This document shows positions 1-64,000 of a stretch of DNA of 64,000 bases, piece by piece (position 1 is the first letter of the stretch; each line of letters starts with the position of its first letter). Position numbers and translations under genes: made by a program. The notes beneath the pieces were generated by a model, which was not told the origin of the DNA, ran no database searches, and worked only from the letters and a program-made list of their open reading frames with translations. The stretch is from the NCBI GenBank assembly GCA_030704425.1, contig JAPDHM010000002.1, forward strand, positions 124,001 to 188,000. The letters are read 5' to 3'. This DNA comes from Rhodobacteraceae bacterium IMCC1909 (GTDB lineage: Bacteria > Pseudomonadota > Alphaproteobacteria > Rhodobacterales > Rhodobacteraceae).

Positions 1-584
1 CCGCCATGACCGATGTACATGTTGGTGAATTCCTGGGCCAGGTTCCAACCCGCCGCATAGGCGCCGCCCACGGGGTATTTGCTGATGCCTGCTGCGCGGA
101 TTTTCCTAGCAGCTTCCAGAACTTCTTCGTAAGTGGTTGGCACATCAACGCCAATCTCAGCCAGCACATCTTTGCGATAAGCAAGCGTCTGCGCGTTCGC
201 CATAAAGGCCACGGCCATAACATTGCCGTCGATCGTAATCAGCTGGTTCTTGGGAATGTCCTGACCATGTGCTGCAACAAGATCATTCAATGGACGGACG
301 ACATCTGCGTTCATGAGCGCCACTAGTGACGAGTTCGCAATGATCGCTGACGTATATTCCGCGGGGTTTCCGCTCATGCCGTCGACATTGATTTTTTGGT
401 GGTCTGCCGTCAGGTTAATCTTCACGTCGCCGCCCGTACAGGCTGCTGCACCGTTGGCAACTGTGTGAATGGCTGGAAATTCGTTTCCGACAATGCTGAC
501 ATTGCCAGAAATTTCACAGCCCGCATACGCGGTGCCTGCAGTGATTGCAAAGGCGCTCGCAAGTGTTACTTTTTTTAGAAACAT
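1..584 (-). CDS. ABC sugar-type substrate-binding protein, C-terminus outside window
   Basis: Reading the minus strand from the ATG at 584 gives an open frame that runs off the left edge of the window (about 194 codons visible). The product starts with MFLKKVTLASAFAITAGTAYA, a clear Sec signal peptide, followed by a periplasmic domain of the extracellular solute-binding family 1 type (segments such as AQTLAYRKDVLAEIGVDVP and TYEEVLEAARKIR, typical of carbohydrate binders). A purine-rich ribosome binding site (GGGAGAGAGA) precedes the ATG. It lies 79 bp downstream of the ATPase gene on the same strand, so the two probably form an importer operon whose permeases lie outside the window. The ligand is not determinable; sugar or polyol is the family expectation. 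Confidence 0.85.
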   Translation of the reverse strand, partial: MFLKKVTLASAFAITAGTAYAGCEISGNVSIVGNEFPAIHTVANGAAACTGGDVKINLTADHQKINVDGMSGNPAEYTSAIIANSSLVALMNADVVRPLNDLVAAHGQDIPKNQLITIDGNVMAVAFMANAQTLAYRKDVLAEIGVDVPTTYEEVLEAARKIRAAGISKYPVGGAYAAGWNLAQEFTNMYIGHG

Positions 585-663
585 ATCGTCTCTCTCCCTT
601 TTGATTGGATGCATCTTCGAAGCCTGCATCCGTTGACCCCGCCGAGGCGGGAAATTGCGAGGG

Positions 664-1713
664 TCACCCCCCGATGCGCGCACCTGTTTCTGCTTCGAAT
701 AGGTGACAGTGCTCCACGGGCACCTCAATCGACACAGTTTCGTCGATTGCTGCCCGGTAATTTTTGTCGGCTTTCACGGAAACCAATGCGCCTCCTATGC
801 GGACGCTGACCGTCGTCGCATCGCCCAAAAGCTCCATTGTGTAGATCGGCGCGTTGATCTGCCCACTGCTTTCGATGACTTTAGCATCCTCTGCACGGAA
901 CCCAAGCGTCACGGGGCCATCCACTGCCTCTAGCCCAGAGATTTGGACATTGTTGGTGGTAAATGTACCGTCTTTAATTGACCCATCCATCAGGTTCATC
1001 GCCGGGTTGCCAATAAAGCTGGCAACAAACGCGTTAGCGGGATTGTCATAAATTTCAACCGGAGTACCGACTTGCTGCACCACACCCGCCCTCATAATCA
1101 CGACCCTATCCGCTAACGTCATGGCTTCAATCTGATCATGGGTCACATAGATGGTCGTTACAGCAAGCTCGTGTGACAGGTTTTTGATCTGCGCACGGGT
1201 CGATACCCGCAACTTGGCATCAAGATTGGACAGGGGTTCGTCCATCAAAAATACGTTCGGTTCGCGCACAACCGCGCGGGCGAGCGCGACCCGCTGGCGT
1301 TGACCACCTGACAATTCAGCTGGTTTACGATGCAGAAAATCATCAAGTTCTACCATGGCACTGGCCCGGCGAACTCTTTGATCATGGGTTTTAGGGTCAA
1401 CACCACGTACGCGCAGAGGAAAGCGAATGTTTTCGTAAACGTTCATATTCGGGTAAAGCGCGTAGCTTTGAAAAACCATCGCGACGTCGCGATCTTTGGG
1501 TTCCAAATCATTGACCCTCACTCCGTCTACCAGAATGTCGCCTTCGGTCGCGTCCTCCAACCCGGCAATCATCCGCATTGTTGTGGTTTTGCCGCACCCG
1601 GACGGCCCGAGCAGAACCAAGAACTCCTTGTCTGCAATGGTGAGGTCAAATTCGTGAACACCCACGAACGACCCCCAACGTTTGGACAAATTGCGGAGCT
1701 GGATTTCGGCCAT
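664..1713 (-). CDS. ABC transporter ATP-binding protein, UgpC/MalK type
   Basis: A 349-residue nucleotide-binding subunit of a carbohydrate-type ABC importer, acting at the inner face of the cytoplasmic membrane. Visible motifs: Walker A GPSGCGKTT, signature LSGGQRQRVALARA, Walker B VFLMDEPLSNLDA, switch histidine in IYVTHDQ, then a C-terminal TOBE-type domain ending GARIGG. This length and the TOBE tail are usual for the MalK/UgpC group. I chose the ATG at 1713 (MAEIQLRNL) over one 39 bp upstream because GGGGGAAG sits just before it and family alignments start here. It is the first gene of the minus-strand operon with the binding protein and is probably controlled by the operator pair at 1746-1818. 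Confidence 0.93.
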   Translation of the reverse strand: MAEIQLRNLSKRWGSFVGVHEFDLTIADKEFLVLLGPSGCGKTTTMRMIAGLEDATEGDILVDGVRVNDLEPKDRDVAMVFQSYALYPNMNVYENIRFPLRVRGVDPKTHDQRVRRASAMVELDDFLHRKPAELSGGQRQRVALARAVVREPNVFLMDEPLSNLDAKLRVSTRAQIKNLSHELAVTTIYVTHDQIEAMTLADRVVIMRAGVVQQVGTPVEIYDNPANAFVASFIGNPAMNLMDGSIKDGTFTTNNVQISGLEAVDGPVTLGFRAEDAKVIESSGQINAPIYTMELLGDATTVSVRIGGALVSVKADKNYRAAIDETVSIEVPVEHCHLFEAETGARIGG

Positions 1714-1745
1714 ATCTTCCCCCTGACAGAATGCACACACCATTT

Positions 1746-1818
1746 TTTGCATTCGTTAGCAAAGACTATAGACAGTGGACAAATTGTTTGACAAGCTGTT
1801 TTTGCAAACGAATGCAAA
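1746..1818. promoter_or_regulatory. Divergent promoter with two LacI-type operators
   Basis: Two 18-bp imperfect palindromes lie between the divergent genes: 1746-1763 (read on the minus strand, TTTGCTAACGAATGCAAA) and 1801-1818 (TTTGCAAACGAATGCAAA). They match at 17 of 18 positions and have the central CG and dyad symmetry typical of LacI/GalR-family operators. A minus-strand promoter can be read between them as TTGTCA, 18 bp, TATAGT, with the first operator just downstream of its -10, a repression position. A plus-strand TTGACA at 1788-1793 may serve the other side. No LacI gene is in view, so the regulator is inferred. Confidence 0.7.
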
Positions 1819-1841
1819 ATATGGAAAAGCCGGAAGGTGCG

Positions 1842-2882
1842 ATGATAAAATCAAATTTTGTAAATGAAAAACAACTTGTTAAAGATTTCTATACATGCCT
1901 AGACAAGGCATGCGAGACAGATATCCCAGAGATTTTGGAAGCATTCACATCACCTGAATATCTGTGGCGAGGGTTTCATCCCTTCAACGAAATCACCTCG
2001 GCGCAAGAAGTCGGCGAATCGTTTTGGCAGCCCCTGCGAGGTGCGCTGACCTCCCTTCAGCGACGTCTTGACGTCTTTATGGCCGGGCATAACTCGATTA
2101 CCGAGCAGGGTGGTGTTTGGGTTGTTTCCATGGGACATCTGATGGGGCTGTTCGACCAGCCTTGGCTGGGCATTCCCCCAACTGGAAAAATCGCCATGCT
2201 GCGTTATTGCGAGTTCAATCGGGTGGATAATGGTAAAATAACCGAAACTGCAATGTTTTTTGACATTCCACACCTGATGATGCAGGCAGGGTTACAACCG
2301 TTTCCGCCGCAAACAGCGGCGCATGTGGTGCAACCCGGTCCAATGACCCACGATGGGCTGATGTTTGACCCGCAAGACCCTGAAGAAGGGCGTAAAACGT
2401 TGGACGTGACAAATGCAATGATAAGCGACTTAGGAACCTGGGCTTTGGGGTTGCCGCTGGAAGAAGAACTAGCGCGAACGTGGAATGACAACATGGTCTG
2501 GTGGGGACCCGCAGGCATCGGCGCTACCTACACAATCAAACGCTATGCCAAACAGCATTCTGGGCCCTTTCGGGCCACATTCTCGGACAGGTCTTCAACC
2601 GGACATATTTGTAGACTGGCCGAGGGTCGTTTTAGTGGTTTTTTTGGCTGGCCAAACTTCACAGCTGTTCATACCGGCGGCTTCATGGGGATGCCCGCCA
2701 GTGAAGTACGCGGTGAAATGCGGGTTATTGATATTTACCGGCGGGACGGAAACAAATTGGCTGAAAACTGGATTTTCATTGATCTTCTGCATTTCTGGAA
2801 CATGCAAGGTATCGACATTCTTGCGCGCACAACGGCTATTCATGCAGGCCATGAAACAGGTGCAAATGGAGCACATCCATGA
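1842..2882 (+). CDS. NTF2-like/SnoaL-type protein with two tandem domains
   Basis: A 346-residue cytoplasmic protein with two related halves of the SnoaL-like (nuclear transport factor 2) fold: residues about 10-150 (WRGFHPFNEI) and 190-335 (MVWWGPAGIGATYTIKRY). Proteins of this group bind or turn over small hydrophobic metabolites, but no reaction can be assigned here. I prefer the ATG at 1842 (MIKSNFVNEKQ) because GGAAGG precedes it; in-frame ATGs at 1821 and 1731 would run into the operators. Its stop overlaps the start of the amidohydrolase by four bases, so the two are translationally coupled. Divergent from an ABC importer with shared operators, so it probably acts on the imported compound. 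Confidence 0.75.
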   Translation: MIKSNFVNEKQLVKDFYTCLDKACETDIPEILEAFTSPEYLWRGFHPFNEITSAQEVGESFWQPLRGALTSLQRRLDVFMAGHNSITEQGGVWVVSMGHLMGLFDQPWLGIPPTGKIAMLRYCEFNRVDNGKITETAMFFDIPHLMMQAGLQPFPPQTAAHVVQPGPMTHDGLMFDPQDPEEGRKTLDVTNAMISDLGTWALGLPLEEELARTWNDNMVWWGPAGIGATYTIKRYAKQHSGPFRATFSDRSSTGHICRLAEGRFSGFFGWPNFTAVHTGGFMGMPASEVRGEMRVIDIYRRDGNKLAENWIFIDLLHFWNMQGIDILARTTAIHAGHETGANGAHP

Positions 2883-3760
2883 TCGACGCACACCACCATC
2901 TTTGGGATCTTTCCGCTGTTTACTATCCCTGGCTAATGGCGCGCGGTGTAGAGCGTTTCTTTGGCGACCCAGCCCCTATACAACGTGACTATCTCATCAA
3001 TGAATTTCGTTCTGAAGCCACAGCCGAGGGCATAGGCGCATCCGTGCACATTCAGGTGGGTGCAGAAAATAGCATGGCCGAGGCACGCTGGGTCCAATCC
3101 GTAGCCGATGCCAATTCTGACTGGGCTCTAAAGCAAGTTGTTTTCGTTGACCTCACTGCATCCGATCTGGATGCGCAGCTAGATAGCATTCAGTCCCTGC
3201 CAAGCGTCGCCGGCGTGCGCCAAATTGTTGGCCGTGCACCTGGTGAGGATGCCCTCACAGGCACGAATACACTGCTAGACAACCCTGCCTTTTTGGCGGG
3301 GCTGCAAAACGCAGGACGTCACGGTCTTAGTTTTGATCTTCAGTTAATACCGGAGCTGATGGAAAAAACCGCCAATCTTCTTGCTTTGGCCCCTGATACG
3401 GCTGTCGCGCTTTGTCATGCCGGGTCCCCGCATGACCGCTCTGGCGACGGGCTAACGCGCTGGGCGGGCGAACTGCGCGCGCTTTCTAACCTGCCTCAAG
3501 TGCGTTGCAAGCTGTCAGGTTTAAGTATGTTTAATCATAATTGGGAACCCGAGGATTTCTGCCCAATTGTTGAAACTTGCCTAGACCAATTCGGCCCCAA
3601 TCGCGTGATGTTCGGGTCGAACTTTCCAGTAGATAAGCTGTATTCCAACTATGCCACACTGGCTCAAACATATCGCAACCTAGTTCCGCGTGAAATGCAT
3701 CAAGCGGTCTTCAACGATACGGCAGCGGATTTTTATTCCATCTTTCCAGTCCATGTTTAA
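2879..3760 (+). CDS. Amidohydrolase family 2 (lactonase-like TIM barrel)
   Basis: A 293-residue metal-dependent hydrolase of the COG3618 type (L-fuconolactonase, sulfomuconolactone hydrolase and relatives). Visible metal and active-site signatures are DAHHHLWD at residues 3-10, VHIQ around His57, LCHAGSP with His180, KLSGL at 211-215 and GSNFPVDK with Asp252. Length is normal for the family. The start overlaps the previous stop (ATGA), indicating one transcript with the NTF2-like gene. Next to a sugar-type importer it probably opens a sugar lactone, which is inference from context. Confidence 0.88.
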   Translation: MIDAHHHLWDLSAVYYPWLMARGVERFFGDPAPIQRDYLINEFRSEATAEGIGASVHIQVGAENSMAEARWVQSVADANSDWALKQVVFVDLTASDLDAQLDSIQSLPSVAGVRQIVGRAPGEDALTGTNTLLDNPAFLAGLQNAGRHGLSFDLQLIPELMEKTANLLALAPDTAVALCHAGSPHDRSGDGLTRWAGELRALSNLPQVRCKLSGLSMFNHNWEPEDFCPIVETCLDQFGPNRVMFGSNFPVDKLYSNYATLAQTYRNLVPREMHQAVFNDTAADFYSIFPVHV

Positions 3761-3837
3761 AGCAGCAATAGTTTCTGAAGGTGTAACGCCCCAGTTAATC
3801 AGCTCAACCCCAGCCCTTTGATATGGCAGCAATAACG

Positions 3838-3976
3838 GGTGCTGTCAGACGAATGAGAACTCACATCAGATTGCAGATTGCTAGCGCAGCCTAAATCTAT
3901 GCGCTCAATAATTGACGCCACTTAGCGAGAGCGGCAGCACTGTTAAACTTGGAATTGGTTCGTTAGTAAAGATGGC
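3838..3976. repeat. IS6-family right-end remnant
   Basis: Begins GGTGCTGTCAGACGAATGAG, the same terminus as the complete IS6 element at 54526, and stays recognisably similar for about 140 bp (shared block ATGCGCTCAATAATTG). The transposase body is missing, so this is a decayed end. Confidence 0.75.
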
Positions 3977-3984
3977 GTAAGACT

Positions 3985-4105
3985 CCAAATGAATTTACGA
4001 CGCTAATACTAAGGGCCCGTGGTCCGAGACGCGGGGCCTTAAAATAGAGGGGGCCGGTCCGTGGACCTGTTTCTCAACTGCATGGATTGGATACAGTAAC
4101 CCCTA
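3985..4105. repeat. Dispersed about 120-bp repeat, copy 1
   Basis: Closely resembles 44982-45105: both run from ATGAATTTAC through GGCCCGTGGTCCGAG and CGGGGCC to ACAGTAACCCC. The segment can fold on its GGCCC/GGGCC arms. Function unknown; both copies flank IS or island debris. Confidence 0.65.
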
Positions 4106-4316
4106 TTTTTAGGCGGTCAAATACCTACGCATGGGGCACTGCCCCTTAAGTTCGAATCTAAACGTAGCTTCCGCCTTAGATGAGATATGGGTTTTGACCT
4201 GCCTGATCTTATCAAGAAGACCTTAATTTACTGTCAAACAGATGTTTTTTGTAACCCATTTGTAACCCAAAACAACAATGGGTTCAGATGTTTATCTTTT
4301 AAGTTATTGATTTAAA

Positions 4317-4332
4317 TGGTGCCCCCACACGG
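4317..4332. repeat. tRNA-Thr-derived att core, copy A
   Basis: TGGTGCCCCCACACGG, identical to the 3' end of the tRNA-Thr fragment at 26129. Tandem GTAACCC (spacing 11) on the left and AAAGCGGTCC (spacing 12) on the right could be integrase arm sites. No integrase adjoins it now, so it is probably a scar of a lost island. Confidence 0.65.
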
Positions 4333-4551
4333 CAAAATATAATTTAATAAAATATTTATTATCAGATACTTAAAATAATGAAAATTTCAAAAAGCGGTCC
4401 CAAAAGCGGTCCACGGTGACTCACCTGCTAGGTCTGGCTTCCCAACGACAGCTATCAGGTTTGCTACCTCTAGAAGCGTGTGGTGCTTACAGAGGCCACA
4501 GGTAATGCTGAGTTGGTGCTGTGGGATGGTTGAGAGCTTGGTCATTGGTTG

Positions 4552-4953
4552 CTAAAATTTGTCACAGGTGCCTGTTAAGATGCCTGCCGAAAATAAATTT
4601 CCCTCCGAATACACAAACCGCAAATCGGATCGAATTGTCAAAGACACGTTGCCTCTATTTGCTTCCATAATATTGCCACGCAAAAATACTATTTTCATGT
4701 TTTGATTTGCAAAGTATCCACCATCACCAAAGATAAGACTATCTGAGCTTTCCACTTTGAATTTGAATTTTTGCTCTGACCACCGGCTGACTTTCCAGTC
4801 AGTTTCGTTGCCAGCGAATGCGCCTCCATCAGAAGTGCAGTAAAGCACATCCCCCACTCCGATATTAGCAATAACCTGCGTCCCAATCGTCATCAGGAAC
4901 GCTAGAACCATAAAGTGGGTTGCCCGTATTGACTTGGTGAGGTGTGCGGTCAT
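4552..4953 (-). CDS. Secreted protein of unknown function
   Basis: 133 residues. The N-terminus has basic residues and a hydrophobic stretch (FMVLAFLMTIGTQVIA) consistent with a Sec signal; the mature part has a Cys near its start (VLYCTSDGG) and one near its end (GTCDKF), which could pair. The remainder is beta-rich. No family recognised. The start is uncertain: an internal Met at residue 15 would give a shorter signal. It stands alone between an att core and small genes, consistent with island cargo. Confidence 0.55.
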   Translation of the reverse strand: MTAHLTKSIRATHFMVLAFLMTIGTQVIANIGVGDVLYCTSDGGAFAGNETDWKVSRWSEQKFKFKVESSDSLIFGDGGYFANQNMKIVFLRGNIMEANRGNVSLTIRSDLRFVYSEGNLFSAGILTGTCDKF

Positions 4954-5354
4954 TGGTTAGTAGCAGTTTGTTGTGTTGCCGTAAGTTGTACAAGCTCTCC
5001 ATAAGTATCAACCTTAGACTGCCAAAGAACAAACCCATCCGCAAACTAAATCTCTACCTTGGATTCACGCCTGTAAAACGGGCTAACCCAATTCGTTTGG
5101 TTATGAATCTAAGGGTTCCCTTGAGGCTCACACAGAGGCCCGTAAAGCGTGTGTAACGTCTGCATCATCGTGTGGCGACCCAAGTGACCATTAGTGAAAA
5201 AAACAGCAAATGGGATTATTAGTGCTTATAAAATTGGCAAAAACAGGTTTCTGCGAATATGGCGTAGCGTCATATTTGATAATTTCAGTAGGGTAAGCCT
5301 AGCGTTAACACTGAAAGCTCAGCCTAATAATTTAAATCTGGAAAGGAAATTAAG

Positions 5355-5678
5355 ATGGCAATATTGGCAATGTGTATGCCTATTTTGGCTGGAAAAAAAG
5401 AAAAATGGCAAACGATGATGGATCAGGTCGCCAACGATCCTAATTTTGCAGCTTCTAGAACAGATGCGGGGGTTCACGAAAGATCTTTTTTGCAAGAAAC
5501 ACCTGCTGGTGATTTTGTTATCTTAACGTTTGAAGGTGATGATCCTGAAGCAAGCTTTGCCAAGATAATGCAAAGCATGCCTAAAGATTTTGCAGAGTTC
5601 GCGATGGATGTTCATGGTCTGGATGTAAATGCTCCACCACCTCCAATGCCAAAGTTGGTTCTTGATACTAAAGCGTAA
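5355..5678 (+). CDS. Small cytoplasmic protein, dimeric alpha/beta-barrel-like
   Basis: 107 residues starting MAILAMCMPILAGKKEKWQT with a good ribosome binding site (GGAAAGGAAA) upstream. The pattern of an early beta strand, a helix (KEKWQTMMDQVAND), a charged strand and FVILTFEGDDPEASFAKIM resembles small ferredoxin-like/ABM-type barrels. No catalytic motif is evident. The next gene encodes a protein of similar size and style, and the two may form a pair. Function unknown. Confidence 0.6.
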   Translation: MAILAMCMPILAGKKEKWQTMMDQVANDPNFAASRTDAGVHERSFLQETPAGDFVILTFEGDDPEASFAKIMQSMPKDFAEFAMDVHGLDVNAPPPPMPKLVLDTKA

Positions 5679-5758
5679 ATAAACTTGTAAAGATAGTTTT
5701 AATTCTCAATTTGTTTGGAATGACTTCAGACACTGAGACTAGAAGAGAAGGCTTAAAA

Positions 5759-6103
5759 ATGGCATCATCGTTTTACATCGTTAATCATCACTTCAAACCA
5801 GGAATGGCGGCTGAGTGGTGGGGCAAAACTGGCGCTCTAATGAGCGACGAAGCAGCTTTTGCTGAAAATATTGAGTCGACTATGGAAAAGGGATTTTTTA
5901 ATCATTCCTTCATGCCAATGGCTGCTGAAGGTCCTATCTACTGTGTCTGGGAAGCCAAAGAGGGTATTTCAGACTCTGAATTTCAAGATTTTATTGATGG
6001 GCCTGATGGGGTTAATTGGGGGCTGGTTGCACTAAACAATAACGTCATGAAACTCGACTTGGCTTTGACTGGTGGACAGACGCCATATGAACGCATGTTT
6101 TAG
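5759..6103 (+). CDS. Small protein, ferredoxin-like/ABM-type fold suspected
   Basis: 114 residues from the ATG at 5759 (MASSFYIVNHHFKPGMAAEW), preferred over an ATG 48 bp upstream because GAGAAGG precedes it and the extra N-terminus looks non-coding. Strand-helix order (HFKPGMAAEWWGKTGALM, YCVWEAKEGISDSEFQDFI) suggests a small ligand-binding barrel like the previous gene. It is followed by a strong stem-loop at 6126-6153. No function assignable. Confidence 0.6.
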   Translation: MASSFYIVNHHFKPGMAAEWWGKTGALMSDEAAFAENIESTMEKGFFNHSFMPMAAEGPIYCVWEAKEGISDSEFQDFIDGPDGVNWGLVALNNNVMKLDLALTGGQTPYERMF

Positions 6104-6125
6104 AACCTGTAATACTATACTTTAA

Positions 6126-6160
6126 GACGGGACTACTTCACAGTGGTCCCGTCCTCCCTG
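6126..6160 (+). terminator. Stem-loop terminator
   Basis: GACGGGAC (6126-6133) pairs with GTCCCGTC (6146-6153) around a 12-base loop, 22 bp after the stop of the previous gene. The T-run is weak (TCCTCCCTG), so termination may be imperfect. Confidence 0.6.
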
Positions 6161-6294
6161 TTCGCCCGCGTGACAAGTGTGATGATATTTCGGAAGAGTT
6201 TCCTGAGGCCACCTTCTACCCCATCGAGAGCATAAATGGTTTCACAGACTGGCGTACTTTGCTCGTTGACGTCCGCAGCAAAGGCTACGAGTAA
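6161..6294 (+). pseudogene. Short coding relic
   Basis: One plus-strand frame reads ...DKCDDISEEFPEATFYPIES and ends ...TLLVDVRSKGYE before TAA at 6292-6294. The composition looks coding but there is no start codon or ribosome binding site, so I read it as the tail of a lost gene. Family not recognised. No gene is seen between here and 6445. Confidence 0.3.
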
Positions 6295-6444
6295 AACCAA
6301 GGGTGACGTTCACAATTAAGCCCCTGCCTCCCGCAAAAACTTGGAACCCAACGGGAAACTTTTTCGAGTTTGGGCCTCTATATATATGAGATATATGAGG
6401 GAGTTTGGTATGAGCCATTATGATAAACGCCAACGGTCTCATGG

Positions 6445-6633
6445 TTAGCCTCTCTTATATCCAACGGCCAAGTTATGATCTGTCTCACAGGTATCCCCTG
6501 AGCAGCACTCAAAGATGTTAGACTTACATATCACGCATTGCTCATGCCCATGCACAACAACGGTGTTCAAAGGTGACTGGCATCTAGGGCAACGCTGCTG
6601 GTGTGCGTTGGCTGGGTTTAAGAGGTTATCCAT
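6445..6633 (-). CDS. Small zinc-ribbon protein
   Basis: 62 residues with CPRCQSPL at 16-23 and CVICKSNIFECC later, followed by CETDHN: paired CxxC knuckles that would bind one or two zinc ions. Such tiny zinc-ribbon proteins occur in roseobacters without known function. The ribosome binding site is weak. The regular cysteine spacing is the main reason to accept it. Confidence 0.55.
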   Translation of the reverse strand: MDNLLNPANAHQQRCPRCQSPLNTVVVHGHEQCVICKSNIFECCSGDTCETDHNLAVGYKRG

Positions 6634-6689
6634 ATAAACTAATCTATTGAACTACGCTTCCTTGTCCAACACATTAATCGTACCGACAA

Positions 6690-6800
6690 GCCCCACGCGC
6701 CCAACCTAACCCCACACCCAGCGCCTGTTGCGCCTTTAGCGGACCTGCGTGGCCGAGAGGGGTTCATGGGCTGGTTTGAAAGTAGCTAAATGGAGAGTGT
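6690..6800. repeat. IS6-derivative fragment with C-rich unit
   Basis: Contains CCTAACCCCACACCCAGCGC and TTGCGCCTTTAGCGGACC, also found near 7378, 8745 and 42712 and inverted near 29120, followed by an IS6 5'-end-like stretch (AATGGAGAGTGTTTTGTCAT). Reads as part of a deleted IS6 relative. Confidence 0.55.
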
Positions 6801-6959
6801 TTTGTCATATGGCATCAAACCAAATCATTCCTAAGAGTAGCATGATTATTTTTATTGGCATGATTTTTGCTCCTTTATAAATGACGCTGTCGGCGTCAAA
6901 ACCTCGACAGCACAAAAAAGACTACAGCGTATAATACAAACCGCTAGGAGGTAATAATT

Positions 6960-7145
6960 ATGAATACGCAACAACATTTCTTAAAGTTCGAAGCTGTTTT
7001 GGCTCATTGTGAACAACGATTGACTGAGCCGTCTCTACAAGCTGCGATGAAATATGGCCGTGCAATGGAATTTTTTGACAGCCGCAATAAACTCTCGCAA
7101 TCGGGTGAACTTTTAGCTGAGATATTGCTGCCGAAACATGCCTAA
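6960..7145 (+). CDS. Small protein of unknown function
   Basis: 61 residues (MNTQQHFLKFEAVLAHCEQR...). It has one of the best ribosome binding sites in the window, AGGAGG 8 bp before the ATG, which supports real translation. Predicted mainly helical, one Cys, no signal peptide. Flanked on both sides by IS6-type debris. Function unknown. Confidence 0.55.
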   Translation: MNTQQHFLKFEAVLAHCEQRLTEPSLQAAMKYGRAMEFFDSRNKLSQSGELLAEILLPKHA

Positions 7146-7231
7146 CTTAGTCACCACTTCAGATTGGTCTTCTCTTTCTGGTAGACTGTAATAATAGCTA
7201 AATCCATAGAAGCCTGCTAACGCAGTCTATC

Positions 7232-7547
7232 CGTTGCCGTAAAACTAATGCAAACTCGCATCACATTGCTAGCATAGCCTAAATCTATGCGCTCAATAAT
7301 TGGTGCCACTCGGCGAGCGCAGTAGCGCGGTTCAGCTTGATATTGGTTCGTGAATGGAGATTGGCTTTCCTACAGCTCCACACGCTCAACTTAACCCCAC
7401 ACCAAACCCTGTTACGCCTTTAGCAGACCAGACGGCCGAGAGGGAAAATGAGGTCTAGTTTTAACGGAGCGAAATGGAGAGTTTTTGTGATCAAAAGATG
7501 TTGCAAGGTAACTCTGCCCGCCTAGAGTAGTTCTGTCTTACAGTGCC
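7232..7547. repeat. Non-autonomous IS6 derivative (MITE-like)
   Basis: About 316 bp. The left edge resembles the IS6 right end (ACTAATGCAAACTCGC, ATGCGCTCAATAATTGGTG); the right edge resembles the IS6 left end (GCGAAATGGAGAGTTTTTGT, then CTTACAGTGCC). The middle is replaced by the C-rich unit (TTAACCCCACACC). No transposase remains, so any movement would have to be in trans. The 588 bp between 7145 and 7734 otherwise holds nothing recognisable. Confidence 0.65.
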
Positions 7548-7733
7548 ACCTTGCCCGCTTCAGGTGAGTTTTAACTGATATAAACTTGTGGGGTTAAGCT
7601 TGATGATTGCGGCTTTATGAAACAGAAATCTTGATAACCCTCCAGTCTAAAATTTGATGACATTTTTTTCTCAATATGCCTTAATAACCAAGTCTTTCAG
7701 TTGCTAGCCCCAGTCGAATGGAGAATGATTCAT

Positions 7734-8723
7734 ATGTCAAAAGCACAGGTTATACATAAATTGGGGCCACCAAGCGCCATGCAATGGCAAGACTGGCACG
7801 TGCCAGATCCAGCTCCTGGTGAAGTACGTTTAAGACATACTGCAGTTGGCGTAAATTTTGCTGATACCTATCACCGTGGTGGAATTTCGCATCCGTGGAT
7901 AGTCCCTCCCTCCCCAGTGGTTATTGGCTTCGAAGGCGTCGGCATAGTGGAAGGTGTTGGCGATGGTGTGAGCAACTTCAAAAGTGGCGACCGCGTGGCA
8001 TACGGTATCCCTCCGTTGGGGAGCTATTCCGAAACTCGTAACTATCCTGCTGACAAACTGCTGCATATGCCTGAAAATCTTGATGACAAAACTGTTGCTG
8101 CACTGCTTATGAAAGGCATGACAGCACATTACCTGCTGCATCGAACATACGCGGTTCAACCTGGAGACACTATACTGGTTCATGCAGCGGCGGGCGGTAT
8201 GGGTTTAATTTTATGCCAATGGGCCAAGGCCTTGGGAGCAGTGATAGTTGGGACTGTCAGTACAAAGGAAAAGGCGGAGGTTGCGCGCGCTGCAGGCTGC
8301 CATTACCCAGTCGTGCGTAGCGAAACAAATTTTGTTGATGTTGTTCGCGAGGTAACCAACGGCGAGGGTTGCGCAGTTGTATATGAAGCGATTGGTAAGG
8401 ATACTATGCAGGCTTCCTTGGATAGCCTTCGGCCGATGGGTGTTTGCGCTGCATATGGACATGTTTCAGGCCCACCTGATCCAGTCGACATCATCCAAGA
8501 TTTAGGGCGTCGTGGATCTTTGTTCATAACACGGCCTGCCATTATGCACTACGTGGCGAAGCGTTCAGACCTAGAATGGACTGCGCGTGATTTATTTAAA
8601 GCGATTAGCGACGGTATCCTAGAGGCCAACATAAACTACGAATATGCGCTCAAAGACGCAGTTAAGGCTCATGAGGCCATCGAGTCAGGCAAGACATTGG
8701 GTGCTACAGTCTTGGTGCCATAA
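7734..8723 (+). CDS. NADPH:quinone oxidoreductase, zinc-free MDR type
   Basis: 329 residues of the medium-chain dehydrogenase/reductase superfamily, quinone oxidoreductase subgroup. N-terminal GroES-like domain (GVNFADTYHRGG, residues 39-50; GFEGVG at 65-70) and Rossmann domain with AAAGGMGLILCQWAKALGA near residue 151. The zinc-binding cysteines of alcohol dehydrogenases are absent, as expected for quinone reductases. Predicted to reduce quinones or alpha,beta-unsaturated carbonyls with NADPH in the cytoplasm. I use the ATG at 7734 (MSKAQVIHKLG), preceded by GGAGA; upstream starts are less likely. Confidence 0.9.
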   Translation: MSKAQVIHKLGPPSAMQWQDWHVPDPAPGEVRLRHTAVGVNFADTYHRGGISHPWIVPPSPVVIGFEGVGIVEGVGDGVSNFKSGDRVAYGIPPLGSYSETRNYPADKLLHMPENLDDKTVAALLMKGMTAHYLLHRTYAVQPGDTILVHAAAGGMGLILCQWAKALGAVIVGTVSTKEKAEVARAAGCHYPVVRSETNFVDVVREVTNGEGCAVVYEAIGKDTMQASLDSLRPMGVCAAYGHVSGPPDPVDIIQDLGRRGSLFITRPAIMHYVAKRSDLEWTARDLFKAISDGILEANINYEYALKDAVKAHEAIESGKTLGATVLVP

Positions 8724-8739
8724 TTCTGCAGCTCTACAC

Positions 8740-8974
8740 ACTCAGCCTAACCCTACACCCAGCCCCTGTTGCGCCTTTAGCGGATCAGGGTGGCCTCAGC
8801 AGGCTAACAGCTGCGTAACCGCGTGCCAAAACAAACATGTTTGCAGCGACGCGCAGGCGTGCGGGCGCGTTACAAAAATAGCGGGTATGGTCAACTAAAG
8901 GGGGGACAAAAGGGGGGACTATTTCCATCTATAATAATTAATACGTTGATATGTAATATCTTTATGATGGATTG
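8740..8974. repeat. Arm repeat left of att core B
   Basis: About 235 bp closely similar to 42700-42937 and partly to 28975-29125 (inverted). Includes the C-rich unit (CCCAGCCCCTGTTGCG), GCGTGCGGGCGCG and two GGGGGGAC repeats 12 bp apart (8900-8907, 8912-8919). The paired repeats could be integrase arm sites of a lost island or the ancestral host side of the integration locus. Confidence 0.6.
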
Positions 8975-8990
8975 TGGTGCCCCCACACGG
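8975..8990. repeat. tRNA-Thr-derived att core, copy B (left end of island 1)
   Basis: TGGTGCCCCCACACGG in direct orientation relative to copy D (16625). Sequence to the right is island 1's left arm, including two TGGTCTACGAT repeats 12 bp apart (9081-9103) that match TGGTCTACGG at the start of int1 (16563). Confidence 0.75.
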
Positions 8991-9412
8991 GGATGGCTCC
9001 GCCAGTAGGCACCAACGCTTAGCATTAACCTTACAAAACAAGGCTACTGTCTCATTCTGGTTGCTGCAACAGGCGTAATTTGGTCTACGATATGGTCTAC
9101 GATACGCAGGACAGCCTCCCTGCGAGTGCCACCCCCACCCCTCGGGGTATCGTGCACAAGCCTGGCCTGAGATTAAGATTTGATAATCGTCAAGTTGACG
9201 GTTTTGATTATACAGGGGGATAAGGCTGGCTGTGCATCTGCGAAGGTTTGATGGTCTATTAGTATTCCTCTTTCTCGTAGAAGAAGAAAACAATGTAGGG
9301 AATGTAGGGAATGTAGCCCAATCCGAAAAGTCCACAGAGAATTCTCAGTAGAAAGTTTCCAGAAAGGGCTACACAGCCTACATCGCCTACATCAGTAGGT
9401 TAAGCAGGGTTG
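8975..9412. repeat. 438-bp inverted repeat, left copy
   Basis: Near-perfect inverted copy of 13048-13485; I saw one base difference, near 9335 versus 13114. It holds the att core, the tandem TGGTCTACGAT sites, a stem-loop-rich stretch and the last codons of the primase gene. ORFs that appear in both copies are identical translations of the repeat and are not genes. Confidence 0.9.
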
Positions 9413-11098
9413 GATGCCATGCCATTGCAGGCCGTTTGAGGAGCGGTGTTGGTAGACGCCTTTTAACTTCTCCAGAGATCGCTTGAAGGCTGTGGTGGAT
9501 TGTGGCTTGCGGCCTGCTCCCGAACACCATTCACGATAAGCTTGGTAGAACTTAGAGGCAGCGTAAGAATAGTCTTTATCCAACTCGCATTCGTCTTGGA
9601 TAAACTGGGTGATGCTATCCATCGCAGATTTGTATTCAGCAACCTGGTCTTCTATGATCTGTGGTGTTTGCAACTCATTCTTTTGCCACTCTAGGCAACC
9701 TTTAATAGCCCAGTTTAAGATGCCTGGCAGTTCTTCCATCAACTTATCGCTGAGGTTTTTGTCCTGCTCTTTCGCCTCGAAAGTGCGGTTGAAAGGAATG
9801 GCTTTAATGCGTCGCCAAATACCATGGTCGGTGTTGTTGATCTGAGGCAGGCTATTTGTTGCTAGCCAAAGCTTACCAATGATGCTGAACTCAACGAATG
9901 TGCCGTACAGTGGTCTAGCTTTTAAATTGTCGCCACCTGTCATCTGTTTGATCTTAGCTTCAGCTAGTGACTGACCTTCTTCCGTTTCGCTCACTGTGAT
10001 CAGCCTCGCTCCAATGAGATCAACCAGGTCGTCGCCAATTGAACCTCCACCGTTTGCAATCAGTGTATGTGAAGCTGCAGTTGTCCCATATGAACCTAAT
10101 AGCTTGTTAATCACATTGATGAAGGTGGATTTGCCGTTAGCCCCGTCACCGATCATGATGAACAAACATTGCTCAGATGTTGATCCTGTTAGGCTATATC
10201 CAACTGCTTGTTGAACAAAGCTTATTAGTTCCTGATTGCTTTCAAAAACATCATTGAGAAAGTTGAGGAAAACAGGACATTCGGCTTTTGATGTGTAACT
10301 TACAGATATTGCCTTACTGACTAGCACGTTCGGATTAGGGTTCGATGTTTGGCCTGTATTCAGATCAATCCACTTATCTTTCGTCGCTAAAACAAAAGGA
10401 TCAGTATCGAACTCTGATGCCTTTACTGCACGATTAATAGCTGCAAATTTGCTGATATTTTCTAATCGCTGTACGCTCTCAAACGATGATAAATTGGTGG
10501 CGTCGGTAAAGCTTTTTAGATCAACTAATGCGGCTTTTGCATCTTGGACAAAGTGATATGCTAGCTTTTTGATGTAGGCACATTGGTCAGCTTCCCAATA
10601 ACTACCATTCCAAATCATCCATTGCTTCTTTTCGACAACGTAAACGGCTTTCCCATCAAGCCATCGACTAAATACCGTACCAACCTTGGCTTCGGTTACA
10701 TTAGACCGATCTGAAAATTGACCAAAGTTGACTAAATCACCTTCCATCGGTTCCATCACAGCAATATCGGACGAAAACTCTTTGCCAGAATATGCTGCTA
10801 TTCGATCAGCTATTCGCTTCGCCTTCGATTGACCTAGGCAATCTACAAGCCCTTTGTAGCCCAATAGGCTATCAACAGGCTGTGCGTATGAAGTTCTGAT
10901 GGCACTGATCCTGTCATCAACCTCAAGGTCGCCATTGATATCGCAAATGCGCTGCAAAATTTGCATGAGCAGCTTAGGCTCAATACCTGTCTTTAGGCAC
11001 AGGCCGCTGAAAGCCAAGGACAAGTCATGCCTCATTCCATCTGTCCAGTTTTGGGCTACCTCAGTACACGCAGCCAAAAGGTTCACAGATTGAAGCAA
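9392..11098 (-). CDS. P4-family primase/helicase (D5-like), C-terminal part
   Basis: 568 residues of the phage/plasmid primase-helicase group that starts replication of mobile elements. Visible: a D5_N-type region (about 200-300, WIDLNTG), then a superfamily 3 helicase with Walker A GDGANGKST (317-325), Walker B-like VDLIGARLITVSE, and a C-terminal winged-helix-like tail. The start given (MLQSVNLL) is nominal: the same frame stays open upstream (reading AAEVTYEGLLQSVN), and the PriPol domain lies immediately upstream in another frame. I read the two as one ancestral protein split by a frameshift near 11105-11130. The stop lies inside the 438-bp repeat. A plausible role is replication of the excised island. 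Confidence 0.85.
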   Translation of the reverse strand: MLQSVNLLAACTEVAQNWTDGMRHDLSLAFSGLCLKTGIEPKLLMQILQRICDINGDLEVDDRISAIRTSYAQPVDSLLGYKGLVDCLGQSKAKRIADRIAAYSGKEFSSDIAVMEPMEGDLVNFGQFSDRSNVTEAKVGTVFSRWLDGKAVYVVEKKQWMIWNGSYWEADQCAYIKKLAYHFVQDAKAALVDLKSFTDATNLSSFESVQRLENISKFAAINRAVKASEFDTDPFVLATKDKWIDLNTGQTSNPNPNVLVSKAISVSYTSKAECPVFLNFLNDVFESNQELISFVQQAVGYSLTGSTSEQCLFIMIGDGANGKSTFINVINKLLGSYGTTAASHTLIANGGGSIGDDLVDLIGARLITVSETEEGQSLAEAKIKQMTGGDNLKARPLYGTFVEFSIIGKLWLATNSLPQINNTDHGIWRRIKAIPFNRTFEAKEQDKNLSDKLMEELPGILNWAIKGCLEWQKNELQTPQIIEDQVAEYKSAMDSITQFIQDECELDKDYSYAASKFYQAYREWCSGAGRKPQSTTAFKRSLEKLKGVYQHRSSNGLQWHGIQPCLTY

Positions 11099-11631
11099 GC
11101 CCTCGTAAGTAACTTCTGCCGCATTAGGATTGCAGGTGGTGAATACAAGTTGCTACCATTTGGATGGACCGACGGCGGTATCATCGTTTGTGAGCCATCC
11201 CCACGCAATTCCACCAAGGTAGATTTATCACCCGAGGTGAATGCCTTGCGAGGTCCCGTCATAATGGCCTTGTAGAGATAATGGCCACTATCCGCCGTAC
11301 CTCTATCAAAGGTAGCTGAGGGTAATGGCAGAATGATATCAGCCAAGCTTTTGGCTTCTCGGCAGTCTAGGTCAACATCAAGTAGTCCTGATGTTACTCC
11401 CAGAATTAGGCCGATATTGTTGCCTCTAGACAAAATTGTATCAGCTGATTTGCCTTGACTTGGCCAATCATTACTTACTGGGCGTTTTGAGTTAGAGTGA
11501 AGTTCAAGAAAAGCGTCTTGATCGCATAGTTTCTGTAATTGTGATAGATGTTCCATTCTAGGAATGTCTTTCATTCTAACGGCAAAAAGGTACCGCCCGA
11601 CCACATCGGGTCGTTGATGAAAGCACATCAA
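11083..11631 (-). CDS. Bifunctional primase/polymerase (PriPol) domain, N-terminal part
   Basis: Up to 182 residues. The segment LILGVTSGLLDVDLDCREAK carries the D-x-D of the archaeo-eukaryotic primase fold and FDRGTADSGHYLYKA the following strand and H; PPSVHPNGS is the usual end of the domain. The true start is probably Met20 (11574) or Met26. The frame ends 16 bp into the helicase ORF with an unrelated tail (MRQKLLTRACFNL), as expected after a frameshift. With the helicase it would make a normal PriPol-helicase. If the frameshift is real the protein is broken unless ribosomal slippage restores it. Confidence 0.75.
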   Translation of the reverse strand: MMCFHQRPDVVGRYLFAVRMKDIPRMEHLSQLQKLCDQDAFLELHSNSKRPVSNDWPSQGKSADTILSRGNNIGLILGVTSGLLDVDLDCREAKSLADIILPLPSATFDRGTADSGHYLYKAIMTGPRKAFTSGDKSTLVELRGDGSQTMIPPSVHPNGSNLYSPPAILMRQKLLTRACFNL

Positions 11632-11761
11632 GGCTCAAGCCATGCAGGTGGCCCAAGAATGGGGGCTGCGAGATGGCACATGCGTATTTGGGTGAAATAT
11701 TGGGTAGCCTGTACGCTTCGAATCAGGGGCCAATAACAAGTAGAACATAGCAGATAAGCAC

Positions 11762-13060
11762 ATGAAAGTAAACAAATTAATCGAGGTTCTTGAACAACAA
11801 AAATTAAACTCTGACTTATGGAAAACGTTATTTCATCAGTCAATATTGCTACGAAAAATAGAAATGGGAGAAATTAGTTGGGAACGAGTAGTTGCCATTA
11901 CTGGAACTAAACTTGACGCCGAACTAAAAAGTATTCTGTTAGCTCGTCAACTTCCAGATATTAGAGGTTCAAAACAACGTAATTTTATTCTTTTTCTTCG
12001 CAAAATTGGCTTCTCGGTATCACTTCTTGCGGAATATTTTGGTCATTCGAAGCGCCACATTAGGCGATTAGAGGAAAGGCTACATAACGGTAAATTTAAA
12101 AAAATATTACACTTTAATAAACGAAACAAAATTCCCCTGTTCAAGAATAGTAATGTACAAAATGCAATAAGCGAAATCTTGCACCAGCCCCCAAGTTTGT
12201 TCGGAATAAACAGAACTACTTGGACGATCGATCTTCTGGCGAGTGTTGTTGAAAATACCAAAAAACCAGTAGAGCAAAAAATTACAAATACAATCGTTTC
12301 ACACGCCATCAGAGACATGGGATACAAGTTCCGAAAAACCAAGGAAGTACTTACCAGTAACGATCCAGATTATAGGTCAAAACTTAAAAATATTACGAAT
12401 ACCCTCAATAGGCTCGGACCTTACGATCGTTTCTTTTCTATTGATGAATATGGCCCAGTTTCTGTCCGTCATCGGGGCGGCAGAATTCGAGTGAAGAAGG
12501 GAGAAAGAGCAGTAGTTGATCAATACCAAAACCCGAAAGGAAAGGTTATTATGACCGCTGCGCTAGAACTTCGGAATAATCAGATGTCGTATTTCTATTC
12601 GCTAAAAAAAGATAGTGAAGAAATGATTAGGTTGGCTGACTTCCTGCAGCAAAAATATCATTACTGTCGATATTTGTATTTTTCTTGGGATGCGGCTTCA
12701 TGGCACTCTTCCTCGATATTTCTGAAAGAGTTGGATAAGCTTAACGATTGGGATTATCGGAACAAAAACCAACTGCCAAAGATAATATTGAAGCCTTTAC
12801 CTGCACGAGCGCAGTTTTTAAATGTTATTGAGTCGGTATTCAGCGGTATGTCAAATTCAGTCATACAAAATAGCAATTACGACTCAGTTGATGAAATGAA
12901 AAATGCGATCGATCGATACTTTGCAGAAAGGAATAATTTCTTTCGGCAGAACCAGCACTCTGCAGGCAACAAGATTTGGGGAAGAGAAAGGACTAAGCCA
13001 ACGTTCAGTGTTTCAAATAATTGCAAAACCCCTTTCTTTGGAAAAATCAACCCTGCTTAA
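11762..13060 (+). CDS. Divergent IS630/Tc1-like DDE transposase
   Basis: 432 residues, AT-rich relative to its neighbours. N-terminal helix-turn-helix region (SLLAEYFGHSKRHIRRLEERL), then an RNase H-fold domain with FSIDEYGPVSVR (first Asp), YLYFSWDAASWHSS (second Asp) and LPARAQFLNVIESVFSGM (Glu), the usual order for IS630/Tc1 enzymes. Its last codons lie in the 438-bp inverted repeat (from 13048), so its present C-terminus was made by a rearrangement. I could not find short terminal inverted repeats around the gene. It may be the agent that brought the inverted island fragment here. Confidence 0.75.
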   Translation: MKVNKLIEVLEQQKLNSDLWKTLFHQSILLRKIEMGEISWERVVAITGTKLDAELKSILLARQLPDIRGSKQRNFILFLRKIGFSVSLLAEYFGHSKRHIRRLEERLHNGKFKKILHFNKRNKIPLFKNSNVQNAISEILHQPPSLFGINRTTWTIDLLASVVENTKKPVEQKITNTIVSHAIRDMGYKFRKTKEVLTSNDPDYRSKLKNITNTLNRLGPYDRFFSIDEYGPVSVRHRGGRIRVKKGERAVVDQYQNPKGKVIMTAALELRNNQMSYFYSLKKDSEEMIRLADFLQQKYHYCRYLYFSWDAASWHSSSIFLKELDKLNDWDYRNKNQLPKIILKPLPARAQFLNVIESVFSGMSNSVIQNSNYDSVDEMKNAIDRYFAERNNFFRQNQHSAGNKIWGRERTKPTFSVSNNCKTPFFGKINPA

Positions 13061-13485
13061 CCTACTGATGTAGGCGATGTAGGCTGTGTAGCCCTTTCTG
13101 GAAACTTTCTACTGGGAATTCTCTGTGGACTTTTCGGATTGGGCTACATTCCCTACATTCCCTACATTGTTTTCTTCTTCTACGAGAAAGAGGAATACTA
13201 ATAGACCATCAAACCTTCGCAGATGCACAGCCAGCCTTATCCCCCTGTATAATCAAAACCGTCAACTTGACGATTATCAAATCTTAATCTCAGGCCAGGC
13301 TTGTGCACGATACCCCGAGGGGTGGGGGTGGCACTCGCAGGGAGGCTGTCCTGCGTATCGTAGACCATATCGTAGACCAAATTACGCCTGTTGCAGCAAC
13401 CAGAATGAGACAGTAGCCTTGTTTTGTAAGGTTAATGCTAAGCGTTGGTGCCTACTGGCGGAGCCATCCCCGTGTGGGGGCACCA
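13048..13485. repeat. 438-bp inverted repeat, right copy
   Basis: Inverted copy of 8975-9412 (island 1's left end). Its right boundary passes through core C straight into a second duplicated piece (13486-13731) matching island 1's right end. It is therefore part of a 684-bp attP-like segment. Confidence 0.9.
13470..13485. repeat. att core C, inverted, attP-like junction
   Basis: CCGTGTGGGGGCACCA, the core in inverse orientation. On one side is island 1's left arm and on the other the int1 promoter and start, exactly the arrangement expected of a circularised island's attP. Confidence 0.75.
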
Positions 13486-13747
13486 TTTAATCACCCAAAG
13501 CATTGTAATACCTTACTAAAGATTATTTTTTAGTGAGCCGTAGACCATGCTGGCAACCAAATCTAATAGCTATACGTTCCAAAAGGATGGAATCTGGTAT
13601 TTCTCCCGTAGAGTGCCTGCTGATTTACGGCGGCATTACAGGACGGGCAGGATTGCTTATTCTCTGAGGACTAAATCCATTAGGGATGCCCGTGTGAGGG
13701 CGATGAGTGATGCTTCTAAGTTAGACAGGCATATCGCTGGGATCTAA
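13486..13747 (+). pseudogene. Integrase int1 N-terminal fragment
   Basis: 13470-13731 repeats 16379-16640 in inverse orientation with no difference noticed. The ATG at 13547 reads the first 62 residues of int1 (MLATKSNSYTFQKDGIWYFS...), then diverges after SKLDRH and stops at 13747. It has the arm-binding N-terminus but no catalytic domain. If expressed from its copied promoter it could only act as a competitor for arm sites. Confidence 0.85.
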
Positions 13748-14182
13748 GTGCAAAGATCGCAATCGATCCGTTAATTCTTTTGAATACAGAGATTGTGGAC
13801 GGTCCATACCCGATGGCAGTGCGATTGGCTCCCTGGAAGGCGAAGTATGTGTCAGCGCCCAAGCCCACATATCCAATAAAATTGGTACAAGATCTATTGC
13901 AGCTGGGCTTAAACAATAAATCTTTCGTTGTGAATGCGCAGGATCATCCTTGAAGTATAACAATCCAATGTCAGTCAACCGTTTTAAACGGCCAGCTAAC
14001 ACACCACTAGAAATCTTTTCGTTATTATTTGCTAAAATTGATCGAAAGGTTCTTTGATTGCATATGGCAATATCACGCAGCACGATTATCGACCAATGGT
14101 CAGCAATCACTGCGGCGCATGTTGAAATTGGACAATAGTTTTGCGCTTTTGAAGTAATATTGGATCTAATAGTTTGGTTCAT
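13721..14182 (-). CDS. HxlR-family transcriptional regulator
   Basis: 153 residues with a winged helix-turn-helix of the HxlR type: CPISTCAAVIADHWSIIVLRD (residues 17-37), then RTFRSILANNNEKISSGVLAGRLKRLTDIGLL, matching the family scheme of a Cys near the start, a DNA-recognition helix and a wing. HxlR proteins are dimeric sensors, often of electrophiles or redox stress, usually controlling a divergent gene, here the secreted protein at 14350. The last codons overlap the duplicated integrase piece, so the natural C-terminus may have been replaced. Confidence 0.82.
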   Translation of the reverse strand: MNQTIRSNITSKAQNYCPISTCAAVIADHWSIIVLRDIAICNQRTFRSILANNNEKISSGVLAGRLKRLTDIGLLYFKDDPAHSQRKIYCLSPAAIDLVPILLDMWAWALTHTSPSREPIALPSGMDRPQSLYSKELTDRLRSLHLDPSDMPV

Positions 14183-14349
14183 TTTTTGCCCTCCAAATGA
14201 TCACCAAGTGTCAAAGTTAATGAGATATCCCCTAAACCATACGAAATACAAGAGCAGTTTAACGTATGTGCTGGTATTTTTTTTTGACGTGCGCTTTCAT
14301 TTTTTAGTCAGAAAAACTGATCGAACAGTCTACAAGAAGGACAGACACT

Positions 14350-14811
14350 ATGAAGAATATCATTTTGGTAGCAGCCGTTTCACTACTTCCAGCTACAGGT
14401 TTTGCTGGTGGTCACAGCGGACTGGGCGGGCATGGAACCGGTATAACTGTCGATAACAAAGTTATTGAAGGTAAAACGGGAACCATTGTTCAGAATAGCA
14501 CAAAAGATATTTGGATTTGGGATAATCCACCGGAAGGCTTTGACGCCGCTACTAACGCCTCCTGCACTCAAACTATTTCATTTGCTAAAGGACAGGAGGC
14601 CCCCATTGGCGGAACTGTTACCTGCACAGTGGTAGACGAAAGCGGTGATGTATTTATCAATACCGGAACATTTGGCGCCGACGGTGTTCTACTAACCCTG
14701 GTTGGAGGAACTGGAAAATGGGCAGCTTACACTGGGGCACAATGGAAAGGCGTGACCAGACACTCACTTGAAGGTGGTAGCTCGGTCTATGACTTTACGC
14801 CCACAAATTAA
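14350..14811 (+). CDS. Secreted beta-rich protein of unknown function
   Basis: 153 residues with a clear signal peptide (MKNIILVAAVSLLPATGFAGG, cleavage after AFA-like FAG). The mature chain is glycine- and threonine-rich with alternating strands (GTIVQNSTKDIWIWDNPPEG, GGTGKWAAYTGAQWKGVT) and two Cys (NASCTQT, VTCTVV). The profile recalls small periplasmic beta-barrels of the allene-oxide-cyclase-like type, but this is only a resemblance. AAGAAGGACAG precedes the ATG. Divergent from the HxlR gene, which probably controls it; the DUF4242 gene follows. Confidence 0.65.
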   Translation: MKNIILVAAVSLLPATGFAGGHSGLGGHGTGITVDNKVIEGKTGTIVQNSTKDIWIWDNPPEGFDAATNASCTQTISFAKGQEAPIGGTVTCTVVDESGDVFINTGTFGADGVLLTLVGGTGKWAAYTGAQWKGVTRHSLEGGSSVYDFTPTN

Positions 14812-14928
14812 CTGTAGCAGCTGCAGATTATTTTGAAAATTAAGCAATGACCAAATTCTAGAGTAACGCCATGTCCTAAATAGGGCATGGTCAACAACAC
14901 ACAACTATCAAACTTGAAAGAGAAGCCC

Positions 14929-15216
14929 ATGAAAAAGTTTTTAATTAGACGTGAAATGGAAGGCGCAGGAAGCATTCCGAAACATGACTTAAACAGTGCG
15001 GGTAAAGGTTCAGAAGAAGTTCTGGAAGCGATGCGCTCTGAGGGGAAGAACATTATGCAAGAGCAGAGCTATGTTGTTGGCGATGCTATTTTTTGCATTT
15101 ACAATTCGGATAGCGAAAATTTGATCAAAGAGCATTCTGAAAGATCGGGTGTTCCTGCCAGTGAGATATCTGAAATTGCTACTGTGATAAAGCACAACAC
15201 TTCTGTTGTTAGCTAA
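14929..15216 (+). CDS. DUF4242 (nickel-binding-like) small protein
   Basis: 95 residues from MKKFLIRREMEGAGSIPKHD, preceded by GAGAAG; an ATG 42 bp upstream has no such site. The layout (strand, GAG motif, helix with SEEVLEAM, YVVGDAIFCIYNSDSENLIKEHSERSGVPASEI) matches DUF4242/SCO4226-like ferredoxin-fold proteins, some of which bind nickel. It follows the secreted protein by 117 bp, in the same HxlR-linked group. Role unknown. Confidence 0.72.
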   Translation: MKKFLIRREMEGAGSIPKHDLNSAGKGSEEVLEAMRSEGKNIMQEQSYVVGDAIFCIYNSDSENLIKEHSERSGVPASEISEIATVIKHNTSVVS

Positions 15217-15384
15217 ATCTAAAACTCAGATGCTGGTTTGCATGCTACAAGATGGAAAAATAATTCGAATGGAAACGGGCGCAACACCGCTTGCTTGATG
15301 AGTTATCGTAGCAACCGACAGAGCAAGCTTTAGAATCTTTGTATCTTAAAATCAAAGGTGGGGCTTATGTATATTGGCCTCACT

Positions 15385-16563
15385 TTATGTTTCCAGATTT
15401 GGGGCCTCAACGATAGCAACTAACCATCTCGTTAGGGTCCCATGATTATGCCCCAATCCATAAGAAGCACCCACACCCTGCGTTAGCCAGCCACCGATTT
15501 GATCAATCACCTCGCTGGGACATTCAACTGCCCTAAGCCTGTCTCGCATTGAATGACGTAAGCTATGGATTGTATAGCCTTGCCCAATCTTCGTCTTCAG
15601 CCACTTATTCAAAGCAGCACTAGCTGAATTGGCATTAGTTCTATGACCCTCGTTGTAATTAGGGAATGCAAACTTACTGCTATCAGACTGTGCTAATATG
15701 CGTTGTGCTGCCCACTTAGATGATCCAACTAATGGTATTACTCTAGCACTACTTGCAGTCTTAAGGGATCGCCAAGGATGAGGCCTGATGTTGACGCACA
15801 GGATACCGTCTTGCTCAATAAAGTCTGATCTTAGCAGCCCAGCACCCTCTGCCAAGCGCATCCCAGTGTCAGCTATCAGGGCTATCAGCCATCGTTTTTC
15901 ATCATCCGCCTTATAGCACTCTGCCTGAACCTTCTTGATGTCCTCAGGCTTTATGGGCAACCGTTTCTTAACCCCTACACTGTGATCAAAATAGACGTTT
16001 GAAAAAGGGTTGACGATTGCTAGCCCAAACTCACTCAGCGCCAAGTTTATAACAGCTCGAACAGTGCCAAATACCCTAGATACAGACGCTCCGTTCAGGC
16101 TTTTGGCAAACAGGTAGTCACGGAACTTTGTAGCATCAGAGCGCACATAATCGTGCAAGTCTTTCATCCCACAGCAGTCAATCAGATAACCACAGGAACG
16201 CCTTACAGCAGCCTCAAAGGTTGGAGGACGGTCATTACCCTTCAGACGCAGATAAACTGCCACAGCAGCCTTCAAGGAATGGTCGTCGATGGAAGCCTCA
16301 GCTTCTGATTCATGAACGGCACCATTTAGTAAATGCTTGCCTGGTAAATCATCTGAGGAAATCCGCAGGATGTGCCAGTGCCTGTCCAACTTAGAAGCAT
16401 CACTCATCGCCCTCACACGGGCATCCCTAATGGATTTAGTCCTCAGAGAATAAGCAATCCTGCCCGTCCTGTAATGCCGCCGTAAATCAGCAGGCACTCT
16501 ACGGGAGAAATACCAGATTCCATCCTTTTGGAACGTATAGCTATTAGATTTGGTTGCCAGCAT
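15385..16563 (-). CDS. Tyrosine integrase of island 1 (int1)
   Basis: 392-residue tyrosine recombinase. N-terminal arm-binding region (WYFSRRVPADLRRHYR), SAM-like core-binding region (about 95-190), catalytic domain with R236 (TGMRLAEGAG), the H-x-x-R box TIHSLRHSMRDR (331-342), GGWLTQ and nucleophile Tyr368 (GASYGLGH). All catalytic residues are present, so it should be active. The start lies 61 bp from core D. TGGTCTACGG overlaps its start codon and matches the tandem arm-like sites at 9081-9103, suggesting that integrase binding could also repress its own gene. The first 62 codons are duplicated at 13547. Confidence 0.93.
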   Translation of the reverse strand: MLATKSNSYTFQKDGIWYFSRRVPADLRRHYRTGRIAYSLRTKSIRDARVRAMSDASKLDRHWHILRISSDDLPGKHLLNGAVHESEAEASIDDHSLKAAVAVYLRLKGNDRPPTFEAAVRRSCGYLIDCCGMKDLHDYVRSDATKFRDYLFAKSLNGASVSRVFGTVRAVINLALSEFGLAIVNPFSNVYFDHSVGVKKRLPIKPEDIKKVQAECYKADDEKRWLIALIADTGMRLAEGAGLLRSDFIEQDGILCVNIRPHPWRSLKTASSARVIPLVGSSKWAAQRILAQSDSSKFAFPNYNEGHRTNANSASAALNKWLKTKIGQGYTIHSLRHSMRDRLRAVECPSEVIDQIGGWLTQGVGASYGLGHNHGTLTRWLVAIVEAPNLET

Positions 16564-16624
16564 GGTCTACGGCTCACTAAAAAATAATCTTTAGTAAGGT
16601 ATTACAATGCTTTGGGTGATTAAA

Positions 16625-16640
16625 TGGTGCCCCCACACGG
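16625..16640. repeat. att core D, junction of islands 1 and 2
   Basis: TGGTGCCCCCACACGG followed by ACTC as in the tRNA. int1 lies to the left and island 2's left arm to the right. Direct repeat of core B, so B x D recombination would excise 8975-16640. Confidence 0.8.
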
Positions 16641-16838
16641 ACTCTGGTTCCTTCAGTGCGACTTATATCCGTTCCTGCATTAAGACTCACACGGCTAATA
16701 CTGCCTGTCAACACACGATAAAAAACTAATGTGGACCGATGTATGACACGTTGTGGACCAAATGTGTACCAACTTTCAGAGGGGGTACATGGGCCACCCC
16801 ACCCTCCTACGTTATATATATTCAGCCTCTGCCAGATA
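16641..16838. repeat. Left arm of island 2
   Basis: About 200 bp nearly identical to 42954-43145 (TTCCTTCAGTGCGACTTATA, GGGCCACCCCACCCT). Contains TGTGGACC at 16730 and 16752 and TGTGTACC at 16763, spaced 22 and 11 bp, as integrase arm sites would be. No gene between 16641 and 16980. Confidence 0.75.
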
Positions 16839-16980
16839 AGATGTGTGAAATTTAGCTGCTAGAGGCTCTCAAGCAGAACTAGTGTGATAGTTTATCTTTG
16901 ATAAAGAGGATCAATGTACAATTTTTTAAATGTATGTTTATTGATGATGATCAATTTAATTTGGTTTACACGAGTGAAAA

Positions 16981-17274
16981 ATGGAAAAGTTCTACTTAAT
17001 CATCCATCTTTTTATGGCTCCTGATGGTTTAAATACCAGAAGCAATCCCATTATAACCGTTGCTCCTGCTCAATTTACTCATATCGAAGGCTATTTCTTT
17101 GAAAAAGAGGAGGCTTGTAATCAGACTTTAGAACAAATTGCGAGAACACAGGACTATAAAGTTATGAGATCGTCTCCCATGTACATAAGACAAAATGCTG
17201 AAATAGGTGAACCAGCATCATTCATGTACTGCGCCTCTGGCAGAGTTAGCGGGTTTAATAATATTCTCGAGTGA
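16981..17274 (+). CDS. Hypothetical protein
   Basis: 97 residues (MEKFYLIIHLFMAPDGLNTR...) with two Cys and no recognised domain. The hydrophobic start is short and followed by charged residues, so a signal peptide is doubtful. It precedes two secreted proteins on the same strand with a 9-bp gap and is probably co-transcribed. Cargo of island 2, function unknown. Confidence 0.5.
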   Translation: MEKFYLIIHLFMAPDGLNTRSNPIITVAPAQFTHIEGYFFEKEEACNQTLEQIARTQDYKVMRSSPMYIRQNAEIGEPASFMYCASGRVSGFNNILE

Positions 17275-17283
17275 GATGGATAA

Positions 17284-18120
17284 ATGTTTAGTACTGTCAA
17301 AATAGTTACATCATCTCTGCTTCTTTACGTAATGGCTTCACTTCCCTTGTTAGCCTCTTCACACAATATATTTGAGATACGCAGCATAAATAGAGACGGC
17401 ACTTTTAAATCTCGTTGGGACCAAGAGTATGCCAGTGAGCAGCTCTATGCAGTCATTGATAGTGTAGACTATCTTATAGCCCCCACACATGAAAAATGGA
17501 TGGGAATCTCTCTGGAGGTCATTCATGAAGGTGACCTTGATGGCGATGGCTTAATTGATGCTGTCATTAGTTCTCACCAAGGAGGTAATTGCTGTGCCCC
17601 TTACTACTTTGTTGTTTCACATAGAGGTGATGGTTTCTTCTCAGTCCATCATCACGAGTCAATGTACGGTCATGAGATTGAGGTAAAGAACCAAGGTGAA
17701 GAGCATCTCATTGAAATATTAGATGCTGTAGGATCATCAGATTACCCCATAGAACACGAAGAATTGACTACACTCAAGTTCACTGAAGGTAACCTTGAAA
17801 TGGTCTCACAGCTTATTAACACAGCACTGATCCCTGCCCTTGTCGAAGTGACAGGACAAGACGTTAAAGAAGCTGATAAACTCATTCTGTTTGATGTGGA
17901 TGAAGATGGAAGAGCCGAAGAGATGATAGCCTCATACTGGGACAGATGGGGGACTGTCATAATTGGAGACATAGTAACTACATCAAAGGGCAAGGTTACC
18001 TTCAGTACAGGATGCAGCAGGATTGGCTTTATGAAGACTACAACAAATGGGCTTCACGACATCGTTTGTGGTCGTAATGACGTGCTAAAATACGATCTAG
18101 AGAATAACAGATACAAATGA
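17284..18120 (+). CDS. Secreted protein with EF-hand/FG-GAP-like repeats
   Basis: 278 residues. Signal peptide MFSTVKIVTSSLLLYVMASLPLLASS. Two calcium-loop-like segments, GDLDGDGLIDAVI and FDVDEDGRAEEMI, each followed by a strand, as in FG-GAP/VCBS repeat proteins; a vicinal Cys pair (GNCCAPYYFVV) is notable. Likely periplasmic or extracellular. The stop overlaps the start of the next gene by four bases (ATGA), so the two are coupled and may function together. No enzyme motif seen. Confidence 0.65.
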   Translation: MFSTVKIVTSSLLLYVMASLPLLASSHNIFEIRSINRDGTFKSRWDQEYASEQLYAVIDSVDYLIAPTHEKWMGISLEVIHEGDLDGDGLIDAVISSHQGGNCCAPYYFVVSHRGDGFFSVHHHESMYGHEIEVKNQGEEHLIEILDAVGSSDYPIEHEELTTLKFTEGNLEMVSQLINTALIPALVEVTGQDVKEADKLILFDVDEDGRAEEMIASYWDRWGTVIIGDIVTTSKGKVTFSTGCSRIGFMKTTTNGLHDIVCGRNDVLKYDLENNRYK

Positions 18121-18494
18121 AGCAACTCATTGCAGCACTTCTTCTATTCGTTATCTCAGCTACAGCTGGGTTTACTAGAGAACTGTCTTATAGCTGCTCA
18201 CTCCCTCCTCTTGCATTCAAGTTCTATAAAATGGGTGATGGTAACCTCTACGATATGGAGGTCATCAGAGGTACCGCAGTCGATCTCGTCTCTGTAGTAG
18301 AGGCAGACCTGCAAGGCTCAGGAGTATGTCGTCATCGTATTTGGTCGTTTGATTATGACGGCCCAATTACTGTTCAAGAACTGGGCTGCTATGGCGAGAT
18401 ACAACCACCTGAGGATGCAGTTGGTGAGGTGGTATTTGGTGATAGCTTTAAGCACAGGCTGTTTTGCTACGCAGCATCTACGTTGGATGAATAG
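18117..18494 (+). CDS. Secreted cysteine-containing protein
   Basis: 125 residues with signal peptide MKQLIAALLLFVISATAGFT. The mature part contains four Cys (YSCSLPP, SGVCRHR, LGCYGE, LFCYAA) that could form two disulfides in the periplasm. It overlaps the previous gene by four bases. No family recognised; a partner of the FG-GAP-like protein is the likeliest context-based guess. Confidence 0.6.
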   Translation: MKQLIAALLLFVISATAGFTRELSYSCSLPPLAFKFYKMGDGNLYDMEVIRGTAVDLVSVVEADLQGSGVCRHRIWSFDYDGPITVQELGCYGEIQPPEDAVGEVVFGDSFKHRLFCYAASTLDE

Positions 18495-18627
18495 AAGTTT
18501 CGTATCAAATGTGAACGAGCTTGAGGTTGAGTTTTCCTACGACCTAACCTGTGGCTTTTGAGAGGTTGGAGAAGGGCTACAGTTTTCTATTAGTCTTAGT
18601 AATGAGAAGTACTAGAACTCTTAACTT

Positions 18628-20202
18628 CTATACTTGTCTCTCTCTCCATTTATTAAATTTATTATAGTCGTTCTTATACCTATTGGTTTGTGTCGGTTTG
18701 TGCTGTGGTGGGTTTATCTTCTTTCCTATTAAATCAAGATAAGTATCAAAGTCGTGTTGTCTAAACTGATTAAGGACATGCATAGTTTGTTCTTGTGTTA
18801 GCTGACCTTCCTGCTCTGCTGGTAATCTGTTGTTGAACACTATTGCTGTAGCCTCTGCCATTGTCTCTTCCAGAAGGTGAGCCTTATCAGCTCTGACTAT
18901 ATAACTATCATGAATAGTCAGAACAGGTTCGTTTTGTTCAACAAATTTAGTAATAATTATATCTGTGATCTGACTATCCATGAACATAAGTTCTATGCCT
19001 CTGTCAGAGCAAATACCGTGCTCTAAGTAGGGATGCTTTTCAATGAAACATCTAAGAAGTAGATCAAGTTGAGCTTTGTTCAGCCTCGGGAACTCATACA
19101 AACCGGTATCTTTGTCCTTTGATGATGTCCTTTTTGACTGATAAGCTTTGAAGGCTTTCTCTTTGCTAGAAGCATTGATTGCAGTGAGAACTAAAAGCTT
19201 CAGGGCTTTCCTCTGTGAAGCTTTATCCAAGCCACCAACCTCGATCTGGTCTAACGTATACCAGTCGTAGCTGTCACCCATAAGAACTCCCTGCTCTGAG
19301 GCTAGGATAGCAACATGCATCCCCTTGTAATCAATCTCTACAGTAGGGCAGCCATCGATCATTATGTCTTTTCTGTAAGACTTTCCAACTTGCTGCCACC
19401 AGCCTCCATAGAACCTTCCGTTTAGCTCCCATGAATTCCTACTGAAGATCCTTTGTACGTACTGGTTACTCCGCCCAATGGGTACTCTTTGGATCTTATT
19501 GTCTTTAGTTTTCCGTTCTATGTAGGGTCTGTCGAGGCTACTGATGTCTATGTGACTTCGAGCCAGCAGTTCATTGTATCTATTAAGTGTTAGTCTCCAC
19601 GGGGCTACGAATGGATAATCATCATTTCCATATTCAATTAGTAACCGTTTTTTACTGCCATCTTTGGCCTTAATGGCCTTACCAGTTTCGTCTGTTTCAA
19701 AGTCACTAAGGACTATTGTCTCCTTCTTCTCATTGTAGCTGATATCAAAAACTAGATCCTGGAGCTTAGCAAACCGAGCTTGAAGTTTGCTGCTAGGGCG
19801 ATAACGGGATGTCCGGCTAAATTTACCCCCATAGACCCTATCATTTTGAAAGTTGTGATGATCCAGAAGACCCACAGAGACCAAAGCATCTATAACTTTG
19901 ATAATCTCCTTGGAGATATGAAGCCCATTGTACCTGCTCTTTGGAACATAACTATTGTTACTTCTAGATATACCGATGCTCAGGCTAGGGTCGGCTAACC
20001 AGCCCACATAGAGGTCGACCAGTAAGACCCTGAGTTGCTTAATAAGAGGGGCCAACGGTTTGCGGTTTCCAGTTGGAAGAACAATTAGGCCCTCAACTTC
20101 AGTGATCTCTAGCCAAATTTCATCAGTCAAAGCTTTGATCTCTGGATGATCAGACCACCGGTGTACATCTAAAGGCCTACTGTGTTCTGGATCTATCGTC
20201 AC
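18628..20202 (-). CDS. Possible single-subunit polymerase-like protein
   Basis: 524 residues, no database assignment possible here. Three spaced motifs resemble the palm and fingers of family A DNA polymerases and T7-type RNA polymerases: motif A-like VEIDYKGMHVAI (Asp291), motif B-like QRKALKLLVLTAINASSKEK (Arg331 and Lys335, spacing R-x3-K as in T7 RNA polymerase), motif C-like LTIHDSYIV (His431, Asp432). The preceding GRFYGGWWQQVGKSYRKDI is basic and aromatic. Order and spacing fit a polymerase fold; the tyrosine or glycine usual at the end of motif B is absent, so activity is uncertain. It faces the secreted-protein genes convergently. A replication or DNA-synthesis role for island 2 would parallel the primase of island 1. 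Confidence 0.5.
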   Translation of the reverse strand: MTIDPEHSRPLDVHRWSDHPEIKALTDEIWLEITEVEGLIVLPTGNRKPLAPLIKQLRVLLVDLYVGWLADPSLSIGISRSNNSYVPKSRYNGLHISKEIIKVIDALVSVGLLDHHNFQNDRVYGGKFSRTSRYRPSSKLQARFAKLQDLVFDISYNEKKETIVLSDFETDETGKAIKAKDGSKKRLLIEYGNDDYPFVAPWRLTLNRYNELLARSHIDISSLDRPYIERKTKDNKIQRVPIGRSNQYVQRIFSRNSWELNGRFYGGWWQQVGKSYRKDIMIDGCPTVEIDYKGMHVAILASEQGVLMGDSYDWYTLDQIEVGGLDKASQRKALKLLVLTAINASSKEKAFKAYQSKRTSSKDKDTGLYEFPRLNKAQLDLLLRCFIEKHPYLEHGICSDRGIELMFMDSQITDIIITKFVEQNEPVLTIHDSYIVRADKAHLLEETMAEATAIVFNNRLPAEQEGQLTQEQTMHVLNQFRQHDFDTYLDLIGKKINPPQHKPTQTNRYKNDYNKFNKWRERQV

Positions 20203-20299
20203 CGTTCAATGCCAATCCGTCTTTTTTGTTTCTGTGTTAGTAGTGGCCTGCTTTTTGTACTTATCTTAGAATATCACAGCTAAACGAATATTTACACTG

Positions 20300-20497
20300 G
20301 CACCATGCACGGGTCACTCCTCTGCATTATTAATTTCTGGCGCTTCACCGTCCGTCAGGATCAAAGCAGAGCTGATAATAGAAGGAAAAGCATTTTTTGA
20401 TGTTGATGGAAGGCCTAAAACTGAAGCTGTGACTAGAGATGACAGAGAACATAGTCAGTGGTACAATAGAAAAACTATGCGGCCGCATAACCTATGA
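20300..20497 (+). pseudogene. Coding relic before the membrane protein
   Basis: One plus-strand frame reads ASPSVRIKAELIIEGKAFFD, then DVDGRPKTEAVTRDDREHSQ and ends MRPHNL at TGA 20495-20497. Composition looks coding, but I find no ATG, GTG or TTG with a ribosome binding site at its head. It may be a truncated gene or one with an unusual start. The rest of 20203-20509 shows nothing. Confidence 0.35.
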
Positions 20498-20509
20498 GCT
20501 TTGAAAAAT

Positions 20510-21118
20510 ATGATAATTTCCAGACTTGTTCACGTATGCCGAATTATTCTTACTACGTTGTATACAATTAGTTTCTTGGTTAGTTGCATTGCATTACCGT
20601 TGTTGATTGGACTGATTGTTCAAGAATTTGGTTACCTAGACAAAGTGGAAACTCGTGTAATCACTTGTACAACTCGTGACAAATCAGATGGTCAGGAACT
20701 GTTTCATGGAGAAGCTTATGTCCGCCCATCAGTTAGTGAACTTGAGCAAATAAGACTAACTTGTGAAGAAGAAAAAGAGAAACGAGAAGTCACAGACAAA
20801 TATTATACTCACGAACCATCGATAACTAATCCATTTCTTAAGAATTTCGGAGATCAGTATCCATCTTGTGAAAGAGTTGGCTATTTTCATGAAATAGACG
20901 CCCAAAAGTACTTCGATACTGCATGCTCAGATAAGAACGATGGAACAGAGTTAGAGAAAACCAACGTTACACGTTCCTACCTCATCGATCCTGACCACGT
21001 TGTATTTTTGCTTATGAGCATCCCTATATCATTGTTGTTGTATTTAATGGGTTACGTCTTCTTTGGAGAGAAAATGATATTACCAATCAGGAAGTTCAAG
21101 AAAATACAGAGCCCTTGA
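20510..21118 (+). CDS. Two-helix membrane protein of unknown function
   Basis: About 202 residues. TM1 near residues 10-40 (IILTTLYTISFLVSCIALPL), a central soluble domain of about 110 residues with paired Cys (VITCTTRD, RLTCEEE, YPSCERV, DTACSDK), and TM2 near 165-190 (HVVFLLMSIPISLLLYLMGY). The soluble part probably faces the periplasm, where the Cys may pair. A TTG 9 bp upstream is an alternative start. No family recognised; island 2 cargo. Confidence 0.6.
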   Translation: MIISRLVHVCRIILTTLYTISFLVSCIALPLLIGLIVQEFGYLDKVETRVITCTTRDKSDGQELFHGEAYVRPSVSELEQIRLTCEEEKEKREVTDKYYTHEPSITNPFLKNFGDQYPSCERVGYFHEIDAQKYFDTACSDKNDGTELEKTNVTRSYLIDPDHVVFLLMSIPISLLLYLMGYVFFGEKMILPIRKFKKIQSP

Positions 21119-21364
21119 TAACGTAGATACTATGATGGGTACGTTGTCCAAGACTACTACCACATGTCGCTATGCTTTAGACTTACAGGGGTTAATTGCT
21201 GCCTTACTACCCTTAGTTCATACCCCTGCCCGTACTTTGGAGCAATAGTTCCAGTAGACGACCGACAACAGCATGGCCAGAATGCTCGAGGAACTGAGTA
21301 TTTTCATATCTTGTTAACCATTTTCAATGGATTAGATGGATGCCGGATCAGATGCAGTTGTGTA

Positions 21365-22429
21365 TTACGATTTCTTGAAAGATCCCTCGTCAATCATCTG
21401 TTGGAACATTTCAATTATGGAGCTTTTCAGAGATCGATATTCTATCCCAAGCTTTTCTTTGCTCTTTGAGTTATCAGCTTTCCAGCTGTGCCCCATGTTC
21501 TTTGTAATCATTTTTCTTGTCATTGATTTATCCATGATTGGTCCAACTAACCAAACCAACCACTTAGGCAACTCTTTATTTGGTAGTGGATATTTCTCAA
21601 ACTCACCTTGTAACATTTTCGAAAGCTTCAATGGCGTACAGCTCTCGTTAGATACGATATGTCGACCACTAGCATCAGGAATATATGCAGCTCTTATGTG
21701 TGCATCAGCAACATCCCTAACGTCCACCATACCTATTTCAAAGGGAGGCGCACCAGCCTTCATAGTTCCATCGCCCATCTGCAAACAGATGTCATGGCTC
21801 GCAGACGTAGATTTACCTGATACTGTAGGCCCTAACACCAACGATGGATTAATAACGACTAAAGACCATTTTTCTTGAGCCTCTGCTATTTTCCATGCTT
21901 CTTTCTCAGCAACTGTTTTCGAGTAAGAATAAGGCTGATGGAAGGCAGAGGATGTAGTATTCCAAATGGTCTCATTCAGCATGTTATTTGGTGCAAATGC
22001 ACACTCATCAGCATCACCATAAATAGCAACGCATGAACTTGTCAGTACCACTCTTTCAACACTGTCTGATGAACTCACAGCTTCAAGGATATTTTGAGTG
22101 CCTTTCAAAGCAGGATCAATCAAATCTCGTTGTGGATCATTAAACTTCAATATGAAAGGTGATGCAGTATGGAATACAAAACTACACCCTTCAACGGCAG
22201 CATTAAAGCTACCAGCTTCTAATAGGTCTGCTTGGAATAAGGTTACACTGCCAGGACCGTTCTGGGATAGTTCCAACAAATGCCCAACTTTAGCATCATC
22301 AGATGGATCTCGCACAGTAGCATGTACATTCACGCCTGCCTCAACCAATTGTTTAATTATCCAACCAGCAACAAATCCAGTACCACCGGTCACTAGGGCT
22401 TTTTTCTTTTTATTTATTTTTATTTCCAT
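21365..22429 (-). CDS. NAD(P)-dependent reductase, extended SDR (dihydroflavonol-reductase-like)
   Basis: About 354 residues. Rossmann motif VTGGTGFVAGWIIKQL near the start, VERVVLTSSCVAIYG (catalytic Ser region), YSKTVAEKEAW (catalytic Tyr-x3-Lys) and VDVRDVADAHIRA, the hallmark of the dihydroflavonol reductase/aldehyde reductase subgroup. Predicted to reduce a carbonyl with NADPH in the cytoplasm; substrate unknown. I take the ATG at 22429 with GGAAGG 12 bp upstream; a TTG at 22441 is the alternative. It stands alone among unknown cargo genes and is a complete, probably functional enzyme. Confidence 0.85.
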   Translation of the reverse strand: MEIKINKKKKALVTGGTGFVAGWIIKQLVEAGVNVHATVRDPSDDAKVGHLLELSQNGPGSVTLFQADLLEAGSFNAAVEGCSFVFHTASPFILKFNDPQRDLIDPALKGTQNILEAVSSSDSVERVVLTSSCVAIYGDADECAFAPNNMLNETIWNTTSSAFHQPYSYSKTVAEKEAWKIAEAQEKWSLVVINPSLVLGPTVSGKSTSASHDICLQMGDGTMKAGAPPFEIGMVDVRDVADAHIRAAYIPDASGRHIVSNESCTPLKLSKMLQGEFEKYPLPNKELPKWLVWLVGPIMDKSMTRKMITKNMGHSWKADNSKSKEKLGIEYRSLKSSIIEMFQQMIDEGSFKKS

Positions 22430-22487
22430 CTGCTCGAGCAACCTTCCAAATTAATCTCATACATTACTTAAGAACTATTGATTAGCC

Positions 22488-23474
22488 TTAACTGGCTCTC
22501 GGCTTCTTAACCAATATTCCTAGGTCATTATACATATCGTCCCCCCAAATATTTAACCTCGGAAAACCGTTGAAAATCTTACGGTTATAGAATTCTAACA
22601 ACTCATCATGGCTGTAGTTTTTGAAGCAATTGAAACGGCTTATTGCTAGCAACATTGCATCGATGATTGTTTCATCACCTGCTTGCTCCTGTCGTTGAAA
22701 AGGAAATTGTGTTGAGTGATCTTTTAAAAAATGGAGAAATGTTAAAATTACATAGACTCGTTCTCTTGAGATTTGCCAATCGGTTTCACCACCACTACCT
22801 CCTTGCTCCATTGCAAATCCTTTGGGAAACCTAGTTAGCTCCACTTCGCAAAGCACATCATAGATTATGTCAACAAGCTCATTAAAAGTTTCAGGATTGA
22901 ACTGATCGATTAAATCGCTATCAACCTCTGGGCCATAAGGCACAATCCTACTCCCTAACAAAGTTACATCGTCCTCAGGTAACTGTATTGCATAATCTGG
23001 AGAACCCGATTTAGCCCAACCGCTGCGGTTATAGAACTTAACAAATTCCTTGTATGATAGTTTTTCAAAACAACCATAACTGTCGATGGCCTTCATCATT
23101 GCAAGTACGATACTTGGGTCATTCACATTCTGTGAGATATCTCGACCACCGATACTTCGAATAGTGTGTGGACTTTTATGATAGTTGTAGAAGGGAAATG
23201 CTAAATCTTGGTGTTCCAGATAAACGAGAATTTGAACTACGGTGTATGCTCTCGGTCTATCTAGGGTCCATGGATGAACCGCACCGTCAACAATTCCCCC
23301 GGTAAAACTGGCGAGTGGCGGCAAGTTGTTTGGCCTGACGCCCTCATAAAATTTACTGTCTTCCAGAATAGTGTGTACTGCCCCAACTACCTTGTCGAAG
23401 TCTTTAGAACGAAGTTTCCTCAGAAGCCGTTTTCGTCTCAGCCACTTGGTTATACTTTCAAAAACTTTAGTCAT
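22488..23474 (-). CDS. Hypothetical protein with internal duplication
   Basis: 328 residues built of two similar halves: SYGCFEKLSYKEFVKFYNRS / SGSPDYAIQLPEDD and FNCFKNYSHDELLEFYNRKI / FPRLNIWGDD, each preceded by a helical stretch (AYTVVQILVYLEHQDLAFPF; RVYVILTFLHFLKDHSTQFP). No signal peptide or membrane segment. The duplication suggests a repeat-built binding protein. First residues are very basic (KWLRRKRLLRKLRSK). Function unknown; same strand as the two genes upstream. Confidence 0.6.
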   Translation of the reverse strand: MTKVFESITKWLRRKRLLRKLRSKDFDKVVGAVHTILEDSKFYEGVRPNNLPPLASFTGGIVDGAVHPWTLDRPRAYTVVQILVYLEHQDLAFPFYNYHKSPHTIRSIGGRDISQNVNDPSIVLAMMKAIDSYGCFEKLSYKEFVKFYNRSGWAKSGSPDYAIQLPEDDVTLLGSRIVPYGPEVDSDLIDQFNPETFNELVDIIYDVLCEVELTRFPKGFAMEQGGSGGETDWQISRERVYVILTFLHFLKDHSTQFPFQRQEQAGDETIIDAMLLAISRFNCFKNYSHDELLEFYNRKIFNGFPRLNIWGDDMYNDLGILVKKPRAS

Positions 23475-23495
23475 TGGGTTGGCATTTTAATAGTA

Positions 23496-23894
23496 TCATT
23501 CAGGGTATGGTTGAAGAGTATCACAAATATACAGGGTACGAGAACCATTTTGATCAGCTGCTTCTCGGAGTCTCGCACCTATCCTAGTAGTATCCCCAAA
23601 ATAGCTTTTCATCATTTCCCAGCTTCCATAACTCTCATCATCAAATAATTCTTTTGCAATTTGTGCTTGGCAATCCTCTAGGTTGTCGAAAGTATATTTT
23701 TCGAAGTTTCTTGCTACGCCACCGATTGGGCCTCTCGGACTATTCGAAGACCAGAGTATTAAATATTTTATTTCACCACTTTGGACGTTTGATGGAAACA
23801 TCATAGTTAATGAAAAAAGGACTGGCTTGATCCAAGGGATATTTTTATTTTTAGTTGAGATCATTAAAAGTTTCATACAATTTTTCCAGCTCAA
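23496..23894 (-). CDS. Small secreted protein
   Basis: Up to 132 residues, overlapping the upstream gene by 44 bp. A likelier start is Met11 at 23864 (MISTKNKNIPWIKPVLFSL), which gives a signal peptide ending near NVQSG and reduces the overlap. The mature part has NLEDCQAQIAKEL and LYICDTL, two Cys likely to pair. This pattern is common in small periplasmic proteins of island cargo. Function unknown. Confidence 0.55.
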   Translation of the reverse strand: MSWKNCMKLLMISTKNKNIPWIKPVLFSLTMMFPSNVQSGEIKYLILWSSNSPRGPIGGVARNFEKYTFDNLEDCQAQIAKELFDDESYGSWEMMKSYFGDTTRIGARLREAADQNGSRTLYICDTLQPYPE

Positions 23895-24762
23895 CTACAG
23901 CCTCTTCTTGGCTAGTTCCCAGACACATATCCTCAATTAATTGATTAATTTCTTCGCAATACTCGTCAATAATCCAGATATAAAAGTCAATCGACTGGTA
24001 TTCTTTTGCTTTGGCTTGCAAGAAAGAAAAAGCCTCCTTTTCCTCTTCATGAAATAGAAAAATTGGTTGCGAATTACTGCGTGTAATCTTGTAATTATGA
24101 CTTTTCAGAATTGATTTTTTCCAGAGGGTCTCTGGCGCAAAAAAAACATTCTCTGCAGAAGCTTGGTCCGTTTGAATCAATCCATTTAAAATCGAAAATG
24201 TTTTGAGAGCTGCCTCATCAGAAAATAGGTGCGGTCTATTTTTCATGGTTTTAGCTCGATCTGTTATATAGGGGCCTTGCGACCATGAACGCATGGCTCC
24301 AATGACTTTGCTCATATCAAAATTATTATGATTTTTTAACTTTTCTACTGCTAAATAGTTGTAGCTCTGTGATGCATAGTTCAACAACGATACATCATTA
24401 AATTCATCAAATTCGTTTGGAGACCCACCTCTTTCCAAATGTTCGGATAATATTGGCATAAATTCGGGACAGGTACCCATTCCTAGTATGTTATGGTCAA
24501 AGATATTTTCACCCATGCGCCAAATAGCTAACGATATCTTGGGAGATAGATTATTCCTAAGAAACGATTTCTCAAAAAGTGTTCTGTTGTCAAAAACCGG
24601 AAATCCATCGTCTACTCTTTCCCTCACTAATTCTGGATACTGGCTTAACAACCCACACAAGATTGGAATATCTTCTTCCTCGCCATCCCAACAGATGTGC
24701 CTGATTTGTTTGTTGGCGACAACTCTACGTCTATCTGTTTTGGAGAACAATTTCCGAAACAT
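23851..24762 (-). CDS. Hypothetical protein, helical-repeat-like
   Basis: 303 residues, soluble, mainly helical, with ankyrin-like phrases (HLERGGSPNEFDEFNDVSLL NYAS) and an acidic C-terminus (EEAVVELEKLYETFNDLN). Not confidently an ankyrin protein. It starts a minus-strand row of three genes (24762 to 22488) that are closely spaced and probably co-transcribed. Adjacent to int2, therefore cargo of island 2. Confidence 0.55.
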   Translation of the reverse strand: MFRKLFSKTDRRRVVANKQIRHICWDGEEEDIPILCGLLSQYPELVRERVDDGFPVFDNRTLFEKSFLRNNLSPKISLAIWRMGENIFDHNILGMGTCPEFMPILSEHLERGGSPNEFDEFNDVSLLNYASQSYNYLAVEKLKNHNNFDMSKVIGAMRSWSQGPYITDRAKTMKNRPHLFSDEAALKTFSILNGLIQTDQASAENVFFAPETLWKKSILKSHNYKITRSNSQPIFLFHEEEKEAFSFLQAKAKEYQSIDFYIWIIDEYCEEINQLIEDMCLGTSQEEAVVELEKLYETFNDLN

Positions 24763-24931
24763 CTGGCGAACGGCTCCTCAAAAGACTATCGAAACAGTAT
24801 CATGCGTTAACTTAAAGGCAAAATAAAAATATTATATACAAACCTGTTTAATGCTCGACCAAAAGATTGGCTAACCCGCATAAAGGGTGTAGCCACTGCT
24901 CAGTTTTGATGGCTGCAGCATGTTATATTAT

Positions 24932-26071
24932 CTAACCACCGACTAAGGTGATGATACTACCACATTGAACCAACGAGATTGAAACTAATCTCAACCATCG
25001 ACTAACCTGCAGTTTCAAGTACCCATGCCCGTAGTTAGTTCCCACACCACCAACAGATTTCCATCCACCGATTTGATCGATCATATCCATAGGACACTCT
25101 ACAGCTCTCAAACGGTCTCTGAATGTGTGTCTCAAGCAATGTGACGTAAGTCCACCAAAGTCCTTCTTCAGCCACTTGTTGACCGCATTAGAGGCATGAG
25201 TGGCGTAGCAATTACCTGCTTTGATATACTGTGGAAACAACCACTCATCATCAGCCTGTGATATGGCTTGTGCCATTGCATTTCTTGCATACCCAACCAG
25301 TGGCAACACTCGTTCACTGTTCTTATTCTTCAGTCTCCTAGCAGAGTTGGGCCTGATATGTATGAGGTCATTCTCCAAATCTATATCCTCTCGTCTCAGT
25401 CCCACAATTTCAGCCAGCCGACAGCCAGTCTCCCCAAGAATTGGCATGAGGAGTTTGATTGTGCTGCCGGAAGATAAAGCTTTGTCATACCCCCACTTCA
25501 ATTGATCATTGGTGAACGTCTCCCTTTTGAAGACATCAGATCCTTCATTTTGAATAAACAACCTCGTGAATGGATTACGTTTATCCAAGTCTAATTCTGA
25601 ATAGGCATAATTGATAATTGCTGAGAGGCTGTTGATCCTCCTACGTATGGTGGCAGTCTTGTTGCCCTTCAGTTCCAAGTGATGAACAAACAGCTTGGCA
25701 TCTTGCCGTGTGTATTCACTAACATCTCGATCTCCAGCTAAGGATATGAAGGTGCTCAAAGCTACACGAGGTGGTGCTTGATCTATCTGTTTCAACGCCA
25801 GATACTCAGCAGCTATCTCTGACAGTGCCACACGTCTTGGTTGGAAGCTTTCAATGATAGTAGAGATATTTACTGGTGGCGTATCTGCCGTAGCACTCCA
25901 GGCACCCTCCAGTACATCACTCAGACGTTTAGAGAATGCTTCGGCTTCTAATGGATCTTTCGACAGGGCCTGCCTTATGAACTGACCGTATGAATCAACT
26001 GCATGTTTAGGCACACGCCTGTTATAGTAATAGGTGCCTGAACGACTAATTGTGTACTGAATGTGTGACAC
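24932..26071 (-). CDS. Tyrosine integrase of island 2 (int2)
   Basis: 379-residue tyrosine recombinase, distant from int1. N-terminus with TYYYNRRVPKHAVDSYG, core-binding region about 90-170, catalytic domain with R218 (TGCRLAEI), HCLRHTFRDRLR (311-322), GGWKSVGGVG and Tyr347 (TNYGHGY). All catalytic positions are present. Its start is 57 bp from core E, mirroring int1 and core D. Both enzymes evidently use the same tRNA-Thr core. Confidence 0.92.
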   Translation of the reverse strand: MSHIQYTISRSGTYYYNRRVPKHAVDSYGQFIRQALSKDPLEAEAFSKRLSDVLEGAWSATADTPPVNISTIIESFQPRRVALSEIAAEYLALKQIDQAPPRVALSTFISLAGDRDVSEYTRQDAKLFVHHLELKGNKTATIRRRINSLSAIINYAYSELDLDKRNPFTRLFIQNEGSDVFKRETFTNDQLKWGYDKALSSGSTIKLLMPILGETGCRLAEIVGLRREDIDLENDLIHIRPNSARRLKNKNSERVLPLVGYARNAMAQAISQADDEWLFPQYIKAGNCYATHASNAVNKWLKKDFGGLTSHCLRHTFRDRLRAVECPMDMIDQIGGWKSVGGVGTNYGHGYLKLQVSRWLRLVSISLVQCGSIITLVGG

Positions 26072-26128
26072 GATGAACTACTCCGATGAATTAAATCGAA
26101 GGAACTTCAACAAGTTATCTGAAAGTAG

Positions 26129-26178
26129 TGGTGCCCCCACACGGACTCGAACCGCGGACCTACTGATTACAAATCAGT
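26129..26178 (-). tRNA. 3' half of tRNA-Thr(TGT), att core E
   Basis: Minus strand reads a 50-nt tRNA 3' half including encoded CCA: anticodon stem-loop ACTGA-TTTGTAA-TCAGT, variable loop, T arm with GGTTCGAGTCC and the acceptor 3' strand. The anticodon TGT identifies tRNA-Thr. The 5' half is missing to the right; sequence there (from 26179) is unrelated. This is a displaced or broken copy, not a functional gene. It is the longest tRNA match among the cores, so it marks the original integration side. Confidence 0.8.
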
Positions 26179-26273
26179 GCTTCTAGTTCTTCAATATTTA
26201 TCTGCCTAATTTCATCTAAACTATGCCTGCCTCCAGAGCGCTCAATGAGCAAATCAAACGCACTCCATTTACC
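26160..26273 (-). pseudogene. Short gene relic abutting the tRNA half
   Basis: Minus strand reads GKWSAFDLLIERSGGRHSLD then EIRQINIEELEALICNQ and stops inside the tRNA fragment. Coding-like composition, no start codon. Probably the tail of a foreign gene joined to the tRNA half by a rearrangement. Confidence 0.3.
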
Positions 26274-26800
26274 GGACTTGAACCCCGGACACGCGGATTA
26301 TGATTGAAAGCGGCATAATTTAAACTCCTAAAAACATATGCTTATAACAAAATTATCATGATGTGCTAATAAATGCGCTAAACTCTAACGCACAGAGGGC
26401 AGAATCTCCCTGTTCAACACGCACAATCTGCCTCAAAATCTGTGAGGCGTCCAGCATATCATGTTGCGATAAGTACCTATAAGGAAGCCCTGCCCGTCAC
26501 TAGTGGTTTTGTCTGACGGTGCCGCCGTATCGGCCACCGATCCTAGGGGCGGTGACTGCGTTCTTTGGCGGAATACTTGCGGCTCTAAACATCTTATGTG
26601 CAAATGGCTCTAGTAGTGGCGGATCCCGAGCATATGAAGGACAAATAATTTGACTACGGCAACCCGCTCCAAGACCTATCTCTCTGTGTTGGTGGTCCTA
26701 GGATCGACACATTTGCTTAACGATCTGATGCAATCACTGATCCCGGCGTCCTATCCGATCCTCAAGGAAGCCCATGGGCTCAATTTTGTTCAGATCGGCA
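26274..26800. repeat. 527-bp direct repeat, copy 1, with tRNA-Met fragment
   Basis: Nearly identical to 52828-53354. Begins with a 32-bp piece of a tRNA-Met(CAT) T arm and anticodon arm (26274-26305), then an intergenic stretch and the first 50 codons of the MFS gene. It breaks at 26801 into an enoyl-CoA hydratase gene. Confidence 0.9.
26650..26800 (+). pseudogene. 5' fragment of the MFS transporter gene
   Basis: Codes the first 50 residues of the transporter at 53204 (MTTATRSKTYLSVLVVLGST..., one difference: HGLNF for YGLNF) and then runs into antisense hydratase sequence. Not functional. Confidence 0.85.
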
Positions 26801-27000
26801 AGATCGCCGCCGCCGCAAAACATCTTCCCAGTTGCGTTGACGATCACGGCGCGCACGTCTGGCGCCCCGCAACGCAAACCTACGTCAAACAACTCTTCGG
26901 CCATGCGCGCATTCAACGCGTTGGCAGGGTTGTCCTTGCGATCCAAGGTGATTATCGCGACGCCATCAGCAATTTTAAAGCGAAGTGTTTCATAGTCCAT
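26801..27000 (-). pseudogene. Enoyl-CoA hydratase/isomerase N-terminal fragment
   Basis: About 66 residues from MDYETLRFKIADGVAIITLD to GKMFCGGGDL, which covers the crotonase N-terminus up to the oxyanion-hole region. The rest has been replaced by the repeat at 26274-26800. It begins 21 bp after the HxlR stop, so it was probably the next gene of that operon. The last residues of the open frame are antisense MFS sequence. Confidence 0.82.
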
Positions 27001-27021
27001 GGATTTGACCTCTGGCAGTTT

Positions 27022-27501
27022 TCACGGCACACGCCTTGCGGCTTGTCGTTCTATTTCAAAGGGTTGAGACAACCTGGCCTCGGCGTCGTGGGCGTCAATC
27101 GGTTCGCCACAATCCGGGCAGGTCATTTGTGGTTTGGTGATGTGACCGCAGGTTTTGTGAACGATCTGGACGGGCGTATCCTGGGCACCCAGCCAACGAT
27201 CGCCCCATTGTTTCAGCGCGATGATGATCGTCCACAAATCGCGACCTTTCTCGGTCAGGCAGTATTCATGGCGTAGCGGGCGCTGGGAATAAGGCTCGCG
27301 CTGGATCAACCCCTGCGCTTCCAGTTTTTTCAAACGCAGTGACAGAAGGTGGGACGACATGCCCGTGAGGCGTAGGAAATCATCGAAGCGGCGAGTGCGC
27401 AGGAACATTTCCCGCACAATCAGAAGTGTCCATTCGTCGCCCACCTGCGCTACAGCGCGCGCAATAGTACAGGTTTGCGAATGTAGGTCAGAACGGCTCA
27501 T
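27022..27501 (-). CDS. HxlR-family regulator with zinc-ribbon tail
   Basis: 159 residues. Winged helix-turn-helix of HxlR type (CTIARAVAQVGDEWTLLIVR, RRFDDFLRLTGMSSHLLSLR, LKKLEAQGLIQREPYSQRP), then a C-terminal segment with HKTCGH and CPDCGEP that should bind zinc. Divergent from the GST-SDR pair, with the palindrome TTCAATTTTTGAA (27512-27524) just upstream of its own start. It probably represses itself and the GST operon. Downstream it was linked to an enoyl-CoA hydratase, now truncated. Confidence 0.9.
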   Translation of the reverse strand: MSRSDLHSQTCTIARAVAQVGDEWTLLIVREMFLRTRRFDDFLRLTGMSSHLLSLRLKKLEAQGLIQREPYSQRPLRHEYCLTEKGRDLWTIIIALKQWGDRWLGAQDTPVQIVHKTCGHITKPQMTCPDCGEPIDAHDAEARLSQPFEIERQAARRVP

Positions 27502-27511
27502 AATGCATCAC

Positions 27512-27524
27512 TTCAATTTTTGAA
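27512..27524. promoter_or_regulatory. Candidate HxlR operator
   Basis: Palindrome TTCAA-TTT-TTGAA located 11 bp upstream of the HxlR start, in the divergent intergenic region with GST. AAAGTTGAAGTC at about 27538-27549 repeats one half-site. Confidence 0.5.
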
Positions 27525-27623
27525 TTGACTACCCACTAAAGTTGAAGTCTTCTACTTGTCAAGCAAATGTAATCGGGACACCTACGGCGCTGTCCTATTC
27601 GGAACATATTTTAGGGGAATTGT

Positions 27624-28226
27624 ATGAAAGTCTATTTTGCACCTCAGTCGCGCGCCGTACGAACGGTTTGGCTGTTGGAAGAAATTGGGCTGCCCTATGA
27701 ACTTGAAAAGTTCCAACTGGGGCAGAAAGAAATGCGTGCCCCTGATTACACAGCGATAAACCCCAACGGACGCGTACCCACGCTGGTTGATGGCGATGTC
27801 ACGATCAGCGAGAGCACCGCTATTGCGCAGTATCTGGCGGCCAAACATGCGCCTGAGCTGGCACCCGGTCCCGAGGCCGGAAACTTTGCCGAATACCTGC
27901 AATGGCTGCACTATGCCGAGGGCATGATCATGCCGCCAATCAACAACTATGTGGTGGAAACTGTCCTTCTGCCGCCTGAACGCCGCAATGACGAAATCGC
28001 GATGCGCGCGCTCAAGCTTTTAAACCGCACGCTCGCGGCGGTCGAGCACCATATGGAGGGGTGGGAGTTCCTGGCTGGCGACTTTACGATTGCGGATACA
28101 ATCACCGGGCATGCGGTCATTATGGCACGACGTCTTGGAGCAGATTTTTCCAATCTTCCTAACCTCTCGGCCTATGCCGACCGGCTTGAGGCGAGAGCGG
28201 CCTTCCAGGCGGCTGAAACGGCGTAG
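27624..28226 (+). CDS. Glutathione S-transferase family protein
   Basis: 200 residues. Thioredoxin-like N-terminal domain (MKVYFAPQSRAVRTVWLLEE, NPNGRVPTLVDGDVTISEST, containing the cis-Pro and the glutathione-binding E-S pair), then an all-helical C-terminal domain (FLAGDFTIADTITGHAV, the conserved N-capping box). Predicted cytoplasmic, conjugating or reducing electrophilic substrates. AGGGGAA precedes the ATG. First of two genes under the divergent HxlR regulator; the SDR follows after 9 bp. Confidence 0.9.
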   Translation: MKVYFAPQSRAVRTVWLLEEIGLPYELEKFQLGQKEMRAPDYTAINPNGRVPTLVDGDVTISESTAIAQYLAAKHAPELAPGPEAGNFAEYLQWLHYAEGMIMPPINNYVVETVLLPPERRNDEIAMRALKLLNRTLAAVEHHMEGWEFLAGDFTIADTITGHAVIMARRLGADFSNLPNLSAYADRLEARAAFQAAETA

Positions 28227-28235
28227 GGTAACGAT

Positions 28236-28973
28236 ATGACCTCAAAACCCATCTGTCTGATCATCGGCGCCGGAGACTATATCGGCGCAGCCATTGCCAA
28301 GCGTTTTGCGCGCGGAGGGTTTCACGTCGTGATGGGCCGCCGCCGCGGGGAAAAGCTTGCGCCCTTGATCGCCGAAATCGAAGCGGCAGGCGGTAGCGCA
28401 CATGGGTTTACCTGGGACGCGCGCAAGAAAGAGACCGCGACCGATATGTTCGCAATGGTCGAACAGGACATCGGACCAATAGACATCTGCATCTTCAATG
28501 TCGGCGGCAATGTTCGGTTTCCAATTCTGGAAACGACCGAACGCGTCTTTCGCAAGGTCTGGGAATTGTGCGCTTACGGCGCGTTTCTTTCCGGGCGCGA
28601 AGCCGCGAAATACATGGTGGAGCGGCAGAAAGGTTCGATCTTCTTCACCGGGGCAACCGCCTCGGTTCGCGGCAGTTCGGGATATGGCGCCTTTGCCTCA
28701 GGCAAATTTGCGCTGCGGGGTCTGGCACAGTCGATGGCCCGCGAATTGGGACCAAAAAACATCCACGTGGCGCATCTTGTCATTGACGCGGGCGTCGACA
28801 CGGAATTTGTGCGCGACCGGGTGCGACAGGCGGGCAAGAACCCCGACAGCCTACCGCCCGATACCCTTATGAAGCCGGACAGTATTGCCGAAACCTATTG
28901 GAACCTGCATCGCCAACGGCGTGATGGCTGGACCCATGAGCTGGATATCCGCCCTTACGCCGAAGCATGGTAA
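28236..28973 (+). CDS. Short-chain dehydrogenase/reductase
   Basis: 245 residues, classical SDR scaffold with variations: cofactor loop IIGAGDYIGAAIAKRF in place of TGxxxGIG, NVGG at the NNAG position, a Ser (FFTGATASVRGSSGYGAFAS) and a Lys (GKFALRGLAQ). The usual Y-x3-K reads YGAFASGK, so the Tyr is seven residues before the Lys, an atypical catalytic spacing shared by a known SDR subgroup. Coupled to GST, pointing to metabolism of an electrophilic or aromatic compound. Confidence 0.85.
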   Translation: MTSKPICLIIGAGDYIGAAIAKRFARGGFHVVMGRRRGEKLAPLIAEIEAAGGSAHGFTWDARKKETATDMFAMVEQDIGPIDICIFNVGGNVRFPILETTERVFRKVWELCAYGAFLSGREAAKYMVERQKGSIFFTGATASVRGSSGYGAFASGKFALRGLAQSMARELGPKNIHVAHLVIDAGVDTEFVRDRVRQAGKNPDSLPPDTLMKPDSIAETYWNLHRQRRDGWTHELDIRPYAEAW

Positions 28974-28974
28974 C

Positions 28975-29290
28975 AGCTGTGGGCCCATGTGACCCCGCAC
29001 GCGCCCGCACGCCTGCGCCGCTGCTAACATGTGCGGTTTTGCACGTGGTTGAGCAGCCGTTTGCCGGCTGGTGCCACTCAGGTCCGCTGAAGGCGCCATG
29101 CAGGCTGGGTGTGGGGCTAGGTTGATTGTACAGTCCTAAATGAACGCCACTTCTACTCACGAGACAATTTCAAGCTCAATTGAACCGCCGCTGCGCTTAC
29201 GGAGTGGCGCCAACTATTGAGCGCATAGATTCAGGCTGCACCAGCAATCTGATGCGAGTTATCATTTGGTTAGCAAAACTCCTGACACAC
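28975..29290. repeat. Inverted arm-type repeat joined to IS6 right-end remnant
   Basis: 28975-29125 is an inverted, diverged copy of the unit at 8740-8905 and 42700-42870 (GCGCCCGCACGCCTGCGCCG, GGCTGGGTGTGGGGCTAGG). It runs into an inverted IS6 3' end (CGCCACTTCTACTCACGAGA, then GGCGCCAACTATTGAGCGCA). No gene is seen in 28974-29570. Confidence 0.65.
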
Positions 29291-29570
29291 TTCGCTGATA
29301 ATTTATACGAAAGGTGCTCACGAGAATGATTTTTGAGCAAAATTGCTCAATTTATTTTTTAAAAATGGTTACAACTTCAGTTTTCGCAATCCCTAATGTG
29401 AAATCGAGGCGTTCCATCCGGAACATTTCACTGCCACGCTAGGGTGCGATCCTGGCAGATAACAACCCTAGCATGGCTGCAACATGAAGCTGCCTACGTC
29501 CATTAGCATTTAAGATGGGATGTGCCCAGAGAGTGTTTTGGCGCGTAGCAATAATTAAGGGGTATATCCT
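29291..29570 (+). promoter_or_regulatory. Upstream region of urtA
   Basis: 280 bp without a gene before the urea importer. A 14-bp inverted repeat, GAGCAA-AA-TTGCTC, at 29335-29348 is the only clear dyad and could bind a regulator. I looked for a sigma54 -24/-12 element and did not find a convincing one. Confidence 0.35.
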
Positions 29571-30860
29571 TTGTCAATTCGTTCCATTCTATACTCAACG
29601 CTTTCTGCGGGCGCTCTATGTATTACTAGCGCGACGGCGGTAGTTGCCTGCGAAAATTCAATCAAAGTAGGTGTTTTGCACTCTCTGTCGGGGTCAATGG
29701 CGATCTCCGAAACAACCCTAAAAGATGCAATGCTTATGTTAATCGACCAGCAAAACGCATCTGGTGGCCTTTTGGGTTGTGAGCTCGAGGCTGTTGTTGT
29801 CGATCCTGCTTCGGATTGGCCACTATTTGCGGAAAAGGCACGTGAGCTTTTGACTGTGAATGAGGTTGATGTCATTTTTGGCAACTGGACGTCGGTGTCT
29901 CGCAAATCAGTTTTGCCGGTGATCGAAGAGTTAAATGGTCTGTTGTTCTACCCAGTTCAATATGAAGGCGAAGAGTCTTCTAAAAATGTTTTTTACACTG
30001 GTGCTGCGCCAAATCAGCAGGCTATCCCAGCAACGGACTACTTCCTTGAAGAGCTTGGTGTCGAAAAATTCGCACTGCTGGGCACAGACTATGTCTATCC
30101 ACGCACAACCAATAATATCCTTGAGTCCTATCTTAAAGACAAGGGTATTGAAGCTGACGACATCTTTGTGAACTACACACCATTTGGTCAATCTGACTGG
30201 GCAACCATCGTTGCTGACGTTGTTGCATTGGGCGAAGACGGCAAACAAGTCGGTGTTATTTCAACAATCAACGGCGACGCAAACATTGGGTTCTACAAAG
30301 AGCTGGCAGCCGCAGGCATCTCTGCGGATGACATCCCAGTTGTTGCATTCTCTGTGGGTGAGGAAGAACTGTCTGGCTTGGACACATCTAACCTTGTAGG
30401 TCACTTGGCGGCTTGGAATTACTTCCAATCTGCAGAGTCTGAAGCCAACGCAGATTTCATTGCTGCTTGGAAGGCCTTTGCTGGCGAAGAGCGTGTCACC
30501 AACGATCCGATGGAAGCACATTTTATTGGCTTTAATATGTGGGTCAATGCGGCAACTGAGGCTGGAACAACTGATGTGGATGCAGTGCGCGCAGCCATGT
30601 ACGGGCAAGAGTATCCGAACTTGACGGGCGGCACAGCTGTTATGTTGCCAAATCACCACCTGGCAAAACCAGTGTTGATTGGCGAAATCCAGGCGGATGG
30701 CCAATTCGACATCATCAGCCAAACATCAGAAGTGCCGGGTGACGCATGGACTGATTTCTTACCAGCCTCTGCGGTGTTAAAGTCGGATTGGAAAGAGTTG
30801 GGCTGCGGTATGTACAACGTTGAAACGGAAACATGCGTTCAGCTGACTTCTAACTACTAA
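29571..30860 (+). CDS. urtA: Urea ABC transporter substrate-binding protein UrtA
   Basis: 429-residue periplasmic binding protein of the urea/amide branch. Signal peptide then ACENSIKVGVLHSLSGSMAI; UrtA-typical segments include VDVIFGNWTSVSRKSVLPV, NGLLFYPVQYEGEESSKNVF, TDYVYPRTTNNILESYLK and PNHHLAKPVLIGEI. The start codon is TTG, with AAGGGG upstream; no in-frame ATG precedes the signal peptide. It heads a five-gene importer operon in the canonical order. Such operons are usually induced by nitrogen limitation. Confidence 0.93.
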   Translation: MSIRSILYSTLSAGALCITSATAVVACENSIKVGVLHSLSGSMAISETTLKDAMLMLIDQQNASGGLLGCELEAVVVDPASDWPLFAEKARELLTVNEVDVIFGNWTSVSRKSVLPVIEELNGLLFYPVQYEGEESSKNVFYTGAAPNQQAIPATDYFLEELGVEKFALLGTDYVYPRTTNNILESYLKDKGIEADDIFVNYTPFGQSDWATIVADVVALGEDGKQVGVISTINGDANIGFYKELAAAGISADDIPVVAFSVGEEELSGLDTSNLVGHLAAWNYFQSAESEANADFIAAWKAFAGEERVTNDPMEAHFIGFNMWVNAATEAGTTDVDAVRAAMYGQEYPNLTGGTAVMLPNHHLAKPVLIGEIQADGQFDIISQTSEVPGDAWTDFLPASAVLKSDWKELGCGMYNVETETCVQLTSNY

Positions 30861-30936
30861 GCATTCGATACAGGCGCCTGGCTCTTCTCTCAGTGACGAA
30901 CCAAGTGCCTGTTTTCAATCAATTGAAAGACCATTC

Positions 30937-32862
30937 ATGCGCTCCGTACTTTTTGCCTTGATCCTAACACTCTGCGGCGTATCTGCCGTTACAGCACAAA
31001 CGCTTCAATCAATTTTGCAAACTCATGCAACTGAGATCGCCAAACCTTCGCGTAAAACTGTCGGCGAGACGATTGATGCGATTGTCGCTTCAGGGTTGCC
31101 GCACGTCACCGAATTTTTGGAGCAGTGGTCTAAAAAGAACATTTGGCAGCGCAGCGATGGCAGCTTTTTTGTGGCCACTGCGGCGGGGGATAGCCTGACG
31201 CTTATAGATGTGGACACACAAGCAAAAACAATCGGATCTAAATCTGATTTCAAACAACTAAAACCCAATGGTGGTGTGCGGCGCTTGATCAGCACAGCTT
31301 TGGTGCAGTTTCAACTTTTAGACCCTGATCTTACGCGGCGCAAAACGGCTGTTGCTGCAATCGCTCGCCGGCCAGAAGCCGCACAGTTGATGCCCTTAAT
31401 CAGCTCAATTGATGGCGAGCGGGATGCGGCACTCAAAGCGCGGAAAATCCAGCTGGCAAACTTTTTGTCAGCGCGTTTTGCCAAAGAACCCCGAGACCGT
31501 ATTGCAGCCATCAACAGCCTTTCGACAGACACATCCGTCGAAGCCCGTGCGGTATTGAACCAAATCTTAACCAAATCCATCGGTGTTGCCAGCGTAGCAC
31601 CTCAAGGCAACATTGCGGCTATTCTTGACCCTATGGTAGCCCCAGACCAATCCTACAATGCCTTGGTTGAGGCGAAACTAGCCCCCACCAAACAAACAGA
31701 AATCGATATTAGAAAGGCGCTTGAAGCTAATATTATTGAGGGACGTATTGCGGGTTTTCCACTGGCGCAAATGGACGATCGTTTGACGCGCGAAACGGCC
31801 TATTCCGCTTTGGCGATAAAGGGCAGCGTCCCCACTTTGATCACCCAAGAGGTGCGCGATGCGGCGCTCCGAGAACATGTGTTTTATGAACTATATGAGG
31901 AACCAAATGCGCAAATCACTGCAGCAGCGGAGGTAGCGCGTAAATCTGCGGACAACCGCGTGGCAACCGCACAGTTTGCGGATTTGGCATTGGATGCCCT
32001 GTCTTTGGCGTCGATCTTCTTTTTAGCTGCGATTGGTCTGGCTATCACTTTTGGCGTCATGGGAGTCATAAATATGGCCCATGGTGAATTCATTATGATA
32101 GGAGCTTACACCGGCTATGTCGTGCAGCTGTTCATTCCAAACTACACTGTTGCAATCTTTGTCGCCTTGCCCTTGGCCTTTGCGGTCACTTTTGTGGCTG
32201 GGGTCGTTATGGAGCGACTTATTATTAGTCGTTTATATCACAGACCCCTGGAAACATTGTTGGCGACCTTCGGTGTTTCGATTGCTTTGCAGCAATTAGC
32301 TAAGAACATGTTTGGCACCCAAGCACGCCCGCTTACATCTCCCGATTGGCTGGCGGGGGCTTGGGTGGTAAATGATGTCATCCAGATCAGCTTTATTCGG
32401 ATTGCAATTTTCATCCTGGCGTTGCTGTTTCTGAGCTTGATTGTCTACATTCTCAAAAGAACTCGTTTAGGTCTTGAGGTTCGCGCAGTGACTCAAAATC
32501 CGGGGATGGCATCATCTATGGGGATAAATCCTGATCGTATTAATATGATGACCTTTGGCCTTGGTTCCGGCATCGCGGGTATCGCCGGGGTTGCGATTGG
32601 ATTGTATGCCAAGGTGACATCCGAAATGGGGTCTGACTACATCGTCCAAAGCTTCATGACCGTTGTGGTTGGCGGTGTTGGAAATGTCTGGGGCACGCTG
32701 GCCGGGGCCGCGATGATAGGCTTTGGCCAAAAGTGGATCGAATGGCTAAATCCGTCGAACACCTTAGCCGCTCAAACTTACATGATCCTCTTCGTGATCC
32801 TGTTCATTCAATTTCGCCCCAAGGGCATTGTTGCCCTCAAAGGGCGCGCGGCAGGAGATTGA
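30937..32862 (+). CDS. urtB: Urea ABC transporter permease UrtB
   Basis: 641 residues: signal sequence (MRSVLFALILTLCGVSAVTA), a periplasmic extension of about 330 residues with Ala-rich helices (ETIDAIVASGLPHVTEFLEQ), then a LivH-type permease with about eight membrane helices (FLAAIGLAITFGVMGVINMA HGEF, TFGVSIALQQLAKNMFG, FMTVVVGGVGNVWGTLAGA). The long N-terminal domain is usual for UrtB and distinguishes it from amino-acid permeases. Follows urtA after 76 bp. Confidence 0.93.
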   Translation: MRSVLFALILTLCGVSAVTAQTLQSILQTHATEIAKPSRKTVGETIDAIVASGLPHVTEFLEQWSKKNIWQRSDGSFFVATAAGDSLTLIDVDTQAKTIGSKSDFKQLKPNGGVRRLISTALVQFQLLDPDLTRRKTAVAAIARRPEAAQLMPLISSIDGERDAALKARKIQLANFLSARFAKEPRDRIAAINSLSTDTSVEARAVLNQILTKSIGVASVAPQGNIAAILDPMVAPDQSYNALVEAKLAPTKQTEIDIRKALEANIIEGRIAGFPLAQMDDRLTRETAYSALAIKGSVPTLITQEVRDAALREHVFYELYEEPNAQITAAAEVARKSADNRVATAQFADLALDALSLASIFFLAAIGLAITFGVMGVINMAHGEFIMIGAYTGYVVQLFIPNYTVAIFVALPLAFAVTFVAGVVMERLIISRLYHRPLETLLATFGVSIALQQLAKNMFGTQARPLTSPDWLAGAWVVNDVIQISFIRIAIFILALLFLSLIVYILKRTRLGLEVRAVTQNPGMASSMGINPDRINMMTFGLGSGIAGIAGVAIGLYAKVTSEMGSDYIVQSFMTVVVGGVGNVWGTLAGAAMIGFGQKWIEWLNPSNTLAAQTYMILFVILFIQFRPKGIVALKGRAAGD

Positions 32863-32864
32863 TT

Positions 32865-34040
32865 ATGCAGCATACCTTCATGGCTAAAAATCCCTCCGTT
32901 CTTTGGTTCCTGCTTGGGCTATCTTTGTTTACGGTCTTTGTGACCATCTTTAGTGAGGCGGTGGGTTCAACAGGTGTTTCAACATCGTTTCTCAAGACCC
33001 TGGGCAAGACGTTGTGCCTATGCCTTGTTGCGATCGCGATGGACGTGGTCTGGGGCTATTGTGGTATTTTGAGCCTTGGACACTTTGCTTTCTTTGGGAT
33101 CGGTGGCTACGCCATAGGTATGTGGTTGATGTATGAGCGCACAAAAAATATCGTTGTTGGATCTTTGGAAAACAACATTTTGCCACCGACCCCTGAGGAA
33201 GTGGAAGCCGCGATTGGTACTCAGATATTTGGTGTCGTGGGCAGTTCCGAATTTCCGCTGATCTGGGCGGCCTCGCATTCGCTTACATTGCAACTTTTGG
33301 CTGTCGTTATTGTACCAGGGATGCTGGCTTTGGCCTTTGGCTGGTTGGCATTTCGCAGCCGCGTTACTGGCGTATACCTGTCGATCTTGACGCAGGCGAT
33401 GACACTCGCGCTTTCACTATATCTGTTCCAAAATGATACTGGACTACGTGGCAATAACGGTCTTTCGGGTTTGCAGAACATCCCGGGCCTTGAGGCCGTT
33501 TCACAAGCGACATTATCGCTTTGGTTCTTTTGGGCCTCCGCTTTAGCCCTCGGTGCTGGATATGTATTCTTTGCCTGGATGCTCTCGGGCAAATTCGGCT
33601 CTGTAATTCGTGCCATTCGCGACAACGAAGCACGGATACGATTTTTAGGTTATAACGTTGAAAATTATAAATTATTAATCTTCACCGTGACAGCTATGAT
33701 CGCAGGTATCGCAGGGGCACTTTATTACCCGCAAGCAGGCATCATCAATCCCGCGGAGATTGCCCCAATTGCCTCAATCTATTTGGCCGTTTGGGTAGCG
33801 ATTGGCGGACGTGGGCGTCTTTATGGGGCGGTGATTGGTGCGGTTTTCGTGTCTCTTATGTCCTCATGGTTCACAGGCGGCAGCGCACCCGACATCAACC
33901 TTGGCTTTTATTTGGTCAAATGGACCGATTGGTGGCTGGTTCTTCTTGGACTGACCTTTGTCGGCGTCACGTTTTTTTTCCCTAAAGGCGTTGGTGGCTT
34001 GTTTGATCTGATTTCCAATTACCGGGAGAAACACCAATGA
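32865..34040 (+). CDS. urtC: Urea ABC transporter permease UrtC
   Basis: 391 residues, LivM-type permease with about nine membrane helices (KTLCLCLVAIAMDVVWGYCG, SLGHFAFFGIGGYAIGMWLM, IFTVTAMIAGIAGALYYPQA) and the UrtC-type soluble loop (YERTKNIVVGSLENNILPPT). The ATG at 32865 with AGGAG upstream is the right start; a longer frame begins inside urtB but lacks a site. Two bp separate it from urtB; it overlaps urtD by four. Confidence 0.93.
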   Translation: MQHTFMAKNPSVLWFLLGLSLFTVFVTIFSEAVGSTGVSTSFLKTLGKTLCLCLVAIAMDVVWGYCGILSLGHFAFFGIGGYAIGMWLMYERTKNIVVGSLENNILPPTPEEVEAAIGTQIFGVVGSSEFPLIWAASHSLTLQLLAVVIVPGMLALAFGWLAFRSRVTGVYLSILTQAMTLALSLYLFQNDTGLRGNNGLSGLQNIPGLEAVSQATLSLWFFWASALALGAGYVFFAWMLSGKFGSVIRAIRDNEARIRFLGYNVENYKLLIFTVTAMIAGIAGALYYPQAGIINPAEIAPIASIYLAVWVAIGGRGRLYGAVIGAVFVSLMSSWFTGGSAPDINLGFYLVKWTDWWLVLLGLTFVGVTFFFPKGVGGLFDLISNYREKHQ

Positions 34041-34777
34041 GCACGCTTCTAGAAGTCTCAGATGTCAGTGTCAGTTTCGATGGGTTTAAAGCGATCAACA
34101 ACCTATCTATCCAAATTGGAGACACAGAACTTCGCGCGATTATTGGTCCGAACGGTGCTGGCAAAACAACCTTTATGGATATTGTGACCGGGAAGACAAA
34201 ACCCGATGAAGGCTATGTGATCTGGGGCGAGAAATCGTCGTCACTGCTGGATATGAGCGAAAGCCAAATTGCCCAAGCAGGCATTGGACGAAAGTTCCAA
34301 AAACCGACTGTTTTTGAGGAACAGACCGTGCGTGAAAACATCACAATAGCATTAAAGAACCCACGAAGGCCGCTTGATTTATTGTTCAGTCGTGAAGCGC
34401 CCAACACAGAAAATCGTGTACGGGCTGTCAGCGACGACATTGGGTTAACGGATGCGCTTGATCAACTGTCAGGAGCGCTCAGTCATGGGCAAAAACAGTG
34501 GCTGGAGATTGGTATGCTGCTGGCCCAAGATCCGCATCTTTTGTTGGTGGATGAACCTGCTGCAGGGATGTCTGAGACAGAACGTGAGCAGACCACAGAC
34601 ATCCTAGTACGCGCCGCAAAAACGCGCGCAGTTGTAGTTGTTGAACATGATATGGAATTTGTGCGTCGCCTCAACTGTAGGGTTACCGTATTGAACCAAG
34701 GGTCTGTTTTGGCTGAAGGATCCCTAGATCACGTAACGAAGAATCAAGACGTCATCGACGTGTATTTGGGGCGATAA
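34037..34777 (+). CDS. urtD: Urea ABC transporter ATP-binding protein UrtD
   Basis: 246 residues, LivG-type ATPase. Walker A GPNGAGKTT, UrtD-typical GIGRKFQKPTVFEEQTVREN, signature-equivalent LSHGQKQWLEIGML (LSHGQ, as in UrtD), Walker B LLLVDEPAAGM and EHDMEFVRRL. The start ATGA overlaps the urtC stop. With UrtE it forms the heterodimeric motor of the importer. Confidence 0.94.
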   Translation: MSTLLEVSDVSVSFDGFKAINNLSIQIGDTELRAIIGPNGAGKTTFMDIVTGKTKPDEGYVIWGEKSSSLLDMSESQIAQAGIGRKFQKPTVFEEQTVRENITIALKNPRRPLDLLFSREAPNTENRVRAVSDDIGLTDALDQLSGALSHGQKQWLEIGMLLAQDPHLLLVDEPAAGMSETEREQTTDILVRAAKTRAVVVVEHDMEFVRRLNCRVTVLNQGSVLAEGSLDHVTKNQDVIDVYLGR

Positions 34778-34780
34778 AGT

Positions 34781-35476
34781 ATGCTGGATATCCAAAACTT
34801 AACCATGAAATACGGGCAAAGCCAAATTCTAAACAATATGTTTCTGAGTGCCAAAGCTGGTGAAGTGACCGTGGTAATGGGCACCAATGGTGTGGGTAAA
34901 ACCAGCTTGCTCAAAGCAATTTCCGGACGTTTTCCTTACGTGGATGGCACCATCACTTTGGATGGGAAGCTTCTAAATCACCTTAGCCCATTTGACGCCG
35001 CCAAGGCGGGGATCGCCTATGTACCCCAAGGGCGTGAAGTTTTCCCTTTGATGACTGTAGTTGAAAACCTTGAGAGTGGATTTGCCTGTCTGGACAGGTC
35101 AGATCACAAAGTTCCTGATCACATTTATGATCTGTTTCCTGTGCTGTATGATATGGGAGGGCGACGCGGTGGTGACCTTTCTGGTGGCCAACAACAGCAG
35201 CTTGCTATCGCACGCGCTTTGATCATGCGGCCCAAGGTCTTGTTGCTGGATGAACCAACAGAGGGCATTCAACCCAATATTATTCAGCAAATTGGCCACG
35301 TTATTCGCATTCTGTGTGATCAAGGCGACATGGCCATCGTTTTGGTCGAACAGTTTTTCGACTTTGCGTATGAGCTTGGGGATGAATTCACGATAATGAA
35401 ACGCGGTGCTGTATCTTTCAATAGGCGCGCGGATGGCCTGGATCGTCAAACGCTCTTTGAGGTCATGACGGTTTAA
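34781..35476 (+). CDS. urtE: Urea ABC transporter ATP-binding protein UrtE
   Basis: 231 residues, LivF-type ATPase. Walker A GTNGVGKTS, YVPQGREVFPLMTVVENLES, signature LSGGQQQQLAIARAL, Walker B VLLLDEPTEGIQPNII, ending VSFNRRADGLDRQTLFEVMTV. Last gene of urtABCDE. Its stop abuts an IS6-end remnant, so anything that once followed, such as urease genes, may have been lost or lies elsewhere. Confidence 0.94.
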   Translation: MLDIQNLTMKYGQSQILNNMFLSAKAGEVTVVMGTNGVGKTSLLKAISGRFPYVDGTITLDGKLLNHLSPFDAAKAGIAYVPQGREVFPLMTVVENLESGFACLDRSDHKVPDHIYDLFPVLYDMGGRRGGDLSGGQQQQLAIARALIMRPKVLLLDEPTEGIQPNIIQQIGHVIRILCDQGDMAIVLVEQFFDFAYELGDEFTIMKRGAVSFNRRADGLDRQTLFEVMTV

Positions 35477-35560
35477 GGCGCCAACTATTGAGCCCGTAGC
35501 TTCAGGCTGCACCAACAATCCAGTGCCAATTTTCATTAAGTTGACAGCACCCATCTGGTG
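35475..35560. repeat. IS6 right-end remnant, inverted
   Basis: GGCGCCAACTATTGAGCCCG and TTCAGGCTGCACCAACAATC match the inverse of the IS6 3' end; it ends with TTGACAGCACCC, a decayed terminus. The urtE stop lies at its edge. The following 250 bp show nothing else until a terminator-like hairpin. Confidence 0.65.
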
Positions 35561-35816
35561 ATGTTGCTGGCAAGTAATGATTAGGCTTCAGTCTGCAAAA
35601 TCGGTACGAAGCAATTAACTCCGCAAAACATCCTTGGCTGAGCTAGCATTGTTTAGCCGCTTTGTTGGGCAGATAATTTCTTTCTTGCATAAGATTTGAA
35701 CGCAGAGCCATGCACCTGAAGCATGTCGGAAATGCAATTTTGTTGATTGTTGCATTGCAGCATTTTGAGCTAAAAAAAACGTAGCTTAAATTTCCTCCCG
35801 AAATTGTAGTGTTTAC

Positions 35817-35847
35817 TGGCGGTGTCTTTTGGCACCGCCATTTTTTT
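35817..35847 (+). terminator. Rho-independent terminator
   Basis: TGGCGGTG (35817-35824), eight-base loop, CACCGCCA (35833-35840), then seven Ts. Textbook form. It probably ended an operon before the IS6 insertion, possibly urt. Confidence 0.85.
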
Positions 35848-35971
35848 GCTTAGTGTGACGCTGGTAACATTCGTGGGCATGCGTCCAACGCATAACGGGA
35901 ATGCAACTGTGTGGGATGAAATTTAACGTGATAAATTCTATAATATTAGATGTAAAAGAAAGGAGAGTAAA

Positions 35972-36193
35972 ATGCTTAAACGACTTTTTAACGCAATGAT
36001 TGTAGCCCGTCAGGCGTCCGCCACAATGCAAGCACTGCAGTACATGAGTGATCGCCAGCTAGAAGACATTGGCTTCACCCGTGAGACTTTTGTCGAGCAA
36101 ATGAAAGCCAATATATTAACTGAATTAGATGCTGCAGACGCAGAAAAATCTCAGGCAGCACCAGTAAACCCAAATTTGGTAGGCGCCGTGTAA
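35972..36193 (+). CDS. DUF1127 small protein
   Basis: 73 residues. Contains ALQYMSDRQLEDIGFTRETF, the DUF1127/YjiS signature (L-x2-M-S-D-x-x-L-x-D-I-G-hydrophobic-x-R), with an Arg-bearing amphipathic N-terminus. Proteins of this family are short, abundant in alphaproteobacteria, and some bind RNA or regulate phosphate and carbon metabolism. AAGGAGAG precedes the ATG. Stand-alone gene. Confidence 0.88.
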   Translation: MLKRLFNAMIVARQASATMQALQYMSDRQLEDIGFTRETFVEQMKANILTELDAADAEKSQAAPVNPNLVGAV

Positions 36194-36204
36194 GCAGCGC
36201 CTAA
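36179..36204. terminator. Hairpin between convergent genes
   Basis: TAGGCGC (36180-36186) pairs with GCGCCTA (36197-36203), spanning the DUF1127 stop. There is no T-run, so bidirectional termination is only possible, not certain. Confidence 0.35.
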
Positions 36205-36231
36205 CTACGTAGTATACGAGACGTTCGGATT

Positions 36232-36501
36232 TTAGCTAAAGTCCAACATCAACTCACCCGCAGTAATGCCCGTGGCTTTAGTATCTGTCATTTCCATAGC
36301 AGCAGCCCTCAAACCATCGATAGCAGCCTGCGCTGTTGCAGAATCTGGCCATACAATCATTGTCCGTGCGGTGTTAGTGCCGGTTGCAGTGGCTTTAAAG
36401 CTAAGTGCGCCAGCAGCTTGCACCTTCGGCCACATAGCCTCGCCAGTGGCAGTCATCGCATCCATGTCGGAAAATTCCCAGTCGGTAAAAGTAGCGAACA
36501 T
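36232..36501 (-). CDS. Small protein, ferredoxin-like/ABM-type fold suspected
   Basis: 89 residues, MFATFTDWEFSDMDAMTATG ... ELMLDFS. An excellent ribosome binding site (AAGGAG, 8 bp before ATG) supports expression. Alternating strand-helix pattern with TARTMIVWPDSATAQAAIDG resembles small antibiotic-biosynthesis-monooxygenase-like domains. No catalytic residues recognised. Convergent with the DUF1127 gene. Confidence 0.65.
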   Translation of the reverse strand: MFATFTDWEFSDMDAMTATGEAMWPKVQAAGALSFKATATGTNTARTMIVWPDSATAQAAIDGLRAAAMEMTDTKATGITAGELMLDFS

Positions 36502-36677
36502 TTTTGTTTTCTCCTTTAGTTTTGCCTCTCAATTCTACGGAAAAATTTGTACATGGCAAATAAAGGGACCAGCCCCGGGGGATGAGGCTGGCCAAGTCAG
36601 GAAAAGAGCCTGCTAGTTATGTCTGAAGGTTTGAACAGCAGACCCATGTTCTAAAGCTAGCTCAACATCACCTGCTG

Positions 36678-36785
36678 CAATGCGACCGATGGTCCTGTCA
36701 GACGAATGGAGGATGTTGTGTCATTTGCGGACGTTACAAATACACCCTCCCCGTTGCAACTGAGTTTAATCTTACAGTTACATCA
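36678..36785. repeat. Minimal IS6 derivative: two fused ends
   Basis: GGTCCTGTCAGACGAATG (IS6 right end) runs almost directly into TGTGTCATTTGCGGACGTTAC and GAGTTTAATCTTACAGTTAC (IS6 left end). About 100 bp, all internal sequence gone. 36502-36872 holds no gene. Confidence 0.65.
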
Positions 36786-36872
36786 CGTGTGTTCCAGGCA
36801 TATTCAGCTATCAGGACTTTCTTGAGCGCGTCATAGGAAAAATGGCGGCACTGGCATAAGAGTCATTGCAGC

Positions 36873-37340
36873 CTACCAGCTATTGTAGCCAAGATACTTG
36901 CCTGACATCTCGACCTTCACGCGATCCCCCTTTGGGTTTTCAACGCGCGTTAAAGTCATATCAAAGTCGATGGCAGACATAATCCCGTCGCCAAATTTTT
37001 CTTGGATCAGAGCCTTGAGCGTCGGGCCATAGACGCCAACGATTTCGTAAAAGCGGTAAATGCAGGGGTCGGTTGGCACGGCTTGCTCCCAAATCTTGGT
37101 AGGACTTTCGGCCAAAACACTTTCCGCCTCTTGCGGCAGCCCCATGACAGTGACCATCAACTTTGCTTTCTCGGGCGGAAAAGCATTCATGCCCATTGCG
37201 GCGGAATGGGTCCAGATAGGCGACATATCGATCTTCTCGGCAATATCTTCCCATGTCAGTCCAGCCTGTTTCTTGGCGGACAGGATCAGCGCGGTGACGT
37301 CTTCTTTGGTCATCATTTCAGCCATTGTGAGGTCTTTCAT
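36873..37340 (-). CDS. cynS: Cyanate hydratase (cyanase)
   Basis: 155 residues, full length. Converts cyanate plus bicarbonate into ammonia and CO2 (via carbamate) as a cytoplasmic decamer. N-terminal helical domain (KEDVTALILSAKKQAGLTWE DIAEKI) and C-terminal catalytic domain with Arg96 and Glu99 (YRFYEIVGVYG) and Ser122 (MSAIDFDM), at the same numbers as in the E. coli enzyme. Last gene of a minus-strand operon with a three-part ABC importer, 17 bp after the ATPase. This identifies the imported substrate as cyanate and the pathway as nitrogen acquisition. Confidence 0.97.
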   Translation of the reverse strand: MKDLTMAEMMTKEDVTALILSAKKQAGLTWEDIAEKIDMSPIWTHSAAMGMNAFPPEKAKLMVTVMGLPQEAESVLAESPTKIWEQAVPTDPCIYRFYEIVGVYGPTLKALIQEKFGDGIMSAIDFDMTLTRVENPKGDRVKVEMSGKYLGYNSW

Positions 37341-37357
37341 ATTGGTCTCCTTCGGTC

Positions 37358-38263
37358 TTAGCTATTTACTGCCTTTAAGGTGGATCGTTTGTTTTCGGGG
37401 TCTTCTGTGGGATCGGTCAAGTCGATCCTGACCGTTTTGGGTTTGTTCGTTTTGCTTGCTTCCGTTGGCTGTCCAGCCAGTTCCTTTGATCGTTTCCCTA
37501 GGAACTGCACCAAATGGTTGCGGATCGCGTAGTAGTTGGGGTGTTCGACGATTTCAGTCCGGTTGCGCGGGCGCGGGATTGTGATCTCGACACTTTCGGC
37601 AACACGCGCGTACGGTCCGTTTGTCATCAACAGGATGCGGTCGGCCAGCAGGATTGCCTCGTCGATGTCATGAGTTATCATAAAAACCGTCTGCTCCATC
37701 TGCCCCCAAATCTTGAGCAGCTCGTCCTGAATAGTCCCGCGCGTTAGGGCATCAAGTGCGCCGAAAGGCTCATCCAGAAGCAACAGCTTCGGATGGTTTG
37801 CAAAGGCGCGCGCAATCGACACCCGCTGGCGCATGCCGCCTGACAACTGGCTTGGCTTGCGGTGGATAACATCCCCCTCAAGCCCAACCATCGCAAGGAA
37901 GTTTGTCGCGTGTTCTTCGACTTGGCTTTTGGTCCATTCCGGATGGCGCGCCTTGATCCCAAACGTAACATTCTTGAGCGTCGTCAGCCAAGGGAGCAAG
38001 GAGTAGTTCTGAAACACCACGCCACGGTCAAGGCTGGGGCCTTTGACCTCTTGCCCATCCATTATCACGCAGCCACTTGTCGGATCGGCAAGGCCAGCAA
38101 GGATATTCATGATCGTGGATTTGCCGCAGCCGGAGTGGCCAAGGATAACCACGAATTCGCCTTTCTCAACCCCGAAAGAGGCATTTTCAAAAACAGTCAT
38201 CTCGCCGCCGTTCCCGTTTGGGAACTTCTGGACGAGTTTTTCGATGCTTAGAAATGGTTTCAT
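37358..38263 (-). CDS. Cyanate/nitrate-type ABC transporter ATP-binding protein
   Basis: 301 residues from MKPFLSIEKLVQKFPNGNGG at 38263 (AAGGAAG upstream); a longer frame starts inside the permease. Walker A GHSGCGKST, signature LSGGMRQRVSIARAF, Walker B LLLLDEPFGALDA, EQTVFMITHDIDEAILLADR. The tail after residue 260 is charged and variable (KRSKELAGQPTEASKTNKPK). NrtD/CynD group of the nitrate-sulfonate-cyanate importers. Between the permease (10 bp) and cynS. Confidence 0.93.
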   Translation of the reverse strand: MKPFLSIEKLVQKFPNGNGGEMTVFENASFGVEKGEFVVILGHSGCGKSTIMNILAGLADPTSGCVIMDGQEVKGPSLDRGVVFQNYSLLPWLTTLKNVTFGIKARHPEWTKSQVEEHATNFLAMVGLEGDVIHRKPSQLSGGMRQRVSIARAFANHPKLLLLDEPFGALDALTRGTIQDELLKIWGQMEQTVFMITHDIDEAILLADRILLMTNGPYARVAESVEITIPRPRNRTEIVEHPNYYAIRNHLVQFLGKRSKELAGQPTEASKTNKPKTVRIDLTDPTEDPENKRSTLKAVNS

Positions 38264-38273
38264 GAGGCTTCCT

Positions 38274-39107
38274 TCATTCGGCGTAGGTGACACGGCGCTG
38301 TAGCAGGCCGAACATTGCGTCCAGCAACATGCCCACCACACCAATCATTAGTATCGAAAAAACGACTGAGGTCAGGTCAAGATTGTTCCATTCGTTCCAA
38401 ACGTAGTAGCCAATGCCCGTGCCACCGACGAGCATTTCAGCCGCCACAATGACCAGCCACGCAATACCTATCGAGATGCGCATTCCAGTCAAAATGGTCG
38501 GCGCAGCAGCTGGCAAGATGACCGTGAAGGCCGTTTTGATCGGCCCAAGCTCGTGGGTGCGGGCAACATTCACCCAGTCCTCACGCACTCCGGCAACGCC
38601 AAAAGCGGTGTTGATCAACATCGGCCAGATCGAGCAGATGAAAATCACAAAGATCGCAGAAGCCTCACTGTCTCCGATGATGAACAGCGCAAGTGGCATC
38701 CAAGCGAGCGGAGAGATTGGGCGCAGCACCTGAATGAACGGATTGAAAGCCTTGTAAGCCACTTGGCTCATCCCAATCAGGAACCCGAAGGGGATAGCAA
38801 TCAATGCGGCAAGGAGATAGCCTGTCAGGACACGGTAGATCGAATACCCGATCTGAATGCCAATGCCCTTGTCGTTGGGTCCCGCATCATAGAAAGGGTC
38901 GCTTAGTTGATCCCATGCCTTGATAATGACCTGACTGGGTGGCGGGACACCAGCCTTTGGGGAGCCAGCACCAGTCAGAATTTCGTATTCCGTCAACTCC
39001 TTAACGGCTTTCTGGGCAGGAATGGCGGCCTCCCATATCAGGAGACCGACAACCAGCATCAATACCGACAGCAAAGCGGCGCGTTGGTTCAAGGAAAGGG
39101 TGCCCAT
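38274..39107 (-). CDS. Cyanate/nitrate-type ABC transporter permease
   Basis: 277 residues with about six membrane helices and the EAA-type loop (INTAFGVAGVREDWVNVART, FTVILPAAAPTILTGMRISI) of the NrtB/SsuC/CynB group. The N-terminus MGTLSLNQRAALLSVLMLVV contains the first helix, followed by a periplasmic stretch. Only 3 bp separate it from the binding-protein gene upstream. Confidence 0.93.
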   Translation of the reverse strand: MGTLSLNQRAALLSVLMLVVGLLIWEAAIPAQKAVKELTEYEILTGAGSPKAGVPPPSQVIIKAWDQLSDPFYDAGPNDKGIGIQIGYSIYRVLTGYLLAALIAIPFGFLIGMSQVAYKAFNPFIQVLRPISPLAWMPLALFIIGDSEASAIFVIFICSIWPMLINTAFGVAGVREDWVNVARTHELGPIKTAFTVILPAAAPTILTGMRISIGIAWLVIVAAEMLVGGTGIGYYVWNEWNNLDLTSVVFSILMIGVVGMLLDAMFGLLQRRVTYAE

Positions 39108-39110
39108 GGC

Positions 39111-40493
39111 TTACCCTTTCCCGATCGGAAAGCTGCTGACGTATTCTTCCGGCTTCGCAGGATCAAAGGTCTTACCCATAATAGTGTACGATTTGTAAGT
39201 GATGTCCGGCGCCTCATACCCGAGGTCTTCCATTACTTTCTTACAATCAGCGGCCAGGTAGACCTGCTCCGCGACGCCGCGGTAGTCGACGTCGCCTTCG
39301 ATGTAGCCCCACCGCTTCATCTGTGTCAGGATCCATACGCCCATGGAATGCCACGGAAAGGGGTCGAAATCTATCCGATCAGGCACGCGCTTCACTTCGC
39401 CCAGGCCGTCGGCGTAGGTCCCTGTAAGGACCTGCTCTATCACCGTGACCGGCTGGTTTAAGTAGTTGGTGGGGGCGATTGCCTCCGCGATTTCTTTACG
39501 GTTCTCGGCTGCTGATGCATATTGCGTGGCGTCGATGATCGACTTCAAAAGCGCGCCATAGGTGTTTGGCAACTGTTGCGCAAATGACAGGGGGGCTGCG
39601 AAAGCACAGCAAGGGTGGCCTTCCCAAATATCCTTGGTCAACATGTGCAGGAACCCGATGCCCTCATAGACGGCGCGCTGATTGAATGGATCGGGCGACA
39701 AATAGCCGTCAAGATTGCCGGCTCGCAGGTTGGCAACCATCTCTGGCGGCGGCACAACGCGGATCTGGATATCGACATCGGGGTCCAAGCCAAACTCGGC
39801 CACGTAATACCGGAGCAGGAAATTGTGCATCGAGTATTCAAACGGCACGCCAAAGGTGAAGCCCTTCCATTGCTTAGGATCACGTTTGTCAAGGTGTTCA
39901 TTCGACAGCACGATGGCTTGTCCGTTAATGTTTTCGACAGCTGGCATGATGTAAGGTTCCGCAACCGACCCCGCCCCAAGACTCATCGCCAAAGGCATGG
40001 GCGTCAGCATGTGCGAGGCGTCATATTCTCCGTTCAGAGACTTGTCGCGCGCAACGGCCCAACCTGCGGTTTTGATCACCTGGGCATTAAGACCGTAGCG
40101 CTCATAGAAACCCAAAGGCTGTGCCATAATTATCGGGGTCGCGCAGGTGATCGGCACAAATCCAATATTCAGGTCTGTTTTTTCAGGTGGCCCAAGTTTG
40201 TCGAGAATTGCAGCTTTCGCCTCGTTCAGCGGAAAGACCGATGCCAGTGCGGCGGCCATTGTCGAACCGCCCATCATACCCATGAAGGATCGACGCCCGA
40301 TGTCGCTTTGACCAAAAACAGACCGGACAATCGCGCTTTCAACGGCGCGTTCCATCATTCCTTCGGAGGAGGACAGATCAATACTTTCCGCCACCTCAAA
40401 TTTGGGTGCGCTACAGGTGTGACAGCCACAATCGGCGGCGTGCCGCAGATCTGTTTCTGGAGAGAAGGGATTACCCAGTGATTTAATAGTCAT
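39111..40493 (-). CDS. Cyanate/nitrate-type substrate-binding protein (NrtA/CynA group)
   Basis: 460 residues from MTIKSLGNPFSPETDLR at 40493, with GAGG nearby upstream; the longer frame's extra residues look non-coding. A Cys-rich leader (DCGCHTCSAPKF) and the twin-arginine segment IGRRSFMGMMGGSTMAAALA near residues 65-90 indicate Tat export. The periplasmic domain follows (LNIGFVPITCATPIIMAQPL, GVPFEYSMHNFLLRYYVAEF). Linkage to cynS supports cyanate as ligand. First gene of the operon, divergent from the regulator at 40667. Confidence 0.9.
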   Translation of the reverse strand: MTIKSLGNPFSPETDLRHAADCGCHTCSAPKFEVAESIDLSSSEGMMERAVESAIVRSVFGQSDIGRRSFMGMMGGSTMAAALASVFPLNEAKAAILDKLGPPEKTDLNIGFVPITCATPIIMAQPLGFYERYGLNAQVIKTAGWAVARDKSLNGEYDASHMLTPMPLAMSLGAGSVAEPYIMPAVENINGQAIVLSNEHLDKRDPKQWKGFTFGVPFEYSMHNFLLRYYVAEFGLDPDVDIQIRVVPPPEMVANLRAGNLDGYLSPDPFNQRAVYEGIGFLHMLTKDIWEGHPCCAFAAPLSFAQQLPNTYGALLKSIIDATQYASAAENRKEIAEAIAPTNYLNQPVTVIEQVLTGTYADGLGEVKRVPDRIDFDPFPWHSMGVWILTQMKRWGYIEGDVDYRGVAEQVYLAADCKKVMEDLGYEAPDITYKSYTIMGKTFDPAKPEEYVSSFPIGKG

Positions 40494-40627
40494 ATTGCAA
40501 CCTCGCTGTTGATTTTCTCCATTGTGGCAGTGGGGCAACGGCATTTGTAGGCATTCGTTAAGAAGTCAAAAAATGGATTTTGTGATTAATTTCAATGCAA
40601 AAATGGTAATGTGGTTCAAAAAAGTTT

Positions 40628-40658
40628 TACGAAATATCGTAATTTACGATATCTCGTA
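40628..40658. promoter_or_regulatory. Tandem palindromic operator at the regulator start
   Basis: Two copies of TACGA-N4-TCGTA, 40628-40641 and 40645-40658, separated by three bases; together they also form a larger inverted repeat. The second ends 8 bp before the regulator's ATG, which suggests autorepression. It lies about 135 bp upstream of the cyanate operon start, a place from which an enhancer-type activator could act. Confidence 0.65.
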
Positions 40659-40666
40659 TTGCACAC

Positions 40667-42544
40667 ATGCGCGTGCCCGCGCCCTATCCAGGAATGATTG
40701 ATACCGATTCCGATTCGTTTCTCACCGGCGCTTTTGGCCCGACCATCCTGCTTCATCTTAGCCAGGACCGTATTTTGGCAGCGAACCAAGAGGCCGAAGC
40801 ACTTTTAGGGGATGATGCCCTGCCAGGATCGCATTTTGCCCGCTTCGTTGCTGCGGGTATGGAGGCCTTCGTTGTCTTTATCACGGAGGCACAGTATCGC
40901 GGTACCGCTTGGACCCGGCAGGTAACACTACAAAGTGCTGACCAGACGCCATTGCAATGCGAGGTGACTGGACGGGCCGTATACCACGATGGTCAGGACA
41001 TGCTGCTTCTGCATATGCTTGACCTTGAAACCCTTGAACAACATGCAGCCGAAGCTGAAGCCAGAAAAATCTACAATGGTGGGCTTATTGAATGGCATCG
41101 TGCGCAAAGATTCTTTGCAGAACTGGAGCGCGAAAACCAACTGATCCTCAACGCCGCCGGTGAAGGGATTTACGGGGTCAATGCCGACGGGAAGACAACT
41201 TTTGTCAATCGCGCCGCACAGGAAATGCTTGGCTGGACCACCCAAGACCTTTTGGGCCAAGATATCCACGCAAAAATTCACCATCACTACCTGACCGGCG
41301 AGGAATATCCATCGCACGAGTGTCCGATCTATCAATCCTTCCGGTATGAGCAGGTTAACCGGATTGAGAACGAAGTGTTCTGGCGCAAGGACGGAAAGCC
41401 GATCCGGGTCGAATATGTCTCGACCCCGATCTACGACGGCCCCCAATTGGTCGGTGCAGTAGTCATTTTTCACGACATCACAGAACGCTGGGAAAACGAA
41501 CGCAAACTACACGTGGCGATGGACGAAGTGGCGGCCCTGCGCGATCAGTTGGAGGAGGAAAACGCCTACCTGCAAGAAGCGATCAGCATCGAGCGCGCGC
41601 ATCACGACATTATTGGGCGCTCGGATGCGACCCAGGGGATCATCAAGCAGGTCGAACTCGTCGGGCCTACTGATACAAGCGTCATAATCCATGGCGAGAG
41701 CGGCGTTGGAAAATCCCTTATAGCCTCAGCTGTTCATGGTGAGAGCAGCCGTAAACGTCGCCCTATGATCCACTTTAAGGCAGGAGCCGTGAGCCCTGAG
41801 AAAATCGAAAGTGAATTGTTCGGCCACGTTCGTGGTGCCTTCGCCGGTGCGCTCAAGGATCGGCCCGGCAAGTTAGAATTGGCGCACGGTGGTACATTGT
41901 TCATTGATGAAGTCGCGGACATACCTATCGAATTACAGGGCCATCTGCTGGATGCATTACAAAACAGAGTGGCGACCCGATTGGGCGATGATCGCAACCG
42001 CAGCCTTGATCTGCGCGTGATCGCCTCGACCAACCGCGACGTTGACCGCGAGGTGCAAGCAGGGCGTTTGCGTCAGGACTTAATGCTTCATCTTGGGGTC
42101 TTTCCCATTCTATGTCTCCCTTTACGCGATCGCCCGGAGGACATTCCGGTCCTGACAATACATCTGCTGCGCATCGCCTGTAAACGACTTGGTCGAAAGG
42201 TCCCGATCGTCACCGAAGGGGCAATGCGAAAGTTGCAAGATTACCACTGGCCCGGCAACGTGCGCGAACTGGCAAACGTAATCGAACGCGGTGCCATCGT
42301 GTCGCAATCCGAAAAGTTACAAGTTGAAATCCAAAGCCAAGTAATACAAGGCGCTTTGCCGACCTCCACCTTGCTCTCCGAAGCGGATGTCGAAAATATC
42401 CGCAGAACCAACATCATCGCATGCATGAAAAGGGCCGGTGGAAAGGTTTCCGGGAACAAGGGGGCGGCCGCATTGCTTGGGATCAAACCAACGACACTGT
42501 ATTCAAGGCTCAAAAAACTGGGGCTGAGCGAAAATGACTGGTGA
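40667..42544 (+). CDS. NtrC/sigma54-activator-like regulator with PAS domains, atypical
   Basis: 625 residues. PAS-like region near 20-125, a second PAS near 155-275 (GVNADGKTTFVNRAAQEMLG), coiled linker (LRDQLEEENAYLQEAISIER), AAA+ domain 315-560 with Walker A GESGVGKS (343-350) and Walker B LFIDE (411-415), Fis-type helix-turn-helix at the end (GNKGAAALLGIKPTTLYSRL). The sigma54-contacting loop is GAFAGA instead of GAFTGA, and the arginine usually found in DLxxRL is a His (DLMLHLGVF). Such losses occur in members that no longer activate sigma54. Divergent from the cyanate operon, its likely target, and probably senses cyanate or nitrogen state through a PAS domain. Confidence 0.85.
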   Translation: MRVPAPYPGMIDTDSDSFLTGAFGPTILLHLSQDRILAANQEAEALLGDDALPGSHFARFVAAGMEAFVVFITEAQYRGTAWTRQVTLQSADQTPLQCEVTGRAVYHDGQDMLLLHMLDLETLEQHAAEAEARKIYNGGLIEWHRAQRFFAELERENQLILNAAGEGIYGVNADGKTTFVNRAAQEMLGWTTQDLLGQDIHAKIHHHYLTGEEYPSHECPIYQSFRYEQVNRIENEVFWRKDGKPIRVEYVSTPIYDGPQLVGAVVIFHDITERWENERKLHVAMDEVAALRDQLEEENAYLQEAISIERAHHDIIGRSDATQGIIKQVELVGPTDTSVIIHGESGVGKSLIASAVHGESSRKRRPMIHFKAGAVSPEKIESELFGHVRGAFAGALKDRPGKLELAHGGTLFIDEVADIPIELQGHLLDALQNRVATRLGDDRNRSLDLRVIASTNRDVDREVQAGRLRQDLMLHLGVFPILCLPLRDRPEDIPVLTIHLLRIACKRLGRKVPIVTEGAMRKLQDYHWPGNVRELANVIERGAIVSQSEKLQVEIQSQVIQGALPTSTLLSEADVENIRRTNIIACMKRAGGKVSGNKGAAALLGIKPTTLYSRLKKLGLSENDW

Positions 42545-42556
42545 ATGCTTGAGTGG

Positions 42557-42690
42557 GTGCTGTCAGACTAATGAGAACTCGCATCGGATTTCTAGCGCAG
42601 CCTGAACCTATGCGCTCAATAGTTGGCGCCACTCAGTAAGATCGGCCGTTCGATTGAGCTTGAAATTGATGCGTGCGTAAAGGTGCATTG
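42557..42690. repeat. IS6 right-end remnant
   Basis: GGTGCTGTCAGACTAATGAG through ATGCGCTCAATAGTTGGCGC to GATTGAGCTTGAAATTGATG; matches the 3' end of the IS6 at 54526. It runs straight into the arm repeat below. Confidence 0.75.
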
Positions 42691-42699
42691 CAACAGCCT

Positions 42700-42937
42700 C
42701 ACAGCCAACATTACCCCACACCCAGCCCCCGTAGCGCCTTAACCGAGCCACAGCCGCGTCAGCAGGCAAACAGCTGCGTAACCAAGCGCCAAATCAAACA
42801 TGTGTGCATCGACGCGTAGGCGTGCGGGCGCGTGGCGGAAATAGCGGGTATGGTCAACCAAAGGGGGGACAAAAGGGGGGACTAATTCAATCAATAATAA
42901 TTAACAGGTTGATATTTAATATTTATGTGATGAATTG
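42700..42937. repeat. Arm repeat left of att core F
   Basis: Close copy of 8740-8974, including paired GGGGGGAC at 42863-42870 and 42875-42882 (spacing 12). An ORF across this and the next repeat is not conserved in the other copy and is rejected as a gene. Confidence 0.7.
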
Positions 42938-42953
42938 TGGTGCCCCCACACGG
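42938..42953. repeat. att core F, hybrid of B-left and D-right
   Basis: TGGTGCCCCCACACGG then ACTC. Left flank matches core B's left flank, right flank matches core D's right flank. That is what integration of an island-2-type element at a B-type site, without island 1, would give. Confidence 0.75.
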
Positions 42954-43150
42954 ACTCTGGTTCCTTCAGTGCGACTTATATCCATTCCTGCATTAAGATT
43001 CACACGGCTAATACTGCCTGTCAACACACGATGAATAACCAATGTGGACAGATGTGTGACACGTTGTGGACCAAATGTGTACCAACTTGCAGGGGGGTAG
43101 ATGGGCCACCCCACCCTACTAGGTTATCTATATATGACCTCTGCCGGTGA
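42954..43150. repeat. Island left arm, second copy
   Basis: Near-identical to 16641-16838, with TGTGGAC-type repeats. Marks the left end of a third island whose integrase is not obvious. Confidence 0.75.
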
Positions 43151-43233
43151 TTAGCCCTGCGAGTTTGTAAACCAGTATCGGTTCAGTTTCGGGTTAGATG
43201 ACCGTTATGAGAAGTCCTTAGGGGGTCAAAGTG

Positions 43234-43509
43234 CTATAGTACTATATAGGAACCTGACCCTTTAACGGTGTCACTCCCCGAAACTTCAGGCTCTGGCCCG
43301 TACAGATACTCCAGCTTTAACTCAGTGATAGCACCTTCACCCCAGCCAGTGGTTAGATGGGACAGTACTTCTGCTTCAGTCCACGGAGTGTAGAGGCTGG
43401 TGGTGGGACTGCCTGAGTAATTCTTCGGGAGGTAGAGGTGACGGTGGGGGGTCTTGCGTTTTACCTTAGCGTCAAAGGTGGCTATCTGGGTGGCTGTTCG
43501 AGCTAAGTT
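43234..43509 (-). pseudogene. Open frame without a start, gene tail
   Basis: The minus strand is open for about 90 codons: ...RTATQIATFDAKVKRKTPHR, LYLPKNYSGSPTTSLYTPWT, LSHLTTGWGEGAITELKLEY, ending GSYIVL at CTA 43234. No start codon at its head, where it overlaps the sulfotransferase relic's end. Likely the remainder of a phage or island gene. Family unknown. Confidence 0.4.
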
Positions 43510-43677
43510 TCAAGCTCATCAAAGACACCGTCTAAGAACGGCTCATACTTTCTCCACGCTTGTGAACTGCCCTTGTAAACTTTCTTCCGAACTTGCTGTT
43601 GAGAAGCCGTCTTCACAGACCTCTTGTTATTCTGCGGTGCCAGACATGCATCTTCCCATTTAAGCCCCAAGCCTTCG
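43503..43677 (-). pseudogene. Sulfotransferase C-terminal relic
   Basis: Minus strand reads HEGLGLKWEDACLAPQNNKR then SVKTASQQQVRKKVYKGSSQ and WRKYEPFLDGVFDELET before TAG. This matches the C-terminus of TPR-linked bacterial sulfotransferases (W-E-D-A-C-L, R-x-V-x-T-A-S-x2-Q-V-R, W-R-x-Y-E). The upstream part was removed or displaced by the IS3 element at 43678. Confidence 0.65.
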
Positions 43678-43732
43678 TGTCTTAGCCCCCTAGAACTGTG
43701 CCAGTATATTTTGGCAAAGGGAGTAAGGAAAC

Positions 43733-44020
43733 ATGGCTCGAAAGCGTTATTCTGATGAAGATGTGTTGAAGTTATTGCGCGAGATTGATGTTCATTTGCA
43801 CGATGGTTTGGACGTTGTGAGTTCGTGTCGCAAAGCTGGGATTTCAGATAAGAGTTATTATTACTGGCGTAAGAAGTTTGGAGGCCTTTCTCGTTCGCAG
43901 GTTTCTGAGATGAAATCGCTCAAGAAAGAAAACGAGCGCTTGAAGAAGATCGTCGCTGACTTGCAGTTAGACAAGGTGATCCTGAAGGAGAGCCTTGATC
44001 ATCTAAAGCCGCGGGCCTGA
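43733..44020 (+). CDS. IS3 orfA, helix-turn-helix protein
   Basis: 95 residues. Helix-turn-helix (DVVSSCRKAGISDKSYYYWR) followed by a leucine-zipper-like coil (EMKSLKKENERLKKIVADLQ LDKVILKE), the usual DNA-binding half of IS3 transposases. It ends HLKPRA just before the orfB frame is entered by -1 slippage near TCTAAAG (44002-44008). Confidence 0.92.
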   Translation: MARKRYSDEDVLKLLREIDVHLHDGLDVVSSCRKAGISDKSYYYWRKKFGGLSRSQVSEMKSLKKENERLKKIVADLQLDKVILKESLDHLKPRA

Positions 44021-44865
44021 CGCGGGCTCAGCTTCGTCAGGCTGTTATTCATACGCGTCAAAAGCTGGATATTTCTGAGCGGCGTGCTTGCGCTGTTCTG
44101 GATGTAGCCCGCTCAACTCTGCGCTATCAAGCCCAACCCACAGATGACAACGAACTTCGCTTGGCGATGATCCGGCTGGCCAAGCAATATGGGTGGTATG
44201 GCTATAGGAAAGTCACAGCTCTGCTGCGCATGGAAGGCTGGCGTGTTAACCACAAGAGGATCGAGCGCTTATGGAACGAAGAAGGTTTGCAGCTGCCGCG
44301 CCGGCACAACAAGCGCAAACGGCTTTATCATAAAGACAGCTCCATCATCAGGCTGCGGCCCACACACCCCAACCATATTTGGGCGATCGACTTTGTGCAC
44401 GATAAGCTTAGCAATGGGCGCAGCTATAAAATGCTCACGGTTCTAGATGAATATACCCGTGAAGCGCTCTGCGTGGCAGTGAGACCCAAAATGAATGCGA
44501 ACGACGTTTTGGAGACACTGCACCCGCTGCTGATCAAACATGGTAAGCCAGAGTTTATTCGCTCTGACAACGGACCCGAGTTCATTGCCACGCATCTGCA
44601 GGACTGGCTGAAGAAGGTTGGGATCAAACCAATGCAAATCTATCCGGGCAGCCCTTGGGAAAATGGATACAACGAACGCTTTAACGGCACCTTGCGAAAA
44701 GAAGTGCTCAACGCCGAATGGTTTCACACCACACGGCAAGCCCAGGTCGCTATCAATGTTTGGCTCAGGCAATACAACCAGATCAGACCTCATCATGCAT
44801 TGAACATGCGCCCACCCGTACCAGAAACCTTATTAGAGAAACCAAAAATCAATGGACGAATTTAG
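44002..44865 (+). CDS. IS3 orfB, DDE transposase
   Basis: Integrase-core half of the IS3 transposase. It reads from the slip site as AAGLTRAQLRQAVIHTRQKL, then HTH_21-type RLAKQYGWYGYRKVTALLRM and the DDE domain: HIWAIDFVHDKL (D), FIRSDNGPEFIA (D), ENGYNERFNGTLRKEVLN (E). Independent initiation could only begin at a TTG (44161). Frame intact, so copy 1 should supply active transposase. Confidence 0.92.
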   Translation, partial: SKAAGLTRAQLRQAVIHTRQKLDISERRACAVLDVARSTLRYQAQPTDDNELRLAMIRLAKQYGWYGYRKVTALLRMEGWRVNHKRIERLWNEEGLQLPRRHNKRKRLYHKDSSIIRLRPTHPNHIWAIDFVHDKLSNGRSYKMLTVLDEYTREALCVAVRPKMNANDVLETLHPLLIKHGKPEFIRSDNGPEFIATHLQDWLKKVGIKPMQIYPGSPWENGYNERFNGTLRKEVLNAEWFHTTRQAQVAINVWLRQYNQIRPHHALNMRPPVPETLLEKPKINGRI

Positions 44866-44981
44866 GGGGCTAGACAACGGTCTAAAGATGGGAAAAGCAA
44901 ATCAGGACCGTGGTGCGCTGCCCGAGGGCCTCGCTGCGGGATGAACGATCAATGGCAGAGGACCCTAAATGAAATTACCCC

Positions 44982-45105
44982 CGAATGAATTTACCACGCT
45001 AATACTAAAGGCCCGTGGTCCGAGGCGCGGGGCCCTAGGATAGGGGCGGGGTGGTCCTGCATACTGCGGCTCAACTGTAGTGATTGGGCACAGTAACCCC
45101 CGTCG
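44982..45105. repeat. Dispersed about 120-bp repeat, copy 2
   Basis: Matches 3985-4105 from GAATGAATTTACC through GGCCCGTGGTCCGAGG to ACAGTAACCCCC. Lies 105 bp after IS3 copy 1; beyond it are palindromic GGTCC/GGACC triplets (45109-45130). Confidence 0.65.
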
Positions 45106-45292
45106 TTGGTCCACGGACCGCGGACCGAGCAAAACTAACCAACGCCACCTGTGCACAGGTAACACTGAAGGCGGAAATGCGGGTGGGTGCTCTACTATCC
45201 GTGGACCTTGGCTCTCTATCCCCAGTCCACAGACCTAAGCAAGATGGTTTAGGAACCTCGGGCCGGGTTTCATGTAGCGGAATAGGGAGGTT

Positions 45293-45356
45293 TTTATCAT
45301 TCACGGAGGTTACAAACCCACCCACCCATTTCAACCAAGTTTAATCTGACAAGGCC
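45293..45356. repeat. IS6 left-end remnant
   Basis: TTATCATTCACGGAGGTTAC through CAAGTTTAATCTGACAAGGCC matches the left terminus of the IS6 element (as at 55331-55342). No transposase sequence attached. Between 44877 and 45433 nothing else is seen. Confidence 0.65.
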
Positions 45357-45433
45357 CTCCCGTCGTATACATTGCAACAGCGCTTGCCGCACACTACATC
45401 TGCAGACGGCACAGGTTTCGAAAAGAGGTTATC

Positions 45434-47377
45434 ATGCAATTTCATCTGAATGGGTTCAAACCGGGCAATTATCAGATTCCGGATGCGGCGCGGAAAGCCT
45501 ATCCCACGCCACCAATCGAAGATTTGCCCACCGAAGTAGACGTTCTGATCGTTGGCACCGGCCCAGCAGGCCTGACAATGGCCCGTCAGATGTCAGAATT
45601 TGGTGACATCAACACATGTATCGTGGATATGGCAGATGGACCTTTACTGTTCGGACGCGCGGACGGGATTTCGTGTCGAACAATCGAAATCATGGAAGCA
45701 TTCAACAGCAGTGAAATGGTCGAAAAAGAGACCTACAAGCTGATGCAGAATACATTCTGGGAACCAGATGCAGAAAATCCCCAGAATATCAAACGCACCC
45801 ATAAGATCACCGATGCTCGGCTCGGCATGTCAGAATTCACACACGGCATTGTCAACCAAGCCCGCCTGCATGAATTATTGCTGGATGGAATGGCAAATGC
45901 CGTTACCAATTTGCGCCCTCATTACAGTCGCGAATTGGTTGATTTGGTGATTGATGAAAGCCTAACCCAAGATCTTGATGCGCATCCAATCACGGCCATG
46001 TTCAAGCGCGTTGATGACGCGGGCAGTGACAAAATTGAAACTGTTAAGGCCCGGTTTGCTGTTGGCGCCGACGGTGGCAGAAGCCGCGTCCGAAAAGCCT
46101 TAGGAATCACATTGGAAGGCGATTCTGCTGATAAGGCTTGGGGCGTAATGGATATCCTGCTGAACACAGATTTTCCCGATATCCGGGTAAAAAGCTTCAT
46201 TCAATCCAAGGACCACGGCGCAGTCATGACCATTCCCCGCGAAGGTGGTTATCTGATCAGGTTCTACGTTGAACTAGACCAAATCGAAAAAGACACCCGC
46301 GCAGCCGATATCCAACTGACCGAACATGATATCATCGCGAAGGCGCAGAAAATCTTTCACCCCTATACTTTGGACGTGAAAGAAGTTGCTTGGTGGTCAA
46401 AATATTCAGTCGGGCAACGCCTTGCCAACCGTTTCGACAACCGCGCTGTAGACAGTTCGGACGAAATTATCCCACGCGCTTTTGTGGCCGGTGACGCGTG
46501 CCATACACACAGTCCCAAGGGGGGCTGGGGGCTAAACACGTCTTTGCCAGACACATTTAACCTCGGCTGGAAAATGGCAGCCGTTCTTCAAGGCAAAAGC
46601 AAAGCATCATTGCTTGCAACCTACAGCACTGAACGCAGGAAGGTCGCCAACCAACTGATCAATGCGGATAAAGAGCTTTCAATACTGGTCGCTACACGAC
46701 CCGTTACAGGCGGCGCATCACAAGACGCGCAAGTGGATACTGCAAAGATCGCAGCCTTCATGAAACGTCAAAGCGGGTTCGTAAGCGGCACATCGATCGA
46801 GTATTTCCCCTCCTATATCTGCACGGGCCAAGGCAACCAACACTTGGCCACAGGCTATAAAATCGGGCAAAGATTCCATTCCGTCAAAGCAACCCGCGTT
46901 GCTGATGGCGCCCATCAACACTTGGGCCATCTGGTAAAGGCCGACGGTCGTTGGCGCATGTTCGTGTTCGGCGGCGCGCAGGATCCGACACAAACGTCCT
47001 CCGATACCTATCAACTGATCAATTTCCTAGCGAATGACCCAACATCCCCGGTGCGCAAATATACGCAAGACAACTCTGATCTTGATGCGATTATCGATAC
47101 ATATGCAATCTTTCAGCAACAAGATTTGTCTATGCATGATCTGCACGACTTCCTATGGCCAGCCAAAGGTAAATATGGATTACGGGACTATGAAAAAGTC
47201 TTCCACACGCAGGACGGTAACGACGTCTATGATCTGCGTGGGATTGATCGGAATTCGGGATGTGTTGTGATCGTCAGACCCGATCAGCATATTGCCGCGA
47301 TCATGCCAACTGCGGCACATGCAGAAATTTCGGAATTTTTTGATCGATTTATGGTCAGAAACGTACCTCAGACTTAA
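45434..47377 (+). CDS. FAD-dependent aromatic monooxygenase (phenol hydroxylase type)
   Basis: 647 residues. FAD-binding domain with DVLIVGTGPAGLTMARQMSE near residue 36, GADGGRSRVRKALG and VAGDACHTHSPKGGWGLNTS, then a C-terminal thioredoxin-like phenol-hydroxylase dimerisation domain (about 470-640, RVADGAHQHLGHLVKADGRW). Length and domain pair match phenol 2-monooxygenase and 3-hydroxybenzoate 4-monooxygenase (MobA); the latter is my best guess. Uses NADPH and O2 to ortho-hydroxylate a phenolic ring in the cytoplasm. Isolated among mobile debris, so it was probably acquired with an island. Confidence 0.88.
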   Translation: MQFHLNGFKPGNYQIPDAARKAYPTPPIEDLPTEVDVLIVGTGPAGLTMARQMSEFGDINTCIVDMADGPLLFGRADGISCRTIEIMEAFNSSEMVEKETYKLMQNTFWEPDAENPQNIKRTHKITDARLGMSEFTHGIVNQARLHELLLDGMANAVTNLRPHYSRELVDLVIDESLTQDLDAHPITAMFKRVDDAGSDKIETVKARFAVGADGGRSRVRKALGITLEGDSADKAWGVMDILLNTDFPDIRVKSFIQSKDHGAVMTIPREGGYLIRFYVELDQIEKDTRAADIQLTEHDIIAKAQKIFHPYTLDVKEVAWWSKYSVGQRLANRFDNRAVDSSDEIIPRAFVAGDACHTHSPKGGWGLNTSLPDTFNLGWKMAAVLQGKSKASLLATYSTERRKVANQLINADKELSILVATRPVTGGASQDAQVDTAKIAAFMKRQSGFVSGTSIEYFPSYICTGQGNQHLATGYKIGQRFHSVKATRVADGAHQHLGHLVKADGRWRMFVFGGAQDPTQTSSDTYQLINFLANDPTSPVRKYTQDNSDLDAIIDTYAIFQQQDLSMHDLHDFLWPAKGKYGLRDYEKVFHTQDGNDVYDLRGIDRNSGCVVIVRPDQHIAAIMPTAAHAEISEFFDRFMVRNVPQT

Positions 47378-48105
47378 CCTATCAAAGGAAAAGCATCGAA
47401 GCAGGTTACCGTTGTGTGAACTGACTGTTCCTCCGCCACAAACTGCCTCACTAGCTATGGCACACCTCAGATAAGAATCAGTTATTACTCATTTATTTAG
47501 GCCCGACACTTGTCATGTCGCATATGGGTACTGACCAAATTGCACAGTTTATTTATGGCTCTTTGACTTTTTGAAGGCTAATCCACTCGAGTGGTTCGTC
47601 AATAACGTCAATCTTATACGGACTCTAAAAATCTTGTTCATAGCGACATATTAAGTTGAACAATTTAACAGGAGTTATTGTTAAATACACATGCATGTAC
47701 GGAAAGATACTTATTGCCAAAGCGGCAAGCAGCTTTATCGGCGAAAGAACGACATATATTTTGATCTAGTTCTTCCAAGAGTGCGTTCAGGTGTGAACTT
47801 ATCCCTTTTTGTAAGGATTAAATTGAGTAACGTTGGTGATTCCAGATCGTTGTCATGTGTCCGACTTTTTGATATGCTGCACGGCATCTCGGATCTTGAT
47901 AAAGTCCGCACATTAGATCCTAATCAGACTAGCAGGTGCACCCAGACAAACCCATTTCAGCATTGGCAACCTAACATCTAATAGATACGCCTATTCGGAC
48001 TGGACTTCTGTTTTACCGTAAGCCTGTGTGTTGATGTGCCCGAAGCTGTTCGGGCTTTGCTCACTGAGCCAAGCCATACGGAGAAAGGGCTGAAACAGCG
48101 GACCG
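47378..48105. other. Intergenic stretch, little recognised
   Basis: 728 bp after the monooxygenase. The only open frame (47691-47981, 96 codons) has no ribosome binding site and no family. Its first 40 residues (CQSGKQLYRRKNDIYFDLVL P) faintly recall an integrase N-terminus, which would fit the integrase relics nearby. I do not call it a gene. Confidence 0.3.
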
Positions 48106-48530
48106 GGTGTTGTCAAACAAATGAGAACTCGCATAAGATTGGTAACGCAGCCTAAATCTATGCGCTCAATAATTGGCGCCACTCAGCGAGAGCAGCGGTT
48201 CGATTGAGCTTGAAATTGTCTCCTGAGTAGAAGTGGCGCTCCTGATTGAAATGGTTGTGGACTGAAGAGTGGACGGCAACGAACTTCTGCTATCATCGGA
48301 CCAAATCTATTCCACCAAAACCGAACTGTTTCGTGGCTGATCTCAATTCCTCGTTCGTGCAAAAGATCTTCCACATTACGGAATGAGAGCGGAAACCACA
48401 CATAAAGCATCACAGCCAAGCGGATGATCTGAGGGCTCGTTTTAGAGGACCTGAATGGGGAGTGTTTTGTCATTTGCGGGTTCTACAAATACACCCTGCT
48501 CGGTTCAACCGAGTTTAATCTGACAGTGCC
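48106..48530 (-). mobile_element. Internally deleted IS6 derivative
   Basis: 425 bp with both IS6 ends (GGTGTTGTCAAAC and TTTAATCTGACAGTGCC). The first about 55 transposase residues remain (MTKHSPFRSSKTSPQIIRLA... VRFWWNRFGP), fused out of frame to the 3' end; about 390 bp are missing relative to 54526-55342. Non-autonomous. Confidence 0.85.
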
Positions 48531-48536
48531 TCGCAT

Positions 48537-48710
48537 AGCTTACGTCATTCAATGCCAGACAGGCTTAGGGCAGTTGAATGTCCTAGTGATGTTATTGATC
48601 AGATTGGTGGATGGCTGACGCAAGGTGTTGGGAGCAGCTACGGCAGTGGTCATTCAATAGCTATCGTTCAAAAATGGTTAGTACTGGAAAATAAGCTAGA
48701 GCATCATTAG
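48537..48710 (+). pseudogene. Integrase C-terminal relic 1
   Basis: 58 codons reading SLRHSMPDRLRAVECPSDVI, GGWLTQGVGSSYGSGHSIAI, ending LENKLEHH at TAG. Clear homologue of int1's last domain, including the Tyr; HSMP replaces HSMR. The 5' portion has been lost to the IS6 derivative ending at 48530. Confidence 0.8.
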
Positions 48711-48770
48711 GGCTTCGGCACTAAAGCTATTCCCAACTGAAGCTCTAACTAAAATATCTCATGGGCTAGA

Positions 48771-50012
48771 CTATAACAGGTCTACGTTTATAGCGAGATC
48801 AGTTTGAGGCGATAGTTGGTCGTAGAAAATCTCCTCTGAACTAAACTGAGTGTTATCTTCCACGAAAGACATGATAAAAGCCTGCGGACTATTTGCATCT
48901 GGGACATATCCAGAATCGCCTTGGTCATTATCTTGAAACATGCTCCTCAAAGTCGCAAAGTCAGGCTTGGATAAAACAGGATCAAAGTATTTCATGAATA
49001 ATGCATGACCAAGTGGGTTTTCTGCAAGCACCCCCGCTGGATCAGATGCAGTTAAACTCCATTCACCTTCTAAAGCTCCCTCACCATTGACTTTATCAGT
49101 CCAGAACTCTTTGCCCATCTCCCACATGCTAAAATTAAGGATATAAGTGTATTCTGTCGCTGCTGGGTGGAATTGTTCAGGATCATTCAATGGATCAGGT
49201 GCATATCCAGATGGATCGAAAACACCATTATCCATCGCCTCTTTCATAGCCAAATAAAGCTCCGATGTTTTCCAGCTGTTATCGTTGGCATCATGCGCAT
49301 CTCTTAAACCCACTTTGGTGTAGTTAAGAGCTTCCTCAGATCCTTCGACAGCGCCCCTCACGCCCCATGGATGCAATGTGTGTAAAAGATGCTCAAAAAG
49401 TTCATGAATATCATTGTCGCCAGTGGGTACAACCTCGCCATGGCTGCTATTTTGGTACCAGACCATGTCTTGCATTATATCATTGAGTAACGCCTCAGTT
49501 CCCGCACCATACTGGGCATCTAACTGACCCTCATTCAAATCTTGCAAAGGATTCAGCGGGTATTCACTTCCAGCTCCTTTTAAAATACGTTGGGACGTAC
49601 CGAATCCTTCATGCCACGTGCCGTCTGCACCAGATAGTATTTCCTTCATGTTCTCCTGTGCGGAAACGTCAATGTTTGATCCTGTTGGATCCATTAGCAT
49701 TACATATGATTGAGCAACTTTGTGCGCCCAAGCATCTGGGACAGCATCTTGAGTGCCTGATGCTCCACCTACAAGAAGTTTGACACCATAAACATCTAAT
49801 GTGCGGTCAAAAAGTGTGCTGGTCGTAGCAGTCAAAGAGCCCTTATTGAGACTCGCTCCCGGCAAGCCACTTGGAGGAGATCCATTATCAGCTACACCAC
49901 TACTACCGCCACCGCCGCAAGCTGCTAAAGCTAACCCCATAGGTGACAGTGTAAGTGCTTTCTTGCTTTTTAGTTGATTTTGTATTTTTTCAATTGTGGA
50001 TGAATTTTGCAT
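48771..50012 (-). CDS. Putative lipoprotein of unknown function
   Basis: 413 residues. The N-terminus has a long leader then LSPMGLALAACGGGGSSG, a lipobox with Cys32, followed by a Gly/Ser linker, so the protein is likely anchored to a membrane facing the periplasm or surface. The body includes DIHELFEHLLHTLHPWGV (203-220), a His/Glu cluster that could bind metal, and several Trp-rich acidic segments (NFSMWEMGKEFWTDKVNGEG). No family recognised. Flanked by integrase relics, therefore accessory. Confidence 0.6.
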   Translation of the reverse strand: MQNSSTIEKIQNQLKSKKALTLSPMGLALAACGGGGSSGVADNGSPPSGLPGASLNKGSLTATTSTLFDRTLDVYGVKLLVGGASGTQDAVPDAWAHKVAQSYVMLMDPTGSNIDVSAQENMKEILSGADGTWHEGFGTSQRILKGAGSEYPLNPLQDLNEGQLDAQYGAGTEALLNDIMQDMVWYQNSSHGEVVPTGDNDIHELFEHLLHTLHPWGVRGAVEGSEEALNYTKVGLRDAHDANDNSWKTSELYLAMKEAMDNGVFDPSGYAPDPLNDPEQFHPAATEYTYILNFSMWEMGKEFWTDKVNGEGALEGEWSLTASDPAGVLAENPLGHALFMKYFDPVLSKPDFATLRSMFQDNDQGDSGYVPDANSPQAFIMSFVEDNTQFSSEEIFYDQLSPQTDLAINVDLL

Positions 50013-50076
50013 TTTACCCCCAAGCTAAATTTTAACGGGGAATCATATTGCCTATGTATTTTGTGTCAACTGCGTT

Positions 50077-50253
50077 GGGCAGGGGTATACGATCCATGGC
50101 TTCAGGCATTCGATGCGGGATAGGTTGAGATCAGTAGAATGCCCAAGTGATATTATTGATCAGATTGGTGGCTGGCTGACACAGGTTGTTGGGAATAGTT
50201 ATGGGCTCGGCCATCCTGTCTGTTTACTGAAATTACATATTGATAAAATTTAA
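50077..50253 (+). pseudogene. Integrase C-terminal relic 2
   Basis: Reads GQGYTIHGFRHSMRDRLRSV, ECPSDIIDQIGGWLTQVVGN, SYGLGHPVCLLK and stops at 50253. Very close to int1 residues 327-372, with H-x-x-R and Tyr kept but the rest missing. Confidence 0.8.
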
Positions 50254-50359
50254 TATGGCTTTGTTGCAGTGATAAGTTTCATTCTTGTTTACGGTTGTGT
50301 AGCCAAAGGAAGATGTTAACTATGAGCAAGAAAACATGTTGCTTTTCAGAGGCCGTGTA

Positions 50360-51007
50360 ATGCTAAACTTTAGTTCTAATTTTATTCTGCGCTACAGGCT
50401 TGTTTGTTTATTGCTTTCAGTGGGTTACTTTTTTTACCAATTTACGGCTGCCAATTATGAAAATTTTGGGATTCAATTTCGTTATTTAACAATCTGGGGC
50501 TTAACGGGAGCGATGGTATCTAGCTATTTGTTATACAGATCAAAACGCAATAATTTGCCTGAAACTTATCGTGCGTTTGTGTCCGCTGTAGCTGTTCTAA
50601 ATGCTATGGTCGTTTTCTTGTATTGGAAGTTATATTTCATCGATCCCAGTTTAGTGAATTATTCAGGCTCAATCGTTTGGTTTCAAGAATATTACTTACA
50701 TGCACTTGGGCCATTATTAATCATTTTTGACGCTCTTTTTTTTAACAGGTCGTTCTTACAGATTCGAAACGGTGCGTTAACTATTGTGGGGATGTGCTTA
50801 CTTTATGTATTATGGACTGAAGCCTTAACTGCACCACTTAATTCTATCCCTGAGGGTTCTGTGACTAGTGGGCTTCCTTACCCATTTTTAAACAACATGG
50901 TATTTACAGAACGGCTTAGCTTTTATGCTACGACCACATTGACTGGACTTGGATTTTATTTTTTGGGTTGGTTTTTGACAAAAATGAAGTCGCTATTATT
51001 GTCTTAA
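50360..51007 (+). CDS. Multi-pass membrane protein, Pr6Pr-like
   Basis: About 215 residues with six or seven membrane helices (YRLVCLLLSVGYFFYQF, FRYLTIWGLTGAMVSSYLLY, FVSAVAVLNAMVVFLYWKLY, YLHALGPLLIIFDALFF, GALTIVGMCLLYVLW, GLGFYFLGWFL). The layout, with a YLTIWG segment and HALGPLLIIFD, resembles Pr6Pr/FAR-17a-like proteins. I prefer the ATG at 50360 with AGAGG upstream; 50336 is the alternative. Function unknown. Confidence 0.6.
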   Translation: MLNFSSNFILRYRLVCLLLSVGYFFYQFTAANYENFGIQFRYLTIWGLTGAMVSSYLLYRSKRNNLPETYRAFVSAVAVLNAMVVFLYWKLYFIDPSLVNYSGSIVWFQEYYLHALGPLLIIFDALFFNRSFLQIRNGALTIVGMCLLYVLWTEALTAPLNSIPEGSVTSGLPYPFLNNMVFTERLSFYATTTLTGLGFYFLGWFLTKMKSLLLS

Positions 51008-51029
51008 AACTATATCAGTGGCGATCCCT

Positions 51030-51080
51030 GAAGACAGGAAACGGCGAAGCATCATTCATCGCCCTGATACGGGCATCCCT
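51030..51080 (-). pseudogene. Integrase N-terminal fragment cut by IS3
   Basis: GAAGCATCATTCATCGCCCT and CGGGCATCCCT align with int1 DNA at about 16391-16424 (codons for RDARVRAMSDASK). IS3 copy 2 inserts right after it at 51081. Confidence 0.6.
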
Positions 51081-51135
51081 TGTCTTAGCCCCCTAGAACT
51101 GTGCCAGTATATTTTGGCAAAGGGAGTAAGGAAAC

Positions 51136-51423
51136 ATGGCTCGAAAGCGTTATTCTGATGAAGATGTGTTGAAGTTATTGCGCGAGATTGATGTTCATTT
51201 GCACGATGGTTTGGACGTTGTGAGTTCGTGTCGCAAAGCTGGGATTTCAGATAAGAGTTATTATTACTGGCGTAAGAAGTTTGGAGGCCTTTCTCGTTCG
51301 CAGGTTTCTGAGATGAAATCGCTCAAGAAAGAAAACGAGCGCTTGAAGAAGATCGTCGCTGACTTGCAGTTAGACAAGGTGATCCTGAAGGAGAGCCTTG
51401 ATCATCTAAAGCCGCGGGCCTGA
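51136..51423 (+). CDS. IS3 orfA, copy 2
   Basis: 95 residues, same protein as the copy 1 orfA (helix-turn-helix plus leucine-zipper coil). Intact. Without a working orfB it could only act as a DNA-binding inhibitor of transposition. Confidence 0.9.
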   Translation: MARKRYSDEDVLKLLREIDVHLHDGLDVVSSCRKAGISDKSYYYWRKKFGGLSRSQVSEMKSLKKENERLKKIVADLQLDKVILKESLDHLKPRA

Positions 51424-52269
51424 CGCGGGCTCAGCTTCGTCAGGCTGTTATTCATACGCGTCAAAAGCTGGATATTTCTGAGCGGCGTGCTTGCGCTGTT
51501 CTGGATGTAGCCCGCTCAACTCTGCGCTATCAAGCCCAACCCACAGATGACAACGAACTTCGCTTGGCGATGATCCGGCTGGCCAAGCAATATGGGTGGT
51601 ATGGCTATAGGAAAGTCACAGCTCTGCTGCGCATGGAAGGCTGGCGTGTTAACCACAAGAGGATCGAGCGCTTATGGAACGAAGAAGGTTTGCAGCTGCC
51701 GCGCCGGCACAACAAGCGCAAACGGCTTTATCATAAAGACAGCTCCATCATCAGGCTGCGGCCCACACACCCCAACCATATTTGGGCGATCGACTTTGTG
51801 CACGATAAGCTTAGCAATGGGCGCAGCTATAAAATGCTCACGGTTCTAGATGAATATACCCGTGAAGCGCTCTGCGTGGCAGTGAGACCCAAAAATGAAT
51901 GCGAACGACGTTTTGGAGACACTGCACCCGCTGCTGATCAAACATGGTAAGCCAGAGTTTATTCGCTCTGACAACGGACCCGAGTTCATTGCCACGCATC
52001 TGCAGGACTGGCTGAAGAAGGTTGGGATCAAACCAATGCAAATCTATCCGGGCAGCCCTTGGGAAAATGGATACAACGAACGCTTTAACGGCACCTTGCG
52101 AAAAGAAGTGCTCAACGCCGAATGGTTTCACACCACACGGCAAGCCCAGGTCGCTATCAATGTTTGGCTCAGGCAATACAACCAGATCAGACCTCATCAT
52201 GCATTGAACATGCGCCCACCCGTACCAGAAACCTTATTAGAGAAACCAAAAATCAATGGACGAATTTAG
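51405..52269 (+). pseudogene. IS3 orfB, copy 2, frameshifted
   Basis: Same sequence as the copy 1 orfB until the inserted A near 51893, after which the frame changes (VAVRPKNECERRFGD then stop at 51950). The remaining half (51895-52269) holds the second D and the E in another frame. Inactive unless transposase is supplied by copy 1. Confidence 0.88.
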
Positions 52270-52280
52270 GGGGCTAGACA

Positions 52281-52703
52281 CCAGCGCGCAAACCTTTGCA
52301 GCATCTCATAATCAATACTGGTCACAAAAATATCACCAAAGAAGGGAACCAAATACTTATCAATCACGATTATGTAATCACGAAAGCTCTTCTTACCCAC
52401 GCCATTATCTAGCTGTTGCTTCATGGTAGCACGGCACAATGCAGCCACATCTGCAAAGCGTTTGGAGATCACAGGCAACCCGTTTTTTTGCCTAAATCTG
52501 TAGTCTAAATAGATCTCACGCGCCGCTGCCACAGCATCATTTAAAATGCGTTTCTTTGAGCTCACGCGAACCTGTCGTCCGTCCAATGTAAATGCAACTT
52601 GCCAGACTTTGCTGTGCTTGCGTTTAAAAAGACGAACCTCACCATCCATCAACGTGGGTGTATTTGGGTTCAATTTGGGCACTATCAACACCGTGTTTAA
52701 CAC
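52281..52703 (-). pseudogene. Integrase int3, N-terminal part, interrupted by IS3
   Basis: About 141 residues (MLNTVLIVPKLNPNTPTLMD ... DYEMLQRFARW) comprising an arm-binding start and the SAM-like core-binding domain of a tyrosine integrase unrelated to int1 at sequence level. The catalytic domain is missing beyond IS3 copy 2. Its start is 110 bp from the tRNA-Met 3' half, the same layout as int1 and int2 with their tRNA-Thr cores. Confidence 0.8.
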
Positions 52704-52813
52704 TCAGATTCTGCACTAGAAAAAGTCAGAAAGCTAGAAAAAACTGTGCTAGAGGTGTGCTACGCACAATATGCGTCAACCGAAAATTTAAGTAACTGAT
52801 TATATTGGAAGTT

Positions 52814-52859
52814 TGGTAGCGGCACAGGGACTTGAACCCCGGACACGCGGATTATGATT
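52814..52859 (-). tRNA. 3' half of tRNA-Met (CAT anticodon)
   Basis: The minus strand reads an anticodon loop containing CAT, the stem TCCGC, T arm GGGTTCAAGTCCC-type and acceptor end with encoded CCA. 46 bp; the 5' half is missing. CAT could also be tRNA-Ile2. It lies upstream of int3 and is interpreted as its attachment scar. A 32-bp part recurs at 26274. Confidence 0.75.
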
Positions 52860-53354
52860 GAAATCGGCATAATTTAAACACCTAAAAACATATGCTTACA
52901 ACATCATTATCATGATGTGCTAATAAATGCGCTAAACTCTACCACACGGAGTGCAGAATCTCCCTGTTCAACACGCACAATCTGCCTCAAAATCTGTATG
53001 GCGTCCAGCAAATCATGTTGCGATAACTACCTATAAAGCCGCCCTGCCCGTCACTAGTGGTTTTGTCTGACGGTGCCGCCGTATCGGCCACCGATCCTAG
53101 GGGCGGTGACTGCGTTCTTTGGCGGAATACTTGCGGCTCTAAACATCTTATGTGCAAATGGCTCTAGTAGTGGCGGATCCCGAGCATATGAAGGACAAAT
53201 AATTTGACTACGGCAACCCGCTCCAAGACCTATCTCTCTGTGTTGGTGGTCCTAGGATCGACACATTTGCTTAACGATCTGATGCAATCACTGATCCCGG
53301 CGTCCTATCCGATCCTCAAGGAAGCCTATGGGCTCAATTTTGTTCAGATCGGCA
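52828..53354. repeat. 527-bp direct repeat, copy 2
   Basis: Partner of 26274-26800. It spans most of the tRNA-Met half, a gene-free stretch and the MFS gene's start; here the MFS gene continues intact, so this is the original copy. Confidence 0.9.
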
Positions 53355-54394
53355 TGATCACACTTACATTTCAGATCGCTGGTGCCCTATTGCAACCGAT
53401 AATGGGCATGGCAACTGACAGATTTCCAGCGCCCTACTCGCCGGTGGTGGGCATGATGTTCACTCTGTCGGGCCTCGTCAACCTCGCTTTTGCCCAGACC
53501 TATGAGATGATCCTTATCTCCGTTATGTTGATCGGCATAGGTTCGTCAATTTTTCACCCGGAGGCGACGCGAATGGCGCGCTATGCTGCTGGGAGCAAAC
53601 AAGGGTTGGCGCAGGGCATCTTTCAGGTCGGTGGGCAGGCTGGCGGAGCGCTTGGCCCGGTGTTTGCCGCGCTGATTATTGTGCCATGGGGGCAGCCCAG
53701 CCTAGCGTGGTTTGCGGTACTTGCCCTTTTAGCCATGCTACTCTTGATTTGGATCGGCAGTAAACAGCGCAAAATAAGTGCCGAGTTTTTGACCATGCGG
53801 GCGGGCCGCCAGGCGGAGCTCGAGGTGCACGCCCACGCGCCTATAACCATTGGTATCGGTCTTGCCGTCCTAACCTTTCTGATGTTCACTAAGAACTTCT
53901 ATGGCGAAAGCTTCCGTTCCTTCTACACTTTCTACCTGATCGAACGCTTCGACCTTTCCATCCCCGCGTCACAGATGATGCTGTTTGTCTTTCTATTTGC
54001 GGCGGCGGTAGGCGTTTTGATTGGTGGCATCATTGGCGATCGGATCGGACGCTACCGGATCATCTGGATTTCGATACTGGGTCCGTTGCCGCTGACGTTG
54101 ATCCTGCCCTACGCCGACCTGTTTTGGACCGGCGTGCTTACGATCATGATCAACCTGATCATGGCGAGCGCGTTTGCATCAATCTTGCTCTACGCGATGG
54201 ATCTTTTGCCCAATCGGATCGGATTAATTGGTGGGCTATTCTACGGATTGAACTTCGGGCTTGGAGGCGTGGCAGCTGGTTTTCTCGGCGTGCTTGCGGA
54301 AAACTACGGAGTTGAGACAGTATACCTGATCTGTTCCTTTCTGCCCCTTGCGGGACTTCTTGCCTGGTTCCTGCCCCGGATCGATGAAGGCTGA
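53204..54394 (+). CDS. MFS transporter, fosmidomycin-resistance (Fsr) type
   Basis: 396 residues with about twelve membrane helices. The opening STHLLNDLMQSLIPASYPIL and MGMATDRFPAPYSPVVGM (motif A-like), GIGSSIFHPEATRMARYAAG and GGQAGGALGPVFAALI match the Fsr group of major facilitator exporters. Likely a drug or metabolite exporter in the inner membrane. The start is TTG at 53204 with AAGGA upstream; a nearby ATG (53188) meets a stop at once. The upstream region and first 50 codons are duplicated at 26274-26800. Confidence 0.88.
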   Translation: MTTATRSKTYLSVLVVLGSTHLLNDLMQSLIPASYPILKEAYGLNFVQIGMITLTFQIAGALLQPIMGMATDRFPAPYSPVVGMMFTLSGLVNLAFAQTYEMILISVMLIGIGSSIFHPEATRMARYAAGSKQGLAQGIFQVGGQAGGALGPVFAALIIVPWGQPSLAWFAVLALLAMLLLIWIGSKQRKISAEFLTMRAGRQAELEVHAHAPITIGIGLAVLTFLMFTKNFYGESFRSFYTFYLIERFDLSIPASQMMLFVFLFAAAVGVLIGGIIGDRIGRYRIIWISILGPLPLTLILPYADLFWTGVLTIMINLIMASAFASILLYAMDLLPNRIGLIGGLFYGLNFGLGGVAAGFLGVLAENYGVETVYLICSFLPLAGLLAWFLPRIDEG

Positions 54395-54525
54395 TGATGC
54401 ACTGCGTCATCAGGCATCGGCCTTTTCGATGCGCTCAAATGCAATGTTTTGACTAGGCTCAGGACTTATAACCAAAATAGGACAGTGGCCGCGAGCGCGA
54501 TTGCAGACAGGAAAACCCTCGGACA

Positions 54526-55342
54526 GGTGCTGTCAGACGAATGAGAACTCGTATCGGATTTCTGGCGCAGCCTGAACCTATGCGCTCAATAGTTGGCGCC
54601 ACTCAGTAAGAGCAGCGCTTCGATTGAGCTTGAAATTGTCTCGTGAGTAGAAGTGGCGCTCCTGATTGAAATGGTTGTGGACTGAAGAGTGGACGGCAGC
54701 GAACTTTTGCAGACATCGCATCTGTCGGAAGCGGAGCATGGCGCGTTCTCGTCGTCGAAACGGCAAGTGGGAATTCTCAGCCCGATTATTTACCCAGCGA
54801 CCCGTTTCCTGCCGATCCGCGTTGCCAACAACTTTCATTGCAGCGCCATAGGAACGTAGTTTGTCCGTCACAACTACTTCTGGCCCGCCGTAGCGCTTCA
54901 TTGCTTTTCTGAGAAATTTCAATGCCGCTTTGCGGTCTCGGCGCTTGGTAACATAACTTTCCAGCACCTCACCTTCGTGATCAACGGCTCGCCAGAGGTA
55001 ATGTGTCTCTCCATTTATCTTTACGAAGACCTCGTCCAAGTGCCATTGCCAGTTCGAATAGGATCGCATCCGACTGACCCGGTTTCTTCGTATCTCAGCA
55101 GCAAACAGCGGGCCAAATCTGTTCCACCAGAAACGGACCGTTTCATGGCTGATCTCAATGCCCCGTTCATGAAGAAGGTCCTCCACATTACGAAGAGAAA
55201 GCGGAAATCGAACGTACATCATTACTGCAAGTCGGATGACTTCAGGGCTGGTTTTAAAGTAGCGAAATGGGGAGTGTTTTGTCATTAGAAGACGCTACAA
55301 ATTAGCCCTGCCCGCTTCAAGCAAGTTTACTCTGACAAAGCC
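54526..55342 (-). mobile_element. IS6-family element, complete
   Basis: 817 bp from GGTGCTGTCAGACG to the inverse of GGCTTTGTCAGAG; the termini share the CTGTCAGA/TTGTCAGA core. Encodes one intact transposase. It is the reference for remnants at 3838, 6690, 7232, 29120, 35475, 36678, 42557, 45293 and 48106. No 8-bp target duplication is visible, as is common after cointegrate resolution or deletion. Confidence 0.9.
54578..55285 (-). CDS. IS6-family transposase
   Basis: 235 residues. Short N-terminal helix-turn-helix (SLRNVEDLLHERGIEISHET, VRFWWNRFGP), then the DDE domain: SNWQWHLDEVFVKINGETHY (D), VVVTDKLRSYGAA (D), GRWVNNRAENSHLPFRRRER (E). Length and layout are typical, and all catalytic residues are present. 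The only intact copy in the window able to mobilise the deleted derivatives. Confidence 0.94.
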   Translation of the reverse strand: MTKHSPFRYFKTSPEVIRLAVMMYVRFPLSLRNVEDLLHERGIEISHETVRFWWNRFGPLFAAEIRRNRVSRMRSYSNWQWHLDEVFVKINGETHYLWRAVDHEGEVLESYVTKRRDRKAALKFLRKAMKRYGGPEVVVTDKLRSYGAAMKVVGNADRQETGRWVNNRAENSHLPFRRRERAMLRFRQMRCLQKFAAVHSSVHNHFNQERHFYSRDNFKLNRSAALTEWRQLLSA

Positions 55343-55627
55343 GACCAAGGAATTCCAGATACACCTCTTCTTTGATGTGTGGCATTTTTTCGAACATCAA
55401 AAACTCCCTCGGCGCCGACTACAGGCGTTCCTTCGCCTGCACAAATTCTGGGTCGATAGCTTGACTCGAGCCTACCAATAAGGAACAGTTTCTGCAAGTG
55501 AAAGCCAAGGTAAATGCATTGTTTTCAATGAATAATTGGTTAACCAATGCAGCGCTGACCTGATATTCATCTTGGCCTTTCGCAGCCGCATTTCTGTGCG
55601 GCGTCTGACCTGGAACGGGAGTGCGAA

Positions 55628-56497
55628 ATGACTAAAACTGTGGGCGTAATTGGACTGGGCAATATGGGGCGCGGGATCGCGAAAAATATCGCGAAGGCGG
55701 GTTACGATTTGCTCGTTTGGGATATGTCCGAAGCAGCGCGCAACGCGCAAGCCGACATCGCCCGCATCGCGCCCCCCCCTAAGATGGCGGCAGAGGCCAG
55801 CGTGGTGATCTTTGTGGTGCCGGGTTCAGAGCAGATTGATGGCATTCTCGATGACATGCTCGCAAATGCGGGCAAGGGTCTGATACTCTGGGATTTTACC
55901 ACCTCTGATCCGGTCTATACCAAGAAACTTGCGGCCCGGGCCGCGGACGCTGGTGTTCCTTACATGGACGCGGGCATGACCGGTGGCGGTGCGAAGGGCG
56001 CAGATGACGGTACGATGACATTGATGATAGGCGGCGACCCAGAGGTTCTTGAACGGTCGCGGCCAGTGTTGGAAGCCTGCGCGGGCAAGCTGATCCATCT
56101 TGGGCCCTCCGGTGCTGGGCACACAATGAAAGTCGTGCACAACTTGATCACTCACACGAATTTCCTGGCCTGTTCCGAAGCCGGTCGTTTGGCCGAGGCT
56201 GCCGGGATCAATCTGGCAGATATGATCAAGGTGTTTAACGCCGGCAATGCGCGCAGTTTTATCTCGGAACGCCGTTTTCCAGATCATATCATTTCGGGGA
56301 CTTGGGACGGGCGATCGCGCATTTTTAACCTGCGCAAGGATGTCGGCATGGCGGTGGCGCTGTCGAAGGAACTGGGAAGCCCAATGCGGATTGGCCATCA
56401 GACATTGGCCTGGATTCAGGCCGCGATCGACGCTGGCATGGAAGACGAGGATTTCACACGTCTGTATCCGGCTCTGGACGATCTTGCAGATAAATAG
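55628..56497 (+). CDS. NAD-binding beta-hydroxyacid dehydrogenase (HIBADH family), copy 1
   Basis: 289 residues. N-terminal NAD-binding loop GVIGLGNMGRGIAKN, substrate loop DAGMTGGGAKGADDGTMTLM (an altered form of DAPVSGG), catalytic Lys in GHTMKVVHNLI. Oxidises a beta-hydroxyacid such as 3-hydroxyisobutyrate, tartronate semialdehyde or a relative. First of three same-strand genes (next gap 30 bp). A ribosome binding site (GGAACGGGAG) precedes the ATG. The altered substrate loop suggests a non-standard substrate. Confidence 0.9.
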   Translation: MTKTVGVIGLGNMGRGIAKNIAKAGYDLLVWDMSEAARNAQADIARIAPPPKMAAEASVVIFVVPGSEQIDGILDDMLANAGKGLILWDFTTSDPVYTKKLAARAADAGVPYMDAGMTGGGAKGADDGTMTLMIGGDPEVLERSRPVLEACAGKLIHLGPSGAGHTMKVVHNLITHTNFLACSEAGRLAEAAGINLADMIKVFNAGNARSFISERRFPDHIISGTWDGRSRIFNLRKDVGMAVALSKELGSPMRIGHQTLAWIQAAIDAGMEDEDFTRLYPALDDLADK

Positions 56498-56527
56498 CCT
56501 AAATGGGCGCATAACAGAAAGAACGAC

Positions 56528-57409
56528 ATGACTGCCGAAATGAAGGGGCCCCTTCGGGCGCCCGTCCACCGTTTCGTTCTGGGCGAGGTTGAAATCACCT
56601 CGATCCTCGACGGAACCTTCCCGATGGGAATCAGCCCGCCTTTTCTGTTGGAGGAAAGCGACGACGAAGTTGCAAGAATCGCGTATGCTGCGAGTCTGCC
56701 GACGGACCAATTGGAAAATAACTTCGTTCCTGTTCTTGTAAATACCGGCGACGCGCTGATTTTGATCGACACCGGCTTTGGTCAATCGCGCCGCGAGACC
56801 GGCGCAGGGTTTCTTCGCCCCCGCCTGGCCGAGGCAGGGTACGCCCCCGAAGACATCGATATTGTGGCACTGACCCATGCGCACCCCGACCATATTGGCG
56901 GGCTTTGGGAAGGCGGTGAACTGGCGTTCCCGAATGCGGAGCTTTTGATCGGAAAACGCGAATTCGATGCCTGGAAATCCGGCGATGGAATCCCGGAACA
57001 ACGCACTGCGAACCGCGAGATGTTTTTGAAAGTAGTGGCTCCGTTGGAAGACAGGTTCCGGTTTCTTGAAGACGGCGACGAGATAGCCAAAGGGGTGTTC
57101 GCCGAAGCCGCCTTTGGCCATTCTCTGGGTCACATGATGTTCCGGGTCAAAAGCGCGGGAGAGCAGGCCTTGATTTGGGGCGATGTGGCCAACCATTACG
57201 TTTTCTCAGTCGGACATCCGGGCAGTAAAGTCGGCTTTGACGACGACAAGGACATGGCACTTGCCACCCGTGAACGCGTGCTGGCTGATACTGCGGACAG
57301 CGGAGTACTGGTGGTCGGGCATCACATGCCCTTCCCCGGTGTCGGCTATGTAAAACGTGCGGACGGAACCTTCCGTTGGGTGCCTGCCGCCTACCAAATT
57401 TGGATTTGA
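56528..57409 (+). CDS. Metallo-beta-lactamase-fold hydrolase
   Basis: 293 residues. Zinc motif LTHAHPDHIGG (H-x-H-x-D-H), later GHSLGHMMF (third His) and IWGDVANHY (bridging Asp, last His). The N-terminal RFVLGEVEITSILDGTFPM and the general length fit the lactonase/quorum-quenching-like and aryl-hydrolase subgroup. A Tat or Sec leader is not obvious, so it is likely cytoplasmic. Between two HIBADH genes in an operon it could hydrolyse an ester or lactone intermediate. Confidence 0.9.
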   Translation: MTAEMKGPLRAPVHRFVLGEVEITSILDGTFPMGISPPFLLEESDDEVARIAYAASLPTDQLENNFVPVLVNTGDALILIDTGFGQSRRETGAGFLRPRLAEAGYAPEDIDIVALTHAHPDHIGGLWEGGELAFPNAELLIGKREFDAWKSGDGIPEQRTANREMFLKVVAPLEDRFRFLEDGDEIAKGVFAEAAFGHSLGHMMFRVKSAGEQALIWGDVANHYVFSVGHPGSKVGFDDDKDMALATRERVLADTADSGVLVVGHHMPFPGVGYVKRADGTFRWVPAAYQIWI

Positions 57410-57412
57410 GCG

Positions 57413-58279
57413 ATGAAAAGTGTTGGGATTATCGGGTTGGGAATCATGGGCTCGGCCTATGCCAGAAATCTGATCGCTGCGGGCATCACGGTTGCGGGCG
57501 TTGATCCGGCACCCGAGGCGAGGCAACGCCTAAAGGCACTGGGCGGCACGCCGCATGAAGGACCGGGCGAATGGCTTGCTGACTGCGACCTCGTGATCCT
57601 GTCACTCTTGTCGCCAACCGTGATGCAGGAGGTTTGTGAGAGCCTCGCCGACTTGCTGCGACCGGGCCAGGTGGTGCTGGAGACCGGGACATTCCGCCTC
57701 GATGACAAAATTGCAGCCTATCGGACATTGGCGACCCGAAGCATTCACCTGCTGGATTGCCCGGTCAGCGGCACGGGCGCACAGGCCAAAGATGGGGATA
57801 TCCTGATGATGGCCTCGGGCGACAGCGATGCTGTCGCAAGTGCGCGCCCTTTCATGGCGCATTTCACTAAGAAGGTCATTGAGGTCGGCGAATTCGGCAT
57901 GGGCAGCCGCCTGAAATACGTCGCCAATCATGCGGTCGCGCTCCACAACGCGGCGGCGGCAGAAACGCTGGCCTATGCGGATGCGCTTGGGCTGGACCGG
58001 GAGACGACGTACGACATGTTGTCCACAGGCGCGGGTCAGTCGAAAATGTCCGACCTGAGGATGCCATTGATGATTTCAAGGGCCTACGACCCGCCGACGG
58101 CAAGCCTGAAAATGTTCGAAAAAGATCTTTCCGTGATTGGCGACGATCTGCGTCGGCTCGGATTGAAGGCGCCGCTTTTTGATGCGGTTGATGCGCTTTA
58201 TCAAACGGCCTCGGCCATCTTGCCGACAACCCATGACACCGCATCGGTGTTTGAAGTTTACAGGCAAAAGAAGCAGTAG
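57413..58279 (+). CDS. NAD-binding beta-hydroxyacid dehydrogenase (HIBADH family), copy 2
   Basis: 288 residues. GIIGLGIMGSAYARNL, DCPVSGTGAQAKDGDILMMA (standard substrate loop), catalytic Lys in GSRLKYVANH. Only distantly similar to copy 1, so not a recent duplicate; the two probably act on different hydroxyacids or in successive steps. Starts 3 bp after the hydrolase stop, tight coupling. Confidence 0.92.
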   Translation: MKSVGIIGLGIMGSAYARNLIAAGITVAGVDPAPEARQRLKALGGTPHEGPGEWLADCDLVILSLLSPTVMQEVCESLADLLRPGQVVLETGTFRLDDKIAAYRTLATRSIHLLDCPVSGTGAQAKDGDILMMASGDSDAVASARPFMAHFTKKVIEVGEFGMGSRLKYVANHAVALHNAAAAETLAYADALGLDRETTYDMLSTGAGQSKMSDLRMPLMISRAYDPPTASLKMFEKDLSVIGDDLRRLGLKAPLFDAVDALYQTASAILPTTHDTASVFEVYRQKKQ

Positions 58280-58350
58280 TTGCCGGGCCCAAGCGTCGTT
58301 TCCGCTCCCAAGGCGTTTCTAGAATTACTCAAAGAGATCGACATCATCTA

Positions 58351-59512
58351 ATACCAACGGACCAACCGGCTGACTCTTTTTGGGATTCCCATTTTCTGCG
58401 AAGTCTGACTCAATCGCACTTGGCGATTTGGAGGTCAGCATGACGGTTGAGATAACGCGCGATGATATGACGTCGCAGGAATTGCGCAGACAGGCGGGGC
58501 GGGTGAAAGACGGGCGCGTTTCGCGGCGGCTTTTGGCGATTGCTTTGGTGCTTGAAGGCGCGTCTCGCAAAACGGCAGCCGAGAGCTGCGGAATGGATCG
58601 TCAAACGCTCCAGGACTGGGTGCACCGCTATAACTCGGAAGGTGTTGAGGGGCTTTCGAACCGGGGCGGCGGTGGGGTGAAGCCTTTGTTGTCGAATGAC
58701 CAGGTGGCGCAGCTGTCGGCGTGGGTTGAGGCCGGTCCTGATCCCGAACGCGACGGTGTTGTGCGTTGGCGGCGCGCCGACCTGGCGCGTCGGGTTGAGG
58801 CAGAGTTCGGCATCGAACTGCACGAATGCACAGTGGGCACCTATCTGGCCAGGCAGGGCTTTCGCAAGCTGTCGGCGCGCCCCGAACACCCTAATGCCGA
58901 CCCGGCGGCACAGGCCGCGTTCAAAAAAACTTTGCAAGCATCGTAGCGGACATCCTACCGGAACGGGCAAAGGGAAAACCTCTGGAAGTGTGGTTCCAGG
59001 ACGAGGCAAGGGTCGGCCAACAGGGAACGCTCACCCGTATCTGGGCAAAGCGCGGCACACGCCCGCGCGCTCCTCGCGACACGCGCTACAAATGGAGCTA
59101 CATTTTTGGGGCGGCTTGCCCGGCGCGCGGCTCTGCCGCCGGGCTGATCCTGCCCTATGTCAATACCGAGGCGATGGGCTTGCATCTCGACGAGATCACG
59201 AAAGCGGTTACGCGCGGATCACACGCGCTCCTGATCGTAGACGGCGCAGGGTGGCATGGCGCGAAGGGCCTCAGAGTGCCACCCAACATCACGCTGCTGA
59301 AGCTGCCGCCCTATGCACCGGAACTCAACCCCATGGAAAACGTTTGGCAATACCTGCGCGCAAACAAACTCGCCATCACAGTGTTTGATACCTACGAGGA
59401 GATCCTCGACAAATGCGCAGCCGCCTGGAACTTCTTTGCAAATGACCCAGAGCGCGTAACCTCAATCACGAACAGAGGATGGATAACAGTCAATTGATCA
59501 AGCCGTTGGTAT
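58351..59512 (+). mobile_element. IS630-family element
   Basis: Ends are ATACCAACGG (58351-58360) and CCGTTGGTAT (59503-59512), perfect 10-bp inverted repeats, with TA at each tip as expected for TA-targeting IS630 elements. Encodes a two-frame transposase. It separates the dehydrogenase operon from the minus-strand oxidoreductase genes. Confidence 0.88.
58440..59497 (+). CDS. IS630-family transposase read by frameshift
   Basis: The first frame (58440-58946, MTVEITRDDMTSQELRRQAG..., GGAGG upstream) holds the paired helix-turn-helix domains (SRKTAAESCGMDRQTLQDWV). The second frame, to 59497, holds the DDE domain (EVWFQDEARVGQQG; ALLIVDGAGWHGAK; YAPELNPMENVWQYLR). They overlap at TTCAAAAAAACTTTG (about 58920-58934), an A-run suited to programmed slippage, as in many IS630 members. 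The joined reading FKKNFASIVADILPERAKG is smooth. I consider it functional rather than broken. Confidence 0.87.
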
Positions 59513-59574
59513 AAGTCGCTCAAACATCTGATTTTAAGTAACTTTAGGAAGATCAGACTGCCTTCTGAAACGGC

Positions 59575-60372
59575 CTAAATACCGAGAAAATTCGCGATGG
59601 CCGCATTGAACGCATCAGGCTGATTGATATTCGCCACATGGGCCGCATCCGGCACCTCATGAAAGTCGGCCCCCGGTGTCGCTGCCGCCATGGCCCGCAT
59701 CACGTCTGGTGCTGCGCCTTTGTCCTCGCTGCCTCCCACATAGAGGACCGGAACCGACACGCCGCCCAGATGTTGCAGGTAATCCAAACGCTTTAGGGCC
59801 TGACAGCAGGCGATGTAACCCGTCGGATCATTGCCAAGCACCATTGATCTGATCGCGGCTAACCCATCGGGGTTGGAGTCACGCCAGGCTTGCGTGAACC
59901 AGGTGGCCAGCGTGCCGTCCACAACCCCCTTCATCCCGTTTTCGTCTACCGCAGCCATGCGTTGATCCCACATCGCGCGAAACGGTTCCGGCGCATCGGC
60001 GCGTCCATCCGCACACACGACACGCGAAATGCGGTCGCCGTGGTCTAATGCAAGTCCAAGGCCTGTCATGCCGCCCAGCGATAAGCCCATGAAGGCCGAC
60101 GTTTCGATGTCATACGCATCCATCATGCCGATCACGTCGCCAACCAGATCCGCAAAATCATAGGGGCCTTTGGGCGCATCGCTTGCACCATGACCACGCG
60201 TGTCATAGCGCAAAACGCGGTACTTACCTGTTAGGAAATCAATCTGCGGATCCCACATACCAAGACTGGCGCCGAGCGAATTTGACAGCACGATCCAGGG
60301 TTTCCCAGCGTCATCGCCATCCACTGCGGTATTGATCGTGATACCAGAAGCCAGCGTGACACGACGGCTCAT
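59575..60372 (-). CDS. Alpha/beta hydrolase, 3-oxoadipate enol-lactonase-like
   Basis: 265 residues. LSNSLGASLGMWDPQIDFLT and VLRYDTRGHGASDAPKG (PcaD-like opening), nucleophile elbow MGLSLGGMTGLG (Ser), acid region VLYVGGSEDKGAAP and catalytic His in VPDAAHVANINQPDAFN. Resembles PcaD-type lactonases and related esterases of aromatic catabolism. The start overlaps the LLM gene's stop by four bases; the pair is co-transcribed on the minus strand. Confidence 0.88.
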   Translation of the reverse strand: MSRRVTLASGITINTAVDGDDAGKPWIVLSNSLGASLGMWDPQIDFLTGKYRVLRYDTRGHGASDAPKGPYDFADLVGDVIGMMDAYDIETSAFMGLSLGGMTGLGLALDHGDRISRVVCADGRADAPEPFRAMWDQRMAAVDENGMKGVVDGTLATWFTQAWRDSNPDGLAAIRSMVLGNDPTGYIACCQALKRLDYLQHLGGVSVPVLYVGGSEDKGAAPDVMRAMAAATPGADFHEVPDAAHVANINQPDAFNAAIANFLGI

Positions 60373-61478
60373 TGGGCTGTCCGTGTTTCCAGCGCTTCCG
60401 CGCTATTCACTGCGGGCATCACCTTCTCGGCTAACAAGACCATCGAGCGTCGCGCAAGAGTCGGTTCCGCCCAATCTTTGCCTGCGTAGAGAAGCTTTCC
60501 AAATTCGCCAGTTTCTTCGCGGAACGCCAAAAGCTCATCGGTGACCTTGTCCGGCGTACCCCAAATAATCAGGCGGTTGCAGACGTGTTCCAGTGTCACC
60601 TCTTCATCAGGCTGGTCCTTGTATTCTTTGAATAGGTTGATGCGGCCATGCTTTTTAAGCTTCATGAACAACTGCTTATAGTAATACACGTAAGGACTGT
60701 CAGGATTGGTCGCGTAATCGCGCGCCGTTTCCAGATCATCCGCGACGAAGACCGACTTCGCAACGCGCCAGTTCGCAAGATCAGCGGGACGACCGACACG
60801 TTCGCAGCCCTCGACGTATTTAGGCCAATGCGAGGCCACCCATTGTGGCATCAGGAAGTTGGCGCTGATCGGGTCCCATCCCCGTGCCGCGGCCTCTGTC
60901 ACGCCTTGTGAGAATGGCGCGACGGCCGTGACGACGATAGGCGGATGGGGTTGCTGCAGAGGCTTTGGCATGATGCCTTGTCCAATATCGATCATCTGCG
61001 CCTGTTCGGTGGTGATCCGCCCGAAATGTTCGGTTTCGATTGAATAGGGAGCTTCGGTTTCCCAGATTTTCAGAACCGTGTTGATGCCTTCCAGGAACAT
61101 CGCATTGCGGTTCTTATCTAGATTCCCGAATACCTCGGCATCTGTGGCAAGACCGCCGGGCGAAATTCCGAAATTGAATTTGCCGTCCAGCATGTGATCC
61201 AGCATCGCAATATCGGCCGCGACTTTGGCAGGGTGGATGTTCGGCATGTTCACCGTCCCGGTCCCAAGCCGCATATTCTTGACCGCCGACGCAAGCGAGG
61301 CGACAAACATCATGCAGTTGGTAATGTTCTCTGCCTTGTCGGTTACATGCTCACCTACATAGGCTTCAACAAAGCCCAACTCGTCGGCAAGCAAGAACGC
61401 CTCGCGGTCTTCCGCAAGACAGACCCGCCAGTCCTTTTCCAGCGGGTGAATGGGCATTGTGAAAAAGCCGAGTTCCAT
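60369..61478 (-). CDS. LLM-class flavin-dependent monooxygenase
   Basis: 369 residues, bacterial-luciferase-like TIM barrel: MELGFFTMPIHPLEKDW, FGFVEAYVGEHVTDK-like segment, MRLGTGTVNMPNIHPAKVAA DIAMLDHM and FGISPGGLATDAEVFG. It uses reduced FMN supplied by a partner reductase and O2 to oxidise its substrate. The flavin reductase at 63261 is the evident partner candidate. Upstream of the enol-lactonase-like hydrolase, suggesting oxygenation followed by hydrolysis. Confidence 0.9.
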   Translation of the reverse strand: MELGFFTMPIHPLEKDWRVCLAEDREAFLLADELGFVEAYVGEHVTDKAENITNCMMFVASLASAVKNMRLGTGTVNMPNIHPAKVAADIAMLDHMLDGKFNFGISPGGLATDAEVFGNLDKNRNAMFLEGINTVLKIWETEAPYSIETEHFGRITTEQAQMIDIGQGIMPKPLQQPHPPIVVTAVAPFSQGVTEAAARGWDPISANFLMPQWVASHWPKYVEGCERVGRPADLANWRVAKSVFVADDLETARDYATNPDSPYVYYYKQLFMKLKKHGRINLFKEYKDQPDEEVTLEHVCNRLIIWGTPDKVTDELLAFREETGEFGKLLYAGKDWAEPTLARRSMVLLAEKVMPAVNSAEALETRTAQ

Positions 61479-61499
61479 ATGTGCATCTCCTGATTTGAT

Positions 61500-62110
61500 C
61501 AGAAAATAGCCCGGACCTCTCAGTTCCCAACATTATTATTTAAGGTGGTTTCCATTAAGAAAGTTGATGCCCGGCGCGTGGGATCAACTGACGTTTTGCA
61601 GATCGCAAAAGAATGCGGCTGTACCGGCAAAAAGACGGCCCCTGACGGTATCGCGACACGCAATTTGGCCGCCGGTTCGCGAGGCAGGCCACCGCCCAAA
61701 CGATGATGGCGCGCGGCGTCCAACAGGTGGCAGATAATTTCGAACAGGCCACTGCGGCGTCTTTCGCGGTCCGCCCCTTTCTATACCGCGTCGAAACCAG
61801 CGATATCACCGTTTGTGGACGTCTGAGCCGTTCAAACGCATGTGTTCCAGGAACGGGGTGCGGCTAACCTGACTGGTCCATTTTGAATGGTTCGAACAAT
61901 GCGCGTCGTAGCGATATCTCGCTATCCCGCCATCGAGGATGCGCCGCTACGCAGTCCGTGCTGGGAGATTTTACCGACTATATCGGCAGTCGCGATACCA
62001 TGGATCGGACCACGGCCGGTTAGATCGGTGACTGGCACCCGGACCGAGCAACACCCACCGCATATGCACAGCCATCGGCACAGAAGGCTGGCCGAATTCT
62101 CCCGATACTC
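61500..62110 (+). pseudogene. Decayed coding stretch between LLM and transporter
   Basis: No intact gene in about 670 bp. Two plus-strand pieces look coding: from 61550, IKKVDARRVGSTDVLQIAKE... ending SRGRPPPKR at 61706, and MMARGVQQVADNFEQATAAS FAVRPFLYR... ending PGTGCG near 61867, in another frame. Together they suggest a frameshifted, truncated gene, possibly a regulator. Family not identified. 61870-62110 shows nothing firm. Confidence 0.35.
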
Positions 62111-62151
62111 CCTTGGCATTCCGCGCGCACAATGTGACAAGCCTATTCGAA

Positions 62152-63081
62152 ATGCAGGCGCTTCTCGACATCATCCTCCCCGTCTTTGTGGTCATTGGCG
62201 CCGGGTACTTTGTGACCTGGAAGGGAATGATCAGTGAAGACACCATCGATGCGCTGGTGAAATTCACGCAAAACTTTGCCATTCCTTGCTTGCTGTTTCG
62301 CGCTATCTCGCAGATCGATCTGGGGGCCAGCGTCAGCTTGCCGCTCATTTTCAGCTACTACTTTGGTGCCTTCGCCAGTTTCGCCGCCGGGTATGCTGGC
62401 GCGCGTATCTTTTTCAAGCGCAATCCAGTCGATGCGGTGGCAATTGCCTTTTGCTGCCTGTTTTCCAACACTGTGCTGCTTGGCCTGCCGATCACCGAAC
62501 GCGCTTATGGGGCAGAGGCGCTTTCCGCTAACTTCGCCATCATCGCGTTTCACGCGCCGCTTTGTTACATGCTGGGCGTTACCGCAATGGAAATCGCCCG
62601 CAACGAGACCTCCAGTGTGGTCGAAGGGGCATCTCGTGTTGTCAACGCGATGTTTCACAATCCCTTCGTGATCGCGATCGTTCTTGGCCTTATCGCCAAT
62701 ATCTCGGCCCTGCCCCTGCCGCGTCCGCTGCTGGGCGGCATCGACCTGATGGCCACCGCGGCCCTACCGACCGCTCTCTTCAGTCTTGGCGGCATCCTGT
62801 GTCGATATCGTCCCGCTGGTGACATGAAAGCCATCCTGATGGTCTGCGCCATTTCACTGGTGCTACATCCAGCCATCGTTTTCGGAACCGCCTACCTGTT
62901 GGACCTGGACCGCGAGGGTCTTCGGTCCGCTGTCCTGACATCCGCTATGGCACCGGGCGTTAACGCCTATGTATTTGCCAATATGTACGGCGCTGCCCGC
63001 CGCGTCGCCGCATCATCAGTCCTGATCGCGACGGCTGGGTCCATTGTATCTATCTGGCTTTGGTTGATGATTCTGCCATAG
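62152..63081 (+). CDS. AEC-family transporter
   Basis: About 309 residues, roughly ten membrane helices (IILPVFVVIGAGYFVTWKG, LIFSYYFGAFASFAAGYAGA, NPFVIAIVLGLIANISALPL, ALPTALFSLGGILCRYRPAG, SVLIATAGSIVSIWLWLMIL), the auxin-efflux-carrier/malonate-exporter fold. Members move carboxylates such as malonate or malate. I prefer the ATG at 62152 (MQALLDIILPVFV), the normal family start, over TTG 62113. In this catabolic block it may move an organic acid substrate or product. Confidence 0.88.
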   Translation: MQALLDIILPVFVVIGAGYFVTWKGMISEDTIDALVKFTQNFAIPCLLFRAISQIDLGASVSLPLIFSYYFGAFASFAAGYAGARIFFKRNPVDAVAIAFCCLFSNTVLLGLPITERAYGAEALSANFAIIAFHAPLCYMLGVTAMEIARNETSSVVEGASRVVNAMFHNPFVIAIVLGLIANISALPLPRPLLGGIDLMATAALPTALFSLGGILCRYRPAGDMKAILMVCAISLVLHPAIVFGTAYLLDLDREGLRSAVLTSAMAPGVNAYVFANMYGAARRVAASSVLIATAGSIVSIWLWLMILP

Positions 63082-63260
63082 AACCTTGCACAAGGCCTAT
63101 CACCTTCAACGCACGCTAGGGTGTCATCGCCAACACCAAAATGTGCATCACCTCAGTTGATTTTCTAGACAGCAAGAACATGCGGCCGCCACGACTCAAA
63201 TGTCTTTTTCGAGTTCGTTTGAGGCGGTGCCTGCCATACCCCTTCTGACAACAAAGCGCA

Positions 63261-64000
63261 CTATCGCAACGACTTGTGGGGCGATCCCTGCTCTATGAGA
63301 CCGCGCAAAACAGCGCTAAAACTCTTAAGCTGATCTTCACTGAAGTCGGCAAAGGCTTCTTGGGCGTGTGCATGGGAAAGTTTCCAGGCCGCATCGGCTT
63401 TCGCCCGCCCCAGCTCGGTCAGTACAAAACCATCCCCCTGCGCGGCAAGAAATCCGCGACCTTGCATGTTCTGCAGCGCTTCCTCGGTCTCGTGGACCGG
63501 AACATTGAGGTGTCTGGTCAAGCCTTCGGCACCAAGCACCGGCAAATCCTGCACAACGAGCAAGAGCCGCGATTCGATCAGATTCACCTCCAGCGCAGAA
63601 ACCTTGGGTTGATAAGCGTCTTGGTACGCGCGAATAGCCCTCAGCATCTGAAAAAATTTGTGATCTTCTAGTCGACCATCCGCCGGTTGACAGTCGCCGC
63701 GTTCCTTAGACGCCGGCTCGGCGGCAAGATGGTTGAATAACGTCGAATATGACCCCTGATGAAAGCAGAGTGGCGGGCGTCCAAAATCATCAAAGGCAAC
63801 AACCTTGCCGACAAAAATCCAATGATCGCCCCCATCAATCTTTTGGTAGGATTCGCACTGAAAACGTGCGGCGCAATCAGCAAATATCGGTGCGCCGCCG
63901 ATACCCTCTCCCCATTCGATTGCGGAGAATTTGTCCTCCTGTTGGCGTGCAAAATGATTGGACAATTCCGCTTGATCCGACGCAAGCACGTTCACCGCAA
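63261..64000 (-). CDS. Flavin reductase family protein with extra C-terminal winged helix, start outside window
   Basis: The frame is open to the right edge (reading ...AVNVLASDQAELSNHFARQQ), so the true start lies beyond 64000. Residues to about 100 are the FMN-binding flavin reductase domain (CESYQKIDGGDHWIFVGKVV AF). The remaining about 140 residues contain a MarR-like winged helix (GLTRHLNVPVHETEEALQNM, GRGFLAAQGDGFVLTELGRA). This reductase-plus-MarR layout is found with two-component flavin monooxygenases. It probably supplies reduced flavin to the LLM enzyme at 60369. Confidence 0.82.
   Translation of the reverse strand, partial: AVNVLASDQAELSNHFARQQEDKFSAIEWGEGIGGAPIFADCAARFQCESYQKIDGGDHWIFVGKVVAFDDFGRPPLCFHQGSYSTLFNHLAAEPASKERGDCQPADGRLEDHKFFQMLRAIRAYQDAYQPKVSALEVNLIESRLLLVVQDLPVLGAEGLTRHLNVPVHETEEALQNMQGRGFLAAQGDGFVLTELGRAKADAAWKLSHAHAQEAFADFSEDQLKSFSAVLRGLIEQGSPHKSLR

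Follow-up and report, generated by a model that had tools for sequence, protein, structure and literature searches.

Attachment sites in described elements and in island 1

Elements of the lambda/P4 type classically carry a single attP, and for lambda the set of arm sites used differs with the direction of recombination. Tycheposons, which are of the tyrosine-recombinase type, are small cargo islands at tRNAs in marine bacteria, and we know of no inverted second attP in them. Inverted pairs of sites are described for other systems. The yeast 2-micron plasmid is described as carrying the targets of its recombinase head to head in 599-bp inverted repeats and as existing in two isomers (PMC3147054, PMC6594588), and CTX phage as having two inverted attachment-like (dif-like) sites that pair on single-stranded DNA (PMC3089051).

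Island 1 lies in the window, the whole 64,000-nucleotide stretch analysed (contig JAPDHM010000002.1 of Rhodobacteraceae bacterium IMCC1909, positions 124,001 to 188,000). Like lambda/P4-type elements, those of the family of island 1 have int beside a tRNA, a core that equals the 3' end of this tRNA, and arm-type repeats flanking the core; unlike them, they carry a second, inverted attP past int, usually minus one arm site. A whole second inverted attachment site is present inside the window element, so its circle would not hold the one attP of classical elements. With the 2-micron plasmid (FLP/FRT) the elements share a predicted circle with two inverted repeats, each containing the recombination site, and a tyrosine recombinase of their own; they differ in being bacterial and tRNA-integrating, in the nearly fixed orientation of int and in that replication genes are recognised in few of them. 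The two inverted attachment-like sites on one element recall attP1/attP2 of CTX phage, but the CTX sites flank about 90 bp, whereas the elements here have full arms and sites flanking int, their own integrase is present where CTX relies on the host Xer recombinase, and no filamentous-phage gene was recognised in them. As small cargo islands at tRNAs in marine bacteria they also resemble tycheposons, as these are generally known. No description of a layout with an inverted second attP was found in the literature searched, which mostly excluded subscription papers.

We read the inner site, attP2, as a built-in reversed second attachment site that forms a regular part of one family of tyrosine-integrase elements targeting tRNAs and that may act as a partner for inversion. 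Judged from the sequence comparisons below, we put the probability of this reading at about 50%.

The inverted segment of island 1

The first-pass annotation had described the segment at 13048-13731 as a captured attP, left when island 1 once excised or stood in tandem and the resulting junction was re-inserted into the island. Alignment of the segment to both ends of the island, a check set beforehand, is ungapped on the reverse complement, with one mismatch in 438 positions between 13048-13485 and 8975-9412 (99.8%) and one in 262 between 13470-13731 and 16379-16640 (99.6%). The two matches meet at the core, as claimed, in a 16-bp overlap (13470-13485) that contains it, and the junction indeed has the form of an attP (R-core-L), inverted. 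The features of the island are collected in Table 1.

Table 1. Features of island 1, its attachment sites and related sequences in the window (window positions).
Feature	Position	Strand	Remarks
L, left attachment arm (core and cargo-side arm)	8975..9412	+	99.8% inverted match to 13048-13485
Outer left core GGTGCCCCCACACGG (attL)	8976..8990	+	
Two tandem arm-type sites TGGTCTACG, 12 bp apart, in L	9081..9101	-	
D5-type helicase ORF and Prim-Pol ORF, cargo of region A	9392..11631	-	Pfam PF08706, PF19263, PF03288, PF09250
DDE_3 transposase, stop codon within L'	11762..13060	+	
L', inverted copy of L, half of inner attP2	13048..13485	-	
Two tandem arm-type sites CGTAGACCA in L'	13359..13379	+	
Inner inverted core, common to L' and R'	13470..13484	-	
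R', inverted copy of R, contains about the first 62 codons of int	13470..13731	+	
Arm-type site CGTAGACCA = R1'	13539..13547	+	
HxlR-family gene, 3' end running into R'	13721..14182	-	Same junction in L009
Cargo of region B: two ORFs, second SCO4226-like	14350..15216	+	
Tyrosine integrase (int), N-terminal DUF6538	15385..16563	-	PF00589, PF20172
R, right attachment arm: int 5' end and core	16379..16640	-	Inverted match to 13470-13731
Arm-type site R1, overlapping int start codon	16563..16571	-	
Outer right core (attR)	16626..16640	+	
Unoccupied paralogue of island 1 target site	42713..43145	+	Window self-comparison
CGTAGACCA copies	9081, 9093, 13359, 13371, 13539, 16563		
Dispersed repeat family, window copies	3836-3977, 7239-7371, 29142-29268, 35477-35553, 42554-42685, 48099-48290, 54520-54710		

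The integrase is a tyrosine recombinase (PF00589 at 4.2e-11, Pfam), with R236, H333, R336, W359 and Y368 invariant in 10 sequences; we take these to be the catalytic R, H-x-x-R, W and Y. Both the integrase and the primase/helicase of island 1 match phage families (Pfam, PHROGs). The whole window has no Rfam match, and a hairpin at the ribosome site of int in R is not significant (z -0.55 to -1.59, four sequences). Inspection of the L arms by eye suggested a conserved promoter directed from L across the core towards int; it is not claimed, because a scan of 13040-13760 gave one promoter-like site against 1.1 expected in shuffles.

The core 15-mer has 13 exact copies in the 3.27-Mb genome and none at one mismatch. 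One of these copies is the 3' end of tRNA-Thr(TGT), and island 1 sits in a secondary copy of this tRNA-Thr core. Only exact copies are meaningful, since at up to three mismatches the genome gives 70 matches, no more than the 76 of a backward control. Six copies lie in the window, where 100 shuffles, searched at up to three mismatches, had a mean of 1.44 and none reached six. The unoccupied target paralogue is 85% identical to the left flank of island 1 and 92% to the right flank. Another exact core, at 4318-4420, precedes AT-rich DNA and a pair of direct AAAAGCGGTCC repeats, resembling those outside element L009 of the same genome. At 26130-26190 a core copy is followed by about 57 bp of partial tRNA-Thr, beside a second, more distant integrase (24932-26071), and 16626-26144, core to core, would be a neighbouring island. 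A 1.2-kb repeat at 43678-44876 and 51081-52280 (99.9% identical), also in L010, is probably a mobile element, and a dispersed repeat family of about 80-190 bp occurs on both strands, with some copies near core sites.

Occurrence of the inverted site in other elements

Searching the host genome with the segment located a second element, L009 (C2:496.5-501.7 kb), whose integrase is 88% identical to that of the window. It has an inverted R' with the window's int breakpoint and HxlR junction, and inverted repeats of 344 bp that are 97.4% alike, while its ends are about 89-91% alike to those of the window element. L011 holds 13647-15228, comprising the HxlR junction and the last 85 bp of R', at 98.2% and beside another integrase. 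The same arrangement is found in L116 (integrase 53% identical to the window's; R/R' of 121 bp at 100%, L/L' of 732 bp at 99.7%) and L117 (43%; 81 bp at 100%, 347 bp at 93.7%). Since it recurs beside integrases down to 43% identity, the inverted copy is older than the divergence of the window element, L009, L116 and L117.

In G011, a genome of the same genus in a single contig of 3,288,122 bp, four elements have R/R' repeats of 244, 181, 121 and 121 bp, all at 100%, accompanied in three of the four by L/L' repeats of 686-767 bp with identities of 95.3-98.3%; L113, the fifth relative fetched, shows no more than a weak copy (77.6% over 85 bp), and a sixth match, located at 1414840, fell outside the compared set. 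The targets of the G011 elements are tRNAs for Thr, Leu and Ser, and the inner junctions displayed carry the core of their own tRNA. An element at tRNA-Phe on the complete megaplasmid of Ruegeria TM1040 (L231) has R/R' of 85 bp and L/L' of 1148 bp, both at 100%, with an annotated type I restriction system as cargo; its L and L' each contain a complete BRO-family gene (17511-18086 and 27855-28430) with the same protein accession. Inverted repeat pairs are also present in Leisingera aquimarina (75 bp and 996 bp, 100%), Ruegeria HKCCA6707 (86 bp at 100% and 2316 bp at 99.96%) and Leisingera aquaemixtae (85 bp at 97.6% and 225 bp at 97.3%). Where both ends are visible, the order is R-int-R'-core-L'-cargo-L, with the tRNA next to R and the chromosome beyond L. 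Pairs of L/L' of at least 200 bp were found in ten elements only (the window, L106, L112, L114, L116, L117, L135, L134/L233, L158/L238 and L231). In one survey of 46 loci, 11 had an L/L' pair, which is short or weak in L149, L177 and L190; in many of the loci without a pair the contig stops soon after R'. There is no pair despite at least 9 kb past R' in L107, L142, L146, L156, L182, L186, L188 and L199, and none in L232, the far end of which is without arm sites.

The integrase survey comprised the best 80 of 242 relatives and one viral contig (81 loci, with two records reached twice, as L108 and L120 and as L110 and L191). An inverted copy of the int 5' end lies downstream of int in 65 of the 81 loci and is at least 30 bp long in 64. 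Among the 67 testable loci, those of the 80 flanked on both sides by 100 bp or more, 58 have an inverted R' past int and so depart from the classical single attP; the weak 23-bp copy of L164 is counted in the 65 and is absent from both the 58 and the 64. Controls for the 58, taken from the region 1.6-2.4 kb upstream and from reversed downstream sequence, gave none, and direct copies occur in three of the 67. Three of the nine testable negatives (L128, L162, L180) have short int frames. Over the 64 loci, the inverted copy is 100% identical in 39 and at least 97% in 55, and the distance of its start from the matched end of int is at most 20 bp in 35, at most 50 bp in 40 and more than 300 bp in 21. 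Relative to the int start, R ends between -3 and +8 in 40 of the 64, earlier in 13 and beyond +60 in only nine, for which reason we rejected the idea that the int fragment in R' generally serves as a separate DUF6538 protein.

The elements target tRNAs: a tRNA is located just upstream of int in 55 of the 81 loci, and among 56 testable elements (both L108 and L120, the same record, included), with 15 tRNA types represented, 50 have an inner core that differs from the tRNA 3' end at no more than 3 of 17 bases. The six misses have 5-14 mismatches, and two of them, L150 and L157, look like register shifts. In a quick integrase tree with some long branches, containing Rhodobacterales, SAR116, Rhodobiaceae and Hyphomicrobiales records and leaving out L108 and L110, the trait is spread across the tree, the label "no" covering untestable loci too. 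A further 22, mostly more distant, integrase matches gave no convincing inverted copy, a weak negative, several being partial and flanks reaching 1.5 kb at most: the copy is absent in 20, L083 has a 13-bp match with just 56 bp downstream, and L084 is outside the testable range. The 22 include the second integrase of the window (L022, 35%) and L082 (42% identical), both without an inverted copy; on this weak negative, L082 looks like a relative without R'.

These occurrences bear on the single event that the first-pass annotation had proposed. One circular or tandem junction, re-inserted in island 1 by chance, would account for an attP-form junction nearly identical to the outer ends, but complete records have inverted R' copies as well, as do 58 of the 67 testable loci; L009, with ends only about 90% alike, shares both the HxlR junction and the int breakpoint; L011 has the HxlR junction together with the final 85 bp of R'; and the R'-core-L' junction of G018, 87.9% identical to that of the window, adjoins the primase gene, not the transposase. 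The layout shared by L009/L011, G018/G011, TM1040 and the 58 loci thus contradicts a one-off relic, which we regard as hardly credible, and makes the segment at 13048-13731 an old part of the element family. The attP form and inversion of the segment stand; its capture as the record of one excision or tandem event does not. Concerted evolution accounts better than recency for the close match of the segment to the outer ends. An origin as a short-read assembly artefact is very unlikely, because the layout recurs in the single-contig G011 genome and on the complete TM1040 megaplasmid.

Concerted evolution, arm-type sites and the role of attP2

The attP copies within an element were shown to evolve in concert. 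Over int codons 4-50, R' is nearest to its own R in eight of eight elements, with identities of 90-100% in seven and 74% in L107, where the repeat is shorter; between elements, the mean identity is 86.4% (range 79-94%). Cargo also changes orientation. In L106 and L112 it is inverted as one block with respect to L114 and L116 (best segment 4.3-4.4 kb at 89-90% for the G011 pairs and 3.8 kb at 88% against L116), and it is inverted between the window and L108. The transposase adjoins L' and the primase lies at the outer L in the window, while in G018 the primase adjoins L'. These arrangements show that recombination between the repeats happens, be it through Int or through RecA. Both cargo orientations occur in the two informative groups; int reads away from the tRNA in a ratio of 50:1 (51 loci with inverted repeats and a tRNA beside int). 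This count rests on 50, because no repeat was detected in L121, L167, L174, L180 and L187, which are among the 55 loci that have a tRNA upstream. Flipped int was seen in two cases only, L010 (C1:65.0-70.8 kb) and L156, with int at the inner junction or facing the tRNA.

The 9-mer CGTAGACCA is a motif chosen from the attP sequences themselves; the window contains exactly six exact copies, all inside the two attP copies. The motif covaries, differing between elements and agreeing within each (TACTGACCA, CGTAGTACA, TGACGCACA and TAGACAATT are other versions). In L, two arm-type sites with a spacing of 12 bp lie some 110-130 bp from the core; R contains one at the int start (R1), often with a second 12 bp on, inside the first codons (R2). 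With L108 and L110 left out of the arm-site counts, tandem L sites, picked as the best pair with 12-bp spacing, are present in 44 of the 53 elements with at least 120 nt of L', and both R sites score at least 6 of 9 in 33 of 44. Spacing was compared with others for the R pair only, where 12 bp beat all seven alternatives in 38 of 44, with three ties. Of the 33 elements with a strong R pair, four have R2 within the inverted repeat, and in 29 the repeat ends inside R2 or short of it; in all 29 the inner copy has the lower score at the R2 position, averaging 2.9 compared with 7.5 out of 9. R1 lies whole inside the repeat in 26 of the 33, is cut in two and is outside in five, so that in seven attP2 is poorer than described. 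Within the group to which the window element belongs, both copies have a weak R2 (5 of 9), and the R2 argument is therefore inapplicable to this element. By analogy with the arm sites of lambda, attP2 would be a poor site for integration, and since it usually lacks the R2 that attP1 has at the int start, this may explain the 50:1 orientation of int.

The circle predicted to arise on excision would be divided into region B, with int, and cargo region A by a pair of inverted repeats: attP1 (L-core-R), located where int starts, and attP2 (L'-core-R'), located beyond its stop. Integration would proceed through attP1, in consequence of which int would adjoin the tRNA and read away from it, a preference that we infer from the missing R2; attP2 would stay whole inside. 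With its L' arm sites, current core and usually R1 retained, attP2 is a candidate for strand exchange with attP1, attL or attR, which would invert cargo or int. Recombination between the copies keeps them alike and lets both cores follow a change of tRNA target. The most likely role of attP2 is thus as a recombination partner for inversion, not integration, although ordinary recombination by RecA across L/L' could also have produced the inverted cargo. Exchange between attR and attP2 would be rare, given that int is flipped in L156 and L010 only, and free, 2-micron-like flipping of int in the integrated state is not favoured in view of the 50:1 orientation. More tentatively, the elements may constitute a programmed double-attP family, in which a complete attP serves integration, and an inverted attP without R2, matched to it through recombination, serves inversion of int or cargo and possibly amplification of the circle as in the 2-micron plasmid.

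Such amplification, in which inversion by Int between attP1 and attP2 during replication of the circle would lead to double rolling-circle copying, seems unlikely to us. The layout is that described for the yeast plasmid, with head-to-head recombinase targets in inverted repeats and two isomers (PMC3147054, PMC6594588), the repeats reach 2316 bp at 99.96%, and cargo isomers are seen. A separate host contig (C4, 5713 bp; L225) would also fit, being a second version, 99.4-99.9% identical, of the cargo loop of the tRNA-Ser element L116, with fewer 102-bp repeats than the L116 loop and ends within a few bases of the inverted-repeat edges. Nevertheless, replication genes were recognised only in the window, in L108 (DNA match) and in L146 (by eye among the ORF lists of 18 elements, not by domain search), and free flipping would predict about 1:1 at tRNAs rather than 50:1. 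The small host contigs C5, C6, C7 and C9 (L226-L228, L230) have vector- or adapter-like ends or shared end repeats; we presume likely contamination or untrimmed reads.

Somewhat less probable still is a decoy function, with attP2 either binding Int while the element is integrated, and stabilising the latter, or regulating int from its far side. The arm sites and core of attP2, usually without R2, and its start no more than 50 bp from the matched end of int, as seen in 40 of 64 loci, are compatible with this; however, binding alone would not need a core that tracks the tRNA, unless gene conversion keeps it, and the promoter scan of attP2 did not exceed shuffles. We consider it improbable that attP2 serves a folded attP on single-stranded DNA, where the inverted sites would anneal into one double-stranded attP and undergo single-strand exchange, attP2 being left whole after replication. 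This would explain why two sites must match and why one intact internal site remains, and the inverted dif-like sites of CTX phage are described as pairing in this way (PMC3089051). Against it, neither a relaxase nor a filamentous-phage gene was found in the island 1 proteins (Pfam, PHROGs) or by eye in the ORFs of 18 elements, the integrase has no match at E 1e-20 in 50,697 phage records, and the R2 asymmetry accounts for the orientation bias without single-stranded DNA in most groups.

If attP2 is used as an inversion partner or otherwise, a large group of alphaproteobacterial tRNA islands, some carrying restriction systems (annotated in TM1040), would have a mode of recombination undescribed in the literature searched. 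The elements also offer natural pairs of sites for one integrase, differing by one arm site, on which the setting of recombination direction by arm sites could be tested. Contigs end within 1 kb downstream of int in 39 of 80 loci and start within 1 kb upstream in 10 of 80, and the attP2 layout may explain why they so often end just past int.
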